64,000 nt of DNA from assembly GCA_910574835.1 (NCBI GenBank), contig CAJTDE010000027.1, forward strand, positions 1-64,000, in the 5' to 3' direction. A model generated the notes under the pieces. The model worked only from the letters and a program-made list of their open reading frames with translations, was not told the DNA's origin and did no database searches. The position numbers and the translations under genes are program-made. The stretch's first letter is position 1. Each line of letters opens with the position of its first letter. Below are positions 1 through 64,000 of this stretch, one piece after another. This stretch comes from Clostridia bacterium (GTDB lineage Bacteria > Bacillota > Clostridia > Lachnospirales > Lachnospiraceae).

Positions 1-138
1 TGCTTCCGAACTGAAGAAGGCGCCAGAGATTATCTGAAAATCATGTCCTACGTTGGTACGGCACATAAGCAGGGATACAATGCTTACGAAGCAATCAAAA
101 ATGCAATTTCAGGCCACCCTGATTTCATCTTTGAATAG
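1..138 (+). CDS. IS66-type transposase, C-terminal end (partial)
   Basis: The window opens inside a reading frame that gives 45 residues and stops with TAG at 136-138. The tail carries FRTEEGARDY and, further on, YEAIKNAISG, which resembles the C-terminal domain of IS66-family DDE transposases. The rest of the gene lies left of the window. The stop shares its G with the GTG start of the next gene, so the usual non-coding IS66 terminus is absent and the element has probably lost its right end. The assignment rests on a short tail and is moderate. Confidence 0.6.
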   Translation, partial: CFRTEEGARDYLKIMSYVGTAHKQGYNAYEAIKNAISGHPDFIFE

Positions 139-1265
139 TGTTGGCTCTGAATAGTTACAAAAAAATATTTATTGTTGGGATAGCCTGCCTATTAGCTTTT
201 TCGCTTGTGGGCTGTTATGAATACCGGGGACCCTATACCAAGTCGGATGTAGAGGAATATTTGACCGGAAGATACCCGGACGAAATTATCCATATCCGTC
301 AAAAAGGGCTTCAGACCTGGGACTGCTGGTTTGACGAACTGCCGGATGCGGATTTCCAGGTTTGGGTAGGCCAGGGCGGCGGAGACCCAGTGCCGATGCT
401 CTACTCTAAGCTGGTTTCTAATGAGGCAGAGGTACTCCCGGAATACTATTTGAAGCAATATCAGAAAGAGGGAGGCAGCCTGGAGGCATGGGAACTGCGT
501 GACAGCATCTTCTATACCCAATACAGCTCTATGGCCGATGCCAGCTCCGCTCTGGAACAGCTGTCCGCCTTTTTCGCCTGGACAGAGGGCAAGCCTTTGG
601 CCCAGCTGGTGCCAAAGGGACAGTATAACTTCCAGCCGGAACTGCCTTGGCGAACCTATGCCCCACAGTTCCACAACTTTCAAGAGTCGGTCGTTCATGA
701 GCCACAGGATGAACCGGAGGCGGTGCAGGAAACCTTGGAGGATTCCGTAAAGAAATATTATGCCTTTTATTGTTTGCCTTGTGATGAGTTTTCCCAAACA
801 GAACTGGAGGAATATGCGGTGGAAACCTGGACTTGGGACTCGAAACCCAAAGTTTGTCAAGGGGAAGAAATCTTGTCACCGGAACTTCTGGCTGGCATCG
901 GTTTGGAAAGCGGCGTTATTAGCTACGGCGGCCTTTATACATTGTTGATCCGTTTGGATTTTGATGTAAAAGGGACGGTGGAGCATTTTACTGTCACTGG
1001 TGCGGATGGATATTTCTACGAATTTTCCTACAGCTTTTGTGAGGAAAAGGAGATGGACTGGACGAATAATCAAACCATCACCCTACCGGTATGGTATCAT
1101 CTACGGAACGGCTACCCTGTTGGAATAGAGGATGAAACTGACTGGATTTATCGGGGGCCGGTTGTTGCTCTTAAAGGAGGCCGGAACATTGATAACCATA
1201 ACGGCTACTATCATTTTTATATGCCGTTTCTGGAAATTACTGGTCTGAGCGCTTCCTGGGATTGA
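138..1265 (+). CDS. Putative lipoprotein, 375 aa, unknown function
   Basis: The protein has an N-terminal hydrophobic segment (about residues 10-24) followed by a lipobox (SLVGC, Cys at about residue 26), so it is probably a membrane-anchored lipoprotein. The mature part is acidic and rich in Trp and Tyr, and I recognise no domain. The longest frame starts at GTG 138, overlapping the stop of the IS66 fragment. No clear Shine-Dalgarno sequence precedes it because the upstream sequence is transposase coding, so the native start or promoter may have been lost. The gene heads an island of immunity-like genes, but nothing in its own sequence marks it as an immunity protein. Confidence 0.6.
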   Translation: MLALNSYKKIFIVGIACLLAFSLVGCYEYRGPYTKSDVEEYLTGRYPDEIIHIRQKGLQTWDCWFDELPDADFQVWVGQGGGDPVPMLYSKLVSNEAEVLPEYYLKQYQKEGGSLEAWELRDSIFYTQYSSMADASSALEQLSAFFAWTEGKPLAQLVPKGQYNFQPELPWRTYAPQFHNFQESVVHEPQDEPEAVQETLEDSVKKYYAFYCLPCDEFSQTELEEYAVETWTWDSKPKVCQGEEILSPELLAGIGLESGVISYGGLYTLLIRLDFDVKGTVEHFTVTGADGYFYEFSYSFCEEKEMDWTNNQTITLPVWYHLRNGYPVGIEDETDWIYRGPVVALKGGRNIDNHNGYYHFYMPFLEITGLSASWD

Positions 1266-1292
1266 TGGATCTGTATCTTAGCTGCTGTCATT

Positions 1293-1460
1293 ATGACAGT
1301 TATCCGTCTGATATGGGGAAATGTTATATTAGGGAGCGGTGAAGATAAAATACCTTTGGGTATGGTCATCTTCCTTGTACATAATATTGTGCTGCTCTTG
1401 GGAGCGATAGACCTTGTTTCCGCAATCTATCATTTTATACTAAAGTTTCATTGGCTCTGA
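1293..1460 (+). CDS. Small hydrophobic ORF, possible gene remnant
   Basis: A 55-codon frame encodes one hydrophobic stretch (about residues 22-48, including IFLVHNIVLLLGAI) flanked by charged residues. Its stop overlaps the next ATG as TGATG. There is no good ribosome binding site. It lies between the lipoprotein and a GRAM-like fragment, in an interval of short hydrophobic frames (1266-1680) that looks like eroded membrane-protein coding sequence. It may be a small membrane protein or debris. Confidence 0.25.
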   Translation: MTVIRLIWGNVILGSGEDKIPLGMVIFLVHNIVLLLGAIDLVSAIYHFILKFHWL

Positions 1461-1549
1461 TGGCCGGTATCATATTGCTGGCATTGGTGCTTATTGTGCA
1501 GGCATAAAGGATATGGTATTCCAACAAAACAAAAAAGCAGGTGAGAGAC

Positions 1550-1678
1550 ATGGGATTGGCGTATCTTTTCTTGTTCATTATGATACTGGGGGCAACAGGG
1601 GCAGCGGTTGTTTTATTGGTATTGGCGTGGAACTGTGACAAAATTTCAACTGAAACCCGGCGAGACATTGATTGGTAG
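1550..1678 (+). CDS. Small single-TM protein, 42 aa
   Basis: The ATG at 1550 is preceded by GGTGAG. The peptide begins with a strongly hydrophobic segment of about 25 residues followed by a short polar tail. Its end overlaps the GTG-initiated GRAM-like frame at 1635, which suggests either translational coupling or one ancestral gene now read in two frames. No family is recognised. Confidence 0.3.
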   Translation: MGLAYLFLFIMILGATGAAVVLLVLAWNCDKISTETRRDIDW

Positions 1679-1832
1679 TGGGATGATGTCAATCTATTTG
1701 AAGCAAGTACTAAGTAAAAAGCCGTTTCAGGGTAATATCTATATCACTAATCAGCGAGCATGTTTCAAAATCAGCATGATGCCTGGTACTTTGGATATGG
1801 ACTTGCCGCAGTTGGGTGTGCAGAAATTGTAA
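1635..1832 (+). pseudogene. GRAM-like domain fragment
   Basis: Starting at GTG 1635, the frame reads a 65-aa peptide with FQLKPGETLIGSG, then PFQGNIYITNQRACFK. This pattern (charged 'L.pGE' opening and 'G.iy.TNqR..F' strand) is typical of the first half of a GRAM/PH-like domain. Family members are usually over 100 residues, so this copy stops early. The closest typical context is a small cytosolic lipid- or membrane-associated protein. The truncation fits the decay seen throughout this island. Confidence 0.4.
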
Positions 1833-1865
1833 GGCAAAATCGGAATTTGGAGGAATAACAATACA

Positions 1866-2267
1866 ATGGACAGAGATAAAAATCAACTTGAAATTTTTGG
1901 CGGGATTTTTGAATCGCAACAAGCGGCTGAAGATTTTATGAAAATAGTAGATGGAATACCTAAGCGATTTATGGAGGAACTTTACCTTCAAGGTGATTTT
2001 GTGGGACATATTGAAATAAGATTTTTTGAAAAAAAGTCAAATAAGGCAGAGGAATTATTCAGGGATTTCCCTTACGATGAAAAAATTATTGAAACTTTGA
2101 AAGCAAAATTTGCAGATAAAATTAAGCGTCGTATCAATACAGCTATCGTTCTTTATGATTTTGATTGGATGGGACACTTTTCAAATCACTTTCTAAGCCA
2201 AATGAGGGAAAAGAAAACCGATAAATATCATATTTTTTACATAGAAAGTGTATTTCCATACAAGTAA
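1866..2267 (+). CDS. Imm22-like immunity protein, 133 aa
   Basis: A compact 133-aa acidic protein with no signal peptide. The opening LEIFGGIFESQQAAEDF resembles the 'iW.G.f.see.l..y' start of the Imm22 family of polymorphic-toxin immunity proteins, and the middle contains aromatic-acidic patches usual for these inhibitors. ATG 1866 follows GGAGG at 1851. The region is much more AT-rich than the preceding lipoprotein gene, which suggests separate acquisition. No cognate toxin is visible, so the specificity is unknown; the family call is tentative. Confidence 0.45.
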   Translation: MDRDKNQLEIFGGIFESQQAAEDFMKIVDGIPKRFMEELYLQGDFVGHIEIRFFEKKSNKAEELFRDFPYDEKIIETLKAKFADKIKRRINTAIVLYDFDWMGHFSNHFLSQMREKKTDKYHIFYIESVFPYK

Positions 2268-2291
2268 CTTTAACTTGAGAGGATGACCAGG

Positions 2292-2468
2292 ATGAAAAAT
2301 ATTATCTTTGGTAATAGTTTAATGCTTTTTGGTATCGCATTACTTATTCTTGCAGGATTGGAGATTATGCCAATATGTGTTTTTTGGCCTGCTGTCATTC
2401 TTGTGTTGGCTGGTTTTATAATGGAAGGAATTGGATATTTCAGCAAAGGTAATAAGGAGAAACAGTGA
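2292..2468 (+). CDS. Small membrane protein, 58 aa
   Basis: The peptide is almost entirely two hydrophobic helices (about residues 7-24 and 29-48) ending in a basic tail GKGNKEKQ-like segment. I prefer the ATG at 2292, which lies behind a weak AGGATGACCAGG, over the ATG at 2283. The stop overlaps the GTG of the next degraded gene. It resembles two-TM proteins that accompany immunity genes in Firmicutes, but the function is unknown. Confidence 0.45.
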   Translation: MKNIIFGNSLMLFGIALLILAGLEIMPICVFWPAVILVLAGFIMEGIGYFSKGNKEKQ

Positions 2469-2917
2469 AAAATTTTAAGAACTATACACCGGAAAAATAT
2501 GCAACATCTGATTTTTAAAAATTTGAAGAAGGGATTTATAAAACAAAAAGTCGATAAAGCGTTGGTGATGAAGATATTTTTGTTACATCTCTCACATTTG
2601 AGCGAGAAGATTTAAGACATATATGGAAATTGGAGCCTTATCCTTGTTTGGAAATTTTTGAAGATTTTTATGAGAATTTTCAAAATGCACATGATATTCG
2701 AACATCTTTTTTCGAGATATTACCTATTGAAGAAATCCATATAAAAAATGGAGGGCTTGTTTTTGCTATGGAACATAAAAATTCATATCTTATAGGAGTT
2801 GAGATGTTGGATTTAGATTGTGAAGATCCTCGTGTTAAATATCAGACACATGAAAATGATATATGGTTTAATGAGAGTGGAAGTTTAAGAAGTTTTCTAT
2901 TTAAAATATCAGCATGA
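2465..2917 (+). pseudogene. Degraded SUKH-like immunity gene with two in-frame stops
   Basis: Reading from GTG 2465, one frame runs to 2917 and would give about 150 residues, broken by TAA at 2516-2518 and TAA at 2555-2557. The downstream half (DPRVKYQTHENDIWF, then SGSLRSFL) is like the C-terminal part of SMI1/KNR4-type (SUKH) or similar immunity proteins. The frame is continuous across both stops, so the gene was inactivated by point changes and not by rearrangement. A residual product could start at TTG 2630 (95 aa), but no ribosome binding site supports it. Confidence 0.5.
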
Positions 2918-2954
2918 CAAATATTACATATAATGAACAGTACTGTACACATAA

Positions 2955-3218
2955 AAATACGGAACGTTTCGGAATATTATATGCATCACCCTTGCTTTAT
3001 TAGTACTGTTATCCGCTCCTACTGGCTGGCTGTATGATTTGTGGACCGGCGAGGGAACGTACAATTATCCGACTGGTTATGTACGCTATACCACTGCCGA
3101 GGAACGCCGGATGCTGGATGTTCTGCTCCGGCTTGCCGTGTGCGTGGCCACAGCCGTGATTGTGTGGGGTATCAAAAAGGCTTTTATTAAATTCAAATTC
3201 ATGGAGGAAATGCTATAA
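2955..3218 (+). pseudogene. Membrane-protein fragment without a start codon
   Basis: After an in-frame TAA at 2952-2954 the frame is open for 87 codons to TAA 3216-3218. It contains two hydrophobic helices (LALLVLLSAP and VCVATAVIVWGI) around a polar loop and has no ATG/GTG/TTG start near its beginning. It looks like the 3' part of a two-TM protein gene. Its stop overlaps the presumed start site of the following gene. Confidence 0.4.
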
Positions 3219-3643
3219 GCAATAAATTTTTTGCTGATTCTTTGTTTGTTTCTTACATCTACGGAATACCCTCTAACGAGCGCATTCCGTATATCCAGGG
3301 GGAGTCACTTACACAGGAAATCGTAAATCGCTTGGCAGATCAAATACTTTCTGGAATTGTCTGTTCTGTCCAATTTGACGATGAAACAAAGGAAAATAGT
3401 TTGGCTGCTGATTTTCGGGAGGGATGGTCAACTGTATATATTGTCAAAGAATGTGAGAATTATTATGAGTTTGTAAATGATCAGTTTCCAACTTGTGAAA
3501 CGCAGTTAAATATCACTGGCGATTGGCCTGCTCCCAAAAAACATGCAACCCAGGATTTGCATCTGATGGCAGAAATCATTATACATTTCATGCAAACGGG
3601 AATGGCATATCCAGACTGTACATGGGAGCATACAATCCATTAA
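3215..3643 (+). CDS. Immunity-like protein with lost ATG start
   Basis: The protein is small and acidic with no transmembrane segment and no recognised family, and it sits in the immunity island. The coding frame extends upstream of the first regular start (TTG 3242) to ATA 3215, which lies at the correct distance from GGAGGAA at 3202-3208. The sequence CTATAAGC there would be CTATGAGC, a standard ATGA stop/start overlap, with one G-to-A change. The gene has therefore probably lost its start codon while the upstream stop stayed a stop (TGA to TAA). A shorter product from TTG 3242 (133 aa) remains possible. Confidence 0.45.
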   Translation: MSNKFFADSLFVSYIYGIPSNERIPYIQGESLTQEIVNRLADQILSGIVCSVQFDDETKENSLAADFREGWSTVYIVKECENYYEFVNDQFPTCETQLNITGDWPAPKKHATQDLHLMAEIIIHFMQTGMAYPDCTWEHTIH

Positions 3644-3710
3644 GGCATCAGAAACAATTTGGTTAAAGAAAAAGAACTTCTTTAGTGAATATGGAAGGAA
3701 GTGAAAGCCT

Positions 3711-5602
3711 ATGTCGAACACATTTCCGTTAGAAGAATTACGCTCATTGTTAGAAAAGGCAAGGGCTACAGATGCCGATTTGAAACAATTTGGTGCAAAA
3801 CAGCATAAATATCAATGGAATCCGCCAGTGTCTCTCAAAGAAATTGAAGAATTTGAGCGGGAAACAGCGATTTCACTTCCGGACGGCTACCGTAACTTTC
3901 TGCTACAGGCGGGGAATGGCGGAGCCGGGCCTTTTTACGGCCTGTTTTCACTGGAGCAGGTGAAGGGCTGGCTGAGCTGGCAGGTGGAGCCGGGAGAAAC
4001 GCCGTATCTTGTTCCGGGAACCGATCCGGATTCTTTAAAAGATTTGGGCGACAGGGATCACGACTGGCGGCGAGGCTGTATTCCTATTGAATCTCAGGGA
4101 GATACTTATTTTACTTATCTGCTAGTGACGGGGCCGGATCGAGGCCGTGTAGTTTATATAGAATATGAGCGCTCCTGGATATTCTTCCCCAGGGAGCCGG
4201 ACTTTTTATCCTGGTATATCCGCTGGCTGCGGGAGGCGGCAGCCGGTTACGATATGGGGTGGTTCGGCCTTTCTCTGGATGGCGATGAAGAAACGCTGCG
4301 AAAACATTACATCCAGGCCGATACGGATGCGGAACGGTTACTGGCCGTTAGCAGCATGGACAAGTTTCCGGCCTTATCCGAGACTTCCCAGGATTTCATA
4401 CGCGGGATTTTGGACGAATGGATCACAAAGGAAGATGTTGGAAGCCTGCCCCTGCTGGCTTACCGTGTAGATCCTGTGTTATATGGGCAGTTTTTGGATA
4501 AACGGTGGGAGGCAGGGTTGTTTGACCAGGTAGTCTATGAGTTGTACCACACGCCTGCGGAAAGGAAAGATCTGGCGAAGAGCTGGAGGGAGCGCATTCT
4601 GGATAAGCTGTCGGAGCTTTCCCCGGAAACCTATTGTATCGCCATACCGCTTTTAAGGATGGGCGGTGAAGTGAAACTGGAACAGGTGGCGTTTCTTCTG
4701 GACAAAGCCGAAGGAAGGGAAAAAAGGGAACTGCTGTATGATCTGGGACGTTTCCCGGACGCAAAAGAACACCTGGAGATATGGCTGGACTTTTTGCGGG
4801 AACGAGAGGATTTGGAGCTGCTCCATTATGCCTGCTGTCGGTTCCATGCATAAACGACCCTCGGTTACGGGAAGCATTGCTTGAGGTGCAGGAGGCATTT
4901 CCGTTTGCACTGGAGCAAATCCATGTTGACGATTATAAGGACAAAGAAGCATTAGAGCGTTCTTTCCGCCGGAATGAGGAATGTAAAGTCTACAAAGCGG
5001 CTGGCACGGTGTTAAAGGATTTGTTTTATGAAAGCATTAACCCGGAGAATACCTGTTTTCCCCGCCCATACCGTCTGGAGATGCTTGGAAATGCACTGGC
5101 TGACCTTGGCATGTACCGGACACCCCCAGCAGATGGGGTTTTGCTGCATCCGCTGATTGCCCTTGCCATCCGGCAGGAATCGGACGGACGGCTGCCGTCT
5201 ACAGCCTGGGACTGGAGGCGAAAGTTAAAGCAAATGAAAAAGCTGCAGCTTGTTCTGTCCGAAAAAACAGTTCAGAGTTGGGATGATGAAAGGCGCTATG
5301 CATATCTTCGTGCGCCGGAGGAACATTTTCCCCCGGAACCTTACTATTATGACCTCCGGGGCTGGTCTGCCATCGGGCGTATGGAGAATTTACGGGAACT
5401 GCGAATCTGTGAAATATGCGTGGAGGATTTTTCTTTCCTGACAGAATGTAAAAATCTGCGGACGTTATCCCTTTATAATACAAATTTTACGGATTGCCGA
5501 CTACTGCTGAAATTGCCTAAGCTAAAATATGTTGACCTGCGCTCCTGCCGCTTGATACATAAAGAGGTTTTGAAGAAACTTCATGCGGAGTGTGAGCTAT
5601 AA
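3711..5602 (+). pseudogene. SMI1/KNR4 (SUKH) immunity protein with repeat-rich C-terminus, frameshifted
   Basis: The first 380 codons (3711-4853) carry a SUKH domain at about residues 35-170, including ISLPDGYRNFLLQAGNG, the usual 'lP.dy..fl...nG' signature, and then helical repeats. The frame stops just after ACCRFHA, but the next frame continues at once with NDPRLREALLEVQEAF and runs to 5602. That second part ends in a leucine-rich segment (ENLRELRI, KNLRTLSLYNT, LPKLKYVDL). The second frame has no ribosome binding site of its own. I read this as one gene of about 630 codons with a frameshift near 4850. SUKH proteins neutralise diverse polymorphic toxins by direct binding; the target here is unknown. 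Confidence 0.65.
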
Positions 5603-5636
5603 GTATTGGCGGATATTGCATCAAGAACAGTTATAA

Positions 5637-5849
5637 GGTGATGAGGGAGCCGGGTTTTTATGTTCGGAAGATTATGATGTGCAGGGAGGCAAGGCATGGC
5701 AATGGAATGAATGGGAACTGCTCAGCCTGGAGGCCGCAGGAAATTATGAAAAAGATAATCAGCGAGGAGATTCGTTTATAGAAAAGATGAATGTGGAAAC
5801 GCATCTGTTAGACATTGATAAGACCATCTATGGCATTGGGGAGGAATGA
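5637..5849 (+). pseudogene. 3' fragment of an unidentified immunity-island gene
   Basis: The frame opens after TAA 5634-5636, gives about 70 codons and stops at TGA 5847-5849. It contains KAWQWNEWELLSLEAAG and ends TIYGIGEE. There is no start codon near the open end and no ribosome binding site, so it is the remaining tail of a larger gene. Its last bases supply the GGGGAGGA ribosome binding site of the next gene. Confidence 0.35.
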
Positions 5850-5853
5850 AGTC

Positions 5854-7413
5854 ATGAAAAAGGAGCTGTGCTCAGCCAGATTAAAACAAAGAACTGCAAA
5901 GCCGGGAGAGGTATATGCCTTTTATGTGGAAATGCTGGGGAAATACGGCGCCTGCCAGATCCTTGCCGTGGATGGCAAAAGCATTTGCTATGTGCTGCTT
6001 GATTATCTGGAGGATGACCTGCCCGGAGAAGATATACTGGAGCGGTTACAACCGTATCACCGGGAATCCTTCCGGTATCACCATCAGATGATAAAAACAG
6101 GGATTGAAAATACGCCTGTTCCTCGGGATTACCGGTACATAGGCCAGTGCAGCCTTAAAAGCAGTCCTGTATGGGATTCCTACTCCTGGAAGTGGCCCAC
6201 AGGGGAAGATTACTATTATGAAGATCGTTGGAAGTCTTTTGACGAAACCGACAGGTCGGCATACAAAAAAAATATAAACAGCGGCGATTTTGTGTCTATA
6301 CATGGCAGGATGTTCCGAAAGAATACCGGAGGACTGCGGGATGATCTTTACCAATGCCTAACAGAAAAAGATACGTTAGAAGAGTTTCCCTGCATCACCT
6401 ATGCCGAATTGCAGGGGTATTCCGGTAAGCTTCAGAAGCTGCTCTCCACAGCGCCGCTGCTTCGGACACTGCGTCTGCAAAAGGCAGGTGTGGAGGTACT
6501 TGACCTTGGGAAGACCTGCCTGGACAATCTGGAGCTGGATATGAGCGGAATCAGGCAACTGGTACTTCCAAAAGATACCCACTCTCTGAAGCTGTATGGG
6601 AAGATCCGCCCGGAACTGCAGATTGACGACAGCCTTTGCAGTGGGAAACTGACCCTGGAAATATCCTTGAAAAAGGCGCTGCTTCTAAGATACGGACTTC
6701 AAAAAAACCGGGTTTGGAGGCTCCGCCTGACCGACATAAAAGAGCTGGATATGAGGCAGGCGGCCGAACAGTTTCCGGAAGCGGAATATTTAAACATAAG
6801 CGGAGTTCCCGGCACCGTAACCCATATGCAGGAGGCAGGAAAGCTGTCCGGGCTTCGAACCTTTTATTGTAAGGATCTGTTTGGATATGATGAGAGGGAT
6901 ATGGAAGCATTGGAGGGGCTACAGGAACTGCGGGAGCTGGATTTTAACAGCATTCCCAAAGGAGCGGGCCTGTACCTGAAAAAACACTGGAAAGAAAAGC
7001 TGGACAGGCTATGTGTCACCCACCTGCGGGATGAAGGATGGCTTAGGGATAACCTGGAGAACCCGCTCCGCCATTGGGATGGAAACGAGTTCATTCCTGA
7101 GGCGGCATACCGGAGCGCCAGAAAGTGCTATAAAGATACAAAAAAGCTGCTGACGGAGGCGATGGGCAGGGCGGCGGACAGAAAAGAAATCGAAGAGATT
7201 GTCCGCAGGTACACACAATCTTTTAATAAGCTCAATGACCGCTATGAGGAGTTTATCGAGACAGAGGAACGGGAGGAAATCTTTATGGCCATGCGGAGGC
7301 TTTACGAAGAGTGTATCCTGCAAGGAGAATACGGACAGGCGGATGAGAATGCGGCGCCTGTGACGCTTTCGGAGATTTGGAATGTCATGGATGAGGTGCG
7401 GGAGAACTGGTGA
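5854..7413 (+). CDS. Imm26-like immunity protein fused to leucine-rich region, 519 aa
   Basis: The start is ATG 5854, preceded by GGGGAGGA at 5839-5846. The first 60 residues include KPGEVYAFYVEMLGKYGACQ, resembling the Imm26 family opening ('pGdv.a..l..GkyG...il'). Residues about 190-380 are leucine-rich with irregular repeats (TLRLQKAGVEVLDLG, LRTFYCKDLFG, LRELDFNS). The C-terminal 130 residues are highly charged and helical. No signal peptide is present. It fits the polyimmunity proteins of Firmicutes, in which several immunity modules are combined in one polypeptide. The toxin target is unknown. Confidence 0.6.
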   Translation: MKKELCSARLKQRTAKPGEVYAFYVEMLGKYGACQILAVDGKSICYVLLDYLEDDLPGEDILERLQPYHRESFRYHHQMIKTGIENTPVPRDYRYIGQCSLKSSPVWDSYSWKWPTGEDYYYEDRWKSFDETDRSAYKKNINSGDFVSIHGRMFRKNTGGLRDDLYQCLTEKDTLEEFPCITYAELQGYSGKLQKLLSTAPLLRTLRLQKAGVEVLDLGKTCLDNLELDMSGIRQLVLPKDTHSLKLYGKIRPELQIDDSLCSGKLTLEISLKKALLLRYGLQKNRVWRLRLTDIKELDMRQAAEQFPEAEYLNISGVPGTVTHMQEAGKLSGLRTFYCKDLFGYDERDMEALEGLQELRELDFNSIPKGAGLYLKKHWKEKLDRLCVTHLRDEGWLRDNLENPLRHWDGNEFIPEAAYRSARKCYKDTKKLLTEAMGRAADRKEIEEIVRRYTQSFNKLNDRYEEFIETEEREEIFMAMRRLYEECILQGEYGQADENAAPVTLSEIWNVMDEVRENW

Positions 7414-7451
7414 GATATGGTTTAATGCTTGGATGAGGAGGACAGCAGGCA

Positions 7452-7877
7452 ATGAATGACATGTTATTTCAGATAACAAATCCAGGGGTAGAAGAGAAGG
7501 CGATACAACTTTTAGAAGATCAGTTTCATTTTCAAATGTCATGGGACATGAAATCGTTTTATCTGAAACAGAATGGGGCGATTCTGTCTTCTGGTATCAA
7601 GATTGATCCGGAAGCTTGCTCATTGAGTTTTTTTCATCCCATTGACAGGCAGTATCAAATGCATGTTTTGACAATCAATAAGCTTTTAGATTGGAAGAAT
7701 ATGGATGGGTTTATCCCTATGTGCTATATTCCTTTTTGTTCCGATGAGGCGGACGATAGTTATTATATCCGGGTTGATAAAGAAGGATATGGAAAGGTCT
7801 ATTATATTTTCAGTGAATTTCTGGATGAATTTCCGGAAGACCCGGATGGGAATGGCTATATAGCAGGCTGTTTTTAG
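7452..7877 (+). CDS. SMI1/KNR4 (SUKH) family immunity protein, 141 aa
   Basis: A single-domain SUKH protein. WDMKSFYLKQNGAI matches the 'p.dyk.fyl..NG' helix, and FIPICYIPFCS-like sequence (FIPMCYIPFCSDEADDSYY) followed by KVYYIFSEF matches the conserved core strand and helix. The length of about 140 residues is normal for the family. ATG 7452 follows GAGGACAG. It is 14 bp upstream of the following large multidomain gene and is likely co-transcribed with it. No defect is visible, so this is one of the intact immunity genes of the island. Confidence 0.75.
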   Translation: MNDMLFQITNPGVEEKAIQLLEDQFHFQMSWDMKSFYLKQNGAILSSGIKIDPEACSLSFFHPIDRQYQMHVLTINKLLDWKNMDGFIPMCYIPFCSDEADDSYYIRVDKEGYGKVYYIFSEFLDEFPEDPDGNGYIAGCF

Positions 7878-7891
7878 GAGGAGTTTACAGA

Positions 7892-9625
7892 ATGATGAAA
7901 CAGTATGGGATCGATCCAAGGCTTGTGATTTGGATTCAAAGAAACACAGGGCATGATCTGCAGACATTCAGCGATCTGGCGAAAATGAAAAGCCTGGACA
8001 GCAGAAGGAGAAATTTTTCGGCTGCTAGAAAAATAGAGGACATACGTCTTCCTTCCTGGCTCATGGTAAAGGAAAATGATTTTTCTTTAATCGGGGAAAT
8101 GACAAAGCTAAAGCAGCTGTCCCTCCATGATGTGGAGATAGATGACTATTCTTTTTTGGTCAGATGCAGATCTTTAAGTACCCTGGATCTGCAGGATACC
8201 AGCTTTTCAGACTGCCGCCTGCTGGCAGAGCTTCCGGCGCTGAAGAAAGTCCTTCTGCCTCCTTACAGCCAGCTGAAACATACGGAGGTGCTGGAACTGC
8301 TGTTCTGTCTCTGGGAGATAAAAGAAGAAAAAGCAGAAGAACCAAAAGCGGCAGGGCAGCCCTGCGGGGAGAAAACCCCTTCTGAGGGCAGTCCGGCATC
8401 CGGGGAGCCGCTGCATCTGGGAGATACGGCGCATTTGAGTATTGAGGGCATGGGGATTGTCCTGTTTTCTTCGGAGGTTATGAAATCTGTTGTTCCGGGG
8501 AGCGACTTTTTGACAGAAGAATTCACGGATCCGAAACAGGTGGGGGAGCATATCCGGAAAGGGGATATCACGGCTTTCTGTACCGGTACAGGAGGGGAGT
8601 TCATCCTATGGTTCCGGTCCGGCTATCCGGATTCCAATGGGGAGAAAGAGTTTCCGGTGATGATCCGGCTGGCGGTGGAGGTAAGGGGCGGTTCCCTGCA
8701 GTTTGGCGACCTGTTCTGGTTGAATGACTGGAATCCGGATTTCCCACAGGAGCAGATACTATCTCTGCCGGATGGATACTATCATATAACGGTCTGCACG
8801 AAAAAACCGGAATCCGGATACTGGGGGGATGACCAGATCATTTGTCTCTATTTTAATAAATTGGAAGAAATGCCGGAGCTTACATGGCCTGGAGTTCCTT
8901 ACTTGTTTACAGAAGAACAAGAGGCAGAACCGCAAGGAACAGGCACACAGGGACAGAACAAAAGAGACTATATGGAAATGATCCGACAGCTGTATGCGGT
9001 GGAAACGTTGCAGGGTTATACAGATGAAGAGATCACTATCGTAAAAAAATATTTTGACCCATTGCCTTTGACACTGGAGGAATTTTGGAAAAAGGCTGCT
9101 CGCACAGAGGCAATTCATAAGGTACAGGATCAATGGATCAGACCAGAAAATTTTGAGAAATGGGATTGGTTAAGAGATGGCGATTACCTGGTAATTTTAA
9201 TTGAAAATCAGGGATGCTGCCGGGCGGGAATCCGAAGAAAAGATCTGACAAAGGCAGATCCGCCGGTCTATGTGACTGTAGATGATATAAATGGCGAGAA
9301 ATGGACGTTGTGTGCCGGAACATTCAGTGAGTTTCTGCAGGCTGCTCTAGCTTATGAAGCAGTGTTTGCGTTTCCCTTTTATAAAGAAGGGCTTGTTTTT
9401 TGGCTTACAGAAAAGGAAATGGAAATTGTTCAGTCCGGCCTTGAAAAACAACCGTTTGGTCTTCATAGCTGGCTGGAAATGGATATGAGTTTTTACAGCA
9501 ATGCCTCTGACAATATGGCTGTAGTGATGGACTGCGGCGATTTGGAAGTGCTTTATGGAGCTGCCAGTGAGACGGGATACAAGAGGCTTATGGAGGTCAT
9601 GGAGGGAATCGGAGAAACGTTATAA
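7892..9625 (+). CDS. Multidomain polyimmunity-type protein, 577 aa
   Basis: The ATG at 7892 follows TAGGAGGAG. Three parts can be seen. Residues about 45-150 are leucine-rich (LKQLSLHDVEI, LSTLDLQDTSFSDCRLL, LPALKKVLL), clearly paralogous to the end of the 3711-5602 gene. A low-complexity Glu/Pro/Gly linker follows. The central domain (about 180-350) is beta-rich and contains LGDTAHLSIEGMG. The C-terminal part (about 385-577) looks SUKH-like (PLPLTLEEFWKKA, DWLRDGDYLVIL, TFSEFLQAAL). No signal peptide or toxin domain is present. The architecture fits a fused polyimmunity protein that could neutralise more than one toxin type. Confidence 0.6.
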   Translation: MMKQYGIDPRLVIWIQRNTGHDLQTFSDLAKMKSLDSRRRNFSAARKIEDIRLPSWLMVKENDFSLIGEMTKLKQLSLHDVEIDDYSFLVRCRSLSTLDLQDTSFSDCRLLAELPALKKVLLPPYSQLKHTEVLELLFCLWEIKEEKAEEPKAAGQPCGEKTPSEGSPASGEPLHLGDTAHLSIEGMGIVLFSSEVMKSVVPGSDFLTEEFTDPKQVGEHIRKGDITAFCTGTGGEFILWFRSGYPDSNGEKEFPVMIRLAVEVRGGSLQFGDLFWLNDWNPDFPQEQILSLPDGYYHITVCTKKPESGYWGDDQIICLYFNKLEEMPELTWPGVPYLFTEEQEAEPQGTGTQGQNKRDYMEMIRQLYAVETLQGYTDEEITIVKKYFDPLPLTLEEFWKKAARTEAIHKVQDQWIRPENFEKWDWLRDGDYLVILIENQGCCRAGIRRKDLTKADPPVYVTVDDINGEKWTLCAGTFSEFLQAALAYEAVFAFPFYKEGLVFWLTEKEMEIVQSGLEKQPFGLHSWLEMDMSFYSNASDNMAVVMDCGDLEVLYGAASETGYKRLMEVMEGIGETL

Positions 9626-9664
9626 AGCACGGTACAAAGCCAACGATAAGGAGGAATCGGGCAT

Positions 9665-9849
9665 ATGGGACTATCCGGGAAAAAAAGAACCAGAAACAGG
9701 CGCAGCAGGAACAGCAGAAGACGCAAAACGAAATGAAAATATATATTCAGGGAGTCGGAGGAACGATTGTCACAAAATCTATTTTGGAAGGCACTTCAGG
9801 GCTGAAATGGATGTTCCGGCAGGAGAATAAAGATGGGATTTCAGGATGA
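9665..9849 (+). pseudogene. DUF2185-like immunity gene remnant with poly-A frameshift
   Basis: ATG 9665 has a good site (AAGGAGG at 9649-9655). The first codons read MGLSGKK and then leave frame in a run of seven A residues at about 9681. One extra A would join them to QKQAQQEQQKTQNE and to MKIYIQGVGGTIVTKSIL, followed by LKWMFRQENKDGISG. That sequence resembles the N-terminal part of DUF2185/Imm33-type immunity proteins. The joined frame stops at TGA 9847-9849, well short of the usual length. Two lesions, a homopolymer slip and a truncation, mark it as dead. Confidence 0.5.
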
Positions 9850-10705
9850 GATGAAGCATATGTTTCTGCGCATTGCGGTGGGAGATGTAGAACCAGAGGA
9901 GTGGGAAAAATGGTGGAACAGCAATAGGATTAAGCTGGAAGAGACCCTGACCCGTGGAGACAGAGGGCGGATTATGCCCGCTTTATGGAGTGCAAACTAT
10001 TAATGGATGACAAAGACTCAGGGCGGTGGATATGAAGCCATGCTCTGTTATCTCTGTCCCATATATGCCATACAATACGGAATCTTAGGCTTGTCGGGCG
10101 ATATCAGCCAGGGGGAATATTTTCAAAAGATGCGTAATGGGTGGGGCGTGATCCAGTATGGTACGGTAGCTGTGGATGCTGCCACAGTGGAGAGCATCAA
10201 CGGAAAATTTGATGATATCCTGATCTTCCTGGCCGATGGCATGCTGCCGGAGTGGCAGAAGATCGACAGTCTGGAGACTTACTTTGCAAAAGAGCGCCGG
10301 GATTACCTGAAAGCCACAGAGAAAGGCCCAAACGATCCGAGAACTGGCCGGCCTATGTGGAATCTGGATACGGAGGGAAAACCGGATCCCTGGAGAGCGG
10401 ACAGTTATCTGTTTGGCGTATGGGATCTGCTGACCGGAAAGGAAGCAGAAGGATATGTGCGCCTTGAAGAATGCGTGAGACATAATTCTGCTTATATGGA
10501 GGCCCGTCTGAAGGAATTTCCAAATGCCTGCAATGACCCCAGAGACGCCATGGCGGTGATGTACCGTAATGCACAGCTCTTTCTGGGGACAAAGGAGATT
10601 TCGGATACACAAAAACGCAAGAACGCAATCCGGGAGACCTATGAGGAAGTATGCCGGTTCATGCGGTATTACCACAGCCTGGCTAAAAAGACTGAAAGAT
10701 CCTGA
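9833..10705 (+). pseudogene. Hypothetical immunity-island protein, about 290 codons with one in-frame stop
   Basis: ATG 9833 follows GCAGGAGAA. The frame reads 56 codons to TAA 10001-10003 and then continues in the same frame for another 232 codons to 10705. The stop falls in an otherwise smooth acidic, aromatic-rich protein (SANY-stop-WMTKTQGGGY). Re-initiation at ATG 10007 is possible but lacks a ribosome binding site. There is no signal peptide or membrane helix, and I recognise no family. It lies immediately upstream of a short helper-like gene and a DUF4132 gene. Confidence 0.5.
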
Positions 10706-10769
10706 CAACAGGACGTTAAAAGGCCTGTATACAACATAATAAGAATGAAAAGGAAACGGAGATTTTTTG

Positions 10770-10901
10770 ATGATGGACGAGAAAAAAGAGCAGCTTGAAA
10801 AGGTTCGCCGGGCATTCCGGGATCCATACCTACGGGGATGGATTCCGAACTATCTTTTGACAATACTGGAACAGGGGGAGGATACCGAAGATATCCTTTA
10901 A
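10770..10901 (+). CDS. Small acidic/basic protein, 43 aa
   Basis: Two adjacent ATGs (10770 and 10773) follow AACGGAGA. The 43-residue peptide is strongly charged (DEKKEQLEKVRRAFRDPY) with an amphipathic second half. Its stop is 3 bp before the start of the DUF4132 gene, so the two are probably translationally coupled. It may be a small partner or a leftover N-terminus of an adjacent larger protein. Confidence 0.4.
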   Translation: MMDEKKEQLEKVRRAFRDPYLRGWIPNYLLTILEQGEDTEDIL

Positions 10902-10904
10902 AAA

Positions 10905-12581
10905 ATGGAGCAGGTCATGCCAAAGTATTGTGTTCCCCGCAAATTTGAGACGGAGGAACAGCAGAGCCTTGACGAGGGGAGCGAGAAACAGAACGATTGG
11001 AGGAGCCTGCTGTTTGAATTAAGCCCCACTGTCAGGACATTCTGGGCGGAAAAATATAACTGTTATATCAATCCTAATGGGAAATACCAGACGCTTCTGG
11101 GATTTACGGATATGCGGGAACGGTTCCTGCAGGCGTCCCATGAAAGCAGCATGGAGCTCCTCTACTGCACTGGATGGAAGCCGATGGATACCATGTGCGC
11201 TTATCTGCTGGGAATGACCACAAACCGCATGTACAACCTGTCTCCGGATGCAGTCAGGGCCGCTGTCCGAATGGACTGGGAATCGGCAGTCCGCCTTCTT
11301 GACAAAAAAGTGCTGGGAGAGGTGATTGTCCATCATCATTCCTCTTATCAGACGGAATGGCAGAGAATATGGATGGAATTTCTTTATCTGTTCTGTGATT
11401 TTGATGACCGTACATTCCTGCATACAGAACACAAAACAAAAAAATTAAGACAGCAGTGTCAGGTCATCTGCGAAAGGCTGGCGAATCCGGATTATGAGCA
11501 GATGGAACTGGAGAAAGAGCTGCGTGCCTGCGCTCTGCTTCCCGTACAGGAGGAGCTGGACGATGTTTCCGATAAAAAATTCATAAAAAAGCAGAAGGCG
11601 GCTCTTTTGCGTGCCTTTGTCAGCAGCTACTTGTGGCGCTGCTCTGACTGGAAGAACATGAAGGAGCATCCGGCAGGCCGCGCGATGGCACGAAACCTTC
11701 TCTGGGGATATTACCGAAATGGGGAGCTTCAGACTGCGTTTGCTTTAAAAGAAAACGGAAGTGTGCTGGATGGGAAGGGGGAGACCGTTTCTCCGGAATC
11801 TTTCGCTGATGAAACGGGCAAGATCGGGCTGGTGCATCCGGAGGAATTGACAGAAACAGAGCGAAAATTTTGGAAAAAATATGCGGGAAAAGAGAAATGG
11901 AAACAGCCTTTTCCGCAGCTTAAAATACCTGCCTGTCACGGTCAGTATGCTCTTTCAACTTTTACTGGTATACAGGTTACGCAGCTTTTCCTGATTACTG
12001 CCACAGGGAAATGGGGTCTGTATCAGGGGAGCGATAAGAACCAGTATATGTCGTATCATATGGCGGATTTGCTACATGGGTACGGCGCACAGCTTATCTT
12101 TGATGATGAGGTAAAAGCATATAGAAGTAAAGTAGATGAGTGGATCTCCGTCTTTTCTAAACAAAACTATGCTCATATGCAAATGATAGAAGATGATATT
12201 ATAAAAGTCCGGAAAGCGATGAAATTTAAGGGAGTTATAGAAAATATAGGAAAGGTGTGTGCTACCAGTGGGGTGATTGCAATGGCTCTTACGCCATTTT
12301 TGCCGCCAGCGGGTGTGGTTTCTGCAATAGTGACATTCGTTGGTCTTCCAACGGTTTTTTTGATCCAACAAAGTATTATTTGTGGGCTTCGTTTGGGATA
12401 TATGGCAGATAAAAAAGGATGGTTCAATGCATGGGAAGATGGAACAGTGAAGGGCTACTTTTTTAGAACGCTCTCGCCTTGCTATTTACTGCCGGAATTT
12501 CCTTATGCTGAATCTTTTCTTATCACCTCTTTAGCCACTTCTTCATCTCTTTGTGATTTTGTATTGCTAATTGATATATGA
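10905..12581 (+). CDS. Chimeric DUF4132-domain protein, 558 aa
   Basis: Residues about 1-340 resemble the helical N-terminal and central part of DUF4132 proteins, ending in IGLVHPEELTETERKFW and KQPFPQLK, the conserved 'iglvHP.el' and 'QPF.Ql' motifs. The expected remainder of the DUF4132 domain does not follow. From about residue 345 (near base 11,940) the DNA turns AT-rich and the protein becomes different, with a long glycine-containing hydrophobic stretch at about residues 455-505 (VIAMALTPFLPPAGVV, then VGLPTVFLIQQSI). The junction suggests a fusion of two unrelated genes. The role is unknown; DUF4132 proteins often appear in large gene arrays of unclear function. Confidence 0.5.
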   Translation: MEQVMPKYCVPRKFETEEQQSLDEGSEKQNDWRSLLFELSPTVRTFWAEKYNCYINPNGKYQTLLGFTDMRERFLQASHESSMELLYCTGWKPMDTMCAYLLGMTTNRMYNLSPDAVRAAVRMDWESAVRLLDKKVLGEVIVHHHSSYQTEWQRIWMEFLYLFCDFDDRTFLHTEHKTKKLRQQCQVICERLANPDYEQMELEKELRACALLPVQEELDDVSDKKFIKKQKAALLRAFVSSYLWRCSDWKNMKEHPAGRAMARNLLWGYYRNGELQTAFALKENGSVLDGKGETVSPESFADETGKIGLVHPEELTETERKFWKKYAGKEKWKQPFPQLKIPACHGQYALSTFTGIQVTQLFLITATGKWGLYQGSDKNQYMSYHMADLLHGYGAQLIFDDEVKAYRSKVDEWISVFSKQNYAHMQMIEDDIIKVRKAMKFKGVIENIGKVCATSGVIAMALTPFLPPAGVVSAIVTFVGLPTVFLIQQSIICGLRLGYMADKKGWFNAWEDGTVKGYFFRTLSPCYLLPEFPYAESFLITSLATSSSLCDFVLLIDI

Positions 12582-12623
12582 AAGGATGCAATAATAACAA
12601 AACAAAAAGAGAGAGGTGACAAA

Positions 12624-12749
12624 ATGGCAACAAAAAGTGCAAATGTACTCGTCCGTGTTGAATTGGAGATAAAAGAACAAGCAGAATCTATCATGTCCAA
12701 ACTTGGTTTGCCGACTTCTGTTGTGATCAATGCGTTATATAGCTCATGA
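12624..12749 (+). pseudogene. RelB/DinJ-type antitoxin, truncated to 41 aa
   Basis: ATG 12624 follows GAGAGGTGAC. The peptide KSANVLVRVELEIKEQAE, then LGLPTSVVINALY, is the ribbon-helix-helix DNA-binding N-terminus of RelB/DinJ antitoxins, which bind their own operator and their toxin. The usual C-terminal half that wraps the toxin (about 45-50 residues) is missing. The frame runs into the toxin gene and stops at TGA 12747-12749. The protein could still bind DNA as a dimer but should not neutralise a toxin. Confidence 0.65.
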
Positions 12750-13005
12750 ACTGAAAGCGCCGGAAGCAGCCCTTCATCTAATGGATGTACTGGAAGATTC
12801 TTTTAATGCGCTTGCACATTTTCTGCAACGGGTAGCTTTAGTTGATGAAGAGCCTTGGCATACAAATGGAATTCATCGGTTACCAATAAAGAATTTCTTA
12901 GTATATTTTTGGATAGATGAGAATAATAGAAAAGTTCAGATAACTGCTATCATTTATGCAAAACGGGATCAGTTGCGGCAATTATCTCGAATGGATATGG
13001 AATAA
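12730..13005 (+). pseudogene. RelE/ParE-type toxin lacking its N-terminus
   Basis: The 91-aa frame carries RYIAHELKAPEAALHLMDVL, then EPWHTNGIHRLPIKNFLVYFWI and QITAIIYAKRDQ, which match the middle and C-terminal part of RelE/ParE toxins. Family members begin about 10-25 residues earlier with a strand and helix that are absent here. The sequence fuses directly with the truncated antitoxin, so one deletion removed the end of relB and the start of relE. An internal ATG at 12730 remains, without its own ribosome binding site. Toxin activity is doubtful. Confidence 0.65.
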
Positions 13006-13086
13006 CTCTTGAGGGCGTCCCAAAAGCCATGAAATGACCGAGAGCCCCTCCAGAATTTTCATTATGAATAAGCAATTTTAGTTTTG

Positions 13087-14067
13087 TCAAACGTCCTCTG
13101 GATTAATACTATCTAAAGGCTTACCTTCTGTTGGATTATCTTCAAAAATTTCTGCTGTCATCTTCATAAATCTAATATCACAAGTGCTGCCGGATTGAAT
13201 CATACACTCCTCAAGATGATATTTTTTGCATACATAGTTATGAAAAGATAGAGTCCATAAATATTTTTTTATAATATGTTCCTGTGTATTTGCTTCTTTA
13301 ACAGCGGAGATATCTAAATCATCATACTTTCCGTATTTTTTTATTTTTTGGATAATATGCTCTTTGTGTGCCTCCAGACGTTGTTTTTGATTTGGACTGA
13401 GATTACCTAATTTTTGATAATCGCTTGGAGAAATTGTCTTTACGAGTTCCAATGCTTGTTCTTTAAATGGGTGTCCAAGCATTATGTTTATGTCAATACA
13501 ATATAGATAATTTAAAATGACTGTTCCATCAAATGCTTTAAAAATAAGGATATCTTGTAATTGGAAATATAAATTTTCCTGAATGGTATAGGGCATAATA
13601 GCATTGAAAAATGCACGATCATCATTCGAAATATGCTCATTTGCATTTATATGATTTTGAATTTCACAAGCTTTTCTTAACTCCTCCTGCTTTACAAAAT
13701 GAGTCTGTTCAGCATAGTCAATAGCAGCTTGCCCAATAATAATCTGGGGATATATGGCGGTTTCCTCCAATGCCACAGCATCAATCAGACCTTGGCCGAA
13801 AATGAAATCATCATTAAATGAGAGCGTGCCAATTGTTATTCCACCTCGGAGGAATAAATCGTATTTTAAAATAAAGTTTCGTTGTATATCTGCGGTAATA
13901 GCCATAAATGACAAAAAACGTAAACATTCCTTTGAAGTAGAACCTCTTTCTAAACATAATAGAATATTGTCGGAAAACACCTTTACTTGAATATGTATTT
14001 CTCCAAATTCCCCAACAATGGGAGAGGAATGCACTTCCTGTATATAAGCTTTTGTATTTTTTATCAA
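13087..14067 (-). CDS. Nucleotide-cyclase-like protein, probably N-terminally truncated
   Basis: The segment VKVFSDNILLCLE followed by LFLRGGITIGTLSF and FGQGLIDAVALEE resembles a widespread bacterial family related to class III nucleotide cyclases ('FSD.i', 'lRGGi..G', 'fGpal..Ay.lE'). The second metal-binding Asp (FSD) is present. The first metal motif, normally near the N-terminus in a 'D.lGf' context, is not found: the only starts are TTG 14067 or earlier non-standard codons, and the upstream frame closes shortly afterwards. The start region has no clear ribosome binding site. It lies divergent to the NACHT unit; cyclases beside defence effectors recall Pycsar, but the truncation makes activity uncertain. 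Confidence 0.45.
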   Translation of the reverse strand: MIKNTKAYIQEVHSSPIVGEFGEIHIQVKVFSDNILLCLERGSTSKECLRFLSFMAITADIQRNFILKYDLFLRGGITIGTLSFNDDFIFGQGLIDAVALEETAIYPQIIIGQAAIDYAEQTHFVKQEELRKACEIQNHINANEHISNDDRAFFNAIMPYTIQENLYFQLQDILIFKAFDGTVILNYLYCIDINIMLGHPFKEQALELVKTISPSDYQKLGNLSPNQKQRLEAHKEHIIQKIKKYGKYDDLDISAVKEANTQEHIIKKYLWTLSFHNYVCKKYHLEECMIQSGSTCDIRFMKMTAEIFEDNPTEGKPLDSINPEDV

Positions 14068-14226
14068 AGCAGAGAAAATAAATTTTATTATATTAATTAT
14101 AGAAAGAAAATTTTAGGAGACGCAGCATGAAGGCTATCAGCTTAATTTTTATGGGAACTTTACTGTATTTATGGTATGATTAATTTAAGTATAACTTCAT
14201 AAAAATGCTGAAGGGAAGGGCTATAC

Positions 14227-15936
14227 ATGAATATAGATAAATTGAGAGAAGAAATAATTGGAGAGTTAAAAGCAACATATACAGAAAATGATTTAAATAG
14301 CCTTGTTGACCTTTTGGTGAAGGTAATCATATTTCCAACAGATAAAGAAGAATTGTCTGGTATAGAAGATCGCCAATATGCTGCTTTGGAAAAGATTTTT
14401 GATGAAGATTCTCCACTTAGCGAAGTACGATTATGTCTTGCTAATGTATTTAAGATTGAACCTACGCTCAAAAAGATACTTTATATCTCTAATAGCAGTG
14501 CTTATAACGAGGTGCAGAATAAAAGGTTGGGATTAGCAAATGTTATTAAAAAACTGGGGATGAATCCAAATAATAAGAAGCTCGATCTCGATCCGGCCAC
14601 TTATATGGGTGACAAAGATTATATGGAACATATTTCAAGAGCATATGGTTTGAGGAATAGCGAGTCCCACTTATATGAAAGCTGGAATAGAAGAGATATT
14701 TTCTTGAATTTAGACAGTGCATTGATTACATGGTTATGCGCTATAAAGTTCAATAAGAAAAACATACAAATGCAATTAGAGAGTAAAGTTGTTCTTTCCG
14801 AATATGTTATTCAGGAATATCTGAAGATGGTCGTTGAAGAATTTAAAGATCGGATGAAAAGATTTATACACTTAAGAGGCGAGGAGCATCTTGAATTCAT
14901 TGGAGGGATGGCTATTGAACAGGCAAATGAAAAAGATTCCGATAAAGGAAGACTGCGAAAAGGAACGGTAGATAGCTTACGCAGACATTCTGTTCCGGAA
15001 AAAAGAATGATATTGTGGGGGGAAGCAGGAATCGGAAAAAGTACTACATTAGAATACTTAGCGTATGTGGATGCCAAGGCAAGGATTCAAGATAAAGAAT
15101 CTTGTATTCCCATTTTGATTTTACTGGGATTAATGCTTGATGCTAATTATTCTATTAAGCAGTATATATGTGATAAATTGAAAGTTGATATGGAGGAATG
15201 TGATAAATTATTTGTAGCAGGGAATATAAACTTATTTCTTGATGGATTAAATGAGATTCCGTCAGGCGGAGTTGTATCCAATTTAAAGACTATTAGGATG
15301 CGTGAAATACGACAGTTAATGAAATCATACCCGAGATCTTTTATCATTATCACAAACAGGCCGCAGGATAGCAGAGATTTTGATAACATACCGGTGTTCA
15401 ACCTGCAGAAACTGAATGACGAAGAAATTAAACTTTTCCTGGATAGAAATGTTGATGATACTTTAACTAAAAAATGTATCTTAGACACACTTTCAACAGA
15501 TAAAAATTTCAGAAAGATAATAAGGACACCTTTGATTTTATCACGATTAATTGCAACGGTTCGGTATACAAAGCAGGTGCCAATGAGTGAGGGAGAAATA
15601 ATAGGCCAGTTTTTAAAATGTCTTTTTGAACGTGAAAAAAACGAAAAACTTGATGAAAGATTAGATATTCAAAAAATGACTTATTTATTAAGGGGAATAG
15701 CGTTCGAGAGTTTAGAAAACAAAGAAGCAAACTCTGGAATAACAGAGGCAGAAGTAATAAGCTATTGCTCTAAGAGCATGCAAAACTACAGATTTGAATA
15801 TGACGCTTTGTATGCAATTAATATGATGGTTCAGTTGGGGATTCTGGAAAAAAGGGAAAATGTTTATGTGTTTTCCCATCAGGCATATCAGGATTATTAT
15901 TACGGACTTGAGGAATTGGCGGTGTTGCAGTCATGA
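14227..15936 (+). CDS. NACHT-domain STAND NTPase with HEPN-like N-terminal motif, 569 aa
   Basis: ATG 14227 follows GAAGGGAAGGG. Residues 265-272 (GEAGIGKS) form the Walker A loop, and L336-F337-L338-D339 with GLNEI is a NACHT-type Walker B. ITNRPQD at about 378 is the sensor region, and FSHQAYQDYYYG near the end matches the C-terminal NACHT 'F.H.tfqEy' motif. The N-terminal 240 residues are helical and contain RNSESH (143-148), an exact fit to the HEPN ribonuclease RNxxxH pattern. NACHT proteins are oligomerising NTPases; bacterial members act in anti-phage defence. No C-terminal sensor repeats follow; the overlapping next gene may supply that role. The DNA is AT-rich, unlike the flanking core genes. 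Confidence 0.75.
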   Translation: MNIDKLREEIIGELKATYTENDLNSLVDLLVKVIIFPTDKEELSGIEDRQYAALEKIFDEDSPLSEVRLCLANVFKIEPTLKKILYISNSSAYNEVQNKRLGLANVIKKLGMNPNNKKLDLDPATYMGDKDYMEHISRAYGLRNSESHLYESWNRRDIFLNLDSALITWLCAIKFNKKNIQMQLESKVVLSEYVIQEYLKMVVEEFKDRMKRFIHLRGEEHLEFIGGMAIEQANEKDSDKGRLRKGTVDSLRRHSVPEKRMILWGEAGIGKSTTLEYLAYVDAKARIQDKESCIPILILLGLMLDANYSIKQYICDKLKVDMEECDKLFVAGNINLFLDGLNEIPSGGVVSNLKTIRMREIRQLMKSYPRSFIIITNRPQDSRDFDNIPVFNLQKLNDEEIKLFLDRNVDDTLTKKCILDTLSTDKNFRKIIRTPLILSRLIATVRYTKQVPMSEGEIIGQFLKCLFEREKNEKLDERLDIQKMTYLLRGIAFESLENKEANSGITEAEVISYCSKSMQNYRFEYDALYAINMMVQLGILEKRENVYVFSHQAYQDYYYGLEELAVLQS

Positions 15937-17321
15937 CAATGAAGTTTAAAGGTTTAAGACAGAAATGTCTGGACGAAAAATACTATGAAGCACTTAAATA
16001 TATGTCTCATACTTTAACAGGAAGTGACAGAACTTATTTTATCAAACAAATATGCCGGCATAATATTTATCTTGGAGTAATTTGTGCGACAACCTGTGAA
16101 TATGATGAGGTGCTGGATCATTATATAAAAGCAATTCTTAACCATTTTTTTGATGAAAAGCAAATTAGTTATTATGATAAAAAGACAGGAAAAAAATCAA
16201 TCTATACAAAGATACTTGGAAAAAAAGATATTGAGCGTTTTATGTTGGCGTCTTACGAGATTGGTAATTTTAAAGCAATTAAGTGGGTTATTCATAATTA
16301 TACGATAAATATCAATACACTTATAAAGCTTGGACAAAGAGTATCAGATGCAGAATTAGTGGATTTGTTTTATTCAATCAGCAAATCAACAAATCATGAT
16401 AAAATGGAAATCATGTGTAGAATGCGCACAGCTCCATCACAAAAGAATAATGAGCGAGCACAAAGCTTATTAAAATCCTATTGGTATAAGAATAGACAGA
16501 TTTTTACATATCTGGCCGATTCATTTGGCTGGCTGCCTGATTTGGGTAGTAATTATAAATATGGTGAAAGGATTTATGCAAAATGCTTTGAGGGGGCAGA
16601 TAATTCAATCGCATTTAATAATGTTATTATTAATGCTATGGATGTGAATTATCGAGAAGGGCTGGAGCGCTTATTTAGGATTATCGCCAATTATGGTAGT
16701 AGCGAAGTAAAGAAAAACTTATATATGCTTTTTTATATGAAATTGCAAAATAGATTTCCTGTTTATAAAGCTGATTACAAAGCATTAGAAAATGTTCAGG
16801 TTTTGGATAAACGTGAAAAACATTTGGGAATGAAGGTATTACGTGGCATCATTTGTGAAGATTGTTCAGCATGGATAAATGTGTTTGAATTAATTTATTA
16901 TTTTCCTCTGAAAGATAATATGGACATTACATCTAGTACAGATAAGGTTTCTAGAAATATATATCCATTGAATAGGTACTTGGAAGTTTATTCAAACACA
17001 AACTTAAAGAAGGTCGTTTACACATATTTTAATTCAGAGTATAAAGCACGGATATATTTGGATGATTTTGTGATGCTTATTGTGAGCCTCTGCGATGTAA
17101 AAATTATTGACATTTGCAATGCATTAAATGACTTTACCGATATAGGACATGTTTATCAGAGAGGCCCCTTATCGTATTTCAAGCATAATTGGAAGACATT
17201 ACAATATCCGGTTACAGCAGAGAAAGTTCAATTGGGAGAAAAATATCAGATTATATATGAGGACTATGATTATATAGAGCGTAGATTCCATGTTTCTGTT
17301 AAAAAGTTATGTGGCATTTGA
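15933..17321 (+). CDS. Unknown 462-aa partner of the NACHT protein
   Basis: The start overlaps the NACHT stop as ATGA, a sign of translational coupling and of joint function. The protein is soluble, basic and mostly helical, rich in Tyr, Asn and Lys, with repeated short helix pairs (for example DLFYSISKSTNHDK, LFRIIANYGSSEVKK). I recognise no domain. Many NACHT and other STAND proteins carry a C-terminal sensor built from helical repeats; here that part could be a separate polypeptide. This is inference from position and fold-like composition only. Confidence 0.6.
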   Translation: MTMKFKGLRQKCLDEKYYEALKYMSHTLTGSDRTYFIKQICRHNIYLGVICATTCEYDEVLDHYIKAILNHFFDEKQISYYDKKTGKKSIYTKILGKKDIERFMLASYEIGNFKAIKWVIHNYTININTLIKLGQRVSDAELVDLFYSISKSTNHDKMEIMCRMRTAPSQKNNERAQSLLKSYWYKNRQIFTYLADSFGWLPDLGSNYKYGERIYAKCFEGADNSIAFNNVIINAMDVNYREGLERLFRIIANYGSSEVKKNLYMLFYMKLQNRFPVYKADYKALENVQVLDKREKHLGMKVLRGIICEDCSAWINVFELIYYFPLKDNMDITSSTDKVSRNIYPLNRYLEVYSNTNLKKVVYTYFNSEYKARIYLDDFVMLIVSLCDVKIIDICNALNDFTDIGHVYQRGPLSYFKHNWKTLQYPVTAEKVQLGEKYQIIYEDYDYIERRFHVSVKKLCGI

Positions 17322-17355
17322 TTATTAATTATATTGTATCTAAAAGGGGGTAGAC

Positions 17356-18393
17356 ATGAAAACAAAAAAATACACAATAATATTATCCGGGTTGCTAGCC
17401 TTTATTAACATCATATGTCTTTTGATTTTGCAATTTCGTTTATATCACGCTGTTGGAATCTATGGGGATGGAAGCCAAATTTACATAGATATAAGAGAAA
17501 TTCTAATTATAATTACGAGCGGAGTTTTTACAAGTTCATGCGTGGTTTTTATTATTTCGATCCGTGAGTATTTTGATGAGCGAAACAGTGCGTTAAGAAA
17601 TTTGTACCGATTAGTAAGTTATATTGACGAAAAGTATCAACAAATCCATTTCTTTGCATCCATAATTCCAGAAGAAATTATAGGATCTTATCTTACCGAA
17701 AAATATTATTTAAATAGAGATGTGAAAGATTGGCAGGAACTGTTAGCTATCACAGGAAAATCAATACCATCACAATTTTTAGAAAATTTTAAAAAGGCGA
17801 AAATGGCATATCGAGAATCTGTGTGGAAACATGAAGATGATACATTAAAAAAATTATATGATACAGAAGAAATGAGAGAAAAGCATCTTGATAAAAAATG
17901 TGAGGAGATAGAAAAGGAATTTTTAGCAAACACGGAAGAACTTATCAATTCGTTATGCGTAATTAGAGATTTTGATGTATATCAAATTCAAGAGGCGTTT
18001 GATAAGTTGCATTTTTTTATCCATAAAGAGTATAAAGCGATATTGAATGATGCGCTAATAAATTCTACGGTTTCGTTAATAAAGCTAATGAAATATTATT
18101 TAAATTTAGTCTCTACCAGTGAGGGCATACTTATTAATTCATTGGCTGCTGTTAGGGTTATAAATACTATTTCACTTATATATGATGAGACAAGAAATCA
18201 TGCTTATTTAAGGCCGTCATATCAAATTGAGTTAGGAAAAAGATATATCAATAGCATGCGAAATGTGTTTAGGCCTAATATAAAACATATAAAAGCACCA
18301 GAAATTATTAACTTCATAGTTTATCCTCACTATGATGCAAAACAGGATTTTGGAGAAGATATTTTATTTGATTCTTGGGGAATAAAGCGATAA
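17356..18393 (+). CDS. Membrane-anchored helical protein, 345 aa
   Basis: ATG 17356 follows AAAGGGGG. Two N-terminal transmembrane helices (about residues 7-29 and 49-69) are followed by a charged cytosolic part of about 270 residues that is predicted helical from its heptad-like Lys/Glu/Leu pattern. No enzymatic motif is visible. It lies 34 bp after the 462-aa gene and shares its AT-rich composition and direction, so it probably belongs to the same operon. In defence systems a protein of this layout could be a membrane-acting effector or anchor; that is inference. Confidence 0.55.
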   Translation: MKTKKYTIILSGLLAFINIICLLILQFRLYHAVGIYGDGSQIYIDIREILIIITSGVFTSSCVVFIISIREYFDERNSALRNLYRLVSYIDEKYQQIHFFASIIPEEIIGSYLTEKYYLNRDVKDWQELLAITGKSIPSQFLENFKKAKMAYRESVWKHEDDTLKKLYDTEEMREKHLDKKCEEIEKEFLANTEELINSLCVIRDFDVYQIQEAFDKLHFFIHKEYKAILNDALINSTVSLIKLMKYYLNLVSTSEGILINSLAAVRVINTISLIYDETRNHAYLRPSYQIELGKRYINSMRNVFRPNIKHIKAPEIINFIVYPHYDAKQDFGEDILFDSWGIKR

Positions 18394-18537
18394 GGTGAAT
18401 CTAAAAATATAATTTGAGAGGTCACATTTTCTAAAGTATTTATTTTATGAGCAGAATAATTAAATAGTGGTTTAAAAAAGAAAAAAGATAATTATATTGC
18501 AAAAACGGCTAAATAAAAATACGTTAACCTAGAATTA
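18394..18537. other. AT-rich intergenic segment, no gene seen
   Basis: This stretch between the membrane-anchored protein gene and the left end of the IS1380-type element is AT-rich and contains no plausible gene. No clear terminator hairpin was found. The 4-bp TTAA at 18534-18537 is the left copy of the presumed target duplication. Confidence 0.4.
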
Positions 18538-20071
18538 TTCACCGATACACGGTGAAAGCGGCTCAAATTCCCATAGTTACTGTATTTAAACTGTTTATTG
18601 CATTTCATCTATTAAGTGAATAAAAAAGAGCATCCGGTTGTGGTAAAATTAAGGTGTTCAACGTCTTAATAATCTCACAAAGGAGCCCTTTATGAATATT
18701 TTAAACACCTTTACTCTTAAATGCAATAGACAGATGAAAATAAATTTTGACGGAGGCGATTTATCCTCCGATTCAGGACTTCTTCTTATAAAAGAATTCG
18801 CTGCAAAAATCGGCTTTGCAAAGCTGATCAAAAAGAAATTTAAAACCAATGATACGTCGTTCCGTTTCCACAAGGATGACGAAAACCTTATGCAGATGCT
18901 CTGGCATCGCAGCCTACATTATCAAGATTTTTCAACCGTATGAACGAGGATACCCTCACACGGTTCGATGACATTGATAAAAACCTCAGGGATATCATCT
19001 ATTCCATAAAGCCGCCGGAACATATGCTTCTTGACTTGGACAGTACCCTGTTTGGCACTTACGGCAAGCAGGAAGGGGAAGGCTTCAACTTCCATTATCA
19101 GGCACATGGATATCATCCGTTACTGTGCTATGACGGACTGACCGGAGATCTGCTCAAAGCAGAGCTGCGTGACGGAACACTCCACTGCAGCAATGATGCG
19201 GATAAATTTATGGAATCCCTCTTTCAGGAATACATGGAAAGAGAGATAAAAACTTATCTTCGCGGCGACAGCGGATTCTCATCCCCAAAACTTTATAAAA
19301 CCTGTGAGATGAATGGCTGTTCCTATGCCATCCGCTTAAAACAGAATTCTTCACTTATTGCCCTTGCTTCGGATAAAGATGAAGATTTGTACAAAGCATC
19401 CAAAGAGGACCAAATCAGCTATAAAGCAACTTATGGTGAATTTATGTATCAGGCCGGTACATGGGAATATCCAAGACGTGTGGTTTTCAAAATCGAGAAA
19501 CCATACGGCCAGCTTATACACAAGTATACCTTTATCGTGACAAATATGGATATGGATCCCTATCAGATCATTCAGTTTTATTGTGGTCGTGGCAGGATGG
19601 AAAATTTTATCAAGGAAGGCAAAAGCGGGTTTGACTTTGCCGCTGTGAGCAGTCGTTCCAAAATAGTAAATGCCAACCGAATGCGGATTCATATGCTTGC
19701 GTACAACTTATTCAATTGGTTCAGGCGACTGGTACTCCCGGAAAATATGCGAAAGAAACAGGTGGATACCATTCGATTAAAGCTGATAAAGATTGCTGCG
19801 AGAGCAGTCCGTTCAGCAAGATATATCACATTCAAGCTGTGCGGCAGCTGTCCCTATAAAAAGGAATTTTATGAGACACTGGAGAACATCCGGCGACTAA
19901 CCGTACAGTTGGAATAGTAACTATTAAAGTACTTTGACAGTTCAAAATGAATCAGTCGGATTCCATAGGGGTAGTTTACCCATTTTTAAGGATAACTCGA
20001 TTGATTTCAGAAAAACTGGAATAAGGTTTTTGCAGTTCCGAACATTTTATATGTCCGTGAATAATCCGGGG
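18538..20071 (+). mobile_element. IS1380-type insertion sequence, internally deleted
   Basis: The element is bounded by imperfect inverted repeats. The left end begins CCTAGAATTATTCACCG; the right end, read on the minus strand, begins CCCCGGATTATTCACG. It is flanked on both sides by TTAA (18534-18537 and 20072-20075), the 4-bp duplication typical of IS1380 elements. The length of about 1,534 bp is below the usual 1.65 kb because the transposase gene has an internal deletion. A promoter for the transposase should lie in 18,550-18,680. Confidence 0.75.
18692..19917 (+). pseudogene. IS1380-family transposase, deleted and out of frame
   Basis: The first part (18692-18943, ATG after AAGGAGCCC) contains INFDGGDLSSDSGLLLIKEF, the family's N-terminal signature. 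The frame then leaves coding sense near 18,900. The other frame resumes with LASQPTLSRFFNRMNEDTL and continues to 19917 with the DDE-type catalytic segments (DLDSTLFGTYG, YLRGDSGFSS, YCGRGRMENFIKE). The normal sequence of about 45 residues between MQM and LASQ is missing and the join is out of frame. The transposase should be inactive, so this copy can move only in trans. Confidence 0.75.
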
Positions 20072-20092
20072 TTAATTTTTATTGAATTTCCA

Positions 20093-20919
20093 GTGCGCCC
20101 AGCTAAGGGTGTGATGTTTAGCAGGTGGAACTCCTGCCCGATAAGGTACTAGCCACACCATCGGTAACAACCTACGGTTTGCGGAAGTAATGAAGCGGGC
20201 TGAGCGTAGGCGAATAGGATATAGGGCTGTAGGGCGGTCTGGCACCGAAATAAATATAAAATCAGAGGGACGACGCTGCTGAAAAAGCGGAAGTCAACAT
20301 GTGGGTTTATCGTCATGGCAAGATTTCGCACGCCTTTGTGGTGTTTATAACGCCAGTCATGTATTACAATGGCATCATGTCAACTGGGGGAGCCTGTTTT
20401 CTCCCTGAAAGGAACGCAGGTATAACCGAGCAACCAAAAAGGAAGGAGGTTAAACGGGGGGACAAGCAGTCGGATGGCCGGATAGTACCGGAGATAGCGC
20501 TTAACCGCGAAGGAGGGAAGCCGAAAGAGAACCAGTCCTCATGGTTCTTGCCATGCAGAACAATATCAAAAGAGAAACATTATCTATACACAGAGGTAGG
20601 TAAAAATAATGGAAACGAAACTTGCGAGAATAACACAACTTTCAACAGAAAACCCGAACATGGTATTTACATCAGTGGGACACTTCATCAACGGGGAGAT
20701 GCTTAAGGAATGCCATTCAAAAATGGATGGAGATAAAGCAGTAGGAAATGATGGAACCACCAAAAAGGAATACGGCAAGAATCCGGATGTCAACCTTGAC
20801 AACTTAGTAAACCGGCTTAAGCGGGGGGATATAGACCTCAACCGGCCAGGAGAGTTGAAATACCTAAGGACAATGGGAAAACCAGGCCATTGAGCATTTA
20901 TTGCTATGAAGATAAGTTA
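20093..20919 (+). mobile_element. Group II intron, 5' part only
   Basis: The sequence starts with GTGCGCCCAGCTAAGGGTG, a typical 5' end of bacterial group II introns. About 500 bases of conserved structured RNA (domains I-III region) follow, then the start of the intron-encoded protein at about 20,609. The intron is interrupted at 20,919 by an IS982-type element. No catalytic domain V or 3' end can be found on the far side, so it cannot splice. It begins only 17 bp after the right target duplication of the IS1380-type element. Confidence 0.75.
20609..20919 (+). pseudogene. Group II intron reverse transcriptase, N-terminal fragment
   Basis: From ATG 20609 the protein reads as the N-terminus of LtrA-type reverse transcriptases (ENPNMVFTSVGHFINGEML, GDKAVGNDGTTKKEYGKN, DNLVNRLKRG). 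A frameshift near 20,830 moves the normal continuation (KTRPLSIYCYEDKL) into another frame. The gene is then cut by the IS982-type insertion. The codons after the right end of that insertion resume with Val, as expected from a YEDKLV motif. The palm, maturase and endonuclease domains are absent. Confidence 0.75.
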
Positions 20920-21786
20920 ACCTGTTGTGCTAGATAAATAATAAAAGAACTTCAACAAAATATGCTATCCTATTTGTAACGACACAAATTTAAAAGGAGG
21001 CATTATCATGTTGAAGTTCCACGATAATAATACCACACTTATAGCCACTTTTGAAGATTTTATTTTAACAGCCTATGTCATTATTGACGTGTTATACCGC
21101 CGTTTTGCACCGCCGGAAGTTGCCACAAGACGCCATGTTCTGGATGCCAGGCTCTCTGACCCTGAGATTATCACGATCAGCATTTGCGGTGAATTAGCTG
21201 GCATTGACTCGGAAAATGCCCCTCAAAAAAGAAAACCTATTTTGGCTACAAAGTACATGCCCTGGTCACCTTGGAAGGATATGTCGCTGCATTTGAAATC
21301 ACGCCGGCATCCATTGATGACCGGGAAGGCCTGCGTGACCTTGTAGAAGGAAAGGAAGAGCTTGTGATCCTTGGTGATAAAGGATATGCAGGGGAAATGC
21401 TCAAGCAGGAGCTGGCTGATCATGGGGTCTGTCTGATGGCACTAAAACGCTCCAACAGCAAAACGGACTGGCCTAAAGAAGTCCGCCAGCTAATATTCAA
21501 ACAAAGGCGCCGTGTGGAAACCGTATTTTCACAATTAAGCGGACAGCTCAATGCGGAAAGGGTGTTTGCCTGGAGTTTTCAAGGGCTGTATGCCAGGATT
21601 TCAAATAAGATTCTGGCATATAACCTTTGTCTGGCATTAAACAGTATTTTTAGCGAAACGTGCGAACTTGCCCAAATAAAGCAGCTGATTTTCTGATATA
21701 TCCCAACGAGATATATTGATGATATAGGGATTTTTTGCGTTTTTTAGCTATTTCAAGCGTTTTCAAAATAAAATAGCACAACAGGT
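20920..21786 (+). mobile_element. IS982-type insertion sequence, internally deleted
   Basis: The ends are inverted repeats starting ACCTGTTGTGCTA at 20920 and, on the other strand, the same 13 bases ending at 21786. The flanks are TAAGTTA (20913-20919) and TAACTTA (21787-21793), a 7-bp near-duplication with one difference; IS982 elements commonly make duplications of that size. These flanking heptamers are also reverse complements of each other, so the perfect inverted repeat can be read as 20 bp. The element is about 867 bp, short for the family, because of an internal transposase deletion. Confidence 0.7.
21008..21696 (+). pseudogene. IS982-family transposase, deleted and frameshifted
   Basis: ATG 21008 follows AAAGGAGG. 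The N-terminal part contains LDARLSDPEIITISICGELA and IDSENA, the IS982 family pattern. The frame then departs near 21,220 and the other frame picks up YFGYKVHALVTLEGYV, DKGYAGEML and RRRVETVFSQLSGQLNAE, the C-terminal catalytic part. About 60-70 residues expected between the two parts are missing. The element should not transpose on its own. Confidence 0.7.
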
Positions 21787-21927
21787 TAACTTAGTGTTAA
21801 GAATGTAACCGGTAGATAGTGAGTACCCCGACTACAGAGGTAAAATATGTGACAATAGATTATATTTCTATCACTGATATAAAAAGTTAAGACTCAACTT
21901 TTTATACCGGAATATGGAGTTAAGTCT

Positions 21928-22320
21928 ATGAGTTCTGAAACAACCTTGGCGGCTGAACAATGCTGTCTCCAGGAATGGGCTACACAGATCAGGGACTGCC
22001 AGAACCGCCCGGATGGCATGAATATCATCAGCTGGTGTGCCTGTTATGGTATCACAAAAGCGAATTATTATCGCCGGCTCCGTTGCATAAGGAAAGCCTG
22101 CCTAGAAAACTTTTCCGAAGAAATACCGCTGTAGCAGATTATTTCGGTAGAGCCGGGATTTCTGCAGATAGATGAAAAAAATGGCAGCAGTATGCTCAAT
22201 GACGCCGTCTGTTTTAAAGCCGTGTATATCGTCTGAGGATACACAGATCTGCGTTCGGGAATGCACCGCATAAATGGGCTTGTATGGGAAGGGGACGGAT
22301 AGCTTCTTTGCACCTTTGGT
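21928..22320 (+). pseudogene. IS66 accessory genes (orf1/orf2), degraded
   Basis: ATG 21928 begins a 68-aa peptide with LQEWATQIRDCQNRPDGMN and CYGITKANYYRRL, matching the small IS66 TnpA-like protein, cut short. About 60 bases later an eroded copy of the IS66 TnpB (PF05717-type) follows: MLNDAVCFKAVYIV, a stop, then GYTDLRSGMHRI joined by a deletion to LVWEGDG. No IS66 transposase follows. Together with the tail at 1-138 this is the second IS66 trace in the window. Confidence 0.6.
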
Positions 22321-22370
22321 ACTATGTAATATAAACAAACAGTAAAAAACATAGGAAAATATCATGAAAC

Positions 22371-22399
22371 TTGAATTTTAGATTTGAAAATGCTACAAT
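22371..22399 (+). promoter_or_regulatory. Predicted sigma-A promoter of the R-M operon
   Basis: TTGAAT (22371-22376) and TACAAT (22394-22399) are separated by 17 bp, close to the sigma-A consensus. They lie 44 bp upstream of the HTH gene at 22443, whose ribosome binding site is AGAGGTG. The likely operator for the HTH protein would be near here, but no clear palindrome was seen. Confidence 0.55.
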
Positions 22400-22442
22400 A
22401 AAAAAAATTTGTATCAAATTATATAGTGCAGAGGTGTAAATA

Positions 22443-22637
22443 ATGAGCGAAAACATAAATGAGAAATGGATAAGTATTGAAGAGGCTGCTGAACATTTGG
22501 GAATAAAGCCTGTTACAGTGCGAGATTGGATAAAAAAAGGTAAAGGCATTCCTGCTCACAAAATCGGAAAGAAGTGGAAATTCAAATATTCTGAATTAGA
22601 TGCCTGGGTAAAGAGCGGGCAAAGTGCTATCAAATAG
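22443..22637 (+). CDS. Excisionase-type HTH protein, 64 aa; probable controller of the R-M operon
   Basis: SIEEAAEHLGIKPVTVRDWI and the following HKIGKKWKFKYSELDAWV form the winged-helix layout of the HTH_17 excisionase/MerR-like family, which fills almost the whole protein. It is the first gene after a good promoter and ends 17 bp before the methylase. As I recall, the LlaI operon of Lactococcus also begins with a small regulatory gene (llaIC) upstream of the fused methylase, so the likely job is timing of methylase and nuclease expression. An ordinary excisionase for an integrated element is less likely because no integrase is present. Confidence 0.7.
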   Translation: MSENINEKWISIEEAAEHLGIKPVTVRDWIKKGKGIPAHKIGKKWKFKYSELDAWVKSGQSAIK

Positions 22638-22654
22638 GAGGACTCAGAAAACAA

Positions 22655-24511
22655 ATGCGATATTTAGGCAGCAAGGTTAGGTTGTTAACTTGCATACAAA
22701 ATGTAATTGATAAATACAACATACAAGGAGAAAATTTTGCAGACCTGTTTTCAGGTACAGGTTGTGTAGGAGATTTCTTTAAGAATAAATACAATGTCAT
22801 TTCAAATGATTTTTTATATTACTCATCTGTAATGAGCAAAGCAAAATTGCTATTTTGTAAAAAACCAGTATTCAGCAATTTCGTAAAGAAATATAATGTG
22901 GATATTTTTGAGTGGCTTAATGCCAAGCAATTTACCCCTAATCAAACATATTTTGTTTATAACAATTATACTCCGGCAGGAGACAGAATGTTTTTTACGG
23001 AAGAAAACGGAATAAAGATTGATGGCATTAGACAAACGATTGAAGAATTACTTTTGGAAGATGTGATTGATAATAATGAGTATTTGTATCTGTTAGCCTC
23101 TTTATTAGAGAGCGTTACTCGTTTTTCCAATACATCAGGGACTTATGAAGCTTTTTTTAAATTTTGGGATTCGAGGGCAATAAATGATTTTATCATTGAA
23201 CCTTTGGCTATGAATGAAACAGAGGATACACTAAAACACACTTTTTATAGTGAAGATACAAATCAGTTGGTAAGAAGGATTGAAGGAGATATTGCTTATA
23301 TTGACCCACCATATACTGTTACTCAATATGTGTCGGCTTATCACTTTCTGGAAACTCTTGCAAAATATGATGCACCTAAGATAAAAGGTGTAGGAGGAAA
23401 AAGAGAACGTGGTGACAAAAATTCTCTTTATGCAAGAAGGTTTGAAGCAAAAGCACAGTTTGAGGATTTATTCCGACAACTGCAATTTAGATATATAATT
23501 ATTAGTTACAGCAACCAAGGGTTGGTGCCGTTAGAGGAACTAGTAGAACTGGCGAAACGTTTTGCTATAAACAATGATGTGTATATAGAACACTTTGACT
23601 ATAGAGAATATCAAAATCATCGTTCAAGCAATAAACGAAATGGTAAAAACTTAAACGAAGTAATTATCTATTTTGAAAAAGATTTAGCCATCAACAAATC
23701 ACCATTAAACTATTCTGGCAGTAAAGATACTATGCTTAGAGCAATTACCTGTGAGTTGCCTGCAGCAGTGGGAACGTTTGTTGATGTCATGGGTGGAGCT
23801 TTCAATGTTGGTGCAAATATAGTAGCTACTGATGCAGTGTATTATAATGAGATTGATAGCCGAATTTTTGGAATCATCAATTGGTTAACACAAGAAAATA
23901 AATCCAATATTGTTGCAGAAGTTGAAAAATGCATTTCAGAATATGGATTGGGAAAAGGTTTAGAGGAACCATATCGTGTTTTACGTGATGCTTATAATCA
24001 AGCGGGAGGTTGTATTGAACTTTTTGTATTGCATATGTATGCATTCCAAAATCTTATACGTTTTAATGGGAATCAGAAGTTCAATACACCAATAGGGGTT
24101 GCGGGTTATAGTGACGACATGAAGCGAAGAATTGAAAATTTCATTCCGAAAACAAAACGTGTTATTATGAGTAACCGAGATTATGTTGATATAGATTGGG
24201 CCTCTTTCCCTAAAGACTCTGTTTTTTATTTTGACCCACCTTATTATATAACAAATGCTGCGTATAACGATGGCAAGCGCGGTGGTAAAGGGTGGTCTAT
24301 AAAAGAAGAATTAGAGTTGTTGGATATTTTGTCAAGACTCAATGAAAATGGTTATAAATTCATGCTGTCTAATGTTGTTGAGCATAAAGGAAAGCAACAC
24401 GAAATTTTGCTGAATTGGGTAAAAGAATATGGTTTCATCATGGTTGAAGCAGGGATTTCAGGATGGCGCTATGCAAAGAATGAAGTAATAATTAAAAACT
24501 ATGTGAGGTGA
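22655..24511 (+). CDS. Bifunctional tandem adenine-specific DNA methyltransferase, 618 aa
   Basis: Two D12-class (Dam-like) N6-adenine methylases are fused. The first has MRYLGSKVRLL at its start, FADLFSGTGCVG (SAM-binding motif I) near residue 29 and IDPPYT near 216. The second has LNYSGSKDTMLRAI near 350, FVDVMGGAFNVG (motif I) near 373 and FDPPYY near 525. Each half has both motifs, so both should be active. Fused methylases of this type (M.FokI, M.LlaI) modify the two strands of an asymmetric site. Here it protects host DNA from the McrBC-like restriction genes that follow. The ATG follows AGGAGGAC and the stop overlaps the next gene. Confidence 0.85.
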   Translation: MRYLGSKVRLLTCIQNVIDKYNIQGENFADLFSGTGCVGDFFKNKYNVISNDFLYYSSVMSKAKLLFCKKPVFSNFVKKYNVDIFEWLNAKQFTPNQTYFVYNNYTPAGDRMFFTEENGIKIDGIRQTIEELLLEDVIDNNEYLYLLASLLESVTRFSNTSGTYEAFFKFWDSRAINDFIIEPLAMNETEDTLKHTFYSEDTNQLVRRIEGDIAYIDPPYTVTQYVSAYHFLETLAKYDAPKIKGVGGKRERGDKNSLYARRFEAKAQFEDLFRQLQFRYIIISYSNQGLVPLEELVELAKRFAINNDVYIEHFDYREYQNHRSSNKRNGKNLNEVIIYFEKDLAINKSPLNYSGSKDTMLRAITCELPAAVGTFVDVMGGAFNVGANIVATDAVYYNEIDSRIFGIINWLTQENKSNIVAEVEKCISEYGLGKGLEEPYRVLRDAYNQAGGCIELFVLHMYAFQNLIRFNGNQKFNTPIGVAGYSDDMKRRIENFIPKTKRVIMSNRDYVDIDWASFPKDSVFYFDPPYYITNAAYNDGKRGGKGWSIKEELELLDILSRLNENGYKFMLSNVVEHKGKQHEILLNWVKEYGFIMVEAGISGWRYAKNEVIIKNYVR

Positions 24512-25341
24512 GGAATGTGGAACATAGGCTGATTTTTTCATCCGAATTAGAGGAAAAACTAAAAAATGTCACTGGCGAAACAAAACAGGCATGGAAAGAT
24601 ATTGGTGCCAGTTCTTATTTGGAACTGATGGAATGTTGTATCGGAAAGTTAAATGACTCATACCCAAAACTAAATATAGTGTCCTTTTCATTTCATGAAG
24701 ATATTCAGGTGTATGGTCAATCAAATACATATTTTGGTTTAATCAAAAACGAGGATAATGTGCTGTTAGCGTACGTGTTCGTTATTCCGCCAAAATACGA
24801 AACACGTTCAGGAGTATTGGCACAGCAAGTATTCCCCGTATTATCGGGTATCACTCCAGAATTAAGAGCTTCAAAGGATATCAGAATAAATAATCGTCCT
24901 ATTTTTATTGTTAATTTGAATGAGGCAAACTTAACAGCTTCTGTTGCAGTAAATATAAAAAGCGGTACGGTTTTGGGCTTTAACTATATCGATGTATATG
25001 ACCGAGACATCGAAGAAATATTGCTGTCAAATGGAATAAATCCGACAGTTCGTTCCTTGAAAGACTATGAAAGGATGGTGGCAAAAGTCAATAAGTCGGG
25101 TGTTAATGAGTTTTTTAAGGTGGATGCTTTAGGCAAAACGATTACTTTTCTGACTATTAGACTTAAGGATGGTATTCATGTCAATAATGAACCTTATTGG
25201 TTTGCATTAAAAGCGTATGCGGCGCTTTATCTGGCTAAAAATGAAGGTTATTCGTGTGACATGAACATAATGAATCAGTTGAGCCGCGGTAACAAAACGT
25301 TAGATGCATTTCGTGATTTTGTAGAGAAAACAGAAATGTAG
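24508..25341 (+). CDS. LlaI.1-like restriction operon protein, unknown fold
   Basis: The 277-aa protein starts at GTG 24508, overlapping the methylase stop by 4 bp (GTG 24517 is an alternative). No known catalytic motif is visible and there is no signal peptide. By position between a tandem methylase and an McrB-like ATPase it corresponds to the first restriction gene of LlaI-type operons. It may be the DNA- or site-recognition subunit of the nuclease complex, by inference only. Confidence 0.6.
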   Translation: MRNVEHRLIFSSELEEKLKNVTGETKQAWKDIGASSYLELMECCIGKLNDSYPKLNIVSFSFHEDIQVYGQSNTYFGLIKNEDNVLLAYVFVIPPKYETRSGVLAQQVFPVLSGITPELRASKDIRINNRPIFIVNLNEANLTASVAVNIKSGTVLGFNYIDVYDRDIEEILLSNGINPTVRSLKDYERMVAKVNKSGVNEFFKVDALGKTITFLTIRLKDGIHVNNEPYWFALKAYAALYLAKNEGYSCDMNIMNQLSRGNKTLDAFRDFVEKTEM

Positions 25342-25351
25342 GAGGATAAAA

Positions 25352-26302
25352 ATGCAAAAAATATATTATGGTGCACCCGGCACAGGAAAAAGTTTTGAAA
25401 TCGATGCATTTTTGAAATCAGAAGGAATAAGCGAAAAATATATTTTTCGAATTACATTCCATCCTGATTTCAGTTACAGCGATTTTATAGGACAGTTGCT
25501 TCCGACGGTTATAAAGAGTGGCCCTTCTAAAGGGGACATTACATATGACTTTTCTAAGGGTGTTTTCACGCAGGCTCTTGAAAAATCGTATGAGGATACG
25601 TCTAAGGATGTTTATCTTATATTGGAAGAAATGTCTCGTGGAAATTGTGCGGAAATTTTTGGAGATATATTTCAATTGCTCGACAGGGAGAAAGCAGGAC
25701 TTAACAAAGGTTATAGTAAGTATTTCGTAAATAATGACTTGATAGCTAAAGATATCATCGCACTTAGTGATGACAGAGTGAAACTGCCGCCTAATCTTCA
25801 TGTTATCGGAACTGTTAACACTTCAGATCAAAATGTGTATGTAATGGACACAGCATTTAAAAGACGATTTGAGTGGGAGTATATTAGTACAAAACCAGTA
25901 AAAAATAGTGCTGGAACAGAATATGAAAATAATGTCGATATAGTTTTGAACAATGGTACTATGGACAAAACTGTGAAGTGGGTTGATTTATATGGTGTAT
26001 TGAATGTATTTATTTCGTCTGACAAATGGCTTGGTTTAGGAGAAGATAAGCAAATTGGTCAATTTTTTATTGAATTTGACATGATATCTACTGTAGCTGA
26101 ACACAAAAAACAGGTTAAGAATAAGTTACTTCATTACCTGTGGTTTGATGTATGCCAGTCTTCTTATAAGTCAGGAATTACTTTATTTGACGGCTCAATT
26201 TCCAATTTTTCATCTTTATATGATGCATTTGAAGACGGAAAGAAAATTTTCAGTGATACATTTTTCGACTGTATAGAAAAGTGGGAGCAGAACTGCTTGT
26301 AG
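25352..26302 (+). CDS. McrB-like AAA+ NTPase, restriction subunit, 316 aa
   Basis: APGTGKS near residue 8 is the Walker A motif. VYLILEEMSRGN is the Walker B region typical of McrB ('iDEinRan'), and VIGTVNTSDQNVYVMDTAF with RRFEW is the GTPase/sensor signature of the McrB family. The N-terminal DNA-binding domain of classical McrB is absent, so recognition must come from another subunit. In such systems the hexameric motor translocates DNA and activates an McrC-like nuclease. It starts 10 bp after the preceding gene with GGAGG and is followed by that nuclease gene. Confidence 0.85.
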   Translation: MQKIYYGAPGTGKSFEIDAFLKSEGISEKYIFRITFHPDFSYSDFIGQLLPTVIKSGPSKGDITYDFSKGVFTQALEKSYEDTSKDVYLILEEMSRGNCAEIFGDIFQLLDREKAGLNKGYSKYFVNNDLIAKDIIALSDDRVKLPPNLHVIGTVNTSDQNVYVMDTAFKRRFEWEYISTKPVKNSAGTEYENNVDIVLNNGTMDKTVKWVDLYGVLNVFISSDKWLGLGEDKQIGQFFIEFDMISTVAEHKKQVKNKLLHYLWFDVCQSSYKSGITLFDGSISNFSSLYDAFEDGKKIFSDTFFDCIEKWEQNCL

Positions 26303-26332
26303 TGATTGGGAAAGAAGGAAGGAGGTGCCTTC

Positions 26333-27592
26333 ATGCATCATTATTATGGACAAGATAGTTCTGATGTTGAAAAATCTATAGAAGCAATATTTCCACTTCG
26401 CCTTGGCGATACCAGATTTATAAAAAGCGGGAACAAGAGTGTTTTTGACTTTGTGGGCTTTGTTATAAAGGAAGATGCTGTCCTAACGGTATTTCCTAAA
26501 CACTATGTTTCAGAGCAGACCATCATGGATGCGAACTCAGGGTTGTTGGAACTTAACGAGGATTCAAGATTGCTGTTTCTGGCGATCAATAAATACATCA
26601 ATGAAACAAATTCAAAAGCCAAGGCTGATAAATACATTGGTGAAATGGCTGAATTTGAATCAGATTATCCATTTCATGCTTTCTTTGATGTTTACGATTA
26701 TTATAAGCGTTATGGTATTTATTACGAGGAAGAAAATACCATTATGGCAGGTCGACGCGGAAAAATATCGTGGAGACATACCATGCAGCATTCTAATGTT
26801 GTAGTAAGTAATGAAAATATAATTTACTTACCTCTGTATTCGAAAAGGAAAAATTCGAAGGCAACATTTATAAGTGAATGTATGGTTTTTGTAATAAATT
26901 ACACACTGCATTGTTTTCCATATTTTTTGCAATTGAAACCTGCTAATTCCCAAAAGGTGTCAATGGATTTTATAGCCAACAGAGGATATGTCCTTAAGCA
27001 ACTGTATCAGGCAAAGAATCATGTGTTTAAAGATATACACAAAAAATTGGTTGATTCATTGATATGCTTTTTTGAGGAACTGGACACCCAAAAGCATGGC
27101 GGTTCTGTTCATGTAAAGATTAATTACTTTAATATTATTTGGCAGACAATGGTTAACAAATATTTAAATGACTGTTTTGTTGGGATTGATACAACAGATA
27201 ACAAAATTCTATTTGATGAATCAATTGTCAGGTCATCCGTTTCATTTAGACCGAGAACATACATAATCGATGCATCTTCGCATCAGTTTGAAGTGGAATT
27301 AGACCATTATGGATTTTGTGAGAATGAGCAGTATATTTTTGACTCAAAGTACTATGGTAATGTTACAGAATTAAACTACAAACAGTTTGTTTACAACGCA
27401 ATAATGGACAATTATGCTAATCAAGGGCGTAGAATCATAACCCACAGTGCGTTGCTTTTACCTGGGTTAAAATCAGCTAAGTTGCATTTAGATTTGCTAA
27501 CCCCATTTGGCAAGCTAAACAATAATAATCATCAAATCATAGAGCATTATTTGAATGTAAAAACCGTGATGAAGCATTATGTAGAGAATTGA
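26333..27592 (+). CDS. McrC/LlaJI-like restriction endonuclease subunit, 419 aa
   Basis: I chose ATG 26333 because AAGGAGG ends 6-7 bp upstream; a longer frame from TTG 26306 has no such site. The C-terminal part contains YIFDSKYYG with acidic residues before it, a PD-(D/E)xK-type nuclease core as in McrC and LlaJI-family enzymes. The N-terminal part (about 240 residues) is the McrB-contact type region. With the motor encoded upstream it should cut unmethylated DNA. No gene follows in the operon. Confidence 0.75.
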   Translation: MHHYYGQDSSDVEKSIEAIFPLRLGDTRFIKSGNKSVFDFVGFVIKEDAVLTVFPKHYVSEQTIMDANSGLLELNEDSRLLFLAINKYINETNSKAKADKYIGEMAEFESDYPFHAFFDVYDYYKRYGIYYEEENTIMAGRRGKISWRHTMQHSNVVVSNENIIYLPLYSKRKNSKATFISECMVFVINYTLHCFPYFLQLKPANSQKVSMDFIANRGYVLKQLYQAKNHVFKDIHKKLVDSLICFFEELDTQKHGGSVHVKINYFNIIWQTMVNKYLNDCFVGIDTTDNKILFDESIVRSSVSFRPRTYIIDASSHQFEVELDHYGFCENEQYIFDSKYYGNVTELNYKQFVYNAIMDNYANQGRRIITHSALLLPGLKSAKLHLDLLTPFGKLNNNNHQIIEHYLNVKTVMKHYVEN

Positions 27593-28003
27593 TTCATATT
27601 CCTGCAATTAAAAACGGAAATTGTAACATCCTTCAAGGAGGAAAGAATTTTAGCAGTACATCGTTCATTTGTTGAATATGTAAAAAAGAATTAAGAGCCA
27701 ACGCATTTGTGAAGATGACTCTGTGTTCGCACAAATTTATTTAGACGATACGGACACGTAAATGTACGATGTGAATGTGGATGTTCCCACACATATCAAA
27801 GGTAAATGGTAGAGAGTGTGTCTAACACTTGTATAAATATTTAAAATAATTGAATTATCTTAAATATAAGTAGAATATAAGCGAAAAGAGATTGCTTTAA
27901 AAAATAAATTGTATTAAACTACGATTAATGATTTGAAATTAAGCAATATTTTTTACAGCAGTATAAATGCCTAACCTGCCAGATGAGAAGCGAGGAAGCA
28001 AAA
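27593..28003. other. AT-rich gap after the R-M operon
   Basis: No credible gene is visible. A short frame near 27,630 (ERILAVHRSFVEYVKKN) and another near 27,770 (VDVPTHIKGKW) look like fragments without context. The DNA becomes GC-richer abruptly at about 28,000, so the right boundary of the transferred island is probably in this gap. Confidence 0.4.
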
Positions 28004-28876
28004 ATGCTCGGAGAATGTCATGCCCATATTATTATGAACGGAAAGAATTACAAAGAGGCGGTTGCCTTACATAAATACGGTGTGAGAGAAGAGGTTATTC
28101 GGGCGCATTTCCGAACATGGAAGGAAATGGGAATCACTTTTGTTCGTGACGGCGGAGACGCCCTCGGTGTCTCCCGGCGGGCAAAGGCGCTTGCTTTGGA
28201 GTATGGAATTGATTACCGCACACCGATTTTTGCCATTCATAAAAAGGGGCATTACGGCGGCATTGTAGGACATGCTTTTTCAGATCTGAAGGAATACCAC
28301 TCCCTTGTGCTCCGGGCAAAAAAAGAAGGTGCGGATTTTATCAAGATCATGATAAGCGGCATTATGTCCTTTGACGCTTTCGGCGTGCTCACCGAGGAGG
28401 GGCTGCCGGAGGATGAAATACATGAGATGATTCGTATTGCCCACGAGGAGGGCATGGCTGTGATGGCTCACGGAAACGGGGACAGGCAAGTGCGGGCGGC
28501 CATAGAAGCCGGGCTTGATACGCTGGAGCATGGAAATTATCCGGAGCAGGATACCTTAGACCTGCTGGCCCGAAGCCGTACTATCTGGATTCCCACCCTG
28601 TCGCCAACAGGAAATCTTCTGGGCTGCGGCCGTTTTCCCGATGCACAGGTGAGGTGTATTCTGGAACGCCAGATGGAAGGCATCAGTTATGCATTTGAAA
28701 AAGGAGCCGTGATTGGCCTGGGCAGCGATTCGGGCGCTTATCTTGTACCCCACGGGCAGGGACTTCTGGATGAATATGAGTGGATGATAAAGGCGGTAGG
28801 GAAAGACAGGGAGACAGCCCTGCAAAAACGGCTTGAAGAGGCGGAAAACCGGATCAAAAAAGAGATGAAGCAGTAA
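28004..28876 (+). CDS. Amidohydrolase-superfamily enzyme, 290 aa
   Basis: ATG 28004 follows GAGGAAG and is preferred over ATG 27983, which has no ribosome binding site. Metal ligands of the amidohydrolase fold can be followed: HAH near residue 6, the lysine of DFIKIM near 110, H in MAHGNG near 155, H in LEHGNY near 175 and D in GSDSGA near 240. The usual N-terminal beta-sandwich is nearly absent, which I believe is normal for this short subfamily in Clostridia. The substrate is not predictable. It stands alone, apart from the restriction genes, and ends with a hairpin. Confidence 0.75.
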   Translation: MLGECHAHIIMNGKNYKEAVALHKYGVREEVIRAHFRTWKEMGITFVRDGGDALGVSRRAKALALEYGIDYRTPIFAIHKKGHYGGIVGHAFSDLKEYHSLVLRAKKEGADFIKIMISGIMSFDAFGVLTEEGLPEDEIHEMIRIAHEEGMAVMAHGNGDRQVRAAIEAGLDTLEHGNYPEQDTLDLLARSRTIWIPTLSPTGNLLGCGRFPDAQVRCILERQMEGISYAFEKGAVIGLGSDSGAYLVPHGQGLLDEYEWMIKAVGKDRETALQKRLEEAENRIKKEMKQ

Positions 28877-28904
28877 AACACTTCATCTCTGACGGATTTT
28901 TTTG
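28863..28904 (+). terminator. Predicted terminator after the amidohydrolase gene
   Basis: GATGAAG (end of the gene) pairs with CTTCATC across a 10-nt loop, followed by TCTGACGGATTTTTTT. The stem overlaps the last codons, and the T-run is separated by a few bases, so strength is uncertain. Confidence 0.4.
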
Positions 28905-28939
28905 AGGTCAGACCGAATAGATTGTGAATCCGCATATAC

Positions 28940-29608
28940 TTAAAGCTTCTCCCGGCAAAAATAGCAGGAGCAGCTATGAGCATCCTGCTTTTCGGAAATC
29001 AGATTGTCAGCGCCGCAGTAGCTGCAGTGGACAACCTGTTTTCCAGGGGGAACACTCATCCATTCCTCGTAGCGCTCTCCGGAATTGGCGGAGGGGCGGT
29101 AGGATTTGGAGGGTTCCATGAAGGCACGGTTTGGCGTTTCTTTGGGAGGCTTCGGCGCAGGTTCCTTTTTGGGAGGAACAGGCTTCTTAAGGGAAGAGGT
29201 CTGCGGGGAAGAACTATCTGCGGAAGAGGTCTTTCGGGAGGATGGGTAAATCAGGCGGTAATTCCGCTCGTCGATTTCGACTTGAAGATAATGCCCCTCA
29301 TTTTTCAGCTTTTTGATTTCCCGGAGCGCCTGGTGCTTGCTGATGCCAAGCTCATGTGCGATTTTTTCAATATTCCGATAGCGGTCCGTAAGAATCAGCC
29401 GGTTGTAGACGGTAACCCGGTCCTGAGGATTTTCCGTGCCGTAGATTTGCTTATTTACCTGACGGGTGACTTCCTGTTGGGAGAGAACGGGCTTTTTTGG
29501 CAGTACGTCACGGATGACGGGCGGTGTATGAGAGAACGTGTCATTGGAACGGCTCTTAAATTTTAAAACAAATACACCCAGGATAATGAAAAATATAAGT
29601 TCAAACAT
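28940..29608 (-). CDS. Membrane-anchored winged-helix protein with C-terminal zinc ribbon, 222 aa
   Basis: The ATG at 29608 sits behind AAAGGGTGAT; a GTG three codons earlier is the alternative. One N-terminal transmembrane helix (about residues 2-18) is followed by a winged-helix-like segment at about 70-125 (YRNIEKIAHELGISKHQALR), a Pro/Lys/Ser-rich linker, and a C-terminal zinc-ribbon-like CSYCGAD ... CSCYFCREKL. No named family comes to mind. It could be a membrane-tethered regulator or a binding platform; no partner is evident in the neighbourhood. Confidence 0.6.
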   Translation of the reverse strand: MFELIFFIILGVFVLKFKSRSNDTFSHTPPVIRDVLPKKPVLSQQEVTRQVNKQIYGTENPQDRVTVYNRLILTDRYRNIEKIAHELGISKHQALREIKKLKNEGHYLQVEIDERNYRLIYPSSRKTSSADSSSPQTSSLKKPVPPKKEPAPKPPKETPNRAFMEPSKSYRPSANSGERYEEWMSVPPGKQVVHCSYCGADNLISEKQDAHSCSCYFCREKL

Positions 29609-29709
29609 GGAGATCACCCTTTCGCAGTTTTACAGCTTTCCATAGGGAAAAATATTTCAATGGCTATAATGACATATTACACGAAAATAATAGGAAGGAA
29701 AAGAGTTTT

Positions 29710-31170
29710 ATGAGGAAAAGACAAACAAAAGTGTCTATGGCGCTTTTGGCATTGGTTCTGCTGATGGTTTTTATAACGGCTTGCAAGGCAGGCGCAGACA
29801 AAGATGTTCAGGAGCCGAAACAAAATGCTCAGCAAGTTCAGCCGGCAGAAGAGGAACAGCAGGAGGCTCTGCAGCCGGGGGCAGTATCAGAAATACGGCA
29901 GGCAGAGAATGAAAAAACGCCGGAGGAGCAGGCCGCTTTATTCCTTCCGGACTACACAAGCGCCCCTCTTTTAAATACAACTGAAATTAAATGTCTCTCC
30001 ATGCAGGCAGGTATTACGGAAGACCAGGTGCAGTTGAATTGGCTGTCGCCAAGCGGGGAACCGGGTAAAACGGAGTGGAAAAACTCTTCCGGAAATATCC
30101 GGAGCTTTGCGTCAGAGTGTACCTCTTCCGTGACAGTTCCTGGATATTATGTAAACAAAGCTGTGGTATCCGGACTATGCCGCGGGGAGAGCTATACCTA
30201 CCGGGTAGGAAATGAAGATGCCTGGTCACCGGAATATACCTATGAGATACCGGAGGATACAGGGACATTTACATTTTTGGTTACGTCAGATGCGCAGATT
30301 GGCCAGTCGGAAATGGAATACCCGGAGGAAACGGCTAAGCGGTGGGATAGTGTTCTGACACGGCTGAAGAGCTATGTTCCGGAGGCAGAGCTTTTGCTTC
30401 ACACAGGGGATCAAGTGGCTGATTTTGGAAATCAGGAAGAGTATGAGCTGTTTTTGGAGCATTTGGCATTGTACGGTATTCCATTGGTGCCGGTGGTCGG
30501 AAATCATGATGTGGCAAATGAGACAAGCATAGAAGAAAATGGCCATCCCGACGGACCTTATTTTTATGAGCACTTTTTTGTTCCCAATCGTTCTAATATG
30601 GCAGAGGGCCAGTATGACCAAAACGGAAATTATGCATTTGTCCGCGGGAATGTACTTTTTATTGTGTTAAATGGCTGCTACGGTCATCCGGGAGAGTTTC
30701 ATGAGGCATATGTGGAACAGATTGTTTCCTTATTTCCTGATGTTAAATGGCGGATTGTGGCTCAGCACTATTCGCCGTACAGCGGAGTGGGTTCCTCCGG
30801 AAATAAAATCAGTGATGAGTATTTGGCTCATATAACAATGGACAATAACATTGATTTGGTTCTGACCGGACATGACCATGCTTATGCCCGTTCTGCATTT
30901 GTAAATAGGGAAAAGGCAGTATTGGATGATTATGATTATAAATCAGGCGGTGTGGCAGTGAATCCAAAAGGGGCTTTGTATGTAGTCTGCGGCACTTCCA
31001 GCGGATGTCTGTATCATCCCATTGAAACGGAGGAACACCTTGTGTTCCAGGGACAGCCGGAGGCGCCGGTTGCTATCCGAATTGATGTGACGGATAAAGA
31101 GCTTCATTTGCAGACTTATCTGGTAGATACATGGACGCTTTATGATGAGTATACAATTCGGAAGGAATAA
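29710..31170 (+). CDS. Metallophosphoesterase lipoprotein (purple acid phosphatase-like), 486 aa
   Basis: A lipoprotein signal with FITAC places the enzyme on the outside of the membrane. A Gln/Glu/Pro linker and a fibronectin-like domain (about 95-175) precede the calcineurin-like catalytic domain. Its motifs are SDAQIGQ (first motif, Gln in place of the usual His), HTGDQVAD, VVGNHDV, AQHYSPYS and TGHDHAY. This is the layout of purple-acid-phosphatase-related secreted phosphoesterases. The stop is 2 bp before truA. A TATAAT at 29665-29670 may be its -10 box. The natural phosphate ester is unknown. Confidence 0.8.
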   Translation: MRKRQTKVSMALLALVLLMVFITACKAGADKDVQEPKQNAQQVQPAEEEQQEALQPGAVSEIRQAENEKTPEEQAALFLPDYTSAPLLNTTEIKCLSMQAGITEDQVQLNWLSPSGEPGKTEWKNSSGNIRSFASECTSSVTVPGYYVNKAVVSGLCRGESYTYRVGNEDAWSPEYTYEIPEDTGTFTFLVTSDAQIGQSEMEYPEETAKRWDSVLTRLKSYVPEAELLLHTGDQVADFGNQEEYELFLEHLALYGIPLVPVVGNHDVANETSIEENGHPDGPYFYEHFFVPNRSNMAEGQYDQNGNYAFVRGNVLFIVLNGCYGHPGEFHEAYVEQIVSLFPDVKWRIVAQHYSPYSGVGSSGNKISDEYLAHITMDNNIDLVLTGHDHAYARSAFVNREKAVLDDYDYKSGGVAVNPKGALYVVCGTSSGCLYHPIETEEHLVFQGQPEAPVAIRIDVTDKELHLQTYLVDTWTLYDEYTIRKE

Positions 31171-31172
31171 GA

Positions 31173-31916
31173 ATGAGAAATATAAAACTTTTGATACAGT
31201 ATGACGGAACACGCTATAACGGCTGGCAGAGTCAAGAGCATACGGAGCAGACCATCCAGGGAAAGTTGACAAAGGTGCTGGAGCGTATGCTTGGAGAGGA
31301 GATTGATCTCCAAGGCTCCGGCAGAACGGACGCAGGCGTACATGCGGCCGGGCAGACAGCGAATTTCAGGACAAGATCAGAAGTTTCCTGTGAAGAAATA
31401 TTAGATTATGTAAATCGGTATCTTCCGGAAGATATTGCAGTGTCAGAGGTAACGGAGGCGGATCTGCGTTTTCACAGCCGGCTTCACGCTTGTCGCAAAA
31501 CATATGTTTATCGTATCTGGAACAGCGCCATACCCAATGTCTTTGAGCGGAAATATATGTATCAGGTAAAGGAACCGCTTTATGTGGAGCAGATGAGGCA
31601 GGCGGCTGATTTACTGGAGGGAACTCATGATTTTCGCGCTTTTTGTGCAAATGGACGGACAAAGAAGTCTACGGTTCGTACATTGGAGCAGATTAAAATT
31701 GAGCGCAGGGAGCGTGAACTGTCACTGCATTTTACAGGAAACGGATTTCTCTATCATATGGTGCGGATTCTGACAGGAACACTTCTGGAGGTGGGAATGG
31801 GAAAACGAGATCCGGAGGAAATGACACATATTTTAGCGTCTCTTGACAGAAAGGAGGCAGGTCCTATGGCGCCGGCACAAGGGCTTTGTCTGTGGAATGT
31901 TGTATATAAGGATTGA
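31173..31916 (+). CDS. truA: tRNA pseudouridine(38-40) synthase TruA
   Basis: The 247-aa protein has the family length and the catalytic motif GRTDAGVHA with Asp53. Further conserved stretches are YDGTRYNGWQ near the N-terminus, CRKTYVYRI near 107, FRAFCANG near 155 and NGFLYHMVRILTGTL near 190. TruA isomerises uridines 38-40 in tRNA anticodon arms. It starts 2 bp after the phosphoesterase stop, so it may be co-transcribed, though function does not link them. A strong hairpin terminator follows. Confidence 0.95.
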   Translation: MRNIKLLIQYDGTRYNGWQSQEHTEQTIQGKLTKVLERMLGEEIDLQGSGRTDAGVHAAGQTANFRTRSEVSCEEILDYVNRYLPEDIAVSEVTEADLRFHSRLHACRKTYVYRIWNSAIPNVFERKYMYQVKEPLYVEQMRQAADLLEGTHDFRAFCANGRTKKSTVRTLEQIKIERRERELSLHFTGNGFLYHMVRILTGTLLEVGMGKRDPEEMTHILASLDRKEAGPMAPAQGLCLWNVVYKD

Positions 31917-31944
31917 AGATTATATGTATGGAACTAATGACAGT

Positions 31945-31988
31945 GGAATGGGGTAATGGTTTTAAGCCGCCCCATTCCATATTTTTAT
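31945..31988 (+). terminator. Rho-independent terminator after truA
   Basis: GGAATGGGG pairs with CCCCATTCC across a 16-nt loop and is followed by ATATTTTTATA. The position, 28 bp after the truA stop, fits. Confidence 0.8.
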
Positions 31989-32102
31989 ATTCCGCCTCAA
32001 TGTCCTTTTGACTGCTGAGTGTATGGACAACCTGTTTCTATATACCCTCTCGCGGCTGGCAGGTTAAGTCTGGCAGGACATTGGCAAAAATTATCGTTTT
32101 TG

Positions 32103-33119
32103 TTATTCAAGAGCTTTTTTGGCATATTCCGTGGTCACCAGATCTTCGTAAGGAACACGTTCCTGCAGCTCACCTGCTTCTTCCAGAATATCCTGTAAAA
32201 GTGTAAAGCTGGACTCTTCAAAGATCAAATCCTCTTTCCAGGTATCCTGCTCATAGTAGCGGGTAACAATGGTTGTGATGACCTCCAGATCCGTCTCCTT
32301 GAACTGGGGCGCAATCACTTTAGCGATCTCCTCCGGCGTATGGTTCTGAACATAGTCCATGCCTTTTTGAAGTGCATTGGTAAAGCCCTGCGCCAGTTCC
32401 GGGTGCTCCTTTAAAAAGCTCTGCTTTGCACTGTAGGCCGTGTAGGGCACATAGCCGGAATCCACGCCCAGAGAGGCCACTACGTAGCCGGCTCCTTCGG
32501 TTTCCAGAGTGGTGGCGCCGGGTTCAAACTCAACGGTAAAATCGCCGCTTCCGCCGGAGAAAGCCGCAGCCGTGGCCCCAAAATCAATACTCTGGTCGAT
32601 GGTCATATCTGCGGCAGGATCGAGGTTGTTTTTCTTCAGAATGTATTCAAAAACCATCTGGGGCATGCCGCCTTTGCGTCCGCCAAGGACCTCTTTTCCC
32701 TTCAGATCCGACCACTGAAAGTTCTCCATAGGCTCCCTGGCTACCAGGAAGTTCCCGGCGCGCTGGGTAAGCTGGGCGAAGTTCACAATGTAATCATCAG
32801 GATTCTGGCTGTACACATAGATGGAAGCCTCCGAACCCATGAATCCGATGTCGGCTTCGCCGGAGAGGACGGCGGTCATTGTCTTGTCGGCTCCAAAACC
32901 CGTAACAAGCTCCAGTTCAATCCCTTCCTCCGCAAAATACCCCTCCTCAATCGCCACATACTGCGGCGCATAGAAGATGGAGTGAGCCACCTCATTGAGC
33001 GTAACCTTTGTCAGATCTCCCGACGGGGCAGGCGCATCCTTTCCGCCGCAGGCAGCAGCTCCGATGGTAATGAGAGCCAGCGCCGCGGCGGCTAACATGG
33101 CAGGCAGTTTCTTTTTCAT
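32103..33119 (-). CDS. ABC transporter solute-binding lipoprotein, NMT1/ThiY/SsuA family, 338 aa
   Basis: ATG 33119 follows AAAGGAGGATAT; longer upstream frames lack this. The signal peptide ends in a lipobox (IGAAACGG). The mature protein shows the family pattern for periplasmic-binding proteins of the NMT1/ThiY type: KVTLNEVAHSIFYAPQYVA, EEGIELELVTGFGADKTM, SGEADIGFMGSEAS. Such proteins bind pyrimidine precursors, sulfonates, nitrate or similar small molecules; the ligand here is unknown. No permease or ATPase gene lies beside it, so it is an orphan or works with a remote transporter. Confidence 0.8.
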   Translation of the reverse strand: MKKKLPAMLAAAALALITIGAAACGGKDAPAPSGDLTKVTLNEVAHSIFYAPQYVAIEEGYFAEEGIELELVTGFGADKTMTAVLSGEADIGFMGSEASIYVYSQNPDDYIVNFAQLTQRAGNFLVAREPMENFQWSDLKGKEVLGGRKGGMPQMVFEYILKKNNLDPAADMTIDQSIDFGATAAAFSGGSGDFTVEFEPGATTLETEGAGYVVASLGVDSGYVPYTAYSAKQSFLKEHPELAQGFTNALQKGMDYVQNHTPEEIAKVIAPQFKETDLEVITTIVTRYYEQDTWKEDLIFEESSFTLLQDILEEAGELQERVPYEDLVTTEYAKKALE

Positions 33120-33260
33120 ATGATATCCTCCTTTTTCTGGTGAGCACCCCGGGAACGCTTTGTACCCGGATTGGTGAAAGTGCTCTAATGGTATACCATA
33201 TGAAAGAATCAAAAAAATGTGATAATCAGGGACAGATTTGCGAATTTTCCATACACAGCC

Positions 33261-33839
33261 TTACGGATTCGAATCAATCCAAATCGAAGCATCCCCGGAT
33301 TCCTGGTCCTCCATTGCCTCCCTGGCAATGCGATCCTCCTCCTCAGACAATGCCTCTTCCTGGGCAGCCAGATTCTCCGCCCGTCTTTGTTCCTCTTCCA
33401 GCCGTTTTTCTTCCGCTTCCGCTGCTGCGGCTTCCGCCTCCCGCCTTTTTTCCTCCGCCTGTCGTTCTTCCTCGGCCTTCCGTTCCGCTTCCGCCCGCCC
33501 GGCCTTGTCTACAACAGTGACGGTAAGCGTATTGCTCTCAACATCACCGCAGGAAACCCGGATTTCAAAGGTGCCCTCAAGATCCCCGGTGTAAATACCG
33601 GATTCGGAAAATGCAATCCCGTCAGAATCCACGATGTATTCCAAATTTTCAAGATCCGCTCCTTCCGGCGACGCCGTAACCTCCACAGCAATCTCTGTCA
33701 GAATATCATATTCTTCCTGGTAATCCGGAATGGAAATGGTAATAGTATCCGCCTTTTTCTTCCCGCAGCCTGCCAAAAGCATCAGTATGCAGACGCCAAG
33801 ACCGTATTTCCATCCGTAAACAAGCTTTTTTGTAATCAT
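33261..33839 (-). CDS. Lipoprotein with Ig-like domain and charged coiled coil, 192 aa
   Basis: A signal peptide with lipobox (LLAGCG) precedes a small beta-rich domain (about residues 32-110). Then comes a long Glu/Ala/Arg-rich heptad region (about 112-175), certainly a coiled coil. The end IWIDSNP is abrupt; related proteins often continue with an extra C-terminal domain, so this copy may be shortened. It lies upstream of the solute-binding protein gene in the same direction but 140 bp away. The role is unknown, probably surface-linked. Confidence 0.6.
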   Translation of the reverse strand: MITKKLVYGWKYGLGVCILMLLAGCGKKKADTITISIPDYQEEYDILTEIAVEVTASPEGADLENLEYIVDSDGIAFSESGIYTGDLEGTFEIRVSCGDVESNTLTVTVVDKAGRAEAERKAEEERQAEEKRREAEAAAAEAEEKRLEEEQRRAENLAAQEEALSEEEDRIAREAMEDQESGDASIWIDSNP

Positions 33840-33989
33840 AAGAATCTCCTTTATCCTTTGTTTTCGGCTGTAAAGCCCTGCCTCTATTATAGCAAAAAAT
33901 GAAAACGAAAAGAAAGGTAATTTTAAACAGGAAAAAAAGCAGCGATCTTTTTATGGATTCACAATCCTATACATGATATAATCGATAAG

Positions 33990-34110
33990 TCAAAGGATAC
34001 GGCCATAAGCAGGATCATCAGCATCAGCCGTGAACTTGGCAGCAGCGGTCGCAGAGCATCAGACAGCGGCGGCCGAAAAATTATTGATTATAAGGAGAGG
34101 ATGGAAAAAT
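33990..34110 (+). pseudogene. Cytidylate-kinase-like N-terminal fragment overlapping next start
   Basis: The frame contains RIISISRELGSSGRRAS, a close match to the N-terminal P-loop region of cytidylate-kinase-like proteins ('iItISRe.GSgGR'). It ends at TGA 34108-34110, overlapping the ATG of the following lipoprotein as ATGA. No start codon or downstream kinase sequence exists. It is most likely a truncated relic, perhaps left by a deletion that brought the lipoprotein gene next to it. The TATAAT at about 33,977 may now drive the lipoprotein. Confidence 0.4.
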
Positions 34111-35413
34111 GAAGAGGATTGTGAAGAAGCAGGCAGCAATACTGGCGGCTGCGGCGCTCATGAGCCTGATGACGGCCTGCGGCGGTTCCGGGGAGACGGC
34201 TGACGCGGAGCAGGATGTGAAGACAGAAGAAACCAAGACGCCTGAGGAGCTTCCGGCTTCTGAGGAATATACCTCTGTGGACGGCGTGTACAAGGTGACG
34301 CTGCTGGAGGGACTTGAGCAGACGGATATGCAGCTGCAGCCCAATTCCAGTATGATGGGACTGGAGGGAGGGTCTGGCCATCAGGGATTCTCCGCGGTTT
34401 CAATGGGAAGCCCCAAGACAAACGTACCGGGGAATCCGGCTAAGATGGATAGCCTGGAGGATTTTGCGGACCATGTGGTTGCATTGGCTCTGGACGGTCT
34501 CGGCGTAAGTGTGGACTGGACGGACGTGGATGCGGAGGCGCCGGAGGGTGCTGAGCGCTGTCTGGCCCGGGAAGGCATAGCCAGGAGCGGCGGAAGCAAG
34601 GGTCAGGCTTACGGGTATTATATAGAGACCTCTGACAGCTACGTTGCATTGATGTTCCTGGGAAATGACGACGACGTAGAGGATGCCAGGAAGATTATGA
34701 AGCTGGAGGTTCTCGGAGGAGGCGCGGCAGCCACAGGCAGCAGGGCGTTTGTCAGCAGCATGACAGCCGTTCTTAATACGGTTAACGGAGCCAGCATTAT
34801 GGACACGGTGAAGGGCCTGGAGGAGATGGGAGCAGATGCCGCTCAGATAGATGAATTAAGAGAGCAGGCCGCATTGTCTCTGGAAGACAGCTGGGGCGTG
34901 GAGGATACGGCAGGCTTGCTGGAGATGGCTGACTGGCTGATGAACGAGGGCCATAACAAGGATGCAATGGATTTTCTGAATGGATTCGGCGGAACGGAAG
35001 CGGCGGATCGTGCGGAGCTGGAAGCCGCACTGGAAGGGGAGGATGACGAGACCCGCAACAGTGCTTTGACGGCTTATGATGCATGGACTGCTTATGGGGA
35101 CGCCGCCATCAGCGCATGGGATCTGAGCCGGGTAGGCACGGTTATGAGCTTCGGATATGCAGCAGGCTACTGCACTTATGAGGAAGCTATGGACAAATCC
35201 CTGGAAGCGGCCGTAAAGGCTCAGGAATCCTTTGGTTCATGGGATGACTTCAATCAGAGCTATCTTTACGGCTATGCTTACTGGACAGGCGAAGATCTGC
35301 AGGATTCCGGGAGCAGCGCGGCGGAGAGAGCCGGTATTATTGACAATCTGAAGTCACAGGCCAACGGACCCTTCTCCATAGACTGGAATATGGAACTGAA
35401 TAAAGAGTGGTAA
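34109..35413 (+). CDS. DUF1266-domain lipoprotein, 434 aa
   Basis: ATG 34109 follows AAGGAGAGG. The signal peptide has a lipobox (MSLMTACGG). The region to about residue 210 is a compact unidentified domain. From about 225 on the protein has the helical DUF1266 pattern, ending with AWDLSRVGTVMSFGYAAGY, ESFGSWDDFNQSYLYGYAYW. DUF1266 proteins are widespread but of unknown function, often extracytoplasmic in Firmicutes. The gene is more GC-rich than the local average and stands alone. Confidence 0.7.
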   Translation: MKRIVKKQAAILAAAALMSLMTACGGSGETADAEQDVKTEETKTPEELPASEEYTSVDGVYKVTLLEGLEQTDMQLQPNSSMMGLEGGSGHQGFSAVSMGSPKTNVPGNPAKMDSLEDFADHVVALALDGLGVSVDWTDVDAEAPEGAERCLAREGIARSGGSKGQAYGYYIETSDSYVALMFLGNDDDVEDARKIMKLEVLGGGAAATGSRAFVSSMTAVLNTVNGASIMDTVKGLEEMGADAAQIDELREQAALSLEDSWGVEDTAGLLEMADWLMNEGHNKDAMDFLNGFGGTEAADRAELEAALEGEDDETRNSALTAYDAWTAYGDAAISAWDLSRVGTVMSFGYAAGYCTYEEAMDKSLEAAVKAQESFGSWDDFNQSYLYGYAYWTGEDLQDSGSSAAERAGIIDNLKSQANGPFSIDWNMELNKEW

Positions 35414-35468
35414 TGAAATGAGATCATCCGCATCATAAATTCGGCAAATCACAAGAGGAGAGTATGAA

Positions 35469-36191
35469 ATGATAAAAGACATTCTGGATACCCACACGCA
35501 TACCCTGGCCAGCGGCCACGCCTACAGCACCATTCGGGAAAATGCCCATGCGGCTGCCGAAAAGGGCCTGGAGCTTTTGGCTATCACGGAGCATGCCCCC
35601 AGATTGTGGGGAAGCTGCCAGACCATTTATTTTCAAAATCTGCGTGTGGTAGACCGCAGCGCATACGAGGTGGAGCTTTTGATGGGGGTGGAGCTTAACA
35701 TTCTGGACGAGCAGGGAACCATAGACCTGGAGCTTCGTGCGTTAAAGCAGATGGACATTGCTATAGCAAGCCTTCACATTCCCTGCATCAGCCCCGGAAG
35801 CAGAGAATTTCATACGGAGGCTTGTGTAAACGCCATGAAGAATCCCTATGTCAATATCTTAGGCCATCCCGATGATCCCCGCTATCCCGTAGATTACCGG
35901 GCGCTTGTCCAGGCGGCAAAGGAATACGGCGTACTCTTAGAGCTTAACAACAGCTCCCTCCGCCCGGGCGGTTCCAGAAAAAATGCCAGGGGACTCGATA
36001 TGGAAATGCTGAAGCTCTGTATGGAGTACGAGACGCCCATTGTCATCGGAAGCGACGCCCATGTGGACACGGATGTGGGACGCCATGACGAGGCATTGCA
36101 GCTTCTGGAGGAATTGAATTTTCCGGAAAGGCTGGTAGTCAACCGGTCAATGGAGGAGCTGAAACGATACGTGAACTGCGGCCGAAAATAA
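35469..36191 (+). CDS. PHP-domain phosphoesterase (YcdX-like), 240 aa
   Basis: The PHP motifs are complete: DTHTHTLASGH (HxH) at the start, TEHAP near 40, GVELNI near 77, H in SLHIP near 100, GHPDDP near 131, and SDAHVDTDVGRHDE near 195. YcdX-type enzymes are trinuclear-zinc phosphatases with unclear physiological substrates. ATG 35469 follows AGAGGAGAG. It has no obvious functional partner among its neighbours. Confidence 0.85.
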   Translation: MIKDILDTHTHTLASGHAYSTIRENAHAAAEKGLELLAITEHAPRLWGSCQTIYFQNLRVVDRSAYEVELLMGVELNILDEQGTIDLELRALKQMDIAIASLHIPCISPGSREFHTEACVNAMKNPYVNILGHPDDPRYPVDYRALVQAAKEYGVLLELNNSSLRPGGSRKNARGLDMEMLKLCMEYETPIVIGSDAHVDTDVGRHDEALQLLEELNFPERLVVNRSMEELKRYVNCGRK

Positions 36192-36309
36192 TAGGGAAAA
36201 CAGTGGACTTCAAGATTTTACTGTGCTAAAATATCTATATAAAGTTATGGTAACGGGCCGGGAAAGGAATCGGCGCCATAAGCTTAGATTTGTATAGAAG
36301 GAGAGAGCC

Positions 36310-36606
36310 GTGAATAAGAAGATTAAGACCGAAGCCGTCGATTTTTTGTTTGAGGCTATACTAAGCCTGGAGAATAAGGAAGAGTGCTACACCTTTTTTG
36401 AGGATGTCTGCACCATCAATGAATTGCTGTCCCTGTCACAGCGCTTCGAGGTAGCCAAGATGCTCCGGGAGCAGAAAACCTATCTGGAGATAGCGGAAAA
36501 GACAGGCGCCTCCACAGCCACCATCAGCCGGGTGAACCGTTCCTTGAACTATGGGAATGACGGCTATGATTTGGTTTTTGGAAGGATCGGGGAAAAGGCG
36601 GAATAG
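36310..36606 (+). CDS. YerC/YecD-family TrpR-related regulator, 98 aa
   Basis: The GTG start at 36310 follows AAGGAGAGAG. The protein is the short TrpR-like helix-turn-helix of the YerC/YecD family: LSLSQRFEVAKMLREQKTY and EIAEKTGASTATISRVNRSL, with the usual length of about 95-100 residues. It should bind DNA as a dimer; its target is unknown (YerC in Bacillus is uncharacterised in my knowledge). A strong terminator follows. Confidence 0.85.
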   Translation: MNKKIKTEAVDFLFEAILSLENKEECYTFFEDVCTINELLSLSQRFEVAKMLREQKTYLEIAEKTGASTATISRVNRSLNYGNDGYDLVFGRIGEKAE

Positions 36607-36660
36607 AGGTCCGGCGAAGAGAAGCTTTTTGTAAAATAATGAAATGATTACATAAGAAAA

Positions 36661-36700
36661 CCAGACAGGCTTTGTACTTGAAAGCCGTGTCTGGTTTTTT
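36661..36700 (+). terminator. Rho-independent terminator after the TrpR-like gene
   Basis: CCAGACA-GGCTTT pairs with AAAGCC-TGTCTGG and is followed by six T residues. It is the clearest terminator in the window. Confidence 0.9.
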
Positions 36701-36734
36701 AAGCTAAGTATCTGATGATAAGGGTGCCTCTGCC

Positions 36735-36783
36735 AGTAGTCTGTATCGGAAATCTTTGTGCATATTTCCGGTACGGACTACTA
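36735..36783 (-). terminator. Stem-loop downstream of the homocysteine methyltransferase gene
   Basis: AGTAGTC.GTA.CGGAAAT pairs with ATTTCCG.TAC.GACTACT over about 20 bp with three mismatches. It lies after the minus-strand stop at 36841 and may end that transcript, but there is no clean T-run. Confidence 0.4.
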
Positions 36784-36840
36784 GTCTTTTCATGCACATA
36801 TAATATGAGTGAGAGAAAAGCAGATGGCTTCAATGCAATG

Positions 36841-37719
36841 CTAAGAACTGGAAAGCTTCTTACAGAGCATACGGATATATTCAGGGTCCGTACCGCAGCA
36901 GCCGCCCAAGAGGGAAGCGCCGGCCTTGTGCAGCGTTTCCATATGGAGGGCAAATTCTTCCGGCCCCATACTGTAAACGGCCTCCCCTGTCACCGTGATC
37001 TTCGGCATCCCTGCATTGGGCTTGGCAATCACGGGGATAGAGACGCGCTCCCGGATTCCGGCAATCACGGCTTCCAGCTGATCCGGACCCACGGAGCAGT
37101 TGCAGCCGACGGCGTCTGCGCCTACAGCCTCCAGGGTTTCCAGGGCGTCATAGATATTGCCGCCAAAGAACAGGCTTCCGTCGGATTCTATGGTCAGACT
37201 GCAGAGAACGGGAAGATCGCAGACCTCCGAAGCAGCGTCCAGAATCACCATAGTTTCATCGGCCGCCATCATAGTTTCCGCTGTCAGAAGATCCACACCG
37301 GCTTCAGCCAGACAGGAGATCTGCTCTTTATAGGCTTCAAAAAGGATATTGTAGGGCATCTCGCCCATAGGCTCCATTAATTTTCCGGTGGTGCTGATAT
37401 CACCGGCAACCAGAGCCTTCCCGGCAGCCGCTTCCTTCGAAATACGCACCAAATCATGGTTCAGCAGCCTTGTCTCATGGGCAAGCTCGTGGCTTCCGAG
37501 GCTTATAGGGTTGGCCAGGAAGGTAGGGGCGTAAACAATGTGGGAACCGGCTTCAATATAAGCTTTTTGTAATTGAATCAGCGGTTCCGGGTGCTCGGCA
37601 ATCCACTTTTCCGAGCAGATTCCCCGGGGCATGCCTGCCTTCAGGAGATTGGAGCCGGTGGCCCCGTCCAGAATCAGCGGGCCTTCGGCAATGCGCTGCT
37701 GAAATTCTTGTTTTGTCAT
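36841..37719 (-). CDS. Homocysteine S-methyltransferase family protein, 292 aa
   Basis: The protein has the single-domain Hcy-binding barrel: DGATGSNLLKAGMP near 18, the first zinc cysteine in GADAVGCNCSVGP near 205, and the paired cysteines in LLGGCCGTDPEYI near 275. These three Cys ligands bind the zinc that activates the homocysteine thiol. No cobalamin or folate domain is attached, so the methyl donor may be S-methylmethionine, AdoMet or a corrinoid protein encoded elsewhere. It lies just downstream of rnpB in the same direction, with AGGGGAGGAATT as ribosome binding site. Confidence 0.85.
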   Translation of the reverse strand: MTKQEFQQRIAEGPLILDGATGSNLLKAGMPRGICSEKWIAEHPEPLIQLQKAYIEAGSHIVYAPTFLANPISLGSHELAHETRLLNHDLVRISKEAAAGKALVAGDISTTGKLMEPMGEMPYNILFEAYKEQISCLAEAGVDLLTAETMMAADETMVILDAASEVCDLPVLCSLTIESDGSLFFGGNIYDALETLEAVGADAVGCNCSVGPDQLEAVIAGIRERVSIPVIAKPNAGMPKITVTGEAVYSMGPEEFALHMETLHKAGASLLGGCCGTDPEYIRMLCKKLSSS

Positions 37720-37773
37720 AGGAATTCCTCCCCTTGTATTCGTCAGATGTTGTTAAGGGGTATCTTTATCTTA

Positions 37774-38120
37774 ATGTAAGCAAGGCGGTAAGCCGGGTTA
37801 TGTCGTGAATGTTCATCTATCTAGCTCTGCCGTCGCCAGCAGAGTCAAGCGACCTACCTGAAACAGCCGGGCCGGCTTATGTTTCGTTTCGGTCTTGCTC
37901 CGGATGGGGTTTACATATGCCCCGTCTGTTACCAGACGGGCGGTAGTCTCTTAAACTGCCCTTCCACCCTTACCAGTTGCCTGGCGGTATATTTCTGTTG
38001 CACTATCCTTGGAGTCGCCTCCACCGGACGTTATCCGGCATCCTGCCCTATGGAGCCCGGACTTTCCTCACCTGACGCCTTTCGGCATTGTCAGCCGCGA
38101 ACATTTACCTTACTTACGGT
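37774..38120 (-). ncRNA. rnpB: RNase P RNA, type A
   Basis: On the minus strand the 5' part contains GAGGAAAGTCCGGGCTCC, the universally conserved P4 region. It is followed by GATAGTGCAACAGAAA and, near the 3' end, AGATAGATGAACATTCACG and ACCCGGCTTACCGCC. The 5' GTAAGTAAGGTAA can pair with the 3' TTACCGCCTTGCTTAC to form P1, which sets the ends. The RNA is the catalytic subunit that matures tRNA 5' ends. The length of about 347 nt fits type A. Confidence 0.95.
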
Positions 38121-38162
38121 TATTTATTCTAGCACAATCTCATTTTACTGGCAATCCCTTTC

Positions 38163-39128
38163 TTAAGCGCCCCATTCATGCCGAAACTGCAGAGGCGTCT
38201 TCCCCTCGGCCTTTCGGAAGGAAGAAATAAAATAGCTGGGCGTATCAAATCCAAGAGCTTCGGCAATATCACCTATTGACAGAGTAGACACCCTGAGAAA
38301 TTCCTTCGCCTTATTAATGCGCAGGTTTTTCTGAAATTCCCTGGGGGTTGTATGCAGATACAAATGAAACTGCTTGTGGAGATAAAACTTGTTTACATAA
38401 AATTTTTCCGCAAGAAAATCCAGGGTAATCCGTTCCTGATAGTGCTCGGCAATATAGTTCCGCACTTCAAAAACAAATTTAGGCGGCGTCTGCAGCAAAA
38501 GCTTATCCTCGTGCTCCAGCACAGACAGAACGCAATTGGACAAAAGCGTGCTGATCTGGGCGGAGGCCTTTATGTCCGTCTGATAATCCGTATAAAATTC
38601 CGCACTGTAATCACGAATCAGATTTCGGATCAGTTCAACAGATTCCGGTATCCGCAATACGCTTTTGGGAGAGCCGTGATTGGCCTCCAAAAAGCATTTA
38701 TAATATTCCTGCGCGTCGCCTCCCCAAAAATGAATCCATATCACGTTCCAGAAATCTGACCTGGGAGACGTGGAATAATAGTGCGGCTGCCTGCAGTCAA
38801 TCAAAAAGAACTCGCCCTTTTGGGTGTAATATTCCTGATTGTTATATCGGAGAAATCCTTCTCCGTCTAATGTGATTTTCAGGAGAAAAGAGGGCAGATG
38901 AGTCCGGGTGGTCATATAATTCTGTCCGGTGACAAACTCCCCCAGCTCCTGCACATAAGGCAGGCGTATCCTGGCCATAGGATGTGTGTTGGCGATAAAC
39001 CACCTGGAATCTGTGGAGACATCCAGATTATACTGAATAAAATCTGATTTTACCTGGGTTTCCCCGTCATGCTGAAATTGCGGAAAGCTGACAAGATTTT
39101 TCCCCTGTGACTGTAACTGTTCTGCCAT
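38163..39128 (-). CDS. AraC-family transcriptional regulator, 321 aa
   Basis: ATG 39128 follows AAAGGAGGTCG and is preferred over upstream starts. The N-terminal half is a cupin-like sensor (GEFFLIDCRQPHYYST). The C-terminal 100 residues hold two helix-turn-helix motifs: LDFLAEKFYVNKFYLHKQF and IGDIAEALGFDTPSYFISSF. It is divergent from ansA with a 337-bp gap, so it most probably controls the asparagine/aspartate genes in response to a small ligand, by position. No ligand can be named. Confidence 0.85.
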   Translation of the reverse strand: MAEQLQSQGKNLVSFPQFQHDGETQVKSDFIQYNLDVSTDSRWFIANTHPMARIRLPYVQELGEFVTGQNYMTTRTHLPSFLLKITLDGEGFLRYNNQEYYTQKGEFFLIDCRQPHYYSTSPRSDFWNVIWIHFWGGDAQEYYKCFLEANHGSPKSVLRIPESVELIRNLIRDYSAEFYTDYQTDIKASAQISTLLSNCVLSVLEHEDKLLLQTPPKFVFEVRNYIAEHYQERITLDFLAEKFYVNKFYLHKQFHLYLHTTPREFQKNLRINKAKEFLRVSTLSIGDIAEALGFDTPSYFISSFRKAEGKTPLQFRHEWGA

Positions 39129-39465
39129 AATTCGACCTCCTTTTGCATTCATGTTCGGATTCCGCTCTTCAATTTTCACCGGGGAGTTAAAACCAAGATT
39201 GTGATATTTTCAATCAAGATCTCATGATGACAACTTCGGAAAACAGGAATATAATTATCGAAAACATACAACAAAAACTTAAAAAAGTATAAATAAATAT
39301 ACAAAATCATTAACGATTGTTTCTTGTAGGCCATTATTGTACTATATTTTGTAAAAAAATACAAGAAAAAAGCGTTTGTTTTTGTAGTAATATTTTGCTT
39401 TTTCGTACATCTTTGTTAAATCCTTATACAAAAAATAAGTCTAAATTGAGGAAAGGAAGCTGTCA
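39129..39465. promoter_or_regulatory. Divergent regulatory region between araC-type gene and asparaginase
   Basis: The 337-bp gap is AT-rich, without a gene, and must hold promoters for both directions and likely AraC-type operators. I could not settle on one -35/-10 pair. An AGGAAAGG ribosome binding site precedes the asparaginase ATG at 39466. Confidence 0.5.
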
Positions 39466-40476
39466 ATGAATACACAGGTTTTATTTAACGAATACAGGGA
39501 AGGAATATTGGAATGTATTCATTACGGAACGGTATGCGTGGTAAACAGTCAGGGAATTTTGGCCTCCGCAGGGGACACGGACTGGCTCTGCTTTTACCGG
39601 AGCGCATCCAAGCCCATACAATCACTCCCCGTTCTGCTTCATGGACTGGATAAAAAATATGGACTGACAGAAGAAGAAACAGCCATATTTTCAGGCTCCC
39701 ATTGGGCAGATGAGGAGCATGTCCGAATATTGGAATCCATTCTTGCAAAAACAGAGTTAAAAGAAGAGCAGATGGTTATGCTTCCCACCTACCCCAATCG
39801 GGCAGAGCGAAAAGAGCAGCTGATAAAAGAGCATATGCCTATGCGTAAAATCTATCACAACTGCTCCGGAAAGCATCTTGGGATGATGCTCCTTGCACGG
39901 GAATTGGGTGAGCCTGTAACGGATTACTGGAAGAGGGAGAGCCGGACTCAAAAAGAGATTTTGAGTGTCATCGCTCAGATGACCGATGTACCGGTGCCGG
40001 ACATCCGGATTGGTGTGGACGGCTGCGGAGTTCCGGTTTATGCGGTTCCCTTTCACGCAATTGCCGCCTCCTATCTGCGGCTTTCACAGCCTGAGCTTAT
40101 TAAGGATGCGGCTCTTCGCCGGGCTGTGGAGCACAATATGGACATCCTACACCGGTATCCCAATATGATTGCGGGAAAGGACATTATCTGTTCAATTCTT
40201 GCATCAAGCCCCGATCTGGTGGGGAAAAGCGGCGCCCTGGGCGTCTATGCCGTGGGAATCCGTTCCCTCGGACTTGGAATTGCAGTAAAAATCATGGATG
40301 GGAGCCATGATGAATTTGCCGCTGCCGTACTTCAGGTTTTTGAAGAACTCGGCTATGACGATCCCGAAATTATTTCAAAAATAAAGGAAGCTTATTCCGA
40401 TATTATCCTGAATGACAACAGGGAGGAGGTGGGCTTTCGCAAGGCTGTATTCAGGCTGTCACATGAAACCGAATAG
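39466..40476 (+). CDS. L-asparaginase II-type (PF06089-like), 336 aa
   Basis: The protein matches the asparaginase II family typical of Rhizobium AnsA-like and Firmicute enzymes, distinct from the E. coli type: YRSASKPIQSLPVL, FSGSHWADEEHV, YHNCSGKHLGMML, VDGCGVPVYAVP, IAGKDIICS. Ser and Lys in SASKP and SGKH are the conserved reactive residues. The reaction is asparagine to aspartate plus ammonia in the cytoplasm. It starts a module that ends with aspartase, which converts the product further to fumarate. Confidence 0.8.
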   Translation: MNTQVLFNEYREGILECIHYGTVCVVNSQGILASAGDTDWLCFYRSASKPIQSLPVLLHGLDKKYGLTEEETAIFSGSHWADEEHVRILESILAKTELKEEQMVMLPTYPNRAERKEQLIKEHMPMRKIYHNCSGKHLGMMLLARELGEPVTDYWKRESRTQKEILSVIAQMTDVPVPDIRIGVDGCGVPVYAVPFHAIAASYLRLSQPELIKDAALRRAVEHNMDILHRYPNMIAGKDIICSILASSPDLVGKSGALGVYAVGIRSLGLGIAVKIMDGSHDEFAAAVLQVFEELGYDDPEIISKIKEAYSDIILNDNREEVGFRKAVFRLSHETE

Positions 40477-40539
40477 TCCGGCCTTTGCCTGATTATTCCC
40501 TATAATCTATCGATAAGCATGAAGGAGATAAGAAATCGA

Positions 40540-41715
40540 ATGGAACAAAAATTTGTAAAAATTCCAAGAGAAGAATATCCTGCGCGTTGGGAAAAGGTTC
40601 AAAGGATTATGAAAACGCATGGACTGGATATGATTTTAACCTATAGCGACGAAAGGGCAACATACGGAAACGCTTATGCCAGATATTATGCGGATCTTCA
40701 GACTCATTTTGAGCCCGTCCTGATACTCTTCCTGCCTGATCGGGATCCGCTGCTGTTAGTCGGTCCGGAGACGGACGGCTACGCGACGGAGCGTTCCGCC
40801 ATAAAGGATATTATCGTTTTAAGCGAATTTTCTGCCGAGGACGAGGATTATCCCTTTAGCGTTGTGGTTCCTCTGAAAGACGTCATCAGGAAATACATTC
40901 CGGGCGATCCTAAAAAGGTAGGATTTGCCCCGAAGGTACATATGGGCGCAGCAATCTATGAAGCGATGCTCAAGGCCTGTTCTACTGCCGAGATCATAGA
41001 AGCCGATAAGCTGATTGAGCCCATGAGAGGCATAAAATCCGAAAGCGAGATTGCCGTTATCCGCAAGGCCTATGAGATTGCCGAGCTTGGAATGAAGGCT
41101 GCGATTGATGCGTTAAAGCCTGGTATCACTGAGCGGGAGCTTGCCGCAGAAGCGGAGTATGTTATGCGAAGAGCCGGGGCGGAGTGTTATGGAATTGACC
41201 CGATTATTGCCTCCGGTCCCAATGTAAAGCATATTCTGGCCAGAACCACAACCAGAACCATTGAAGAAAATGATGCGGTTATCATTACCCTGGCGCCCAG
41301 ATATGAGGGCTATCATGGAGCCATTGCCCGCACGGTTCTGTTAGGGAATCCCAGGCCCGAGATAAAGACGGCTGTGGAAGCTATGATTCGCGCCCAGGAA
41401 ACCTGCGGAAAAAATCTGCTTCCCGGTAATGTGGGAAGCGAAGTGGAGGCTATGGGACGAAAAATCATGGCGGAAGCGGGATACGAAAAGAACTTTATGT
41501 ACTCCGGGCTTCACAGCGTGGGCGTGATTGAATTTGAGCCTCCCATATTAGGTCCTTCCAGTACAACGGTAATAGAAAAAAATATGGTCATTTCCGTAGA
41601 TATTCCGTTGTTTGAGGATGAAGTGGTAGGCGGCATGCGATTGGAAGAAGGATACCTGATTACGGAAGACGGTCCCAAGAAAATCTCTGGGATTCCGTTT
41701 ATGGTAGAAAAGTAA
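40540..41715 (+). CDS. M24-family Xaa-Pro peptidase-like protein, 391 aa
   Basis: I place the start at ATG 40540, 12 bp after GGAG; ATG 40519 has no ribosome binding site. The creatinase-like N-domain is followed by the pita-bread domain. The metal-ligand positions of true M24 peptidases ('GHG.G', 'D..G') are only partly matched: PIIASGPNVKHIL, ITLAPRYEGYHGAIAR, GLHSVGVIEFEPP, GMRLEEGYLIT. Several canonical Asp/His ligands seem replaced. It could be a peptidase or a creatinase/hydrolase relative acting on an amide substrate. It is in operon with asparaginase. Confidence 0.65.
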   Translation: MEQKFVKIPREEYPARWEKVQRIMKTHGLDMILTYSDERATYGNAYARYYADLQTHFEPVLILFLPDRDPLLLVGPETDGYATERSAIKDIIVLSEFSAEDEDYPFSVVVPLKDVIRKYIPGDPKKVGFAPKVHMGAAIYEAMLKACSTAEIIEADKLIEPMRGIKSESEIAVIRKAYEIAELGMKAAIDALKPGITERELAAEAEYVMRRAGAECYGIDPIIASGPNVKHILARTTTRTIEENDAVIITLAPRYEGYHGAIARTVLLGNPRPEIKTAVEAMIRAQETCGKNLLPGNVGSEVEAMGRKIMAEAGYEKNFMYSGLHSVGVIEFEPPILGPSSTTVIEKNMVISVDIPLFEDEVVGGMRLEEGYLITEDGPKKISGIPFMVEK

Positions 41716-41760
41716 CTGAAAAACAGCAGTATTTACAACTGTGTCGAAGCGACTAAAAGT

Positions 41761-42236
41761 AAAGTCGCAAAGGCGCACGAGAGGAACTTTTATGAGTGCC
41801 CTTTCGAATAAAAGTTTCTCTCATTACAGGTGCGCCGAAGTGACTTTACCCTTTAGTGCCGTCGCGCAGCGACTAAAGTAAAGTCGCAAAGGCGCACGAG
41901 AGGAACTTTTATGAGTGTCCTTTCGAATGAAAGTTGCTCTCATTACAGGTGTGTCGAAGCGACTTTACTCTTTAGTGCCGTCGCGCAGTGACTAAAGTAA
42001 AGTCGCAAAGGCGCACGAGAGGAACTTTCATGAGTGCCCTTTCGAATGAAAGTTGCTCTCATTACAGGTGTGTCGAAGCGACTTTACTCTTTAGTGCCGT
42101 CGCGCAGCGACTAAAGTAAAGTCGCAAAGGCGCACGAGAGGAACTTTCATGAGTGCCCTTTCGAATGAAAGTTGCTCTCATTACAGGTGTGTCGAAGCGA
42201 CTTTACTCTTTAGTGCCGTCGCGCAGCGACTTTTAA
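41761..42236 (+). repeat. Four tandem 119-bp palindromic repeats
   Basis: Four copies of an exactly 119-bp unit follow each other (units begin at 41761, 41880, 41999 and 42118) and differ at few positions. Each unit contains nested inverted repeats: GAGAGGAACTTTTAT with ATAAAAGTTTCTCTC inside, flanked by AAAGTCGC..GGCGCAC with GTGCGCC..GACTTT, and CTTTAGTGCCGTCGC with the complementary GCGACTAAAG at the unit junction. Each also has AGAGGAA followed by an ATG and a short open frame beginning MSALSNxSxSHYRC. The last unit ends at the ribosome binding site of the next gene. The array probably forms strong hairpins in the transcript. Confidence 0.85.
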
Positions 42237-42250
42237 TAGGAGGAAAAAGA

Positions 42251-43111
42251 ATGATGAAACAAATGACGAAGAAGCTTATGGCTGCCCTGTTAACGGTTAG
42301 TATGGCAGCAGGACTGATGATAGGATGCGGTTCCAAATCCGCCGGTTCTGACGCGGCAGGCGGCGCTGCGGCGCAATCCGGAAGCGGCAGCCCCACATTG
42401 GACAAAATTCTGGCAGACGGCAAGATAGTAATCGGCTGTTCCTTAAACGGAGCCCCTATAGGCTTTACGGATGACAGCGGCACCCCTATGGGCTATGACG
42501 TAGACTGGGCAAACCGCCTGGGAGAAGTCCTTGGGGTAGAGGTTGAAATTCAGAATGTGGATGCGGAAACACGCCTTCCGGCTCTGACCTCCGGCCGTGT
42601 GGACGTACTCTTTGCCAATACCACCGGCAATCTGGAGCGTGCTCAGACGGTTGACTTTACGATGCCGTATCTGCGCTGCGGTGTTAAAATGATTACTGCG
42701 GCAGGATCCAATCTGCATACCATTGAAGATCTCAACGATCCAAGCATCAATGTGTCCGTTAACCGGGGCTCTACCGGCGAGGCTCTTGTAACACAGTATG
42801 CACCCAATGCAAATATTCTCTATGTAGATAACTTTACGGATTCCGTTCTGCAGCTGGAGCAGGGCAAAGCAGACGCTTCCTTTGAAGACAACACCGTAGT
42901 AGACTATGCTGCTTCCCAGAATGATAAGCTAGAGGCTCAGGAAGGTCTTTATACCTCAGATCCCATCTGCGTTGTATGCCGCAAGGGAGACATGGAATTC
43001 GTCCGTTACCTGGATATGTTCGTATCGTGGCAGATTAGTTCTGGATGGCAGGCGGAAACCTATGAGAAGTGGTGGGGAACAGAGCCGGCCGAGTTAGATT
43101 ACATCTGGTAA
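42251..43111 (+). CDS. Amino-acid ABC transporter substrate-binding lipoprotein, 286 aa
   Basis: ATG 42251 follows AATAGGAGG. The open frame continues upstream into the repeat array, but that part is not coding for this protein. A lipoprotein signal (GLMIGCGS) precedes the family-3 solute-binding fold: KILADGKIVIGCSLNGAPIGF, GYDVDWANRLGEVLGVEVE, SVNRGSTGEAL. Family 3 proteins bind polar amino acids. With the two permeases and the ATPase that follow it forms a complete importer; its link to asparaginase and aspartase suggests Asp, Asn, Glu or Gln as ligand. Confidence 0.85.
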   Translation: MMKQMTKKLMAALLTVSMAAGLMIGCGSKSAGSDAAGGAAAQSGSGSPTLDKILADGKIVIGCSLNGAPIGFTDDSGTPMGYDVDWANRLGEVLGVEVEIQNVDAETRLPALTSGRVDVLFANTTGNLERAQTVDFTMPYLRCGVKMITAAGSNLHTIEDLNDPSINVSVNRGSTGEALVTQYAPNANILYVDNFTDSVLQLEQGKADASFEDNTVVDYAASQNDKLEAQEGLYTSDPICVVCRKGDMEFVRYLDMFVSWQISSGWQAETYEKWWGTEPAELDYIW

Positions 43112-43142
43112 TGAGCCAGCAAACCGAAAAGGGGTGATGCAC

Positions 43143-43802
43143 ATGTATAAACTAAATTTTAACTTTCTGAACAGGTATGGGGACATGCTGATTGACGGGA
43201 TGAAAACCACCTTGCTGATTGTCTTCGGATGTCTGATCATTGGCTTTTTGTTGGGTACGGTTTTGGCTCTTTGCCGCCAGTCCCACAACAAGCTGATAAA
43301 GGGCACAGCCACAATATTTGTTGATATTTTGCGCAACACCCCTTTTCTTGTACAGCTATTCTTCTTTTACTATGGCCTTCCGGTACTGGGAATCCAGACG
43401 GGGCCGATCCCTACGGCAATCATTGCCCTGGGAATCAACACAAGCGCCCAGAACTGCGAGATCATCCGTTCCGGTCTTATGGCCGTAAAAAAAGAATACT
43501 ATGAGTGTGCGGCAGCTCTGGGGTATGGAAAAGTGCAGACGCTTCAACTGTTCGTTCTGCCCATTGCCTTCCGGCTTGCTTTCAAATCTCTGGTAAACAA
43601 TTTCATCAATCTGGTGCTCACCTCGTCCGTGTGCTTCTCCATCACAGTGGTGGAGACTATGGGGGCAGCTAAGATTATTGTTGGAAGAACCTCCAGACCA
43701 TTTGAGATTTATCTGTTAATTTTACTTTGCTACTGTATCTTTACATACATTATCTCTTTTCTTGCGAAATTAGTAGATAAGAAGATACACATTGTGCTGT
43801 AG
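43143..43802 (+). CDS. Amino-acid ABC transporter permease, 219 aa
   Basis: ATG 43143 lies 8 bp after AAGGGG and is preferred over GTG 43134. The protein is a HisM/GlnP-type permease with about five hydrophobic helices. It carries the ATPase-contact loop at about residues 124-150 (EYYECAAALGYGKVQTLQLFVLP, within the EAA motif) and the early RNTPFLVQLFFFYYGLP. It pairs with the next permease as a heterodimer in the membrane. Confidence 0.85.
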   Translation: MYKLNFNFLNRYGDMLIDGMKTTLLIVFGCLIIGFLLGTVLALCRQSHNKLIKGTATIFVDILRNTPFLVQLFFFYYGLPVLGIQTGPIPTAIIALGINTSAQNCEIIRSGLMAVKKEYYECAAALGYGKVQTLQLFVLPIAFRLAFKSLVNNFINLVLTSSVCFSITVVETMGAAKIIVGRTSRPFEIYLLILLCYCIFTYIISFLAKLVDKKIHIVL

Positions 43803-43813
43803 GAGGAACGAAT

Positions 43814-44479
43814 ATGTCATTTTACGATTATGCAAACCTGACGGGTAATGATGCCATGCAGTTCCTTCGGGCGGCAGGCGTCACCCTGTATATTACAATT
43901 GTATCCCTGCTGATTGGGAGTATTCTGGGAATTGCCCTTGGAATTGTACGGTGTTCCAAGAACAAGGCAGTCTCCGCACTGCCGCTGATTCTCATTGAGC
44001 CTTTGCGCAATTCCCCGCTTGTTACACAGCTGTTTTTGATTTATTACGGCCTTCCTATGGTCAGCAGCATTATGCTTGACCCCTATCCGGCCGCTATATT
44101 GGCCATATCTCTGAATACGGCTGCTTTCATGGCGGTACTGGTACACAATTCCATCTCTGCGGTTCCTCAGGGACAATGGGAAGCGGGACTGGCATTGGGG
44201 CACAGCTCTGCCTCCACTTTCATTCATGTGATTGCCAGACAGGCCTTCCGGCTTTTGATTCCGCAGGCCATAACCCTGTATATCAGCCAGCTTCAGTGCT
44301 CTTCTCTGGTGGCGTTGATTGGAATTATGGATCTGACCAAGCTTGGACAGAATCTGGCTCTGCGGACCTTGAAACCATTTATGATCTATGGAATTGTATT
44401 CCTGATTTATTACATTCTTTCCAGTCCCCTGTCAAAACTGGCCAGAGATTTGGAAAAGAAGCTGTCGTTTAACTATTAG
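43814..44479 (+). CDS. Amino-acid ABC transporter permease, 221 aa
   Basis: ATG 43814 follows AGGAGGAACG. It is a second HisM/GlnP-type permease, homologous to the upstream one (RNSPLVTQLFLIYYGLP, WEAGLALGHSSASTFIHVI as the EAA-loop). The gap is 11 bp, so both are translated from one message. Two different permeases of this family form the translocation pore. Confidence 0.85.
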   Translation: MSFYDYANLTGNDAMQFLRAAGVTLYITIVSLLIGSILGIALGIVRCSKNKAVSALPLILIEPLRNSPLVTQLFLIYYGLPMVSSIMLDPYPAAILAISLNTAAFMAVLVHNSISAVPQGQWEAGLALGHSSASTFIHVIARQAFRLLIPQAITLYISQLQCSSLVALIGIMDLTKLGQNLALRTLKPFMIYGIVFLIYYILSSPLSKLARDLEKKLSFNY

Positions 44480-44583
44480 GGTAATGAGTGTTAGTGAGGG
44501 GAATATGCTTGTATATTCAACGAACGACGAATGACAATTATGAATCTCTGATTCATGATATAACCGGGAAGGTGGGAAAAGAA

Positions 44584-45318
44584 ATGGCAATGATTGAAGT
44601 AAAAAATGTTACAAAAAGCTTTGGAACTCTGACCGTATTAAAAAACTTTAACGTAGAATTTAACCAAGAGGGCGTTACGGTTCTTTTAGGCCCCAGCGGG
44701 ACGGGAAAAAGTACGCTGCTTCGCTGCATCAATGGGTTGGAAACGGTAGATGAGGGAGATATTCTGGTAAACGGACGTTCCGTAAAAGAAAAAAAGAATC
44801 TCCGTGATATCCGTCTGGACTGCGGAATGGTGTTTCAGCGCACCGTACTGTTTCCGCATCTGAATGTAATGCAGAACCTGACTATGAGTCCTGTCAAGCT
44901 GCTGAAAATGGACAAAGCTAAGGCCGAAGAAAAAGCGATTTATTATCTCAAAAAGGTGGGTCTGGAATCAAAGGCAAAGGCTCTGCACAATGAGCTTTCC
45001 GGCGGCGAGCAGCAAAGAATCGCCATTGCCCGGGCGCTTATGATGAATCCCAAGGCGCTGCTTTTGGATGAAATAACCTCCGCCCTTGATCCGGAAATGA
45101 CAAGCGAGGTTCTGAAAATATTGGAGAATCTTGCAGCGGAAGGCGTCTGTATGCTGTGCGTCACCCATGAAATGCAGTTTGCGAAGCATGCTGCAAGCCG
45201 CATCATTTTTATGGACAAGGGTTCTATGGAAGCGGATGTTACTGCGGAAGAGTTTTTCTCAACCGTAAGAAAAGAAAATGAACGTATTGCCAAATTCCTT
45301 AATTTTATCGGAGAATAA
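44584..45318 (+). CDS. Amino-acid ABC transporter ATP-binding protein, 244 aa
   Basis: I place the start at ATG 44584 (a longer frame from 44488 lacks conservation). Walker A GPSGTGKST is near residue 36, the Q-loop VFQRTVLFPH near 82, the signature LSGGEQQR near 138 and Walker B ALLLDEITSALDPEM near 158, with the switch His in CVTHEM near 195. This is the energy-coupling subunit of a polar amino acid importer (GlnQ/HisP type). A 104-bp gap separates it from the permease gene. Confidence 0.9.
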   Translation: MAMIEVKNVTKSFGTLTVLKNFNVEFNQEGVTVLLGPSGTGKSTLLRCINGLETVDEGDILVNGRSVKEKKNLRDIRLDCGMVFQRTVLFPHLNVMQNLTMSPVKLLKMDKAKAEEKAIYYLKKVGLESKAKALHNELSGGEQQRIAIARALMMNPKALLLDEITSALDPEMTSEVLKILENLAAEGVCMLCVTHEMQFAKHAASRIIFMDKGSMEADVTAEEFFSTVRKENERIAKFLNFIGE

Positions 45319-45327
45319 CGAAACACT

Positions 45328-46767
45328 ATGGATAATATAACAAAGGCGAAGGATTATCGGATAGAGGAAGATTCAATCGGTTCCAAGGATATTCCGGAAA
45401 GTGTATATTACGGCGTCCAATCCCTGCGTGCCGCCGAGAACTTCCATATTACCGGCCTGGCCATGCATCCGGAATTTATCAACAGCATGGCATACATTAA
45501 GAAGGCTGCCGCCATCACAAACTGCGAGATCGGGATTCTGGATAAGGCCAAGGCGAGGGCTATTGTGCTTGCCTGCGAAGAAATTCTGGCCGGAAAGTTT
45601 CATCGGGATTTCATTGTAGATCCGATCCAGGGCGGCGCGGGCACTTCCCTGAATATGAATGCAAATGAAGTAATCGCCAATCGGGCTATCGAGATCCTGG
45701 GCGGTAAAAAGGGAGACTACACGCTCGTTCACCCCAATGATGACGTCAATTGCGGACAATCAACAAATGATGTGATTCCTACTGCCGGCAAAATGACCTC
45801 GCTGCGGCTTCTCGGCAATCTGAAAAGGGAGCTTTTGCGGCTTCACAGGGCCCTGGAAAGAAAAGCGGAGGAATTCGACCATATCATAAAAATGGGGCGG
45901 ACCCAGATGCAGGACGCCGTTCCCATCCGTCTGGGACAAGAATTCAAGGCCTATTCCGCCGCCATTATGCGGGATATCTGCCGTATGGATAAATCTATGG
46001 ACGAGATGCGTTCCCTGAACATGGGCGGTACTGCCGTGGGCACCGGAATCAATGCGGACGAAGCTTACTTAAAACGCATTGTTCCCAATGTGAGCAACGT
46101 CTCAGATATGGAATTTATTCAGGCCTTTGATTTGATTGACGCCACTCAGAATCTGGATTCCTTTGTATCTGTCTCCGGCTCTGTCAAAGCCTGTGCGGTA
46201 ACTCTGTCCAAGATTGCCAACGATTTGCGCCTGATGTCTTCGGGCCCCAGAGCAGGCTTTGGTGAAATCAATCTTCCGGCCAAGCAGAACGGTTCTTCCA
46301 TTATGCCCGGAAAGGTCAATCCGGTGATTCCGGAGGTAGTGAATCAGGTGGCTTTTTATGTTATCGGAAATGATGTGACGATTACTATGGCGGCAGAGGG
46401 CGGGCAGCTGGAGCTTAATGCCTTTGAACCGATTATATTTTACTGCATGTTTCAGTCCATAGACACGCTGGCTTATGCGGTTCAGACCTTTGTTGACAAC
46501 TGCGTGACGGGAATTACTGCGAATGAAAACAGATGCCGTTATCTTGTGGAAAACAGCGTCGGCATTATTACCGCAATTTGTCCCCATGTGGGGTATCAGA
46601 AGGCCGCTGAAATTGCAAAACGGGCGATTAAAACCGGCGAATCCGTGCGCAGCCTGATTCTTGAGGAAAACCTGTTATCGGAACAGGAATTAAATGAAAT
46701 CCTGGATCCGGTTCATATGACCGAGCCCGGCATATCCGGGAAAGAATTACTGCACAAGATAAAATAA
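45328..46767 (+). CDS. aspA: Aspartate ammonia-lyase, 479 aa
   Basis: The fumarase/aspartase signature GSSIMPGKVNPVIPE is at about residues 322-336. Other conserved parts are DSIGSKDIPESVYYGVQSLRA near the start, GGAGTSLNMNANEVIANRA near 105, HPNDDVNCGQSTNDVIPTA near 135 and GTAVGTGINA near 232. The YG-x-QS/T and length favour aspartase over class II fumarase. It cleaves aspartate to fumarate and ammonia, completing the route Asn to Asp to fumarate with the asparaginase upstream. It starts 9 bp after the ATPase gene, so it belongs to the transporter operon. Confidence 0.85.
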   Translation: MDNITKAKDYRIEEDSIGSKDIPESVYYGVQSLRAAENFHITGLAMHPEFINSMAYIKKAAAITNCEIGILDKAKARAIVLACEEILAGKFHRDFIVDPIQGGAGTSLNMNANEVIANRAIEILGGKKGDYTLVHPNDDVNCGQSTNDVIPTAGKMTSLRLLGNLKRELLRLHRALERKAEEFDHIIKMGRTQMQDAVPIRLGQEFKAYSAAIMRDICRMDKSMDEMRSLNMGGTAVGTGINADEAYLKRIVPNVSNVSDMEFIQAFDLIDATQNLDSFVSVSGSVKACAVTLSKIANDLRLMSSGPRAGFGEINLPAKQNGSSIMPGKVNPVIPEVVNQVAFYVIGNDVTITMAAEGGQLELNAFEPIIFYCMFQSIDTLAYAVQTFVDNCVTGITANENRCRYLVENSVGIITAICPHVGYQKAAEIAKRAIKTGESVRSLILEENLLSEQELNEILDPVHMTEPGISGKELLHKIK

Positions 46768-46774
46768 TACTTTT

Positions 46775-46833
46775 CCGGTACATCGGAGATACGGGCAGGA
46801 GAAGGGTCCGTTATTTCATTTTTGATGTACCGG
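46775..46833 (+). terminator. Stem-loop after aspartase
   Basis: CCGGTACATC pairs with GATGTACCGG over 10 bp, separated by a GC-rich loop of 39 nt. It lies right after the aspartase stop and probably terminates the operon, though there is no strong T-run directly behind it. Confidence 0.5.
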
Positions 46834-46851
46834 GATCGTTTTATATAGATT

Positions 46852-46890
46852 CAGGCGTCTGAAAATACTTTTTGTACTTCCGGACGCCTG
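46852..46890 (-). terminator. Stem-loop facing the PH-domain gene
   Basis: CAGGCGTC pairs with GACGCCTG with a partly complementary interior. Read on the minus strand it follows the gene that ends at 46917, so it may be that gene's terminator. Strength is uncertain. Confidence 0.4.
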
Positions 46891-46916
46891 GCTGTATGAA
46901 TGGAAGGGCTTACACA

Positions 46917-47294
46917 TTATTCGTCGTCATCCTCAAGGTCAAATTCCGGGGCGGCTCCGATGTTCTGGGTGTTCAGTGTCCGGCGTTTTAAGCGCTGTTC
47001 CTCTGACTGCTCCAGAATGAAGTCCTTTACGGCCCGGGCATTTTTGATATGCAGAAGTTCAAGCCTTGGGTGGGTAATGTCGCCGGTGCTGCACACGATG
47101 GTTCCCAGGCCGAAGATTCGCTCAAACAGACTGGAATTGAGGGTGACATCCTGAATTTTGTACATGTAGCAGTCATTTTCCTTATGGTTCAGGAAACCTT
47201 CATTGATAGTCAGGACTTCCGGTTTGATTGTATAGGTGGTGAAGGTCAGGGGCAGTCCGAAGAAAACCCATCTTTTTTTCTCTTTAAATTCCAT
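46917..47294 (-). CDS. Bacterial PH-domain (YdbS/bPH_2-like) protein, 125 aa
   Basis: ATG 47294 follows AAAGGAGAAAT; the longer frame to 47441 has no site. The sequence [21 protein letters not shown] and [19 protein letters not shown] has the pattern of bacterial PH domains (bPH_2): a strand with 'l.i..G...r....' and 'I.dv....s...r..gvG.i'. A TM-rich N-terminal extension found in some relatives is not present, so it is probably cytosolic. The C-terminal 30 residues are acidic (LEDDDE end). It is convergent with the aspartase operon. Confidence 0.65.
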
Positions 47295-47633
47295 ACGTAT
47301 TTCTCCTTTCCTTAATCCGCACATATTTTTGTGCATATAGGTATACCCGAAGGGTGTTTCCTTGATCCGCACAGGGATTCCCTTTCTTATTACTATATAT
47401 GAAAAAGTTGCTTTTTGCAAAATAATTTTATTGAAATCCACTCAGGTTTGATGTAACATAGTACAGGAATATTCAGCGCTGCCGATTGTATGGAATGAGC
47501 GGCGGTTATTCAGCAACCGGTATGGCCTCGCAGTAAGAGATGAGACCGTACTTGACAGATGTATTTTCACCCGGTGGAAACCGTCGGCGTTATGAGAACG
47601 CGAAGAGGTTTTCCGGAAAATGATGGAGGTATT
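47295..47633. promoter_or_regulatory. Divergent region between PH-domain gene and pyrB
   Basis: The 339-bp gap holds promoters for both genes. A TTGACA near 47,552 could be a -35 box for pyrB but lacks a convincing -10. The 60 bases before the pyrB start contain CCGGTGG..CCGTCGG-type inverted segments that might form a leader hairpin for attenuation. No gene is seen. Confidence 0.35.
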
Positions 47634-48551
47634 ATGAGACATTTGATGAGCCCCTTGGATTTTTCCGTGGAGGAGCTTGGCCGATTGCTTGACTTGGCCA
47701 GGGACATTGAGAAAAATCCGGCAAAATATGCACACGCCTGTGACGGAAAGGTTCTGGCGACCCTGTTCTATGAACCGAGTACCAGAACAAGGTTAAGCTT
47801 TGAATCGGCTATGATCCATTTAGGCGGTCAGGTACTTGGTTTCTCCAGTGCGGCGTCCAGCTCGGCGTCAAAGGGAGAAAGCGTTTCCGACACAATTCGT
47901 ATGATTTCTTGTTACGCTGATATTTGTGCCATGCGGCATCCCAAGGAGGGAGCTCCCGTGGTGGCTTCAGCAGTTTCTTCCATTCCAGTAATCAATGCCG
48001 GCGACGGCGGACATCAGCATCCCACCCAGACACTTACCGATTTAATGACGATTCGATCCCTCAAGGGCCGTTTGGACCACTTGACGATTGGTTTGTGCGG
48101 TGATTTGAAGTTTGGACGGACGGTGCACTCCTTGATCAATGCATTGGTGCGGTATGAGAATATTTCCTTTGTGTTTATTTCGCCGGAGGAGCTGAGGATT
48201 CCGGGGTATATCCGGGAGGATGTATTGGATGAGAAGGGCGTGTCTTATAAGGAGGTGGAGCGCCTGGAGGATGTGATTGGAAGCCTTGATCTTTTGTATA
48301 TGACCCGGGTTCAAAGGGAACGGTTTTTTAATGAAGAGGATTATGTGCGGTTGAAGGATTTTTATATTCTGGATAAGGCGAAGATGGCGCTGGCCGGGCC
48401 GGATATGCTGGTGATGCATCCCCTTCCCAGAGTAAATGAGATTTCCGTAGAGGTGGATAATGATCCAAGGGCTGCTTATTTCAGGCAGGTGCAGTTCGGG
48501 GTTTATGTGAGGATGGCTTTGATTCTTACGCTGTTGGAGGTGAATGTGTAA
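47634..48551 (+). CDS. pyrB: Aspartate carbamoyltransferase catalytic subunit
   Basis: ATG 47634 follows GGAGG. The family signature [16 protein letters not shown] is present near residue 44 with the carbamoyl-phosphate-binding S-T-R-T. Further motifs are [17 protein letters not shown] near 119, [17 protein letters not shown] near 147 and [15 protein letters not shown] near 260. The 305-aa length is normal. It makes carbamoyl-aspartate in pyrimidine synthesis. The gene directly overlaps the start of pyrI, so a regulated holoenzyme of catalytic trimers and regulatory dimers is expected. Confidence 0.95.
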
Positions 48552-48994
48552 TGGCAAGTATTTTGAATGTTGGGCGGATTGCGGAAGGGTTTGTTCTGGA
48601 CCATATTCAGGCCGGGAAGAGTATGGAGATTTATAAGTATCTGAATTTGGATAAGCTGGATTGTACGGTGGCGATTATTAAGAATGCCCGGAGCGGGAAG
48701 ATGGGGAAGAAGGACATTATGAAGATTGAGTGTCCGATTGATTACATAGATTTGGAGGTTTTGGGGTTTATTGATCATAATATTACGGTGAATATTGTGA
48801 AAGATGAGGAGATTGTGGAGAAGATGGCGCTGACGCTGCCGAAGGAGATTCGGAATATTGTTCGGTGCAGGAATCCGCGGTGTATTACTTCTATTGAGCA
48901 GGAACTGGATCATGTGTTTATTTTGACGAATGAGGAGAAGGAGATTTATCGGTGTAAGTATTGTGAGGAGAAGTTGAGGAAGAATCGGAAATAA
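48551..48994 (+). CDS. pyrI: Aspartate carbamoyltransferase regulatory subunit
   Basis: The ATG overlaps the pyrB stop (TAATG). The zinc domain shows CRNPRC near residue 108 and CKYC near 136, four Cys ligands that hold catalytic and regulatory chains together. The N-terminal allosteric domain (DCTVAIIKNARSGKMGKKDI) binds CTP/ATP in known homologues. The 147-aa length is usual. The gene has a biased use of AT-ending codons with many GAG/AAG, unlike its neighbours only slightly. Confidence 0.95.
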   Translation: MASILNVGRIAEGFVLDHIQAGKSMEIYKYLNLDKLDCTVAIIKNARSGKMGKKDIMKIECPIDYIDLEVLGFIDHNITVNIVKDEEIVEKMALTLPKEIRNIVRCRNPRCITSIEQELDHVFILTNEEKEIYRCKYCEEKLRKNRK

Positions 48995-49023
48995 GGGGTA
49001 GACGGACGAGGAGCAGACGGACG

Positions 49024-49271
49024 AGTAACAGCCGCAAAGCCCTCCCCTTTTTCCATATCCCCAGCAATAAGGAATCCTCCCGCCTTGCGGGTCCCTCCTT
49101 ATTACAACGGTTCGGACGGTTCGCGTACAGACTGTCTGCTCTGTACGGACATTGCTTTGACGTTTCGGTGGCGTTTTGATGGCTTACAATGTCCGTCCAT
49201 ATCAGACCGCCTGTTCGCGAACAGCCGGACACCGGATATCGGAAAAAGGGGAGGGCTTTGCGGCTGTTACT
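49024..49271. repeat. Structured 248-bp inverted-repeat element between pyrI and the alr-like gene
   Basis: The left arm (49024-49060) and right arm (49234-49271) are complementary over 37 positions with a single one-base bulge; 31 bases starting AGTAACAGCCGCAAAGCCCT are perfect. Inside are further hairpins: AATAAGGA..TCCTTATT, GACATTG..CAATGTC and CTGTTCGCGAACAG. It lies between convergent genes, so it may act as a bidirectional terminator. Its size and closed palindromic ends also fit a miniature inverted-repeat mobile element or a bacterial interspersed mosaic repeat. Confidence 0.7.
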
Positions 49272-49306
49272 CTGGGGTTGGAGGTGGGGGTGTATGTGTA
49301 TGTGGG

Positions 49307-50458
49307 TTATTCTTCGCGGAGGTTTAGGCGGCTTAGTAGTTCGTTGGTGATGGTTCCGGCGGCTTCGGCCAGGGGTTCGGGGCGGAGGGTGTGTGGGCCG
49401 TCGGTTCCTAGGAGGGTTACGATGTCGCCGGGACGGGCGGTTGGGATCTGGGTGATGTCTATGAGCAGTTGGTCCATGCAGATGTTGCCGATGATGTGGG
49501 TTTTTCGGCCGTGGAGCAGGACGGGGATCTGTTGGTTGGACAGGCTGCGGGGGAGGCCGTCGGCGTAGCCGATGGTGACGGCGGCGATGCGCATGGGGGC
49601 TTCGGTGCGGAAGTTGCGGCCGTAGCTGACGGTTTCGCCTGCTTTAAGGTCCTTTATGACGGAGATTCGGGCGTGGAGGGAGAGAACCGGGCGCAGGGGG
49701 AGACGGTTCATTAGGTCAGGGTCGGGGGTGCTGTAGCAGCCGTACATGGCGATGCCGAAACGGGCGTAGTCTAAGGGCAGATCCGGGTAGTTTAGGACGC
49801 CGTAGCTGCTTTGGAGGTGGAGCTTGCCGGGATTTAGGCCCTGTTCTTTTAGTTGTTCTATGGTTTTGAAGAAGGCGGAGATTTGGAGCTTGGTAAAGAG
49901 GATGTCTTCCATTTTCTGACTGTCTGCCACACAGAGGTGGGAGAATGTACCCAGGATTTGCAGTTTTTCGCAGGCGAAAATGGAGGTTAGCTCCTGGATG
50001 TGATCGGAACGTTCCCCTAAGCGGTGCATACCGGTGTCCAGCTTGATGTGGATTTTTATCGGGTAGTAGGCGGCTTCGTTGAGGGCATGGGCGTGGGCGC
50101 AGTCGACGGCGGTTTGGATGAGATCGTAGGTGGTGAGCAGATGGACTTGGTGAGGGGAGGTGTAGCCCAGTACCAGGATTTCTCCCTTGATTCCGTGCAG
50201 GCGCAGTTCTACGCCCTCCTGAACCGTAGCGACGGCGAAGGCGCGGATGCCTAAGTGATTTAAGTAGGAGGCGGTTGGTACGGCTCCGTGGCCGTAGGCG
50301 TTTGCTTTTACGACGGCCATAAATTCACAGCCTTTTGGAAGCAGGCTTTGCAGGGTTTCTACGTTGTATTTCAGATTTTCGTAGTGAATTTCTTTCCAGG
50401 CTCTTCGCTCCGGAAGCAGACGGACGATCATGGCGTCTTGGTTGATTTTTGTGATCAT
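49307..50458 (-). CDS. vanTr: Alanine/serine racemase (VanT racemase half, VanTr-like), 383 aa
   Basis: A fold-type III PLP racemase: the Schiff-base lysine is in AVVKANAYGHG (K51), and the partner tyrosine in TVSYGRNF near 270, with IGYADGLPRSL and GNICMDQ typical of the Alr/VanT group. By sequence alone it could be an ordinary alr, but it follows a VanT-type membrane protein, vanXY and vanG in one operon. In that setting it should make D-Ser. In vanG and vanC clusters VanT is one fused membrane-racemase protein; here the racemase is a separate gene 81 bp downstream of the membrane gene. The starting ATG 50458 follows GAGGGGAA. Confidence 0.75.
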   Translation of the reverse strand: MITKINQDAMIVRLLPERRAWKEIHYENLKYNVETLQSLLPKGCEFMAVVKANAYGHGAVPTASYLNHLGIRAFAVATVQEGVELRLHGIKGEILVLGYTSPHQVHLLTTYDLIQTAVDCAHAHALNEAAYYPIKIHIKLDTGMHRLGERSDHIQELTSIFACEKLQILGTFSHLCVADSQKMEDILFTKLQISAFFKTIEQLKEQGLNPGKLHLQSSYGVLNYPDLPLDYARFGIAMYGCYSTPDPDLMNRLPLRPVLSLHARISVIKDLKAGETVSYGRNFRTEAPMRIAAVTIGYADGLPRSLSNQQIPVLLHGRKTHIIGNICMDQLLIDITQIPTARPGDIVTLLGTDGPHTLRPEPLAEAAGTITNELLSRLNLREE

Positions 50459-50539
50459 AAATAATTTTCCCCTCTTTCTTATAGGCAGTCAGATGGTTTT
50501 TTATATAAAAGGTATGGTTTGCAAAAGCATGCAGAGGGA

Positions 50540-51631
50540 TTACTCTGTCTCATAAGATGTTCTCTCAGCATTTCTTCTGCGGGTACTGGCATTTCTGTTT
50601 CCGGAACGAGGAACGGACTTTTTTCGGAAACCGGTCTGCCTTTTCAGCATTTCTAAAAGCTTTGTTAAAATAAGCGCTCCCGCAAAGGTGGAGACGGCTG
50701 TTGCCGTATAGTGTGCCAGGCTGTTATCTACAAAAAATGTCAGTTTTGTCACCTTTGCGCCGCCTCTCACAAGAATGATAAAAAGCGGGTGAAGGAGGTA
50801 GATGAACAGCGGCAGATCCTTGGGGAAGGTTTTCTGCTGTTCTTCGGTGCAGTCCTCTAACAGAGCGGAGAACAGAAAATACATCACCGGCAGCAGGAAA
50901 ATATACATGCTGTCATGCCGCTGTGCTTCCGCCAGTTTCAGAACAATCCCTTCTCCTAGAAGCAGTCCGAAGGAACCGCCCAGGGCCCCTGTTGCCAGGG
51001 CAAAGGACGGCCGTCTCTGTGTGAGCGTATAGCCCAGGAAAAGAAAGACTGGCGTGTAGAACAGTCCGTTCCGGGTGTATTCAAAGAGGTGAAATAATCC
51101 CTGGTAAATGGAATACACAAAGGATTCTTCCCCAATCAGGCCGTAATAGCTGTCACCGAACAGTCCTATGAGATAGAGCAGTCCGCAGACTGTGCCGGCA
51201 GCCGGCAGAGGCAGGGCGCGCAGCAGCGGAAGCAGGACGGCAAAGCCCAGGATCAGGGCGGGGAGATACCATAGGTGGTAAAAGGTTCCGTCCAGGAAAA
51301 TCATTTTCAGGATGGAAATGACGCCTGCGCCCTTGAAGTGTCCGGCATAAATTCCCACAGGAAGATAGAGCGCCATTGATATCAGATAAATGAGGCCGAT
51401 GCGCTTTAAGTAGGCCAGTCCGTATGCCCCGTCTTCCAAAGCCTTCGGCAGAACAAAATATCCCGTTACCATGAAAAAGAAGGGAACGGCTACCCGGGCC
51501 AGAACCCGGGCCAGGATATAGTCTGCCTCCGGGCTTATGGAGGTGAGAGGCGAGGTGTGAATGGCAATGACCAGAAAGGCAGCCAGAAGCTTGAAGCGGT
51601 CGATTGCGGGGTAATAGTATTTTTGCGTCAT
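50540..51631 (-). CDS. vanTm: Membrane acyltransferase-3-type protein (VanT membrane half, VanTm-like), 363 aa
   Basis: ATG 51631 follows GGAGGTAAAC; a TTG at 51643 is rejected. About ten transmembrane helices begin with AIDRFKLLAAFLVIAIHTSP and contain VAVPFFFMVTGYF, both typical of the acyltransferase-3 fold that forms the N-terminal half of VanT proteins, thought to move L-Ser. The C-terminal tail is basic. The gene starts 2 bp after vanXY. This is the split arrangement I know from the vanL cluster (vanTm and vanTr). Confidence 0.75.
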   Translation of the reverse strand: MTQKYYYPAIDRFKLLAAFLVIAIHTSPLTSISPEADYILARVLARVAVPFFFMVTGYFVLPKALEDGAYGLAYLKRIGLIYLISMALYLPVGIYAGHFKGAGVISILKMIFLDGTFYHLWYLPALILGFAVLLPLLRALPLPAAGTVCGLLYLIGLFGDSYYGLIGEESFVYSIYQGLFHLFEYTRNGLFYTPVFLFLGYTLTQRRPSFALATGALGGSFGLLLGEGIVLKLAEAQRHDSMYIFLLPVMYFLFSALLEDCTEEQQKTFPKDLPLFIYLLHPLFIILVRGGAKVTKLTFFVDNSLAHYTATAVSTFAGALILTKLLEMLKRQTGFRKKSVPRSGNRNASTRRRNAERTSYETE

Positions 51632-51633
51632 GT

Positions 51634-52458
51634 TTACCTCCAAAGGGTGAAGACGAAGCCTTCCCGGTTATCGCCGGATACCTGGAAGGGCAGGTATCCG
51701 GGGAGCGTCAGTTCGGTCAAATCGTCTTCGGCCTTTTTGTAAAAAAGCTCAAAGCTCTTATTTTCCACATGAACCTCCAGGTGGCGGCCTTCATAGGGAA
51801 AATCTTTCAGATAGTCCAGATATTCCTCCAGACAGAAGCCGTGGGTGTTCATAATGGTGGCGTGGGGGAGGCCCACATACCGAAAGTGCCAGGGCTCCGG
51901 CGCGATTCCTGTCAGCGCTTCTTTTCCTTCCTGATACCGCTCCACAAAGCCGTAGGAAGCCGCTTTGCTGCGGAACCGTCCGCAGATACCGTCCCTTGGG
52001 AAATAAGGGCGCAGAAAGTCGATGGGGTCCCGGTTGAGGGCCAGATCAATTGCCAGACCTGTTTCGTGTTCGCTACAGCCGGGAGAAGCTACATAGCTTT
52101 CGGTAAAATCTTTTCCGTGCTCGGCTAAGGAGGAGGCGTAGATTTCCTCCTGCTCCCGGCGGGTGCGGAAGCCGCTGACCGGAATTAAGGAAGAGCCGCT
52201 TCCTATGGTGGTAAATAATGTTTCCAGAACCAGGGCGGTTTTTCGTTCCAAGGAAACGCAGGAAGACGGAAGTGCGGCCGTATGCTCAAAAGATTCTTGA
52301 GCATGCGGCGGCGCTGTTTTATTTTCCGAATATACCCGGGGATGCTCCAGGGGCCGGATCTGCTCCGGCGGGGTGCTCTGCTGCAAGGGATATTGGGCGT
52401 TTACCAGAATCAGGTTCCCCGAATAGACCTGTTCCCGGTGAAGTGTTACCGCTTTCAT
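51634..52458 (-). CDS. vanXY: VanXY-type D,D-dipeptidase/D,D-carboxypeptidase, 274 aa
   Basis: The VanY-family zinc site is complete: SEHETGLAIDL gives H131 and D138, and EPWHFRYVG gives E188 and H191. The opening YSGNLILVNAQYPL and the middle PVSGFRTRREQEEIY match VanXY of the G type. It removes D-Ala-D-Ala dipeptide and terminal D-Ala from precursors. Residues about 27-70 form a longer, low-similarity linker than I remember for VanXY-G, an apparent insertion of some 25 residues. ATG overlaps the vanG stop by 4 bp (52455-52458). No signal peptide, so cytoplasmic. Confidence 0.85.
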   Translation of the reverse strand: MKAVTLHREQVYSGNLILVNAQYPLQQSTPPEQIRPLEHPRVYSENKTAPPHAQESFEHTAALPSSCVSLERKTALVLETLFTTIGSGSSLIPVSGFRTRREQEEIYASSLAEHGKDFTESYVASPGCSEHETGLAIDLALNRDPIDFLRPYFPRDGICGRFRSKAASYGFVERYQEGKEALTGIAPEPWHFRYVGLPHATIMNTHGFCLEEYLDYLKDFPYEGRHLEVHVENKSFELFYKKAEDDLTELTLPGYLPFQVSGDNREGFVFTLWR

Positions 52459-53504
52459 GGCTCTACCGCCAGACGGATGAGAGCATCCACGATCTCCTCG
52501 AAGGTCATGCCGATGCCCTTTAGCATATTGGGATAGCGGCTGTGGGAGGTGAAGCCGGGGATTGTATTCACCTCGTTGAATACCAGCCGTCCGTCGGGGG
52601 TGAGGAAGAGATCTACTCTTGCAAAGCCCTTACAGGATAAGATGCGGTAAATGCGTCCTGCCGTTTCCCGGATGCGCTCCGCCGTTTCCGGGGCTATCCG
52701 GGCGGGCATGTGAATCCGGGAGGTCTTTAAGGTATATTTTTCCGTATAGTCGAAGAAGCCGTCGGAAAGCTCGATTTCATCAGGCTGACCTAAAATCAGT
52801 TCGTTATTTCCCAGAACGGCGCAGCCGACTTCGAAGCCGGGGATGGCTTCCTCCACAATCACGCAGTCGTCGTGGGAAAAAGCCAGAGTGATGGCCTCCT
52901 CCAGATTGCCGGGGGTTTCGATCTTGGTAATGCCAAAGGAGGAGCCGGCTTTTACGGGTTTTACAAAGAGGGGGTAGGTCAGGTGCTCCGTCATGGAAAA
53001 CTGCTCCGCCTCTGTGGGCATCCGCCGGAAGAGCACGGACTTTGGAACCTCGATGCCGTCCAGATTTACCAGGGTGTGGGCAAGGTGCTTGTCCATGCCG
53101 AGGACGGAGCTTTTCATGCCGCAGCCAACCACGGGGATGCCCGCCAGCTCGCACAAGCCCTGAACCGTACCGTCCTCGCCGTTTTTTCCGTGAAGGACGG
53201 GAAAGACGGCGTCCAGGCGGATCAGCTCAATTTCGCCGCCGCGCATCAGGTAAAGGCCGTGATCCGTCCGGTTGGGGGAGATCATGGCCGGGAAACAGTC
53301 GGCGGAGGCCCAGGTGTCCGCCGGAATCCGGTCCAGGTCGTCCTGGTAGTAGAGCCAGGCGCCTTCGCGGGTAATGCCGATCATGTGGACCTGGTATTTT
53401 TCCTGACTGATATGTGAAATGACAGAATAGGCGGATTGGAGGGAAACCTCGTACTCCGTGGAGCAGCCGCCGAATATGATTGCAATTACTGTTTTATTTT
53501 CCAT
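52455..53504 (-). CDS. vanG: D-Ala-D-Ser ligase, VanG type, 349 aa
   Basis: ATG 53504 follows AAAGGATG. The ATP-grasp ligase shows FGGCSTEYEVSLQSA at the start, LHGKNGEDGTVQG near 105, VKPVKAGSSFGITK near 181, EKYTLKTSRIHMPAR at 255-269 and FNEVNTIPGFTSHSRYPNM near 309. It aligns closely, from memory, with the VanG ligase and far less with housekeeping Ddl, which has another omega loop. D-Ala-D-Ser termini bind glycopeptides weakly. Whether the cluster gives resistance cannot be told from sequence; many vanG-like clusters are silent. Confidence 0.85.
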   Translation of the reverse strand: MENKTVIAIIFGGCSTEYEVSLQSAYSVISHISQEKYQVHMIGITREGAWLYYQDDLDRIPADTWASADCFPAMISPNRTDHGLYLMRGGEIELIRLDAVFPVLHGKNGEDGTVQGLCELAGIPVVGCGMKSSVLGMDKHLAHTLVNLDGIEVPKSVLFRRMPTEAEQFSMTEHLTYPLFVKPVKAGSSFGITKIETPGNLEEAITLAFSHDDCVIVEEAIPGFEVGCAVLGNNELILGQPDEIELSDGFFDYTEKYTLKTSRIHMPARIAPETAERIRETAGRIYRILSCKGFARVDLFLTPDGRLVFNEVNTIPGFTSHSRYPNMLKGIGMTFEEIVDALIRLAVEP

Positions 53505-53996
53505 AATATGAACATCCTTTCTCTTTTGGTAAAGCCCATTTTCAGAATAGTGCTTTCGGGTGACAGGACCATGACTTTTTAGTGACAGTATTGTCATGAT
53601 TGGGCAGGGTGTGTTTTTCCCCTGTTCGCTGCACCTGGGCCTATGCTGTGAAGCTGTTGGTTGCTTTGATTGATACCTGTATGGTATCAGACCTGCGGAT
53701 GAAAAACCTGTAGATTCTCTGTCGGTAAGCTTAAGAATGATGGAATAAAATATTAATTTTTAAAGAAATTATGCGGACTGTGACTGAGCAGGAATATGCT
53801 GTTTCAATGGTTGTATGTTGGGGGATAGATACAAAGATTATATAGATTATTTTAGGCTCGAGTCCGGGGTGCGTTAAAGTTCGGAATCGAGCCTTTGTTT
53901 CATTGGTTATTAAATGGATTTTCCAAAAGTATGGAAGGAATTTTGTGCATCTTTCCGATACTTTATGCGCAGTCCATGTTGTTTTGCTTCTTAAAT
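53505..53996 (-). promoter_or_regulatory. Regulatory gap between vanS and vanG
   Basis: The 492-bp gap lacks a gene. The vanG promoter and the VanR binding sites should lie here. An AT-rich stretch near 53,735-53,775 is a likely core. A hairpin at about 53,851-53,896 (AGGCTCGA..TCCG with CGGA..TCGAGCCT) could end the vanRS transcript. No candidate for a VanU-like regulator gene was seen. Confidence 0.45.
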
Positions 53997-55148
53997 TTAG
54001 TTTGTGGGTGACGGCTCTTTTTCCAATGCAGGCAGTGAGATGGAGAATACGGTTCCTTCCTCGCTGCTGGCGGCGGAAATGGCGCCTTGGTGGGCCGTGA
54101 CGATCTCCTTAGCTATGGCAAGTCCCAGGCCGGCGCCTCCCGTACCGGTGGAACGGGCGCTGTCCAGGCGGAAAAATTTTTCGAAGATGGAGCGCAGATT
54201 TTCCGGAGGAATCACCGGACCCTGGTTGGTAAAGGTGATGCGGACCTGACTTCCCTCCTGCCATGCGCGTATTTCAATAACTGTGTCCGGGTAGCTGTAA
54301 GCGGCAGCATTTTTCAGGATGTTGTTGAACACGCGGGCAAGCTTGTCAGGATCGCCGGGCAGTACTAAGTCCTCCGGCACATGCACATGAGCAGTCTTTC
54401 CCGCTGGGGACAGTATAGGATAAAATTCCTCCACCATCTGTTGCAGCATATAGGAAAGATGCAGATTTTCCCGGTTTAGGGGGATGGACTGGAGGTTGAA
54501 GCGGGTGATTTCAAAAAATTCATTGATGAGCTGCTCCAGGCGGTAAGACTTATCTAAGGTAATGGAAAGGTATTTGGCACGCTGTTCTGCAGAAAGCTCC
54601 GGGGCTTCGTTCATAAGATCCAGATAGCCGATAACGGAGGTTAAGGGCGTGCGGATATCGTGGGCCAGGTAGACCACCAGATCGTTTTTCCGCTGTTCGG
54701 CCTGACGAGCGTCACGCTCCCGTTTTTCCAGGACATTTTTACATTCGTTGAGCTTAAGCTCCAGAAAGCTCATTTCCGGCGAGAGGGTGATAAGCTCCCG
54801 TGATTCGTCCAGAAGAGCGTCGCAGCCGGCGGAGATCTCATTGAAATAGCCGGTGACCCAATGGACGGAATAGCGGAAAACGGCGATCAGAGCTATGATA
54901 ATGGCGATGCAGATGATTATGTCCAGATTTTCCCGGAAGGTGGTCTTGTAGATATACAGGGCATCCAAGTAGTCCAGGCGGAATTTGCTGGCCAGGAAGG
55001 TGACAACGGCCTCACCGAAGCGTCCCCGTATCAGTTCTCTTAAGAAAAGAACCATTCCGATAGAAATGAGAATGAGGGAGAACATTTTCCGCATCATTTT
55101 CCGTTCAAACTGATAGTAATTACTCTTTCGTGCTGTTTTTTTACTCAA
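53997..55148 (-). CDS. vanS: VanS-type sensor histidine kinase, 383 aa
   Basis: Two transmembrane helices (about residues 22-37 and 75-92) flank a short external loop. The dimerisation histidine is H163 in LAHDIRTPLTSVIGYLDLM, the sequence typical of VanS proteins. The ATPase domain has NNILKNAAAYS (N-box), FEKFFRLD and GAGLGLAIAKEIV. The start overlaps vanR by 8 bp, so they are coupled. By analogy it senses glycopeptides or their effect on the wall and phosphorylates VanR. Confidence 0.85.
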   Translation of the reverse strand: MSKKTARKSNYYQFERKMMRKMFSLILISIGMVLFLRELIRGRFGEAVVTFLASKFRLDYLDALYIYKTTFRENLDIIICIAIIIALIAVFRYSVHWVTGYFNEISAGCDALLDESRELITLSPEMSFLELKLNECKNVLEKRERDARQAEQRKNDLVVYLAHDIRTPLTSVIGYLDLMNEAPELSAEQRAKYLSITLDKSYRLEQLINEFFEITRFNLQSIPLNRENLHLSYMLQQMVEEFYPILSPAGKTAHVHVPEDLVLPGDPDKLARVFNNILKNAAAYSYPDTVIEIRAWQEGSQVRITFTNQGPVIPPENLRSIFEKFFRLDSARSTGTGGAGLGLAIAKEIVTAHQGAISAASSEEGTVFSISLPALEKEPSPTN

Positions 55149-55839
55149 TTTTATACCCCACTCCCCAAACGGTTTTGATGTATTTTGGTTTTTCGCTGGA
55201 ATCGTTCATTTTTTCCCGCAGATGCCGGATGTGTACCATGATGGTGTTGTTATTGCTGCTGTAGTATTTTTCGCCCCATACGTCGAAGAAAAGCCGGTCG
55301 GAGCTTACTACCTCGCCGCGGTTTTTGCAGAGGCTCCAGAGGATGGAGAACTCGGTAGGGGTGAGGGCCAGGGGCTTTTCGTTCAGGGTGCAGGTGTGAT
55401 CGCGCTTGTTGATGGTTAGGCCGGAGATAGCGATGGTGTCAGGGTCCTCCTCCTGGGCCGGGAGGTTGTTGTATTTGGTGAAGCGGCGGAGCTGGGCTTT
55501 TACGCGGGCGATAAGCTCCAGGGGGCGGAAGGGCTTGGTGATGTAGTCGTCCGCGCCCAGGGTAAGGCCGGTGATTTTGTCGATCTCTTCGTCTTTTGCG
55601 GTCAACATAATAATGGGAAAGTTTTGGGTTTCCCGGATTTTCTGGCAGATGGAGAAGCCGCTCATGTCCGGCAGCATGACGTCTAAGATGGCGAGATCCG
55701 GGGTGTCATGCTCCAGGTAGGAGAGGACTTCTTTGCCGTTGTAAAATTTGTGAACCTCGTAGGATTCGTTGGAGAGGTAGAGTTCTATGAGATCGGCGAT
55801 TTCTTTTTCGTCGTCTACGACTAATATTTTTGCTTCCAT
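55141..55839 (-). CDS. vanR: VanR-type response regulator, 232 aa
   Basis: An OmpR/PhoB-type regulator: receiver domain with phospho-acceptor D53 in LAILDVMLPDMSG, K103-type lysine in GADDYITKPFRPLEL, and a winged-helix domain (LTPTEFSILWSLCKNRGEV, YYSSNNNTIMVHIRHLREKM, VWGVGYKIE). The partner kinase is encoded next. It should bind the gap upstream of vanG. The promoter region of vanR itself (55,840-56,000) shows no clear direct repeats. Confidence 0.85.
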   Translation of the reverse strand: MEAKILVVDDEKEIADLIELYLSNESYEVHKFYNGKEVLSYLEHDTPDLAILDVMLPDMSGFSICQKIRETQNFPIIMLTAKDEEIDKITGLTLGADDYITKPFRPLELIARVKAQLRRFTKYNNLPAQEEDPDTIAISGLTINKRDHTCTLNEKPLALTPTEFSILWSLCKNRGEVVSSDRLFFDVWGEKYYSSNNNTIMVHIRHLREKMNDSSEKPKYIKTVWGVGYKIE

Positions 55840-56025
55840 AATATGTAGTGATTCCTTTCTGATTTTGGTTCTGCATCCGATTCGCGATTCCGCTGGGGGT
55901 GGTATCTAATGACAGTTTACCACATTTTTTTAACTATATCAGAAAAAGCTCTAAAAGTTCTTTAAAATTTGGGGAGAAAATCTTAAGAAGGGATGAAGAT
56001 GGGCAGCAAACGCTTCTTTATTTGC

Positions 56026-56054
56026 TTGAACTGCTCAAAACATAGTGTTATACT
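56026..56054 (+). promoter_or_regulatory. Predicted sigma-A promoter
   Basis: TTGAAC (56026-56031) and TATACT (56049-56054) are 17 bp apart, close to consensus. It stands 33 bp before a short leader ORF and drives a transcript with attenuator-like folding. It is divergent from vanR. Confidence 0.7.
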
Positions 56055-56086
56055 TTCAATACAAAGACATTTTGGTGGTGAGATTT

Positions 56087-56143
56087 ATGTGTATAAACAA
56101 AAAAAGAAAGAATAAAGCCTGTCTCCATGCAAAGCCAGTATAA
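56087..56143 (+). CDS. Putative leader peptide, 18 aa
   Basis: ATG 56087 follows GGTGGTGAG. The peptide reads MCINKKRKNKACLHAKPV and stops inside the loop of the first hairpin. It is strongly basic, like leader peptides of antibiotic-induced resistance genes. Ribosome stalling while translating it could change the RNA folding downstream. This interpretation rests on layout only. Confidence 0.5.
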   Translation: MCINKKRKNKACLHAKPV

Positions 56144-56194
56144 GCGACACTTGCATGGAGTAATCATTAGTCGCTGATATATATTGCTGGCTTT
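56123..56194 (+). promoter_or_regulatory. Attenuator-like alternative RNA hairpins
   Basis: Hairpin 1: CTCCATGCAA (56123-56132) pairs with TTGCATGGAG (56151-56160). Its loop holds AAAGCCAG (56131-56138) and AGCGAC (56143-56148), which can instead pair with CTGGCTTT (56187-56194) and GTCGCT (56170-56175). The two folds cannot easily coexist. No strong T-run follows, so control may act on translation or through a weak terminator. An AAGGAGGAAG site at 56215 serves the following gene. Confidence 0.55.
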
Positions 56195-56230
56195 GCTGCT
56201 TGACTAAATCAATCAAGGAGGAAGCCGCAA

Positions 56231-56495
56231 ATGAAATATATGAATGCAAATGAAATTCTCCCTGTTTGCTTGGTTGAAGAATTGCAAAAGTATATACAGG
56301 CAGGTTATCTCTATAATTCCTGCAAAAGCCGAGCAGCACAAAGCTTGGGGAGAAGTATCCGGCTACCGAAAAGAGCTTGAAGACCGTAATAAAAAGATTA
56401 TTTCAGAATATAAGCAGGGTGTATCTATGGAGGAGCTTGCTGATTATTACCGGCTTTCGGTTTATGCCGTTAGAAAAATAATATATCAAAAATAA
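56231..56495 (+). pseudogene. CD3324-family HTH-type protein, frameshifted
   Basis: ATG 56231 follows CAAGGAGGAAG. The first frame gives MKYMNANEILPVCLVEELQK and GYLY; the family sequence continues in another frame with IIPAKAEQHKAWGEVSGYRK and DYYRLSVYAVRKIIYQK, which ends at 56495. A single-base shift near 56,315 separates them. Intact relatives are about 87 residues and look like small DNA-binding proteins with a C-terminal helix-turn-helix. A sequencing error is possible; otherwise the gene is dead. Confidence 0.65.
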
Positions 56496-56500
56496 TGACA

Positions 56501-56537
56501 GGGAGCTGCTTAATGAAAAAGCGGCTCTCTTTTTACA
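56501..56537 (+). terminator. Rho-independent terminator
   Basis: GAGCTGCTT pairs with AAGCGGCTC (one mismatch) across a short AATGAA-type loop, followed by TCTTTTT. It ends the leader-controlled transcript before the Vat-like gene. Confidence 0.7.
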
Positions 56538-56562
56538 CTTTACGTCTGTAATGTTTGGTGTA

Positions 56563-56591
56563 TTGAAAACATCGAGGCAGAGGAATAAAAT
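56563..56591 (+). promoter_or_regulatory. Predicted sigma-A promoter of the Vat-like gene
   Basis: TTGAAA (56563-56568) and TAAAAT (56586-56591) are 17 bp apart, 34 bp before the start at 56625. The gene therefore appears independent of the leader-controlled unit. Confidence 0.55.
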
Positions 56592-56624
56592 TATGTTATA
56601 CGTGACAGGCAGGAGGAATTGAAA

Positions 56625-57257
56625 ATGGCTGATTCAAAGAAAATATATCCGCGCACAGGAGACAAGCAGACTGTTTATCTTAAAAATGTGATTACAAAGC
56701 CCAATATTGAAGTTGGCGATTATACGATGTATAACGATTTTGTAAATGACCCTGGGGAGTTTGAAAAAAATAATGTATTATATCATTATCCCATCAATCA
56801 TGACAAGCTTATAATCGGAAAATTTTGTTCCATTGCCTGCGGAGTAAAATTCCTTTTCAATAGCGCCAATCACACGTTAGCGTCCCTAAGTACCTACCCT
56901 TTTCCTTTGTTTTTTGAAGAATGGGGGCTGGAAAAACAGAATGTGGCGGAAAGTTGGGATAATAAGGGCGGCATTATAATCGGCAATGACGTATGGATTG
57001 GCTTTGAAGCTGTTATCTTAGCAGGAGTTACAATTGGCGACGGAGCAATCATTGGTACTCAAGCCGTTGTCACAAAAGACGTGCCCCCATATACCATTGC
57101 AGGAGGTATTCCGGCGAAGCCAATTAAAAAACGGTTTGATGAAGATACGATTTCTGATTTACTTCATATCAAATGGTGGAACTGGCCAAAAGAAAAGATC
57201 TCCCAACATATAGGGGCAATACGGTCGGGATGTATCAAGGAGCTTATGGAGGTTTAA
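56625..57257 (+). CDS. Vat-type xenobiotic O-acetyltransferase, 210 aa
   Basis: ATG 56625 follows AGGAGG. The protein is a left-handed beta-helix acetyltransferase of the XAT/Vat class: [20 protein letters not shown] (His near 83 is the catalytic base), [20 protein letters not shown] and [19 protein letters not shown]. Members acetylate streptogramin A or chloramphenicol, but many such chromosomal enzymes have unknown substrates. Family length is normal. It stops 2 bp before the next gene and shares its RBS region, so both are probably co-expressed. Resistance cannot be asserted from sequence. Confidence 0.8.
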
Positions 57258-57259
57258 AT

Positions 57260-57967
57260 ATGTGTACGAGATTTGTTTATAACGGTGGCGATACCATTGT
57301 CGGATTTAATTTTGACATTGATCTTTCCGTATGGACGCATAAGGTAATTGCAGAAAAGGACAGGTTTTATATCGGAATTAAAATGCCGGATAATAGATAT
57401 CACTCATTTCATGGAATCAATAGAAACGGGAATGTCGGGACCTTGCTTTATGTGAACGGAAATAAGAATGGTGAATATTGCGGCGATGAGACATGTATTA
57501 CAATTGCTGATTTAACAGAAAGCTATATTAAAGGCGAAATTCTATTTGACGATGCGCTCCATATGGTACGGAGCAAGAAAATTGTATATGCAAAAGACGC
57601 CACAATGCAGGCTATGCTTTCTGATAAAGACGGACATGTTCTTATTATTGAGCCAGGGATAGGATACCGCCTGGAGAAAACAAAGTATTCGCTGATTACC
57701 AACTATTCGGTTTTGAATCCCGAAATAACCAGACCCTATATTGTATTTGGGGACGACAGATTTGAGAGGGCTGATGAGCAGCTAAAGAAACAGAATGATA
57801 ATTTTTCCGTCACGGATGCATTCCATGTATTAAACGCAGTAAGTCAAGAAGGACTTTGGGCGACACGGGTTTCTTTTGTATATTCGGTGAAAGAGAATCG
57901 GGTTTACTACGTTTTAAATAATGACTTTAAGAATATCACGGAATACCAATTTGACAGGAAGCAGTAA
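57260..57967 (+). CDS. Choloylglycine-hydrolase-like Ntn hydrolase, 235 aa
   Basis: ATG 57260 follows TGGAGG. The protein starts MCTRFVYN: Cys2 becomes the N-terminal nucleophile after Met removal, as in the linear amide C-N hydrolases (penicillin V acylase and bile salt hydrolase family). Arg residues near 17-20 are not conserved as in bile salt hydrolases. At 235 residues it is shorter than the usual 320-330, so it belongs to a compact subgroup. The substrate may be an amide compound; co-expression with the acetyltransferase suggests a small-molecule modifying pair. Confidence 0.65.
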   Translation: MCTRFVYNGGDTIVGFNFDIDLSVWTHKVIAEKDRFYIGIKMPDNRYHSFHGINRNGNVGTLLYVNGNKNGEYCGDETCITIADLTESYIKGEILFDDALHMVRSKKIVYAKDATMQAMLSDKDGHVLIIEPGIGYRLEKTKYSLITNYSVLNPEITRPYIVFGDDRFERADEQLKKQNDNFSVTDAFHVLNAVSQEGLWATRVSFVYSVKENRVYYVLNNDFKNITEYQFDRKQ

Positions 57968-58036
57968 CAAAAAATATACTGCAAAGCATTTTTACAAAGC
58001 TTTGGAGAAGACACACTAAAGATAACAGAACATGCG

Positions 58037-58160
58037 CCATAAAAAATACCGCAAAATAAGCCGGCAGCCATTTCCATATCAAACCTAATCAAGCACCAAT
58101 ATCCAGTCAAGTACCCGGTCAGCTGATATGGGAAAAAGCTGCGGCCTTATTTTGCGGCAT
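58037..58160. terminator. Long inverted repeat between convergent genes
   Basis: Arms at about 58,037-58,078 and 58,119-58,160 are complementary over some 38 positions with several mismatches; CCGCAAAATAAG is the best core. It lies between the convergent Ntn hydrolase and membrane-protein genes and likely terminates both transcripts. Confidence 0.6.
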
Positions 58161-58168
58161 CTTTTCAT

Positions 58169-58588
58169 TTACGGGCGGGTGTCCGCAGATGAACCGGCGT
58201 CCGGCTGCATCCGCCGGAACAGCCGTTCATACAGCAGCCCGGTCAGAAACCATACCGGCGCATAGTCAAGCCGTATCACACCGTCAATATTCCACCGTGC
58301 CCTGCTGTAGTCCCAGGGGCACATACCGCGTTTTTTCAGCAGACTTCCGGTGATGAACTCCCCAAGGAAAATAGCACAGGCATAGACGCTCCCCCGAAAC
58401 AGCGTCCCTTTTTTTCGAATCCAACGGGAGACAGGAGCCAGAAAAGCGGCCATCCCATAGATGGGAAACATCCAGATAGAGGAATGGCCCTCAAGCTTCA
58501 TCTGTCTCCTCTGAAGAGATTTGAGCCCTGTCCAGAAGATTTCCAGGCACCAGCCGATAAGTCCGCAGACAATAAATTTATTTTTCAT
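58169..58588 (-). CDS. Small membrane protein, CmpB-like putative ABC-transporter permease family, 139 aa
   Basis: Four hydrophobic segments can be followed (about residues 4-20, 38-55, 64-82, 104-125). The pattern with GLIGWCLEIFWTGL, SSIWMFPIYGMAAFLAPV and CPWDYS resembles the PF06541 family (ABC_trans_CmpB, function unknown despite the name). The length is typical. ATG 58588 lies after a weak ribosome binding site. No transport ATPase is near. Confidence 0.6.
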   Translation of the reverse strand: MKNKFIVCGLIGWCLEIFWTGLKSLQRRQMKLEGHSSIWMFPIYGMAAFLAPVSRWIRKKGTLFRGSVYACAIFLGEFITGSLLKKRGMCPWDYSRARWNIDGVIRLDYAPVWFLTGLLYERLFRRMQPDAGSSADTRP

Positions 58589-58808
58589 AAGGATAGTATG
58601 CGCCGAAAAGCCGAAAGAAATTCTATTGAAATCATGTGAAGGATGTAATATACTTGGGATGCGGCAGATTGGAAGAATTTACAGATAAAATTCCCAAATT
58701 CATCCGGCCGATGCGGAGATTACAGCCCTTTACAAAGCAGATAATAAACAATTCGGCCTGCTGCCGACCGTCAGACAGCAGTTAACAGCAGATTGGAAAG
58801 AGGAAATC

Positions 58809-60101
58809 ATGACATACAAGGAAGCAAGAGCATTTATAGATGACACATCAAAATACGGCTATATCCTGGGCCTGGATACGGTGACGGAGCTGCTGGGCCG
58901 TCTCGGAAATCCGCAGGATGATTTGAAGTTTGTCCATATAGCAGGAACCAACGGCAAGGGTTCCATTCTGGCCTACGTATCGACTATATTGAAGGAAGCC
59001 GGCTACAAGGTGGGAAGGTACATTTCCCCCACGATTTTTGAATACCGTGAGCGAATCCAGGTAAATGAAGTCTATATACCGGAGGAAGCTGTGGCAAGAC
59101 TGGCGGAGCGGATCTACCATGCAGGACAGGAGATGCTCTCGGAGGGGCTTGCTCATCCCACCGCCTTTGAGGTGGAGACAGCTCTGGCATTTCTCTATTT
59201 TAAAGAAATGAACTGCGACATCGTAGTGCTGGAAACCGGTATGGGTGGCCTGACGGATGCGACAAACGTGGTAAAAACCACCCTGGTATCCGCATTTGCG
59301 TCTATCAGTATGGATCATATGGGATTTTTGGGAAATACTCTGGAGGAGATCGCAAAAATCAAATCGGGAATTATCAAGCCCGATACCATAGTGGTAAGCA
59401 CGTCCCAAAAGCCTCAGGTGCGCAAGGTTCTTGAGGAAGCCTGCCGGGAAAAACAGGCTTCTTACCGGGAGGTAAGGGAAACGGATCTCAGAGATAAAAA
59501 GATAAGCTTTGCGGAGCAGAGCTTCACCTATAAAGACAGAACAAAGCTCCGGCCGGGAATCCTGGGAAGCTGTCAGCTTGAAAATGCGGCCGCAGCAGTT
59601 GAGGTAATCGATGCGTTGGGCCAAGTCGGATATCCTGCTTCGGAGGGGGCTTTGCGAAAAGGACTGGAGCAGACCCAATGGATCGGCCGCTTTACCGTAG
59701 TGGACGAGCATCCGCTGTTTATGGCAGACGGAGCGCACAACCGGGACGCGGCGGATCGGCTATTGGAAACACTGAATCTTTATGTGCCGGAAAAACGGAA
59801 GATATTTATTATCGGCGTCCTTGGGGACAAGGAGTATGATTACATGATGAGCCGCCTGGCGCCCGAGGCGGAGCGGATTGTGACGGTTATGACGCCGGAC
59901 AATCAAAGGGCGCTGCCTGCAAAAAAGCTTGCGGAGGCGGTGCGGCCGTACAATCCCCGGGTAGAAGCGGCTGCGGATATTCCGGAGGCAGTGGAAAAAG
60001 CGAGAAGCTACGCAGGGGAGGACGGAATGGTTCTGGCCTTCGGTTCCCTGTCTTATCTTGGCGAGCTTATCCGCGCGGTCAGGAAAAAGGAATGTCAATA
60101 A
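58809..60101 (+). CDS. folC: Folylpolyglutamate synthase/dihydrofolate synthase, 430 aa
   Basis: The P-loop motif is HIAGTNGKGS (residues 44-52). Further Mur-ligase-like motifs are VLETGMGGLTDATNVV near 145, SISMDHMGFLGNTLEEIAKIK near 167 and MADGAHNRDAADRL near 305. These fit FolC, which adds glutamate to folates and often makes dihydrofolate from dihydropteroate. ATG 58809 follows AGAGGAA. It is 36 bp upstream of pheA. Confidence 0.9.
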   Translation: MTYKEARAFIDDTSKYGYILGLDTVTELLGRLGNPQDDLKFVHIAGTNGKGSILAYVSTILKEAGYKVGRYISPTIFEYRERIQVNEVYIPEEAVARLAERIYHAGQEMLSEGLAHPTAFEVETALAFLYFKEMNCDIVVLETGMGGLTDATNVVKTTLVSAFASISMDHMGFLGNTLEEIAKIKSGIIKPDTIVVSTSQKPQVRKVLEEACREKQASYREVRETDLRDKKISFAEQSFTYKDRTKLRPGILGSCQLENAAAAVEVIDALGQVGYPASEGALRKGLEQTQWIGRFTVVDEHPLFMADGAHNRDAADRLLETLNLYVPEKRKIFIIGVLGDKEYDYMMSRLAPEAERIVTVMTPDNQRALPAKKLAEAVRPYNPRVEAAADIPEAVEKARSYAGEDGMVLAFGSLSYLGELIRAVRKKECQ

Positions 60102-60136
60102 ATCGGATATCATTTTTGTAAAGAAAGGAAGACAAC

Positions 60137-61264
60137 ATGAGAGATCTGGCAGAGCTGAGACAGGAGATTGACGAAATTGACGCACAGATGGTTAAGCTTT
60201 TTGAACAGCGGATGGCCGTCTCGGAAGAGGTGGCGGAATATAAGGTAGCCGTGGGGAAAAAGATCCTGGATAAAGAGCGCGAAAAGCTGAAAATTCAGGC
60301 TGTCAAGTCCATGACCTGCAATGAGTTTAACAGCCACGGCGTGGAAGAGCTGTACAACCAGATTATGGCCATGAGCCGGAAGCTCCAGTATCAGCGGATG
60401 GAGCAGCAGGCTATCGGCCGTCTGCCCTTTGTGATGGTGGATGAGCTTGAGAAAAAGAATGTCCGGGTCGTCTACCAGGGCGTGGAGGGAGCTTATGCGC
60501 AGCAGGCCATGTTTGAATTTTTCGGGGAGGATGTGAACCACTTCCATGTGGAGCGGTGGCGCGACGCGATGGAGGCAATTGCCGAGGGGATGGCGGACTA
60601 TGCGGTGTTGCCCATTGAAAATTCTTCCGCAGGCATTGTAAACGACAACTATGATCTTCTCCAGGAGTTTGACAATTACATTGTGGGAGAGCAGGTAATG
60701 ACCATCCGTCATGCGCTCCTTGGAACACAGGAGGCAAAGCTTTCGGATATACAAACGGTGTATTCCCATCCCCAGGGCCTGATGCAGTGCGCAAAATATC
60801 TGGATGAAAACCGCCGGTGGCAGCAGATCAGCCTTCTCAACACAGCGGTAGCGGCTCAGAAGGTGGCGGAGGACGGGGATAAAACCCAGGCGGCCATTGC
60901 AAGCACTCTGGCCGGAAAGCAGCATGGACTGAAGGTGCTGAAGGAGAATATCAATTTCAGCGGTCAGAACTCCACTCGTTTTCTGATTGTAACGAATCAG
61001 CGGATTTTCTGCAGGAACGCAGGAAAGGTGAGCATCTGCTTTGAGGTCAGCCACGAGAGCGGCTGCCTTTACAATGTACTGTCGCATTTTATATTCAACA
61101 ATCTCAATATGTGCCGGATAGAGTCACGGCCCATTGCGGAAAAGAACTGGGAGTATCATTTCTTCGTGGATTTTGAAGGCAACTTAAACGACAGCGCCGT
61201 GAAAAACGCTCTTCGCGGAATCAGAGAAGAGGCATTAAATATGAAAATATTGGGGAATTATTAG
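60137..61264 (+). CDS. pheA: Bifunctional chorismate mutase/prephenate dehydratase (P-protein), 375 aa
   Basis: Three domains in order: AroQ chorismate mutase at about 1-90 (LRQEIDEIDAQMVKLFEQRM), prephenate dehydratase at about 110-285 (VYQGVEGAYAQQAMFEFFG, LPIENSSAGIVNDNYDLL, NSTRFLIVT), and an ACT-type phenylalanine-binding domain (SRPIAEKNWEYHFFVDFEGN). It makes phenylpyruvate from chorismate and is likely inhibited by phenylalanine through the ACT domain. ATG follows AAGGAAG. Confidence 0.95.
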   Translation: MRDLAELRQEIDEIDAQMVKLFEQRMAVSEEVAEYKVAVGKKILDKEREKLKIQAVKSMTCNEFNSHGVEELYNQIMAMSRKLQYQRMEQQAIGRLPFVMVDELEKKNVRVVYQGVEGAYAQQAMFEFFGEDVNHFHVERWRDAMEAIAEGMADYAVLPIENSSAGIVNDNYDLLQEFDNYIVGEQVMTIRHALLGTQEAKLSDIQTVYSHPQGLMQCAKYLDENRRWQQISLLNTAVAAQKVAEDGDKTQAAIASTLAGKQHGLKVLKENINFSGQNSTRFLIVTNQRIFCRNAGKVSICFEVSHESGCLYNVLSHFIFNNLNMCRIESRPIAEKNWEYHFFVDFEGNLNDSAVKNALRGIREEALNMKILGNY

Positions 61265-61284
61265 GATGCGGGATATTACGGAAC

Positions 61285-61310
61285 CCTTTAGTGCTGTCGT
61301 GCAGCAACTA
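61285..61310 (+). repeat. Degenerate partial copy of the 119-bp repeat
   Basis: CCTTTAGTGCTGTCGTGCAG-CAACTA matches the end of the repeat unit at 42,190-42,236 (CTTTAGTGCCGTCGCGCAGC-GACT) with four or so changes. As in the array, it lies directly upstream of a ribosome binding site (TGGAGG for degV). Confidence 0.6.
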
Positions 61311-61330
61311 GATTAGAATGGAGGACTAAG

Positions 61331-62200
61331 ATGAACACTTACGTAATTATGACAGACATCAATGCGGACCTTCCCGAAGACTATATTCGGGAGCATAACC
61401 TGGAGATTTTGTCTCTGAGCTATATCATAGACGGGGAAACTTACGACAGAACACATCCTCTTGAGGTAGAAGAGTTTTACAGCCGAATGCGCGGCGGTTC
61501 CATGCCCACTACCTCCCAGGTCAATCCCGAGCAGGCCAGGGAAGCTTTTGCCGCCTGTATGGAACAGGGGAAGGACGTTCTTTATATTGCATTTTCGTCA
61601 GGATTAAGCGGAACGTACAACAGCGGAAGAGTTGCCGCAGAGGAGCTTAAGGAGGAGGGACGCTTTCCGGAGAGAAAGGTGATTGTTCTGGATTCTCTGA
61701 GCGCTTCTCTGGGACAGGGTCTTCTGGTACACAAGGCGGTACAGCTGAAAGAGTCCGGGAAATCTCTGGAGGAGGTGGCAGCCTGGGTAGAGGAGAACAA
61801 GCTGAACCTGTGCCATAATTTTACGGTAGACGATCTCTTTCACCTTCAGCGGGGCGGCCGCGTATCCAAGGCCACGGCTATTGTGGGAACTATGATCAAC
61901 ATTAAGCCTATTCTCCATGTGGACAATGAAGGCCATCTCATACCGGTCGGCAAGGTCCGCGGAAGAAAGAAATCCCTGTCCGCCCTGGTTGATCGTATGG
62001 GAGAACAGATCAAGGGCTTTGAGAATCCGGAGGTATTTATCAGCCACGGCGACTGCCTGGAGGATGCCCGGTATGTGGAAAAGCTGGTCCGGGAGCGCTT
62101 CGGCGTGGAAAGCTTTCTGATCAATCACGTAGGCCCCACCATCGGAGCACATTCCGGCCCCGGGACAATGGCGCTGTTTTTTATGGGGAATCCCAGGTAG
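61331..62200 (+). CDS. DegV family fatty-acid-binding protein, 289 aa
   Basis: ATG 61331 follows ATGGAGGAC. The DegV fold motifs are complete: TDINADLPEDYI near the N-terminus, MPTTSQVNPEQA near 58, IAFSSGLSGTYNS near 80, VLDSLSASLGQGLLV near 113, DLFHLQRGGRVSK near 166 and GPTIGAHSGPGTMALFF near the end. DegV/FakB proteins bind acyl chains; FakB delivers them to a FakA kinase. Whether this one is a FakB partner cannot be told. It stands alone. Confidence 0.9.
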   Translation: MNTYVIMTDINADLPEDYIREHNLEILSLSYIIDGETYDRTHPLEVEEFYSRMRGGSMPTTSQVNPEQAREAFAACMEQGKDVLYIAFSSGLSGTYNSGRVAAEELKEEGRFPERKVIVLDSLSASLGQGLLVHKAVQLKESGKSLEEVAAWVEENKLNLCHNFTVDDLFHLQRGGRVSKATAIVGTMINIKPILHVDNEGHLIPVGKVRGRKKSLSALVDRMGEQIKGFENPEVFISHGDCLEDARYVEKLVRERFGVESFLINHVGPTIGAHSGPGTMALFFMGNPR

Positions 62201-62271
62201 ACGGACTTAAGCATGGTATCGGATAAGGCGGCAGGCATAAACGGTGAGAACGGTGAGGAATGTCTGCTGTC

Positions 62272-63186
62272 TTATTCCTGCGGAATTTTTGACTTTATGC
62301 TGCTCTCTTTTCGGTATTCCAGAGGAGTAACCCCGTATTTCTTCCGGAAAAGCTTCCCAAAGTAACTGGAGCTTCCAAATCCGCAGGAGCTGCCGACTTC
62401 GGAAATCGAAAGATTGGTATCCCGCAACAGGCCGGCTGCCTGAAGCAGACGGTATTCGTTGATGTATTCCATCGGTTTTTTCCCCGTATAGCGCCGGAAG
62501 GAGCGGAAACACTCGCTGCGGCTGACGTGGGCGTGTTCCGTAAGAGCCTGAATCGTTATATTATCTGCAAAATGTTCCTGGATATAGGAAATCATCTGTT
62601 TCACCATAACGCCATGATGGAGCGGAGTCTCTCTGATGACAAAGGTGTGATTCTTTTCGGAAATATAGGCCAGATTTTCCAGCCAAAGCTGACTTAAAAG
62701 GCTTAGGCAGTGAAGCTCATAACCGTATGTTTCATCCCACATTTCACAGATATCCCCCAGCAGCTGAGAAATTTTCATACCGTGAAGATTGGAAGCCTCT
62801 ATCCGAAAGCCCTGGAGGGACATTTTCATAACAGGCTGAAAGTATTTGTGGAAAATACTCCCGCCGGGAAAGAGGGACGCAGGGAACCCTACGCCGATCA
62901 TCGTGGCAGGCTCTTGGAGGTTTGTCTGTTTTGCCATATGGAGTACATTGGAATTGACAAAGATGCAGTCTCCCTTTTTAAGCTTCAGGCAAGTCTCATC
63001 CGTATAAAAATCCAGTTCCCCCTTTACCAGCGTTCCAAATTCAAAAGAATTATGCCAGTGGCAGTTTAATGTGTAATCCGGAAAGGTGGTATAAATATCA
63101 GCCCATGTTTCCAGCGGAAAGGAAATATCTTTATAGTCGATCAACTCTCTTAAATGTTTGTCGGTTTTAACCGGGATTTTCTGCAT
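62272..63186 (-). CDS. AraC-family transcriptional regulator, 304 aa
   Basis: ATG 63186 follows GGAGGGCC. An N-terminal cupin-type sensor (WHNSFEFGTLVKGELDFYTD) precedes two helix-turn-helix motifs (IQALTEHAHVSRSECFRSF; ISEVGSSCGFGSSSYFGKLF). It is divergent from the MATE exporter with a 124-bp gap, so it likely controls that gene. The inducer is unknown. Confidence 0.85.
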   Translation of the reverse strand: MQKIPVKTDKHLRELIDYKDISFPLETWADIYTTFPDYTLNCHWHNSFEFGTLVKGELDFYTDETCLKLKKGDCIFVNSNVLHMAKQTNLQEPATMIGVGFPASLFPGGSIFHKYFQPVMKMSLQGFRIEASNLHGMKISQLLGDICEMWDETYGYELHCLSLLSQLWLENLAYISEKNHTFVIRETPLHHGVMVKQMISYIQEHFADNITIQALTEHAHVSRSECFRSFRRYTGKKPMEYINEYRLLQAAGLLRDTNLSISEVGSSCGFGSSSYFGKLFRKKYGVTPLEYRKESSIKSKIPQE

Positions 63187-63310
63187 AGGCCCTCCGCACT
63201 TGAAACTATTGTTATAAAATTTAGGATTTTAGTTATATACAAATGTAAATTTTGCAATTATTATTATATTTGTTTCGTTCGTGGATGTCAAGAAGTGAAG
63301 GAGAGATAAT

Positions 63311-64000
63311 ATGAGGCTTCTGTTAATGAAAAAGCAAACGCTCGGCAGAAAGGCAAGTAAAAGCAGAGTGACGGATATGACACAGGGGAATCCGACAAAA
63401 TTGATTTTTTCCTTTGCGTTGCCATTGATCCTGGGTAATCTGGGGCAGCAGCTCTATATGATTACGGATACGGTGATTGTAGGTCAGGGCGTGGGATTGG
63501 ACGCTTTGGCTTCCCTTGGGGCAACGGACTGGATCTATTGGCTGGTGCTTTGGCCGGTACAGTTTCTGACACAGGGCTTTGCGGTTCTGATTACGCAGAA
63601 TATTGGGGAGGGAAATGAGAAAAGCATCAGAAAGTCCATTACCATGTCGGCGGTTTTGTGCCTTGTAATTGGCGCTTTGGTTTCCATACTGTTTCCGATG
63701 TTTGCCAAGCCTCTGCTTTATTTGCTGAAAACGCCGGCGGATATCTTTGACGGTGCACATTCCTATGTGACCGTGATGTATCTGGGTACGCTGATCGTAA
63801 TGGCATATAGCATGGCTTCTGCTGTTCTGCGCGCTTTTGGTGACGGAAAAACGCCGCTTATAGGAATGATTATTGCGGCAGTTCTGAATATTGGTCTGGA
63901 TCTTCTTTTGGTAATGGGATTCAAATGGGGAATTGTAGGAGCTGCCATAGCCACGATCTTTTCCCAGTTTGTCGCATTTTCTTATTGCTTATATATGATA
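63311..64000 (+). CDS. MATE-family multidrug/Na+-antiporter, N-terminal part (runs off the window)
   Basis: The frame is open from ATG 63311 (after GAAGGAGAG) to the end of the window, 230 codons without a stop, so the gene continues to the right. It contains MTQGNPTKLIFSFALPLILG, QLYMITDTVIVGQ and ASLGATDWIYWLVLWP, characteristic of MATE exporters, with about six helices seen of the usual twelve. It is divergent from the AraC regulator. The substrate is not predictable. Confidence 0.85.
   Translation, partial: MRLLLMKKQTLGRKASKSRVTDMTQGNPTKLIFSFALPLILGNLGQQLYMITDTVIVGQGVGLDALASLGATDWIYWLVLWPVQFLTQGFAVLITQNIGEGNEKSIRKSITMSAVLCLVIGALVSILFPMFAKPLLYLLKTPADIFDGAHSYVTVMYLGTLIVMAYSMASAVLRAFGDGKTPLIGMIIAAVLNIGLDLLLVMGFKWGIVGAAIATIFSQFVAFSYCLYMI

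Follow-up and report, generated by a model that had tools for sequence, protein, structure and literature searches.

The anti-phage bacterial NACHT proteins (bNACHTs, such as bNACHT25) covered in the accessible sections of PMC12169576 terminate in SNaCT or NCH1 within the NTPase chain itself, and those of clade 6 have a PD-(D/E)XK DNase. Fusions of HEPN and STAND modules, some with TPR and S1/cold-shock OB ends, are also on record from bacteria (excerpted text of PMC3710099), and a combination of HEPN and STAND is therefore not new. Among conflict systems, the accessible part of PMC8195603 reports a STAND hetero-multimer with an inactive STAND protein bearing GT4 or HEPN. A NACHT gene accompanied by a separate non-STAND sensor gene was not found in the accessible parts of PMC13092281, PMC9122126, PMC10853773, PMC7159879 and PMC8195603; the statement concerns this open-licence literature and is not a claim that such a system is unpublished. 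How bacterial NACHT proteins sense phages is largely an open question.

The locus analyzed here lies in a 64,000-nucleotide stretch of a Lachnospiraceae contig (the window). A NACHT-STAND gene (gene 1; 569 aa; 14227–15936, + strand) is followed by a gene for a 462-aa partner with no recognised family (gene 2; 15933–17321, + strand), and we assign the pair to bacterial NACHT/STAND defence as a rare two-gene variant whose effector is a candidate. Like the bNACHT proteins, it combines a central NACHT, an N-terminal effector position and a phage-defence context; unlike them, gene 1 has no sensor in its chain and is overlapped by a second gene, and neither SNaCT/NCH1 nor the clade 6 DNase was matched, as far as PMC12169576 is accessible. 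With the HEPN-STAND proteins it shares a candidate HEPN ahead of the STAND NTPase and then a helical region, here contributed by the second gene; those proteins are described as single polypeptides, the comparison being one of description from the accessible text of PMC3710099. The end of gene 2, S1-like by eye, received an hhalign probability of 0.2 against 12 of the 14 S1 matches of the same genome, and an S1/OB assignment is not claimed. As in the systems covered by the accessible part of PMC8195603, a STAND NTPase and its partner occupy separate chains, with HEPN among the effectors; the partner there is an inactive STAND protein, whereas gene 2 has no NACHT match and no Walker A. Gene 1 also differs from the anti-phage protein EruA (NCBIfam NF058535), a model of 1318 positions that it matches weakly over residues 387–475 (E 0.0052), scoring 14.9 bits where the cut-off is 1000; the open-licence literature, searched for EruA, yielded no paper. 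PADLOC gave no match for gene 1 or gene 2 in the window, so annotation of the PADLOC type would miss the unit.

Pfam places a NACHT domain (PF05729) at residues 260–404 of gene 1, with an E-value of 3.8e-8 and a score of 33.8 bits, above the cut-off of 26.7. The Walker A motif GEAGIGKS (residues 265–272; 15019–15042, + strand) is an exact match, and Walker B, LFLDGLNE (residues 336–343; 15232–15255, + strand), was read off the translation. The score and both motifs bear out the NACHT NTPase proposed in the initial annotation and identify the predicted protein as a member of the NACHT clade of STAND NTPases. The gene 1 profile aligns with NLRP5 over residues 257–561 (E 0.0016), which points, by sequence alone, to the helical/winged-helix region. 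The resulting order is an N-terminal helical domain, NACHT and a winged-helix-like end with no sensor domain behind it; the sole Pfam match beyond NACHT, nSTAND_NTPase4 (residues 511–558; E 1.1), is below cut-off. STAND proteins normally carry a sensor after the winged-helix-like region. Gene 1 ends just past the part aligned with NLRP5, so the usual STAND sensor is absent, and gene 2 is the obvious sensor candidate; a C-terminal sensor within the same polypeptide, as in bNACHTs, was not found in the gene 1 chain. Only 310 residues separate the NACHT start from the stop. Among 30 loci taken from a NACHT search of 260 family genomes, a closed C-terminal end below 400 was seen in three: L029 is an offset artefact, and from their translations L050 appears to be a CpaF-like ATPase and L053 a RadA-like protein, not NACHT proteins. 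AlphaFold models of genes 1 and 2 (mean pLDDT 39.5 and 46.1) were of insufficient quality for comparing folds.

The start codon of gene 2, ATG from 15933, overlaps the TGA stop of gene 1 (15934–15936) as ATGA (15933–15936, + strand), and a third gene encoding a two-TM helical protein of 345 aa with TM-like segments (gene 3; 17356–18393, + strand) follows gene 2 after a gap of 34 bp. These three ORFs, the overlap and the gap, together with the Walker motifs and the RNSESH motif discussed below, lie where the initial annotation had placed them. G+C content is 34.3% in gene 1, 31.2% in gene 2 and 30.0% in gene 3, in each case lower than in the flanks (45.1% at 1–13000; 48.7% at 28000–64000). A scan of the + strand of 13800–18800 found no terminator-like site, and promoter predictions were close to chance (32 against 26.5 in shuffles, sd 4.8).

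Gene 2, which had been called unrecognised, matches nothing in Pfam or PADLOC at E≤10 and has only weak NCBIfam and PHROG matches. These, namely NF053857 (E 0.002; 17.5 bits, with the cut-off at 450) and phrog_11747 of unknown function (E 0.022), were read as chance, as were AsnC_trans_reg2 for a C-terminal piece (E 0.037) and HepT (PDB chains at E 0.12, with no R[NDH]xxxH in gene 2). The weak AlphaFold model is mainly helical, with helix pairs in residues 11–160 (block pLDDT 46–80), and one weaker hydrophobic segment lies at about 374–398. Between the window and the relative locus described next, dN is 0.32 for gene 2 and 0.17 for gene 1, so gene 2 changes faster; dS was undefined (-1), and dN/dS is not claimed. 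Faster change is expected of a protein facing a changing ligand, and a structural subunit could behave likewise. Gene 2 is a candidate sensor or adaptor in trans, and we lean slightly towards a role as sensor or activator. The earlier proposal of a separate sensor polypeptide is plausible, with no C-terminal sensor in gene 1 and an overlapping, conserved partner.

A scan of genome contigs for gene 1, which needs an exact 8-residue peptide and would miss distant relatives, yielded 53 pattern matches, of which a single one, L005 on the contig of a Lachnospiraceae MAG, proved to be a true relative. L005 shares 78% identity with gene 1 and 60% with gene 2, and has the same ATGA overlap (9707–9710). 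When window positions 12000–20000 were compared with it by blastn, similarity began exactly at the gene 1 start codon and extended over 14227–16784 and 16954–17077, with none upstream and none over gene 3. The partner adjoins the NACHT gene in both loci, the only two in the set. Because L005 keeps genes 1 and 2 without gene 3, the conserved module, as judged from two genomes, is two genes, not three, and we are highly confident that genes 1 and 2 form one unit.

The rarity of the pair was assessed in samples that overlap between searches, each count including the window's own genome: gene 1 matched in 3 of 98 relatives (two of them by their NACHT region alone), its profile in 1 of 264 phylum genomes and its N-terminal profile in 3 of 391, one other being chemoreceptor-like by its translation. 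Of 397 family genomes, the window's own was the sole match for gene 2, and the gene 2 profile matched in 2 of 391 class genomes, one of them through what was read as a chance methyltransferase. Plasmids and phages gave no gene 2 match (E limit 1), and relatives of the three genes were likewise absent from the scanned viral contigs. The NACHT domain as such is widespread in the family (52 of 260 genomes at E 1e-4; 30 of 260 over cut-off), and plasmid and phage NACHT matches to gene 1 aligned only over residues ~251–562. Weak genome matches at L006 (methyltransferase-like), L008 (chemoreceptor-like) and L013 were read as chance, as was L012 (flagellar-export-like; E 5.8e-4).

The N-terminal domain of gene 1 contains RNSESH (residues 143–148; 14653–14670, + strand), an exact match to the HEPN-type RNxxxH pattern and a candidate RNase site, which also fits the HEPN Rx4-6H pattern with a polar residue after R. 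The L005 relative retains R, N and H, as RNSEAH. Among 20,000 shuffled versions of residues 1–255, RNxxxH arose in 368, R[NDH]xxxH in 889 and R[NDH]x3-5H, whose spacing is looser, in 2,446, which corresponds to a chance of 2–4%, or 12% with looser spacing. The block around the motif (fixed window, residues 128–157) is no better conserved between the two sequences than the remainder of the N-terminal domain; neither its permutation fraction of 0.23 nor the 0.46 for the best of any window is significant. R[NDH]xxxH occurs ahead of Walker A in none of 32 other loci (the 30 NACHT-search loci plus L002 and L003), and before the NACHT match in none of those 30; behind Walker A it occurs in 4 of the 32, at least two of the 32 (L050 and L053) being read as non-NACHT. 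It was likewise absent before NACHT in the six plasmid records examined, of 13 matching; phage NACHT records had ORFs read in one of four. No HEPN family matched gene 1 in Pfam (E≤10), PADLOC, NCBIfam or PHROGs, none of these four profile libraries recognised its N-terminal domain, and the N-terminal profile matched no PDB chain at E≤10. The motif is suggestive, being unusual yet not compelling alone, and it points to HEPN without proving it. HEPN is accordingly worded here as the best single guess for the N-terminal effector, and we regard the prediction that the domain is an active HEPN RNase as evenly balanced.

We hypothesize, at somewhat less than even confidence, that genes 1 and 2 together make up an anti-phage unit of the bacterial NLR-like (NACHT-STAND) kind, with gene 2 as sensor and the N-terminal domain of gene 1, if HEPN, as RNase. 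The helical gene 2 protein would probably sense an infection signal and bind gene 1, upon which the NACHT module would exchange nucleotide and oligomerise, so that the N-terminal domains meet; should they be HEPN domains, their dimerisation would create an active RNase, leading to growth arrest or cleavage of phage RNA. For a gene 1 that ends after the NACHT/winged-helix-like region, we infer that the best reading is a sensor supplied in trans by the partner. The fully specified version, a split bacterial NLR with a sensorless HEPN-NACHT effector-switch chain that is switched on in trans by a helical sensor translated together with it, is unlikely as a whole. Such a natural division between an NTPase/effector and a faster-changing partner would make sensing, oligomerisation and killing separately testable, and if the split NLR is true, sensor and executioner could be tested apart as purified proteins.

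Several of the same observations could be read differently. Gene 2 might carry or recruit the effector, or restrain gene 1 as an antitoxin would, with the N-terminal domain serving as an adaptor and RNSESH arising by chance. The shuffle frequency of the motif, the lack of a HEPN family match in gene 1 and of a recognised domain in gene 2 are all compatible with this, and translational coupling would suit toxin-antitoxin-like control too; against it, what other NACHT defence proteins usually switch on is an effector at their N terminus, according to the accessible part of PMC13092281, and RNSESH sits at the effector position with R, N and H kept in the relative. This is a possibility to be taken seriously, if a minority one.

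Membership of gene 3, as membrane effector or anchor in a true three-gene system, had been the proposal of the initial annotation. The two-TM description agrees with two strong hydrophobic segments (best windows at residues 7–25 and 49–67, plus a marginal one from 257), and the shared strand, the 34-bp gap, the similarly low G+C and the terminator-free + strand would accord with a common unit. However, tblastn at E 0.01 found no gene 3 in L005, so that it accompanies the pair in one of two loci. At the same threshold gene 3 matched in 5 of 195 relatives, comprising the window's own genome, L011/L015 and three weak ones; the L011/L015 match spans residues 2–317 of 345 at 24% identity (E 2.3e-4), and direct comparison with the L015 homologue gave 26% over 231 columns (E 2e-11, a single comparison). 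That homologue comes immediately after genes resembling HsdS and HsdM in what the translations there indicate is a type I R-M operon, with no NACHT gene among ten ORFs of at least 150 aa and no tblastn match for gene 1. Given its absence from L005 and this distant homologue in an R-M operon without NACHT, gene 3 is more readily understood as an accessory protein of the defence island, separate from the pair and probably outside the unit; the three-gene system was rejected on L005 and L015 and is improbable. Less probable still is a host regulatory STAND protein with its partner, signalling in a MalT-like manner outside defence. STAND proteins can regulate transcription, MalT being an example in the accessible text of PMC10427625, but the pair is very rare and patchy, as the single match of gene 2 among 397 family genomes illustrates, its G+C is low against the flanks, and its neighbours include R-M and Zac genes.

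The preferred reading of the pair as an anti-phage unit draws on these neighbours. As had been noted, the AT-rich DNA lies near an R-M operon, 4.3 kb downstream in the window (22655–27592), which comprises a fused Dam-like methyltransferase, a 277-aa protein, a McrB-like AAA protein and a McrC-like protein. The L005 pair is flanked immediately by PDC-S14/type I R-M genes on one side and by ZacABC on the other, with scores of 1199.7 bits for type I HsdR, 335.2 for PDC-S14 and 286.8, 471.8 and 1062 for ZacA, ZacB and ZacC. Two different defence neighbourhoods favour a defence role, as an association and not as proof, and we consider it likely that the unit serves in defence. In the window, the unit is separated from the R-M operon by a transposase in two ORFs (18692–18943 and 18940–19917; PF13701), which we take to be IS1380-like. 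The gene 1 relative at L005 has a weak PADLOC mad8 match over its NACHT region (E 0.0072), and the McrC-like protein of the window, so named by reading, matches PADLOC REase_II (E 1.8e-8).

Immediately 3' of gene 3, which encodes a 345-aa two-TM helical protein, the window carries a DDE transposase split into two overlapping ORFs (18692-19917) that we take to be IS1380-like. At L015, a distant homologue of gene 3 (7674-8642) likewise encodes a two-TM protein and closes, as its final gene, what reads as a type I R-M operon; a PDC-S19 protein with an RHEIEH motif is encoded nearby (4322-5512). On L005, a Lachnospiraceae MAG contig with a near relative of the NACHT pair, a ZacABC set (11180-17702) lies immediately behind the pair, its ZacC incomplete as it extends past the locus end.

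Upstream of the low-G+C stretch of the window lies a gene for a 558-aa protein with a DUF4132 match (10905-12581). The R-M operon of the window (22655-27592) comprises a fused Dam-like methyltransferase, a 277-aa protein of unknown type and a McrB-like AAA protein, and one of its proteins reads as McrC-like. Farther along, on the minus strand (49307-55839), genes for an alanine racemase, an acyltransferase, a VanY-type carboxypeptidase and a D-Ala-D-Ala ligase family protein, together with what reads as a kinase/regulator pair, form a set that presumably resembles the vanG type.
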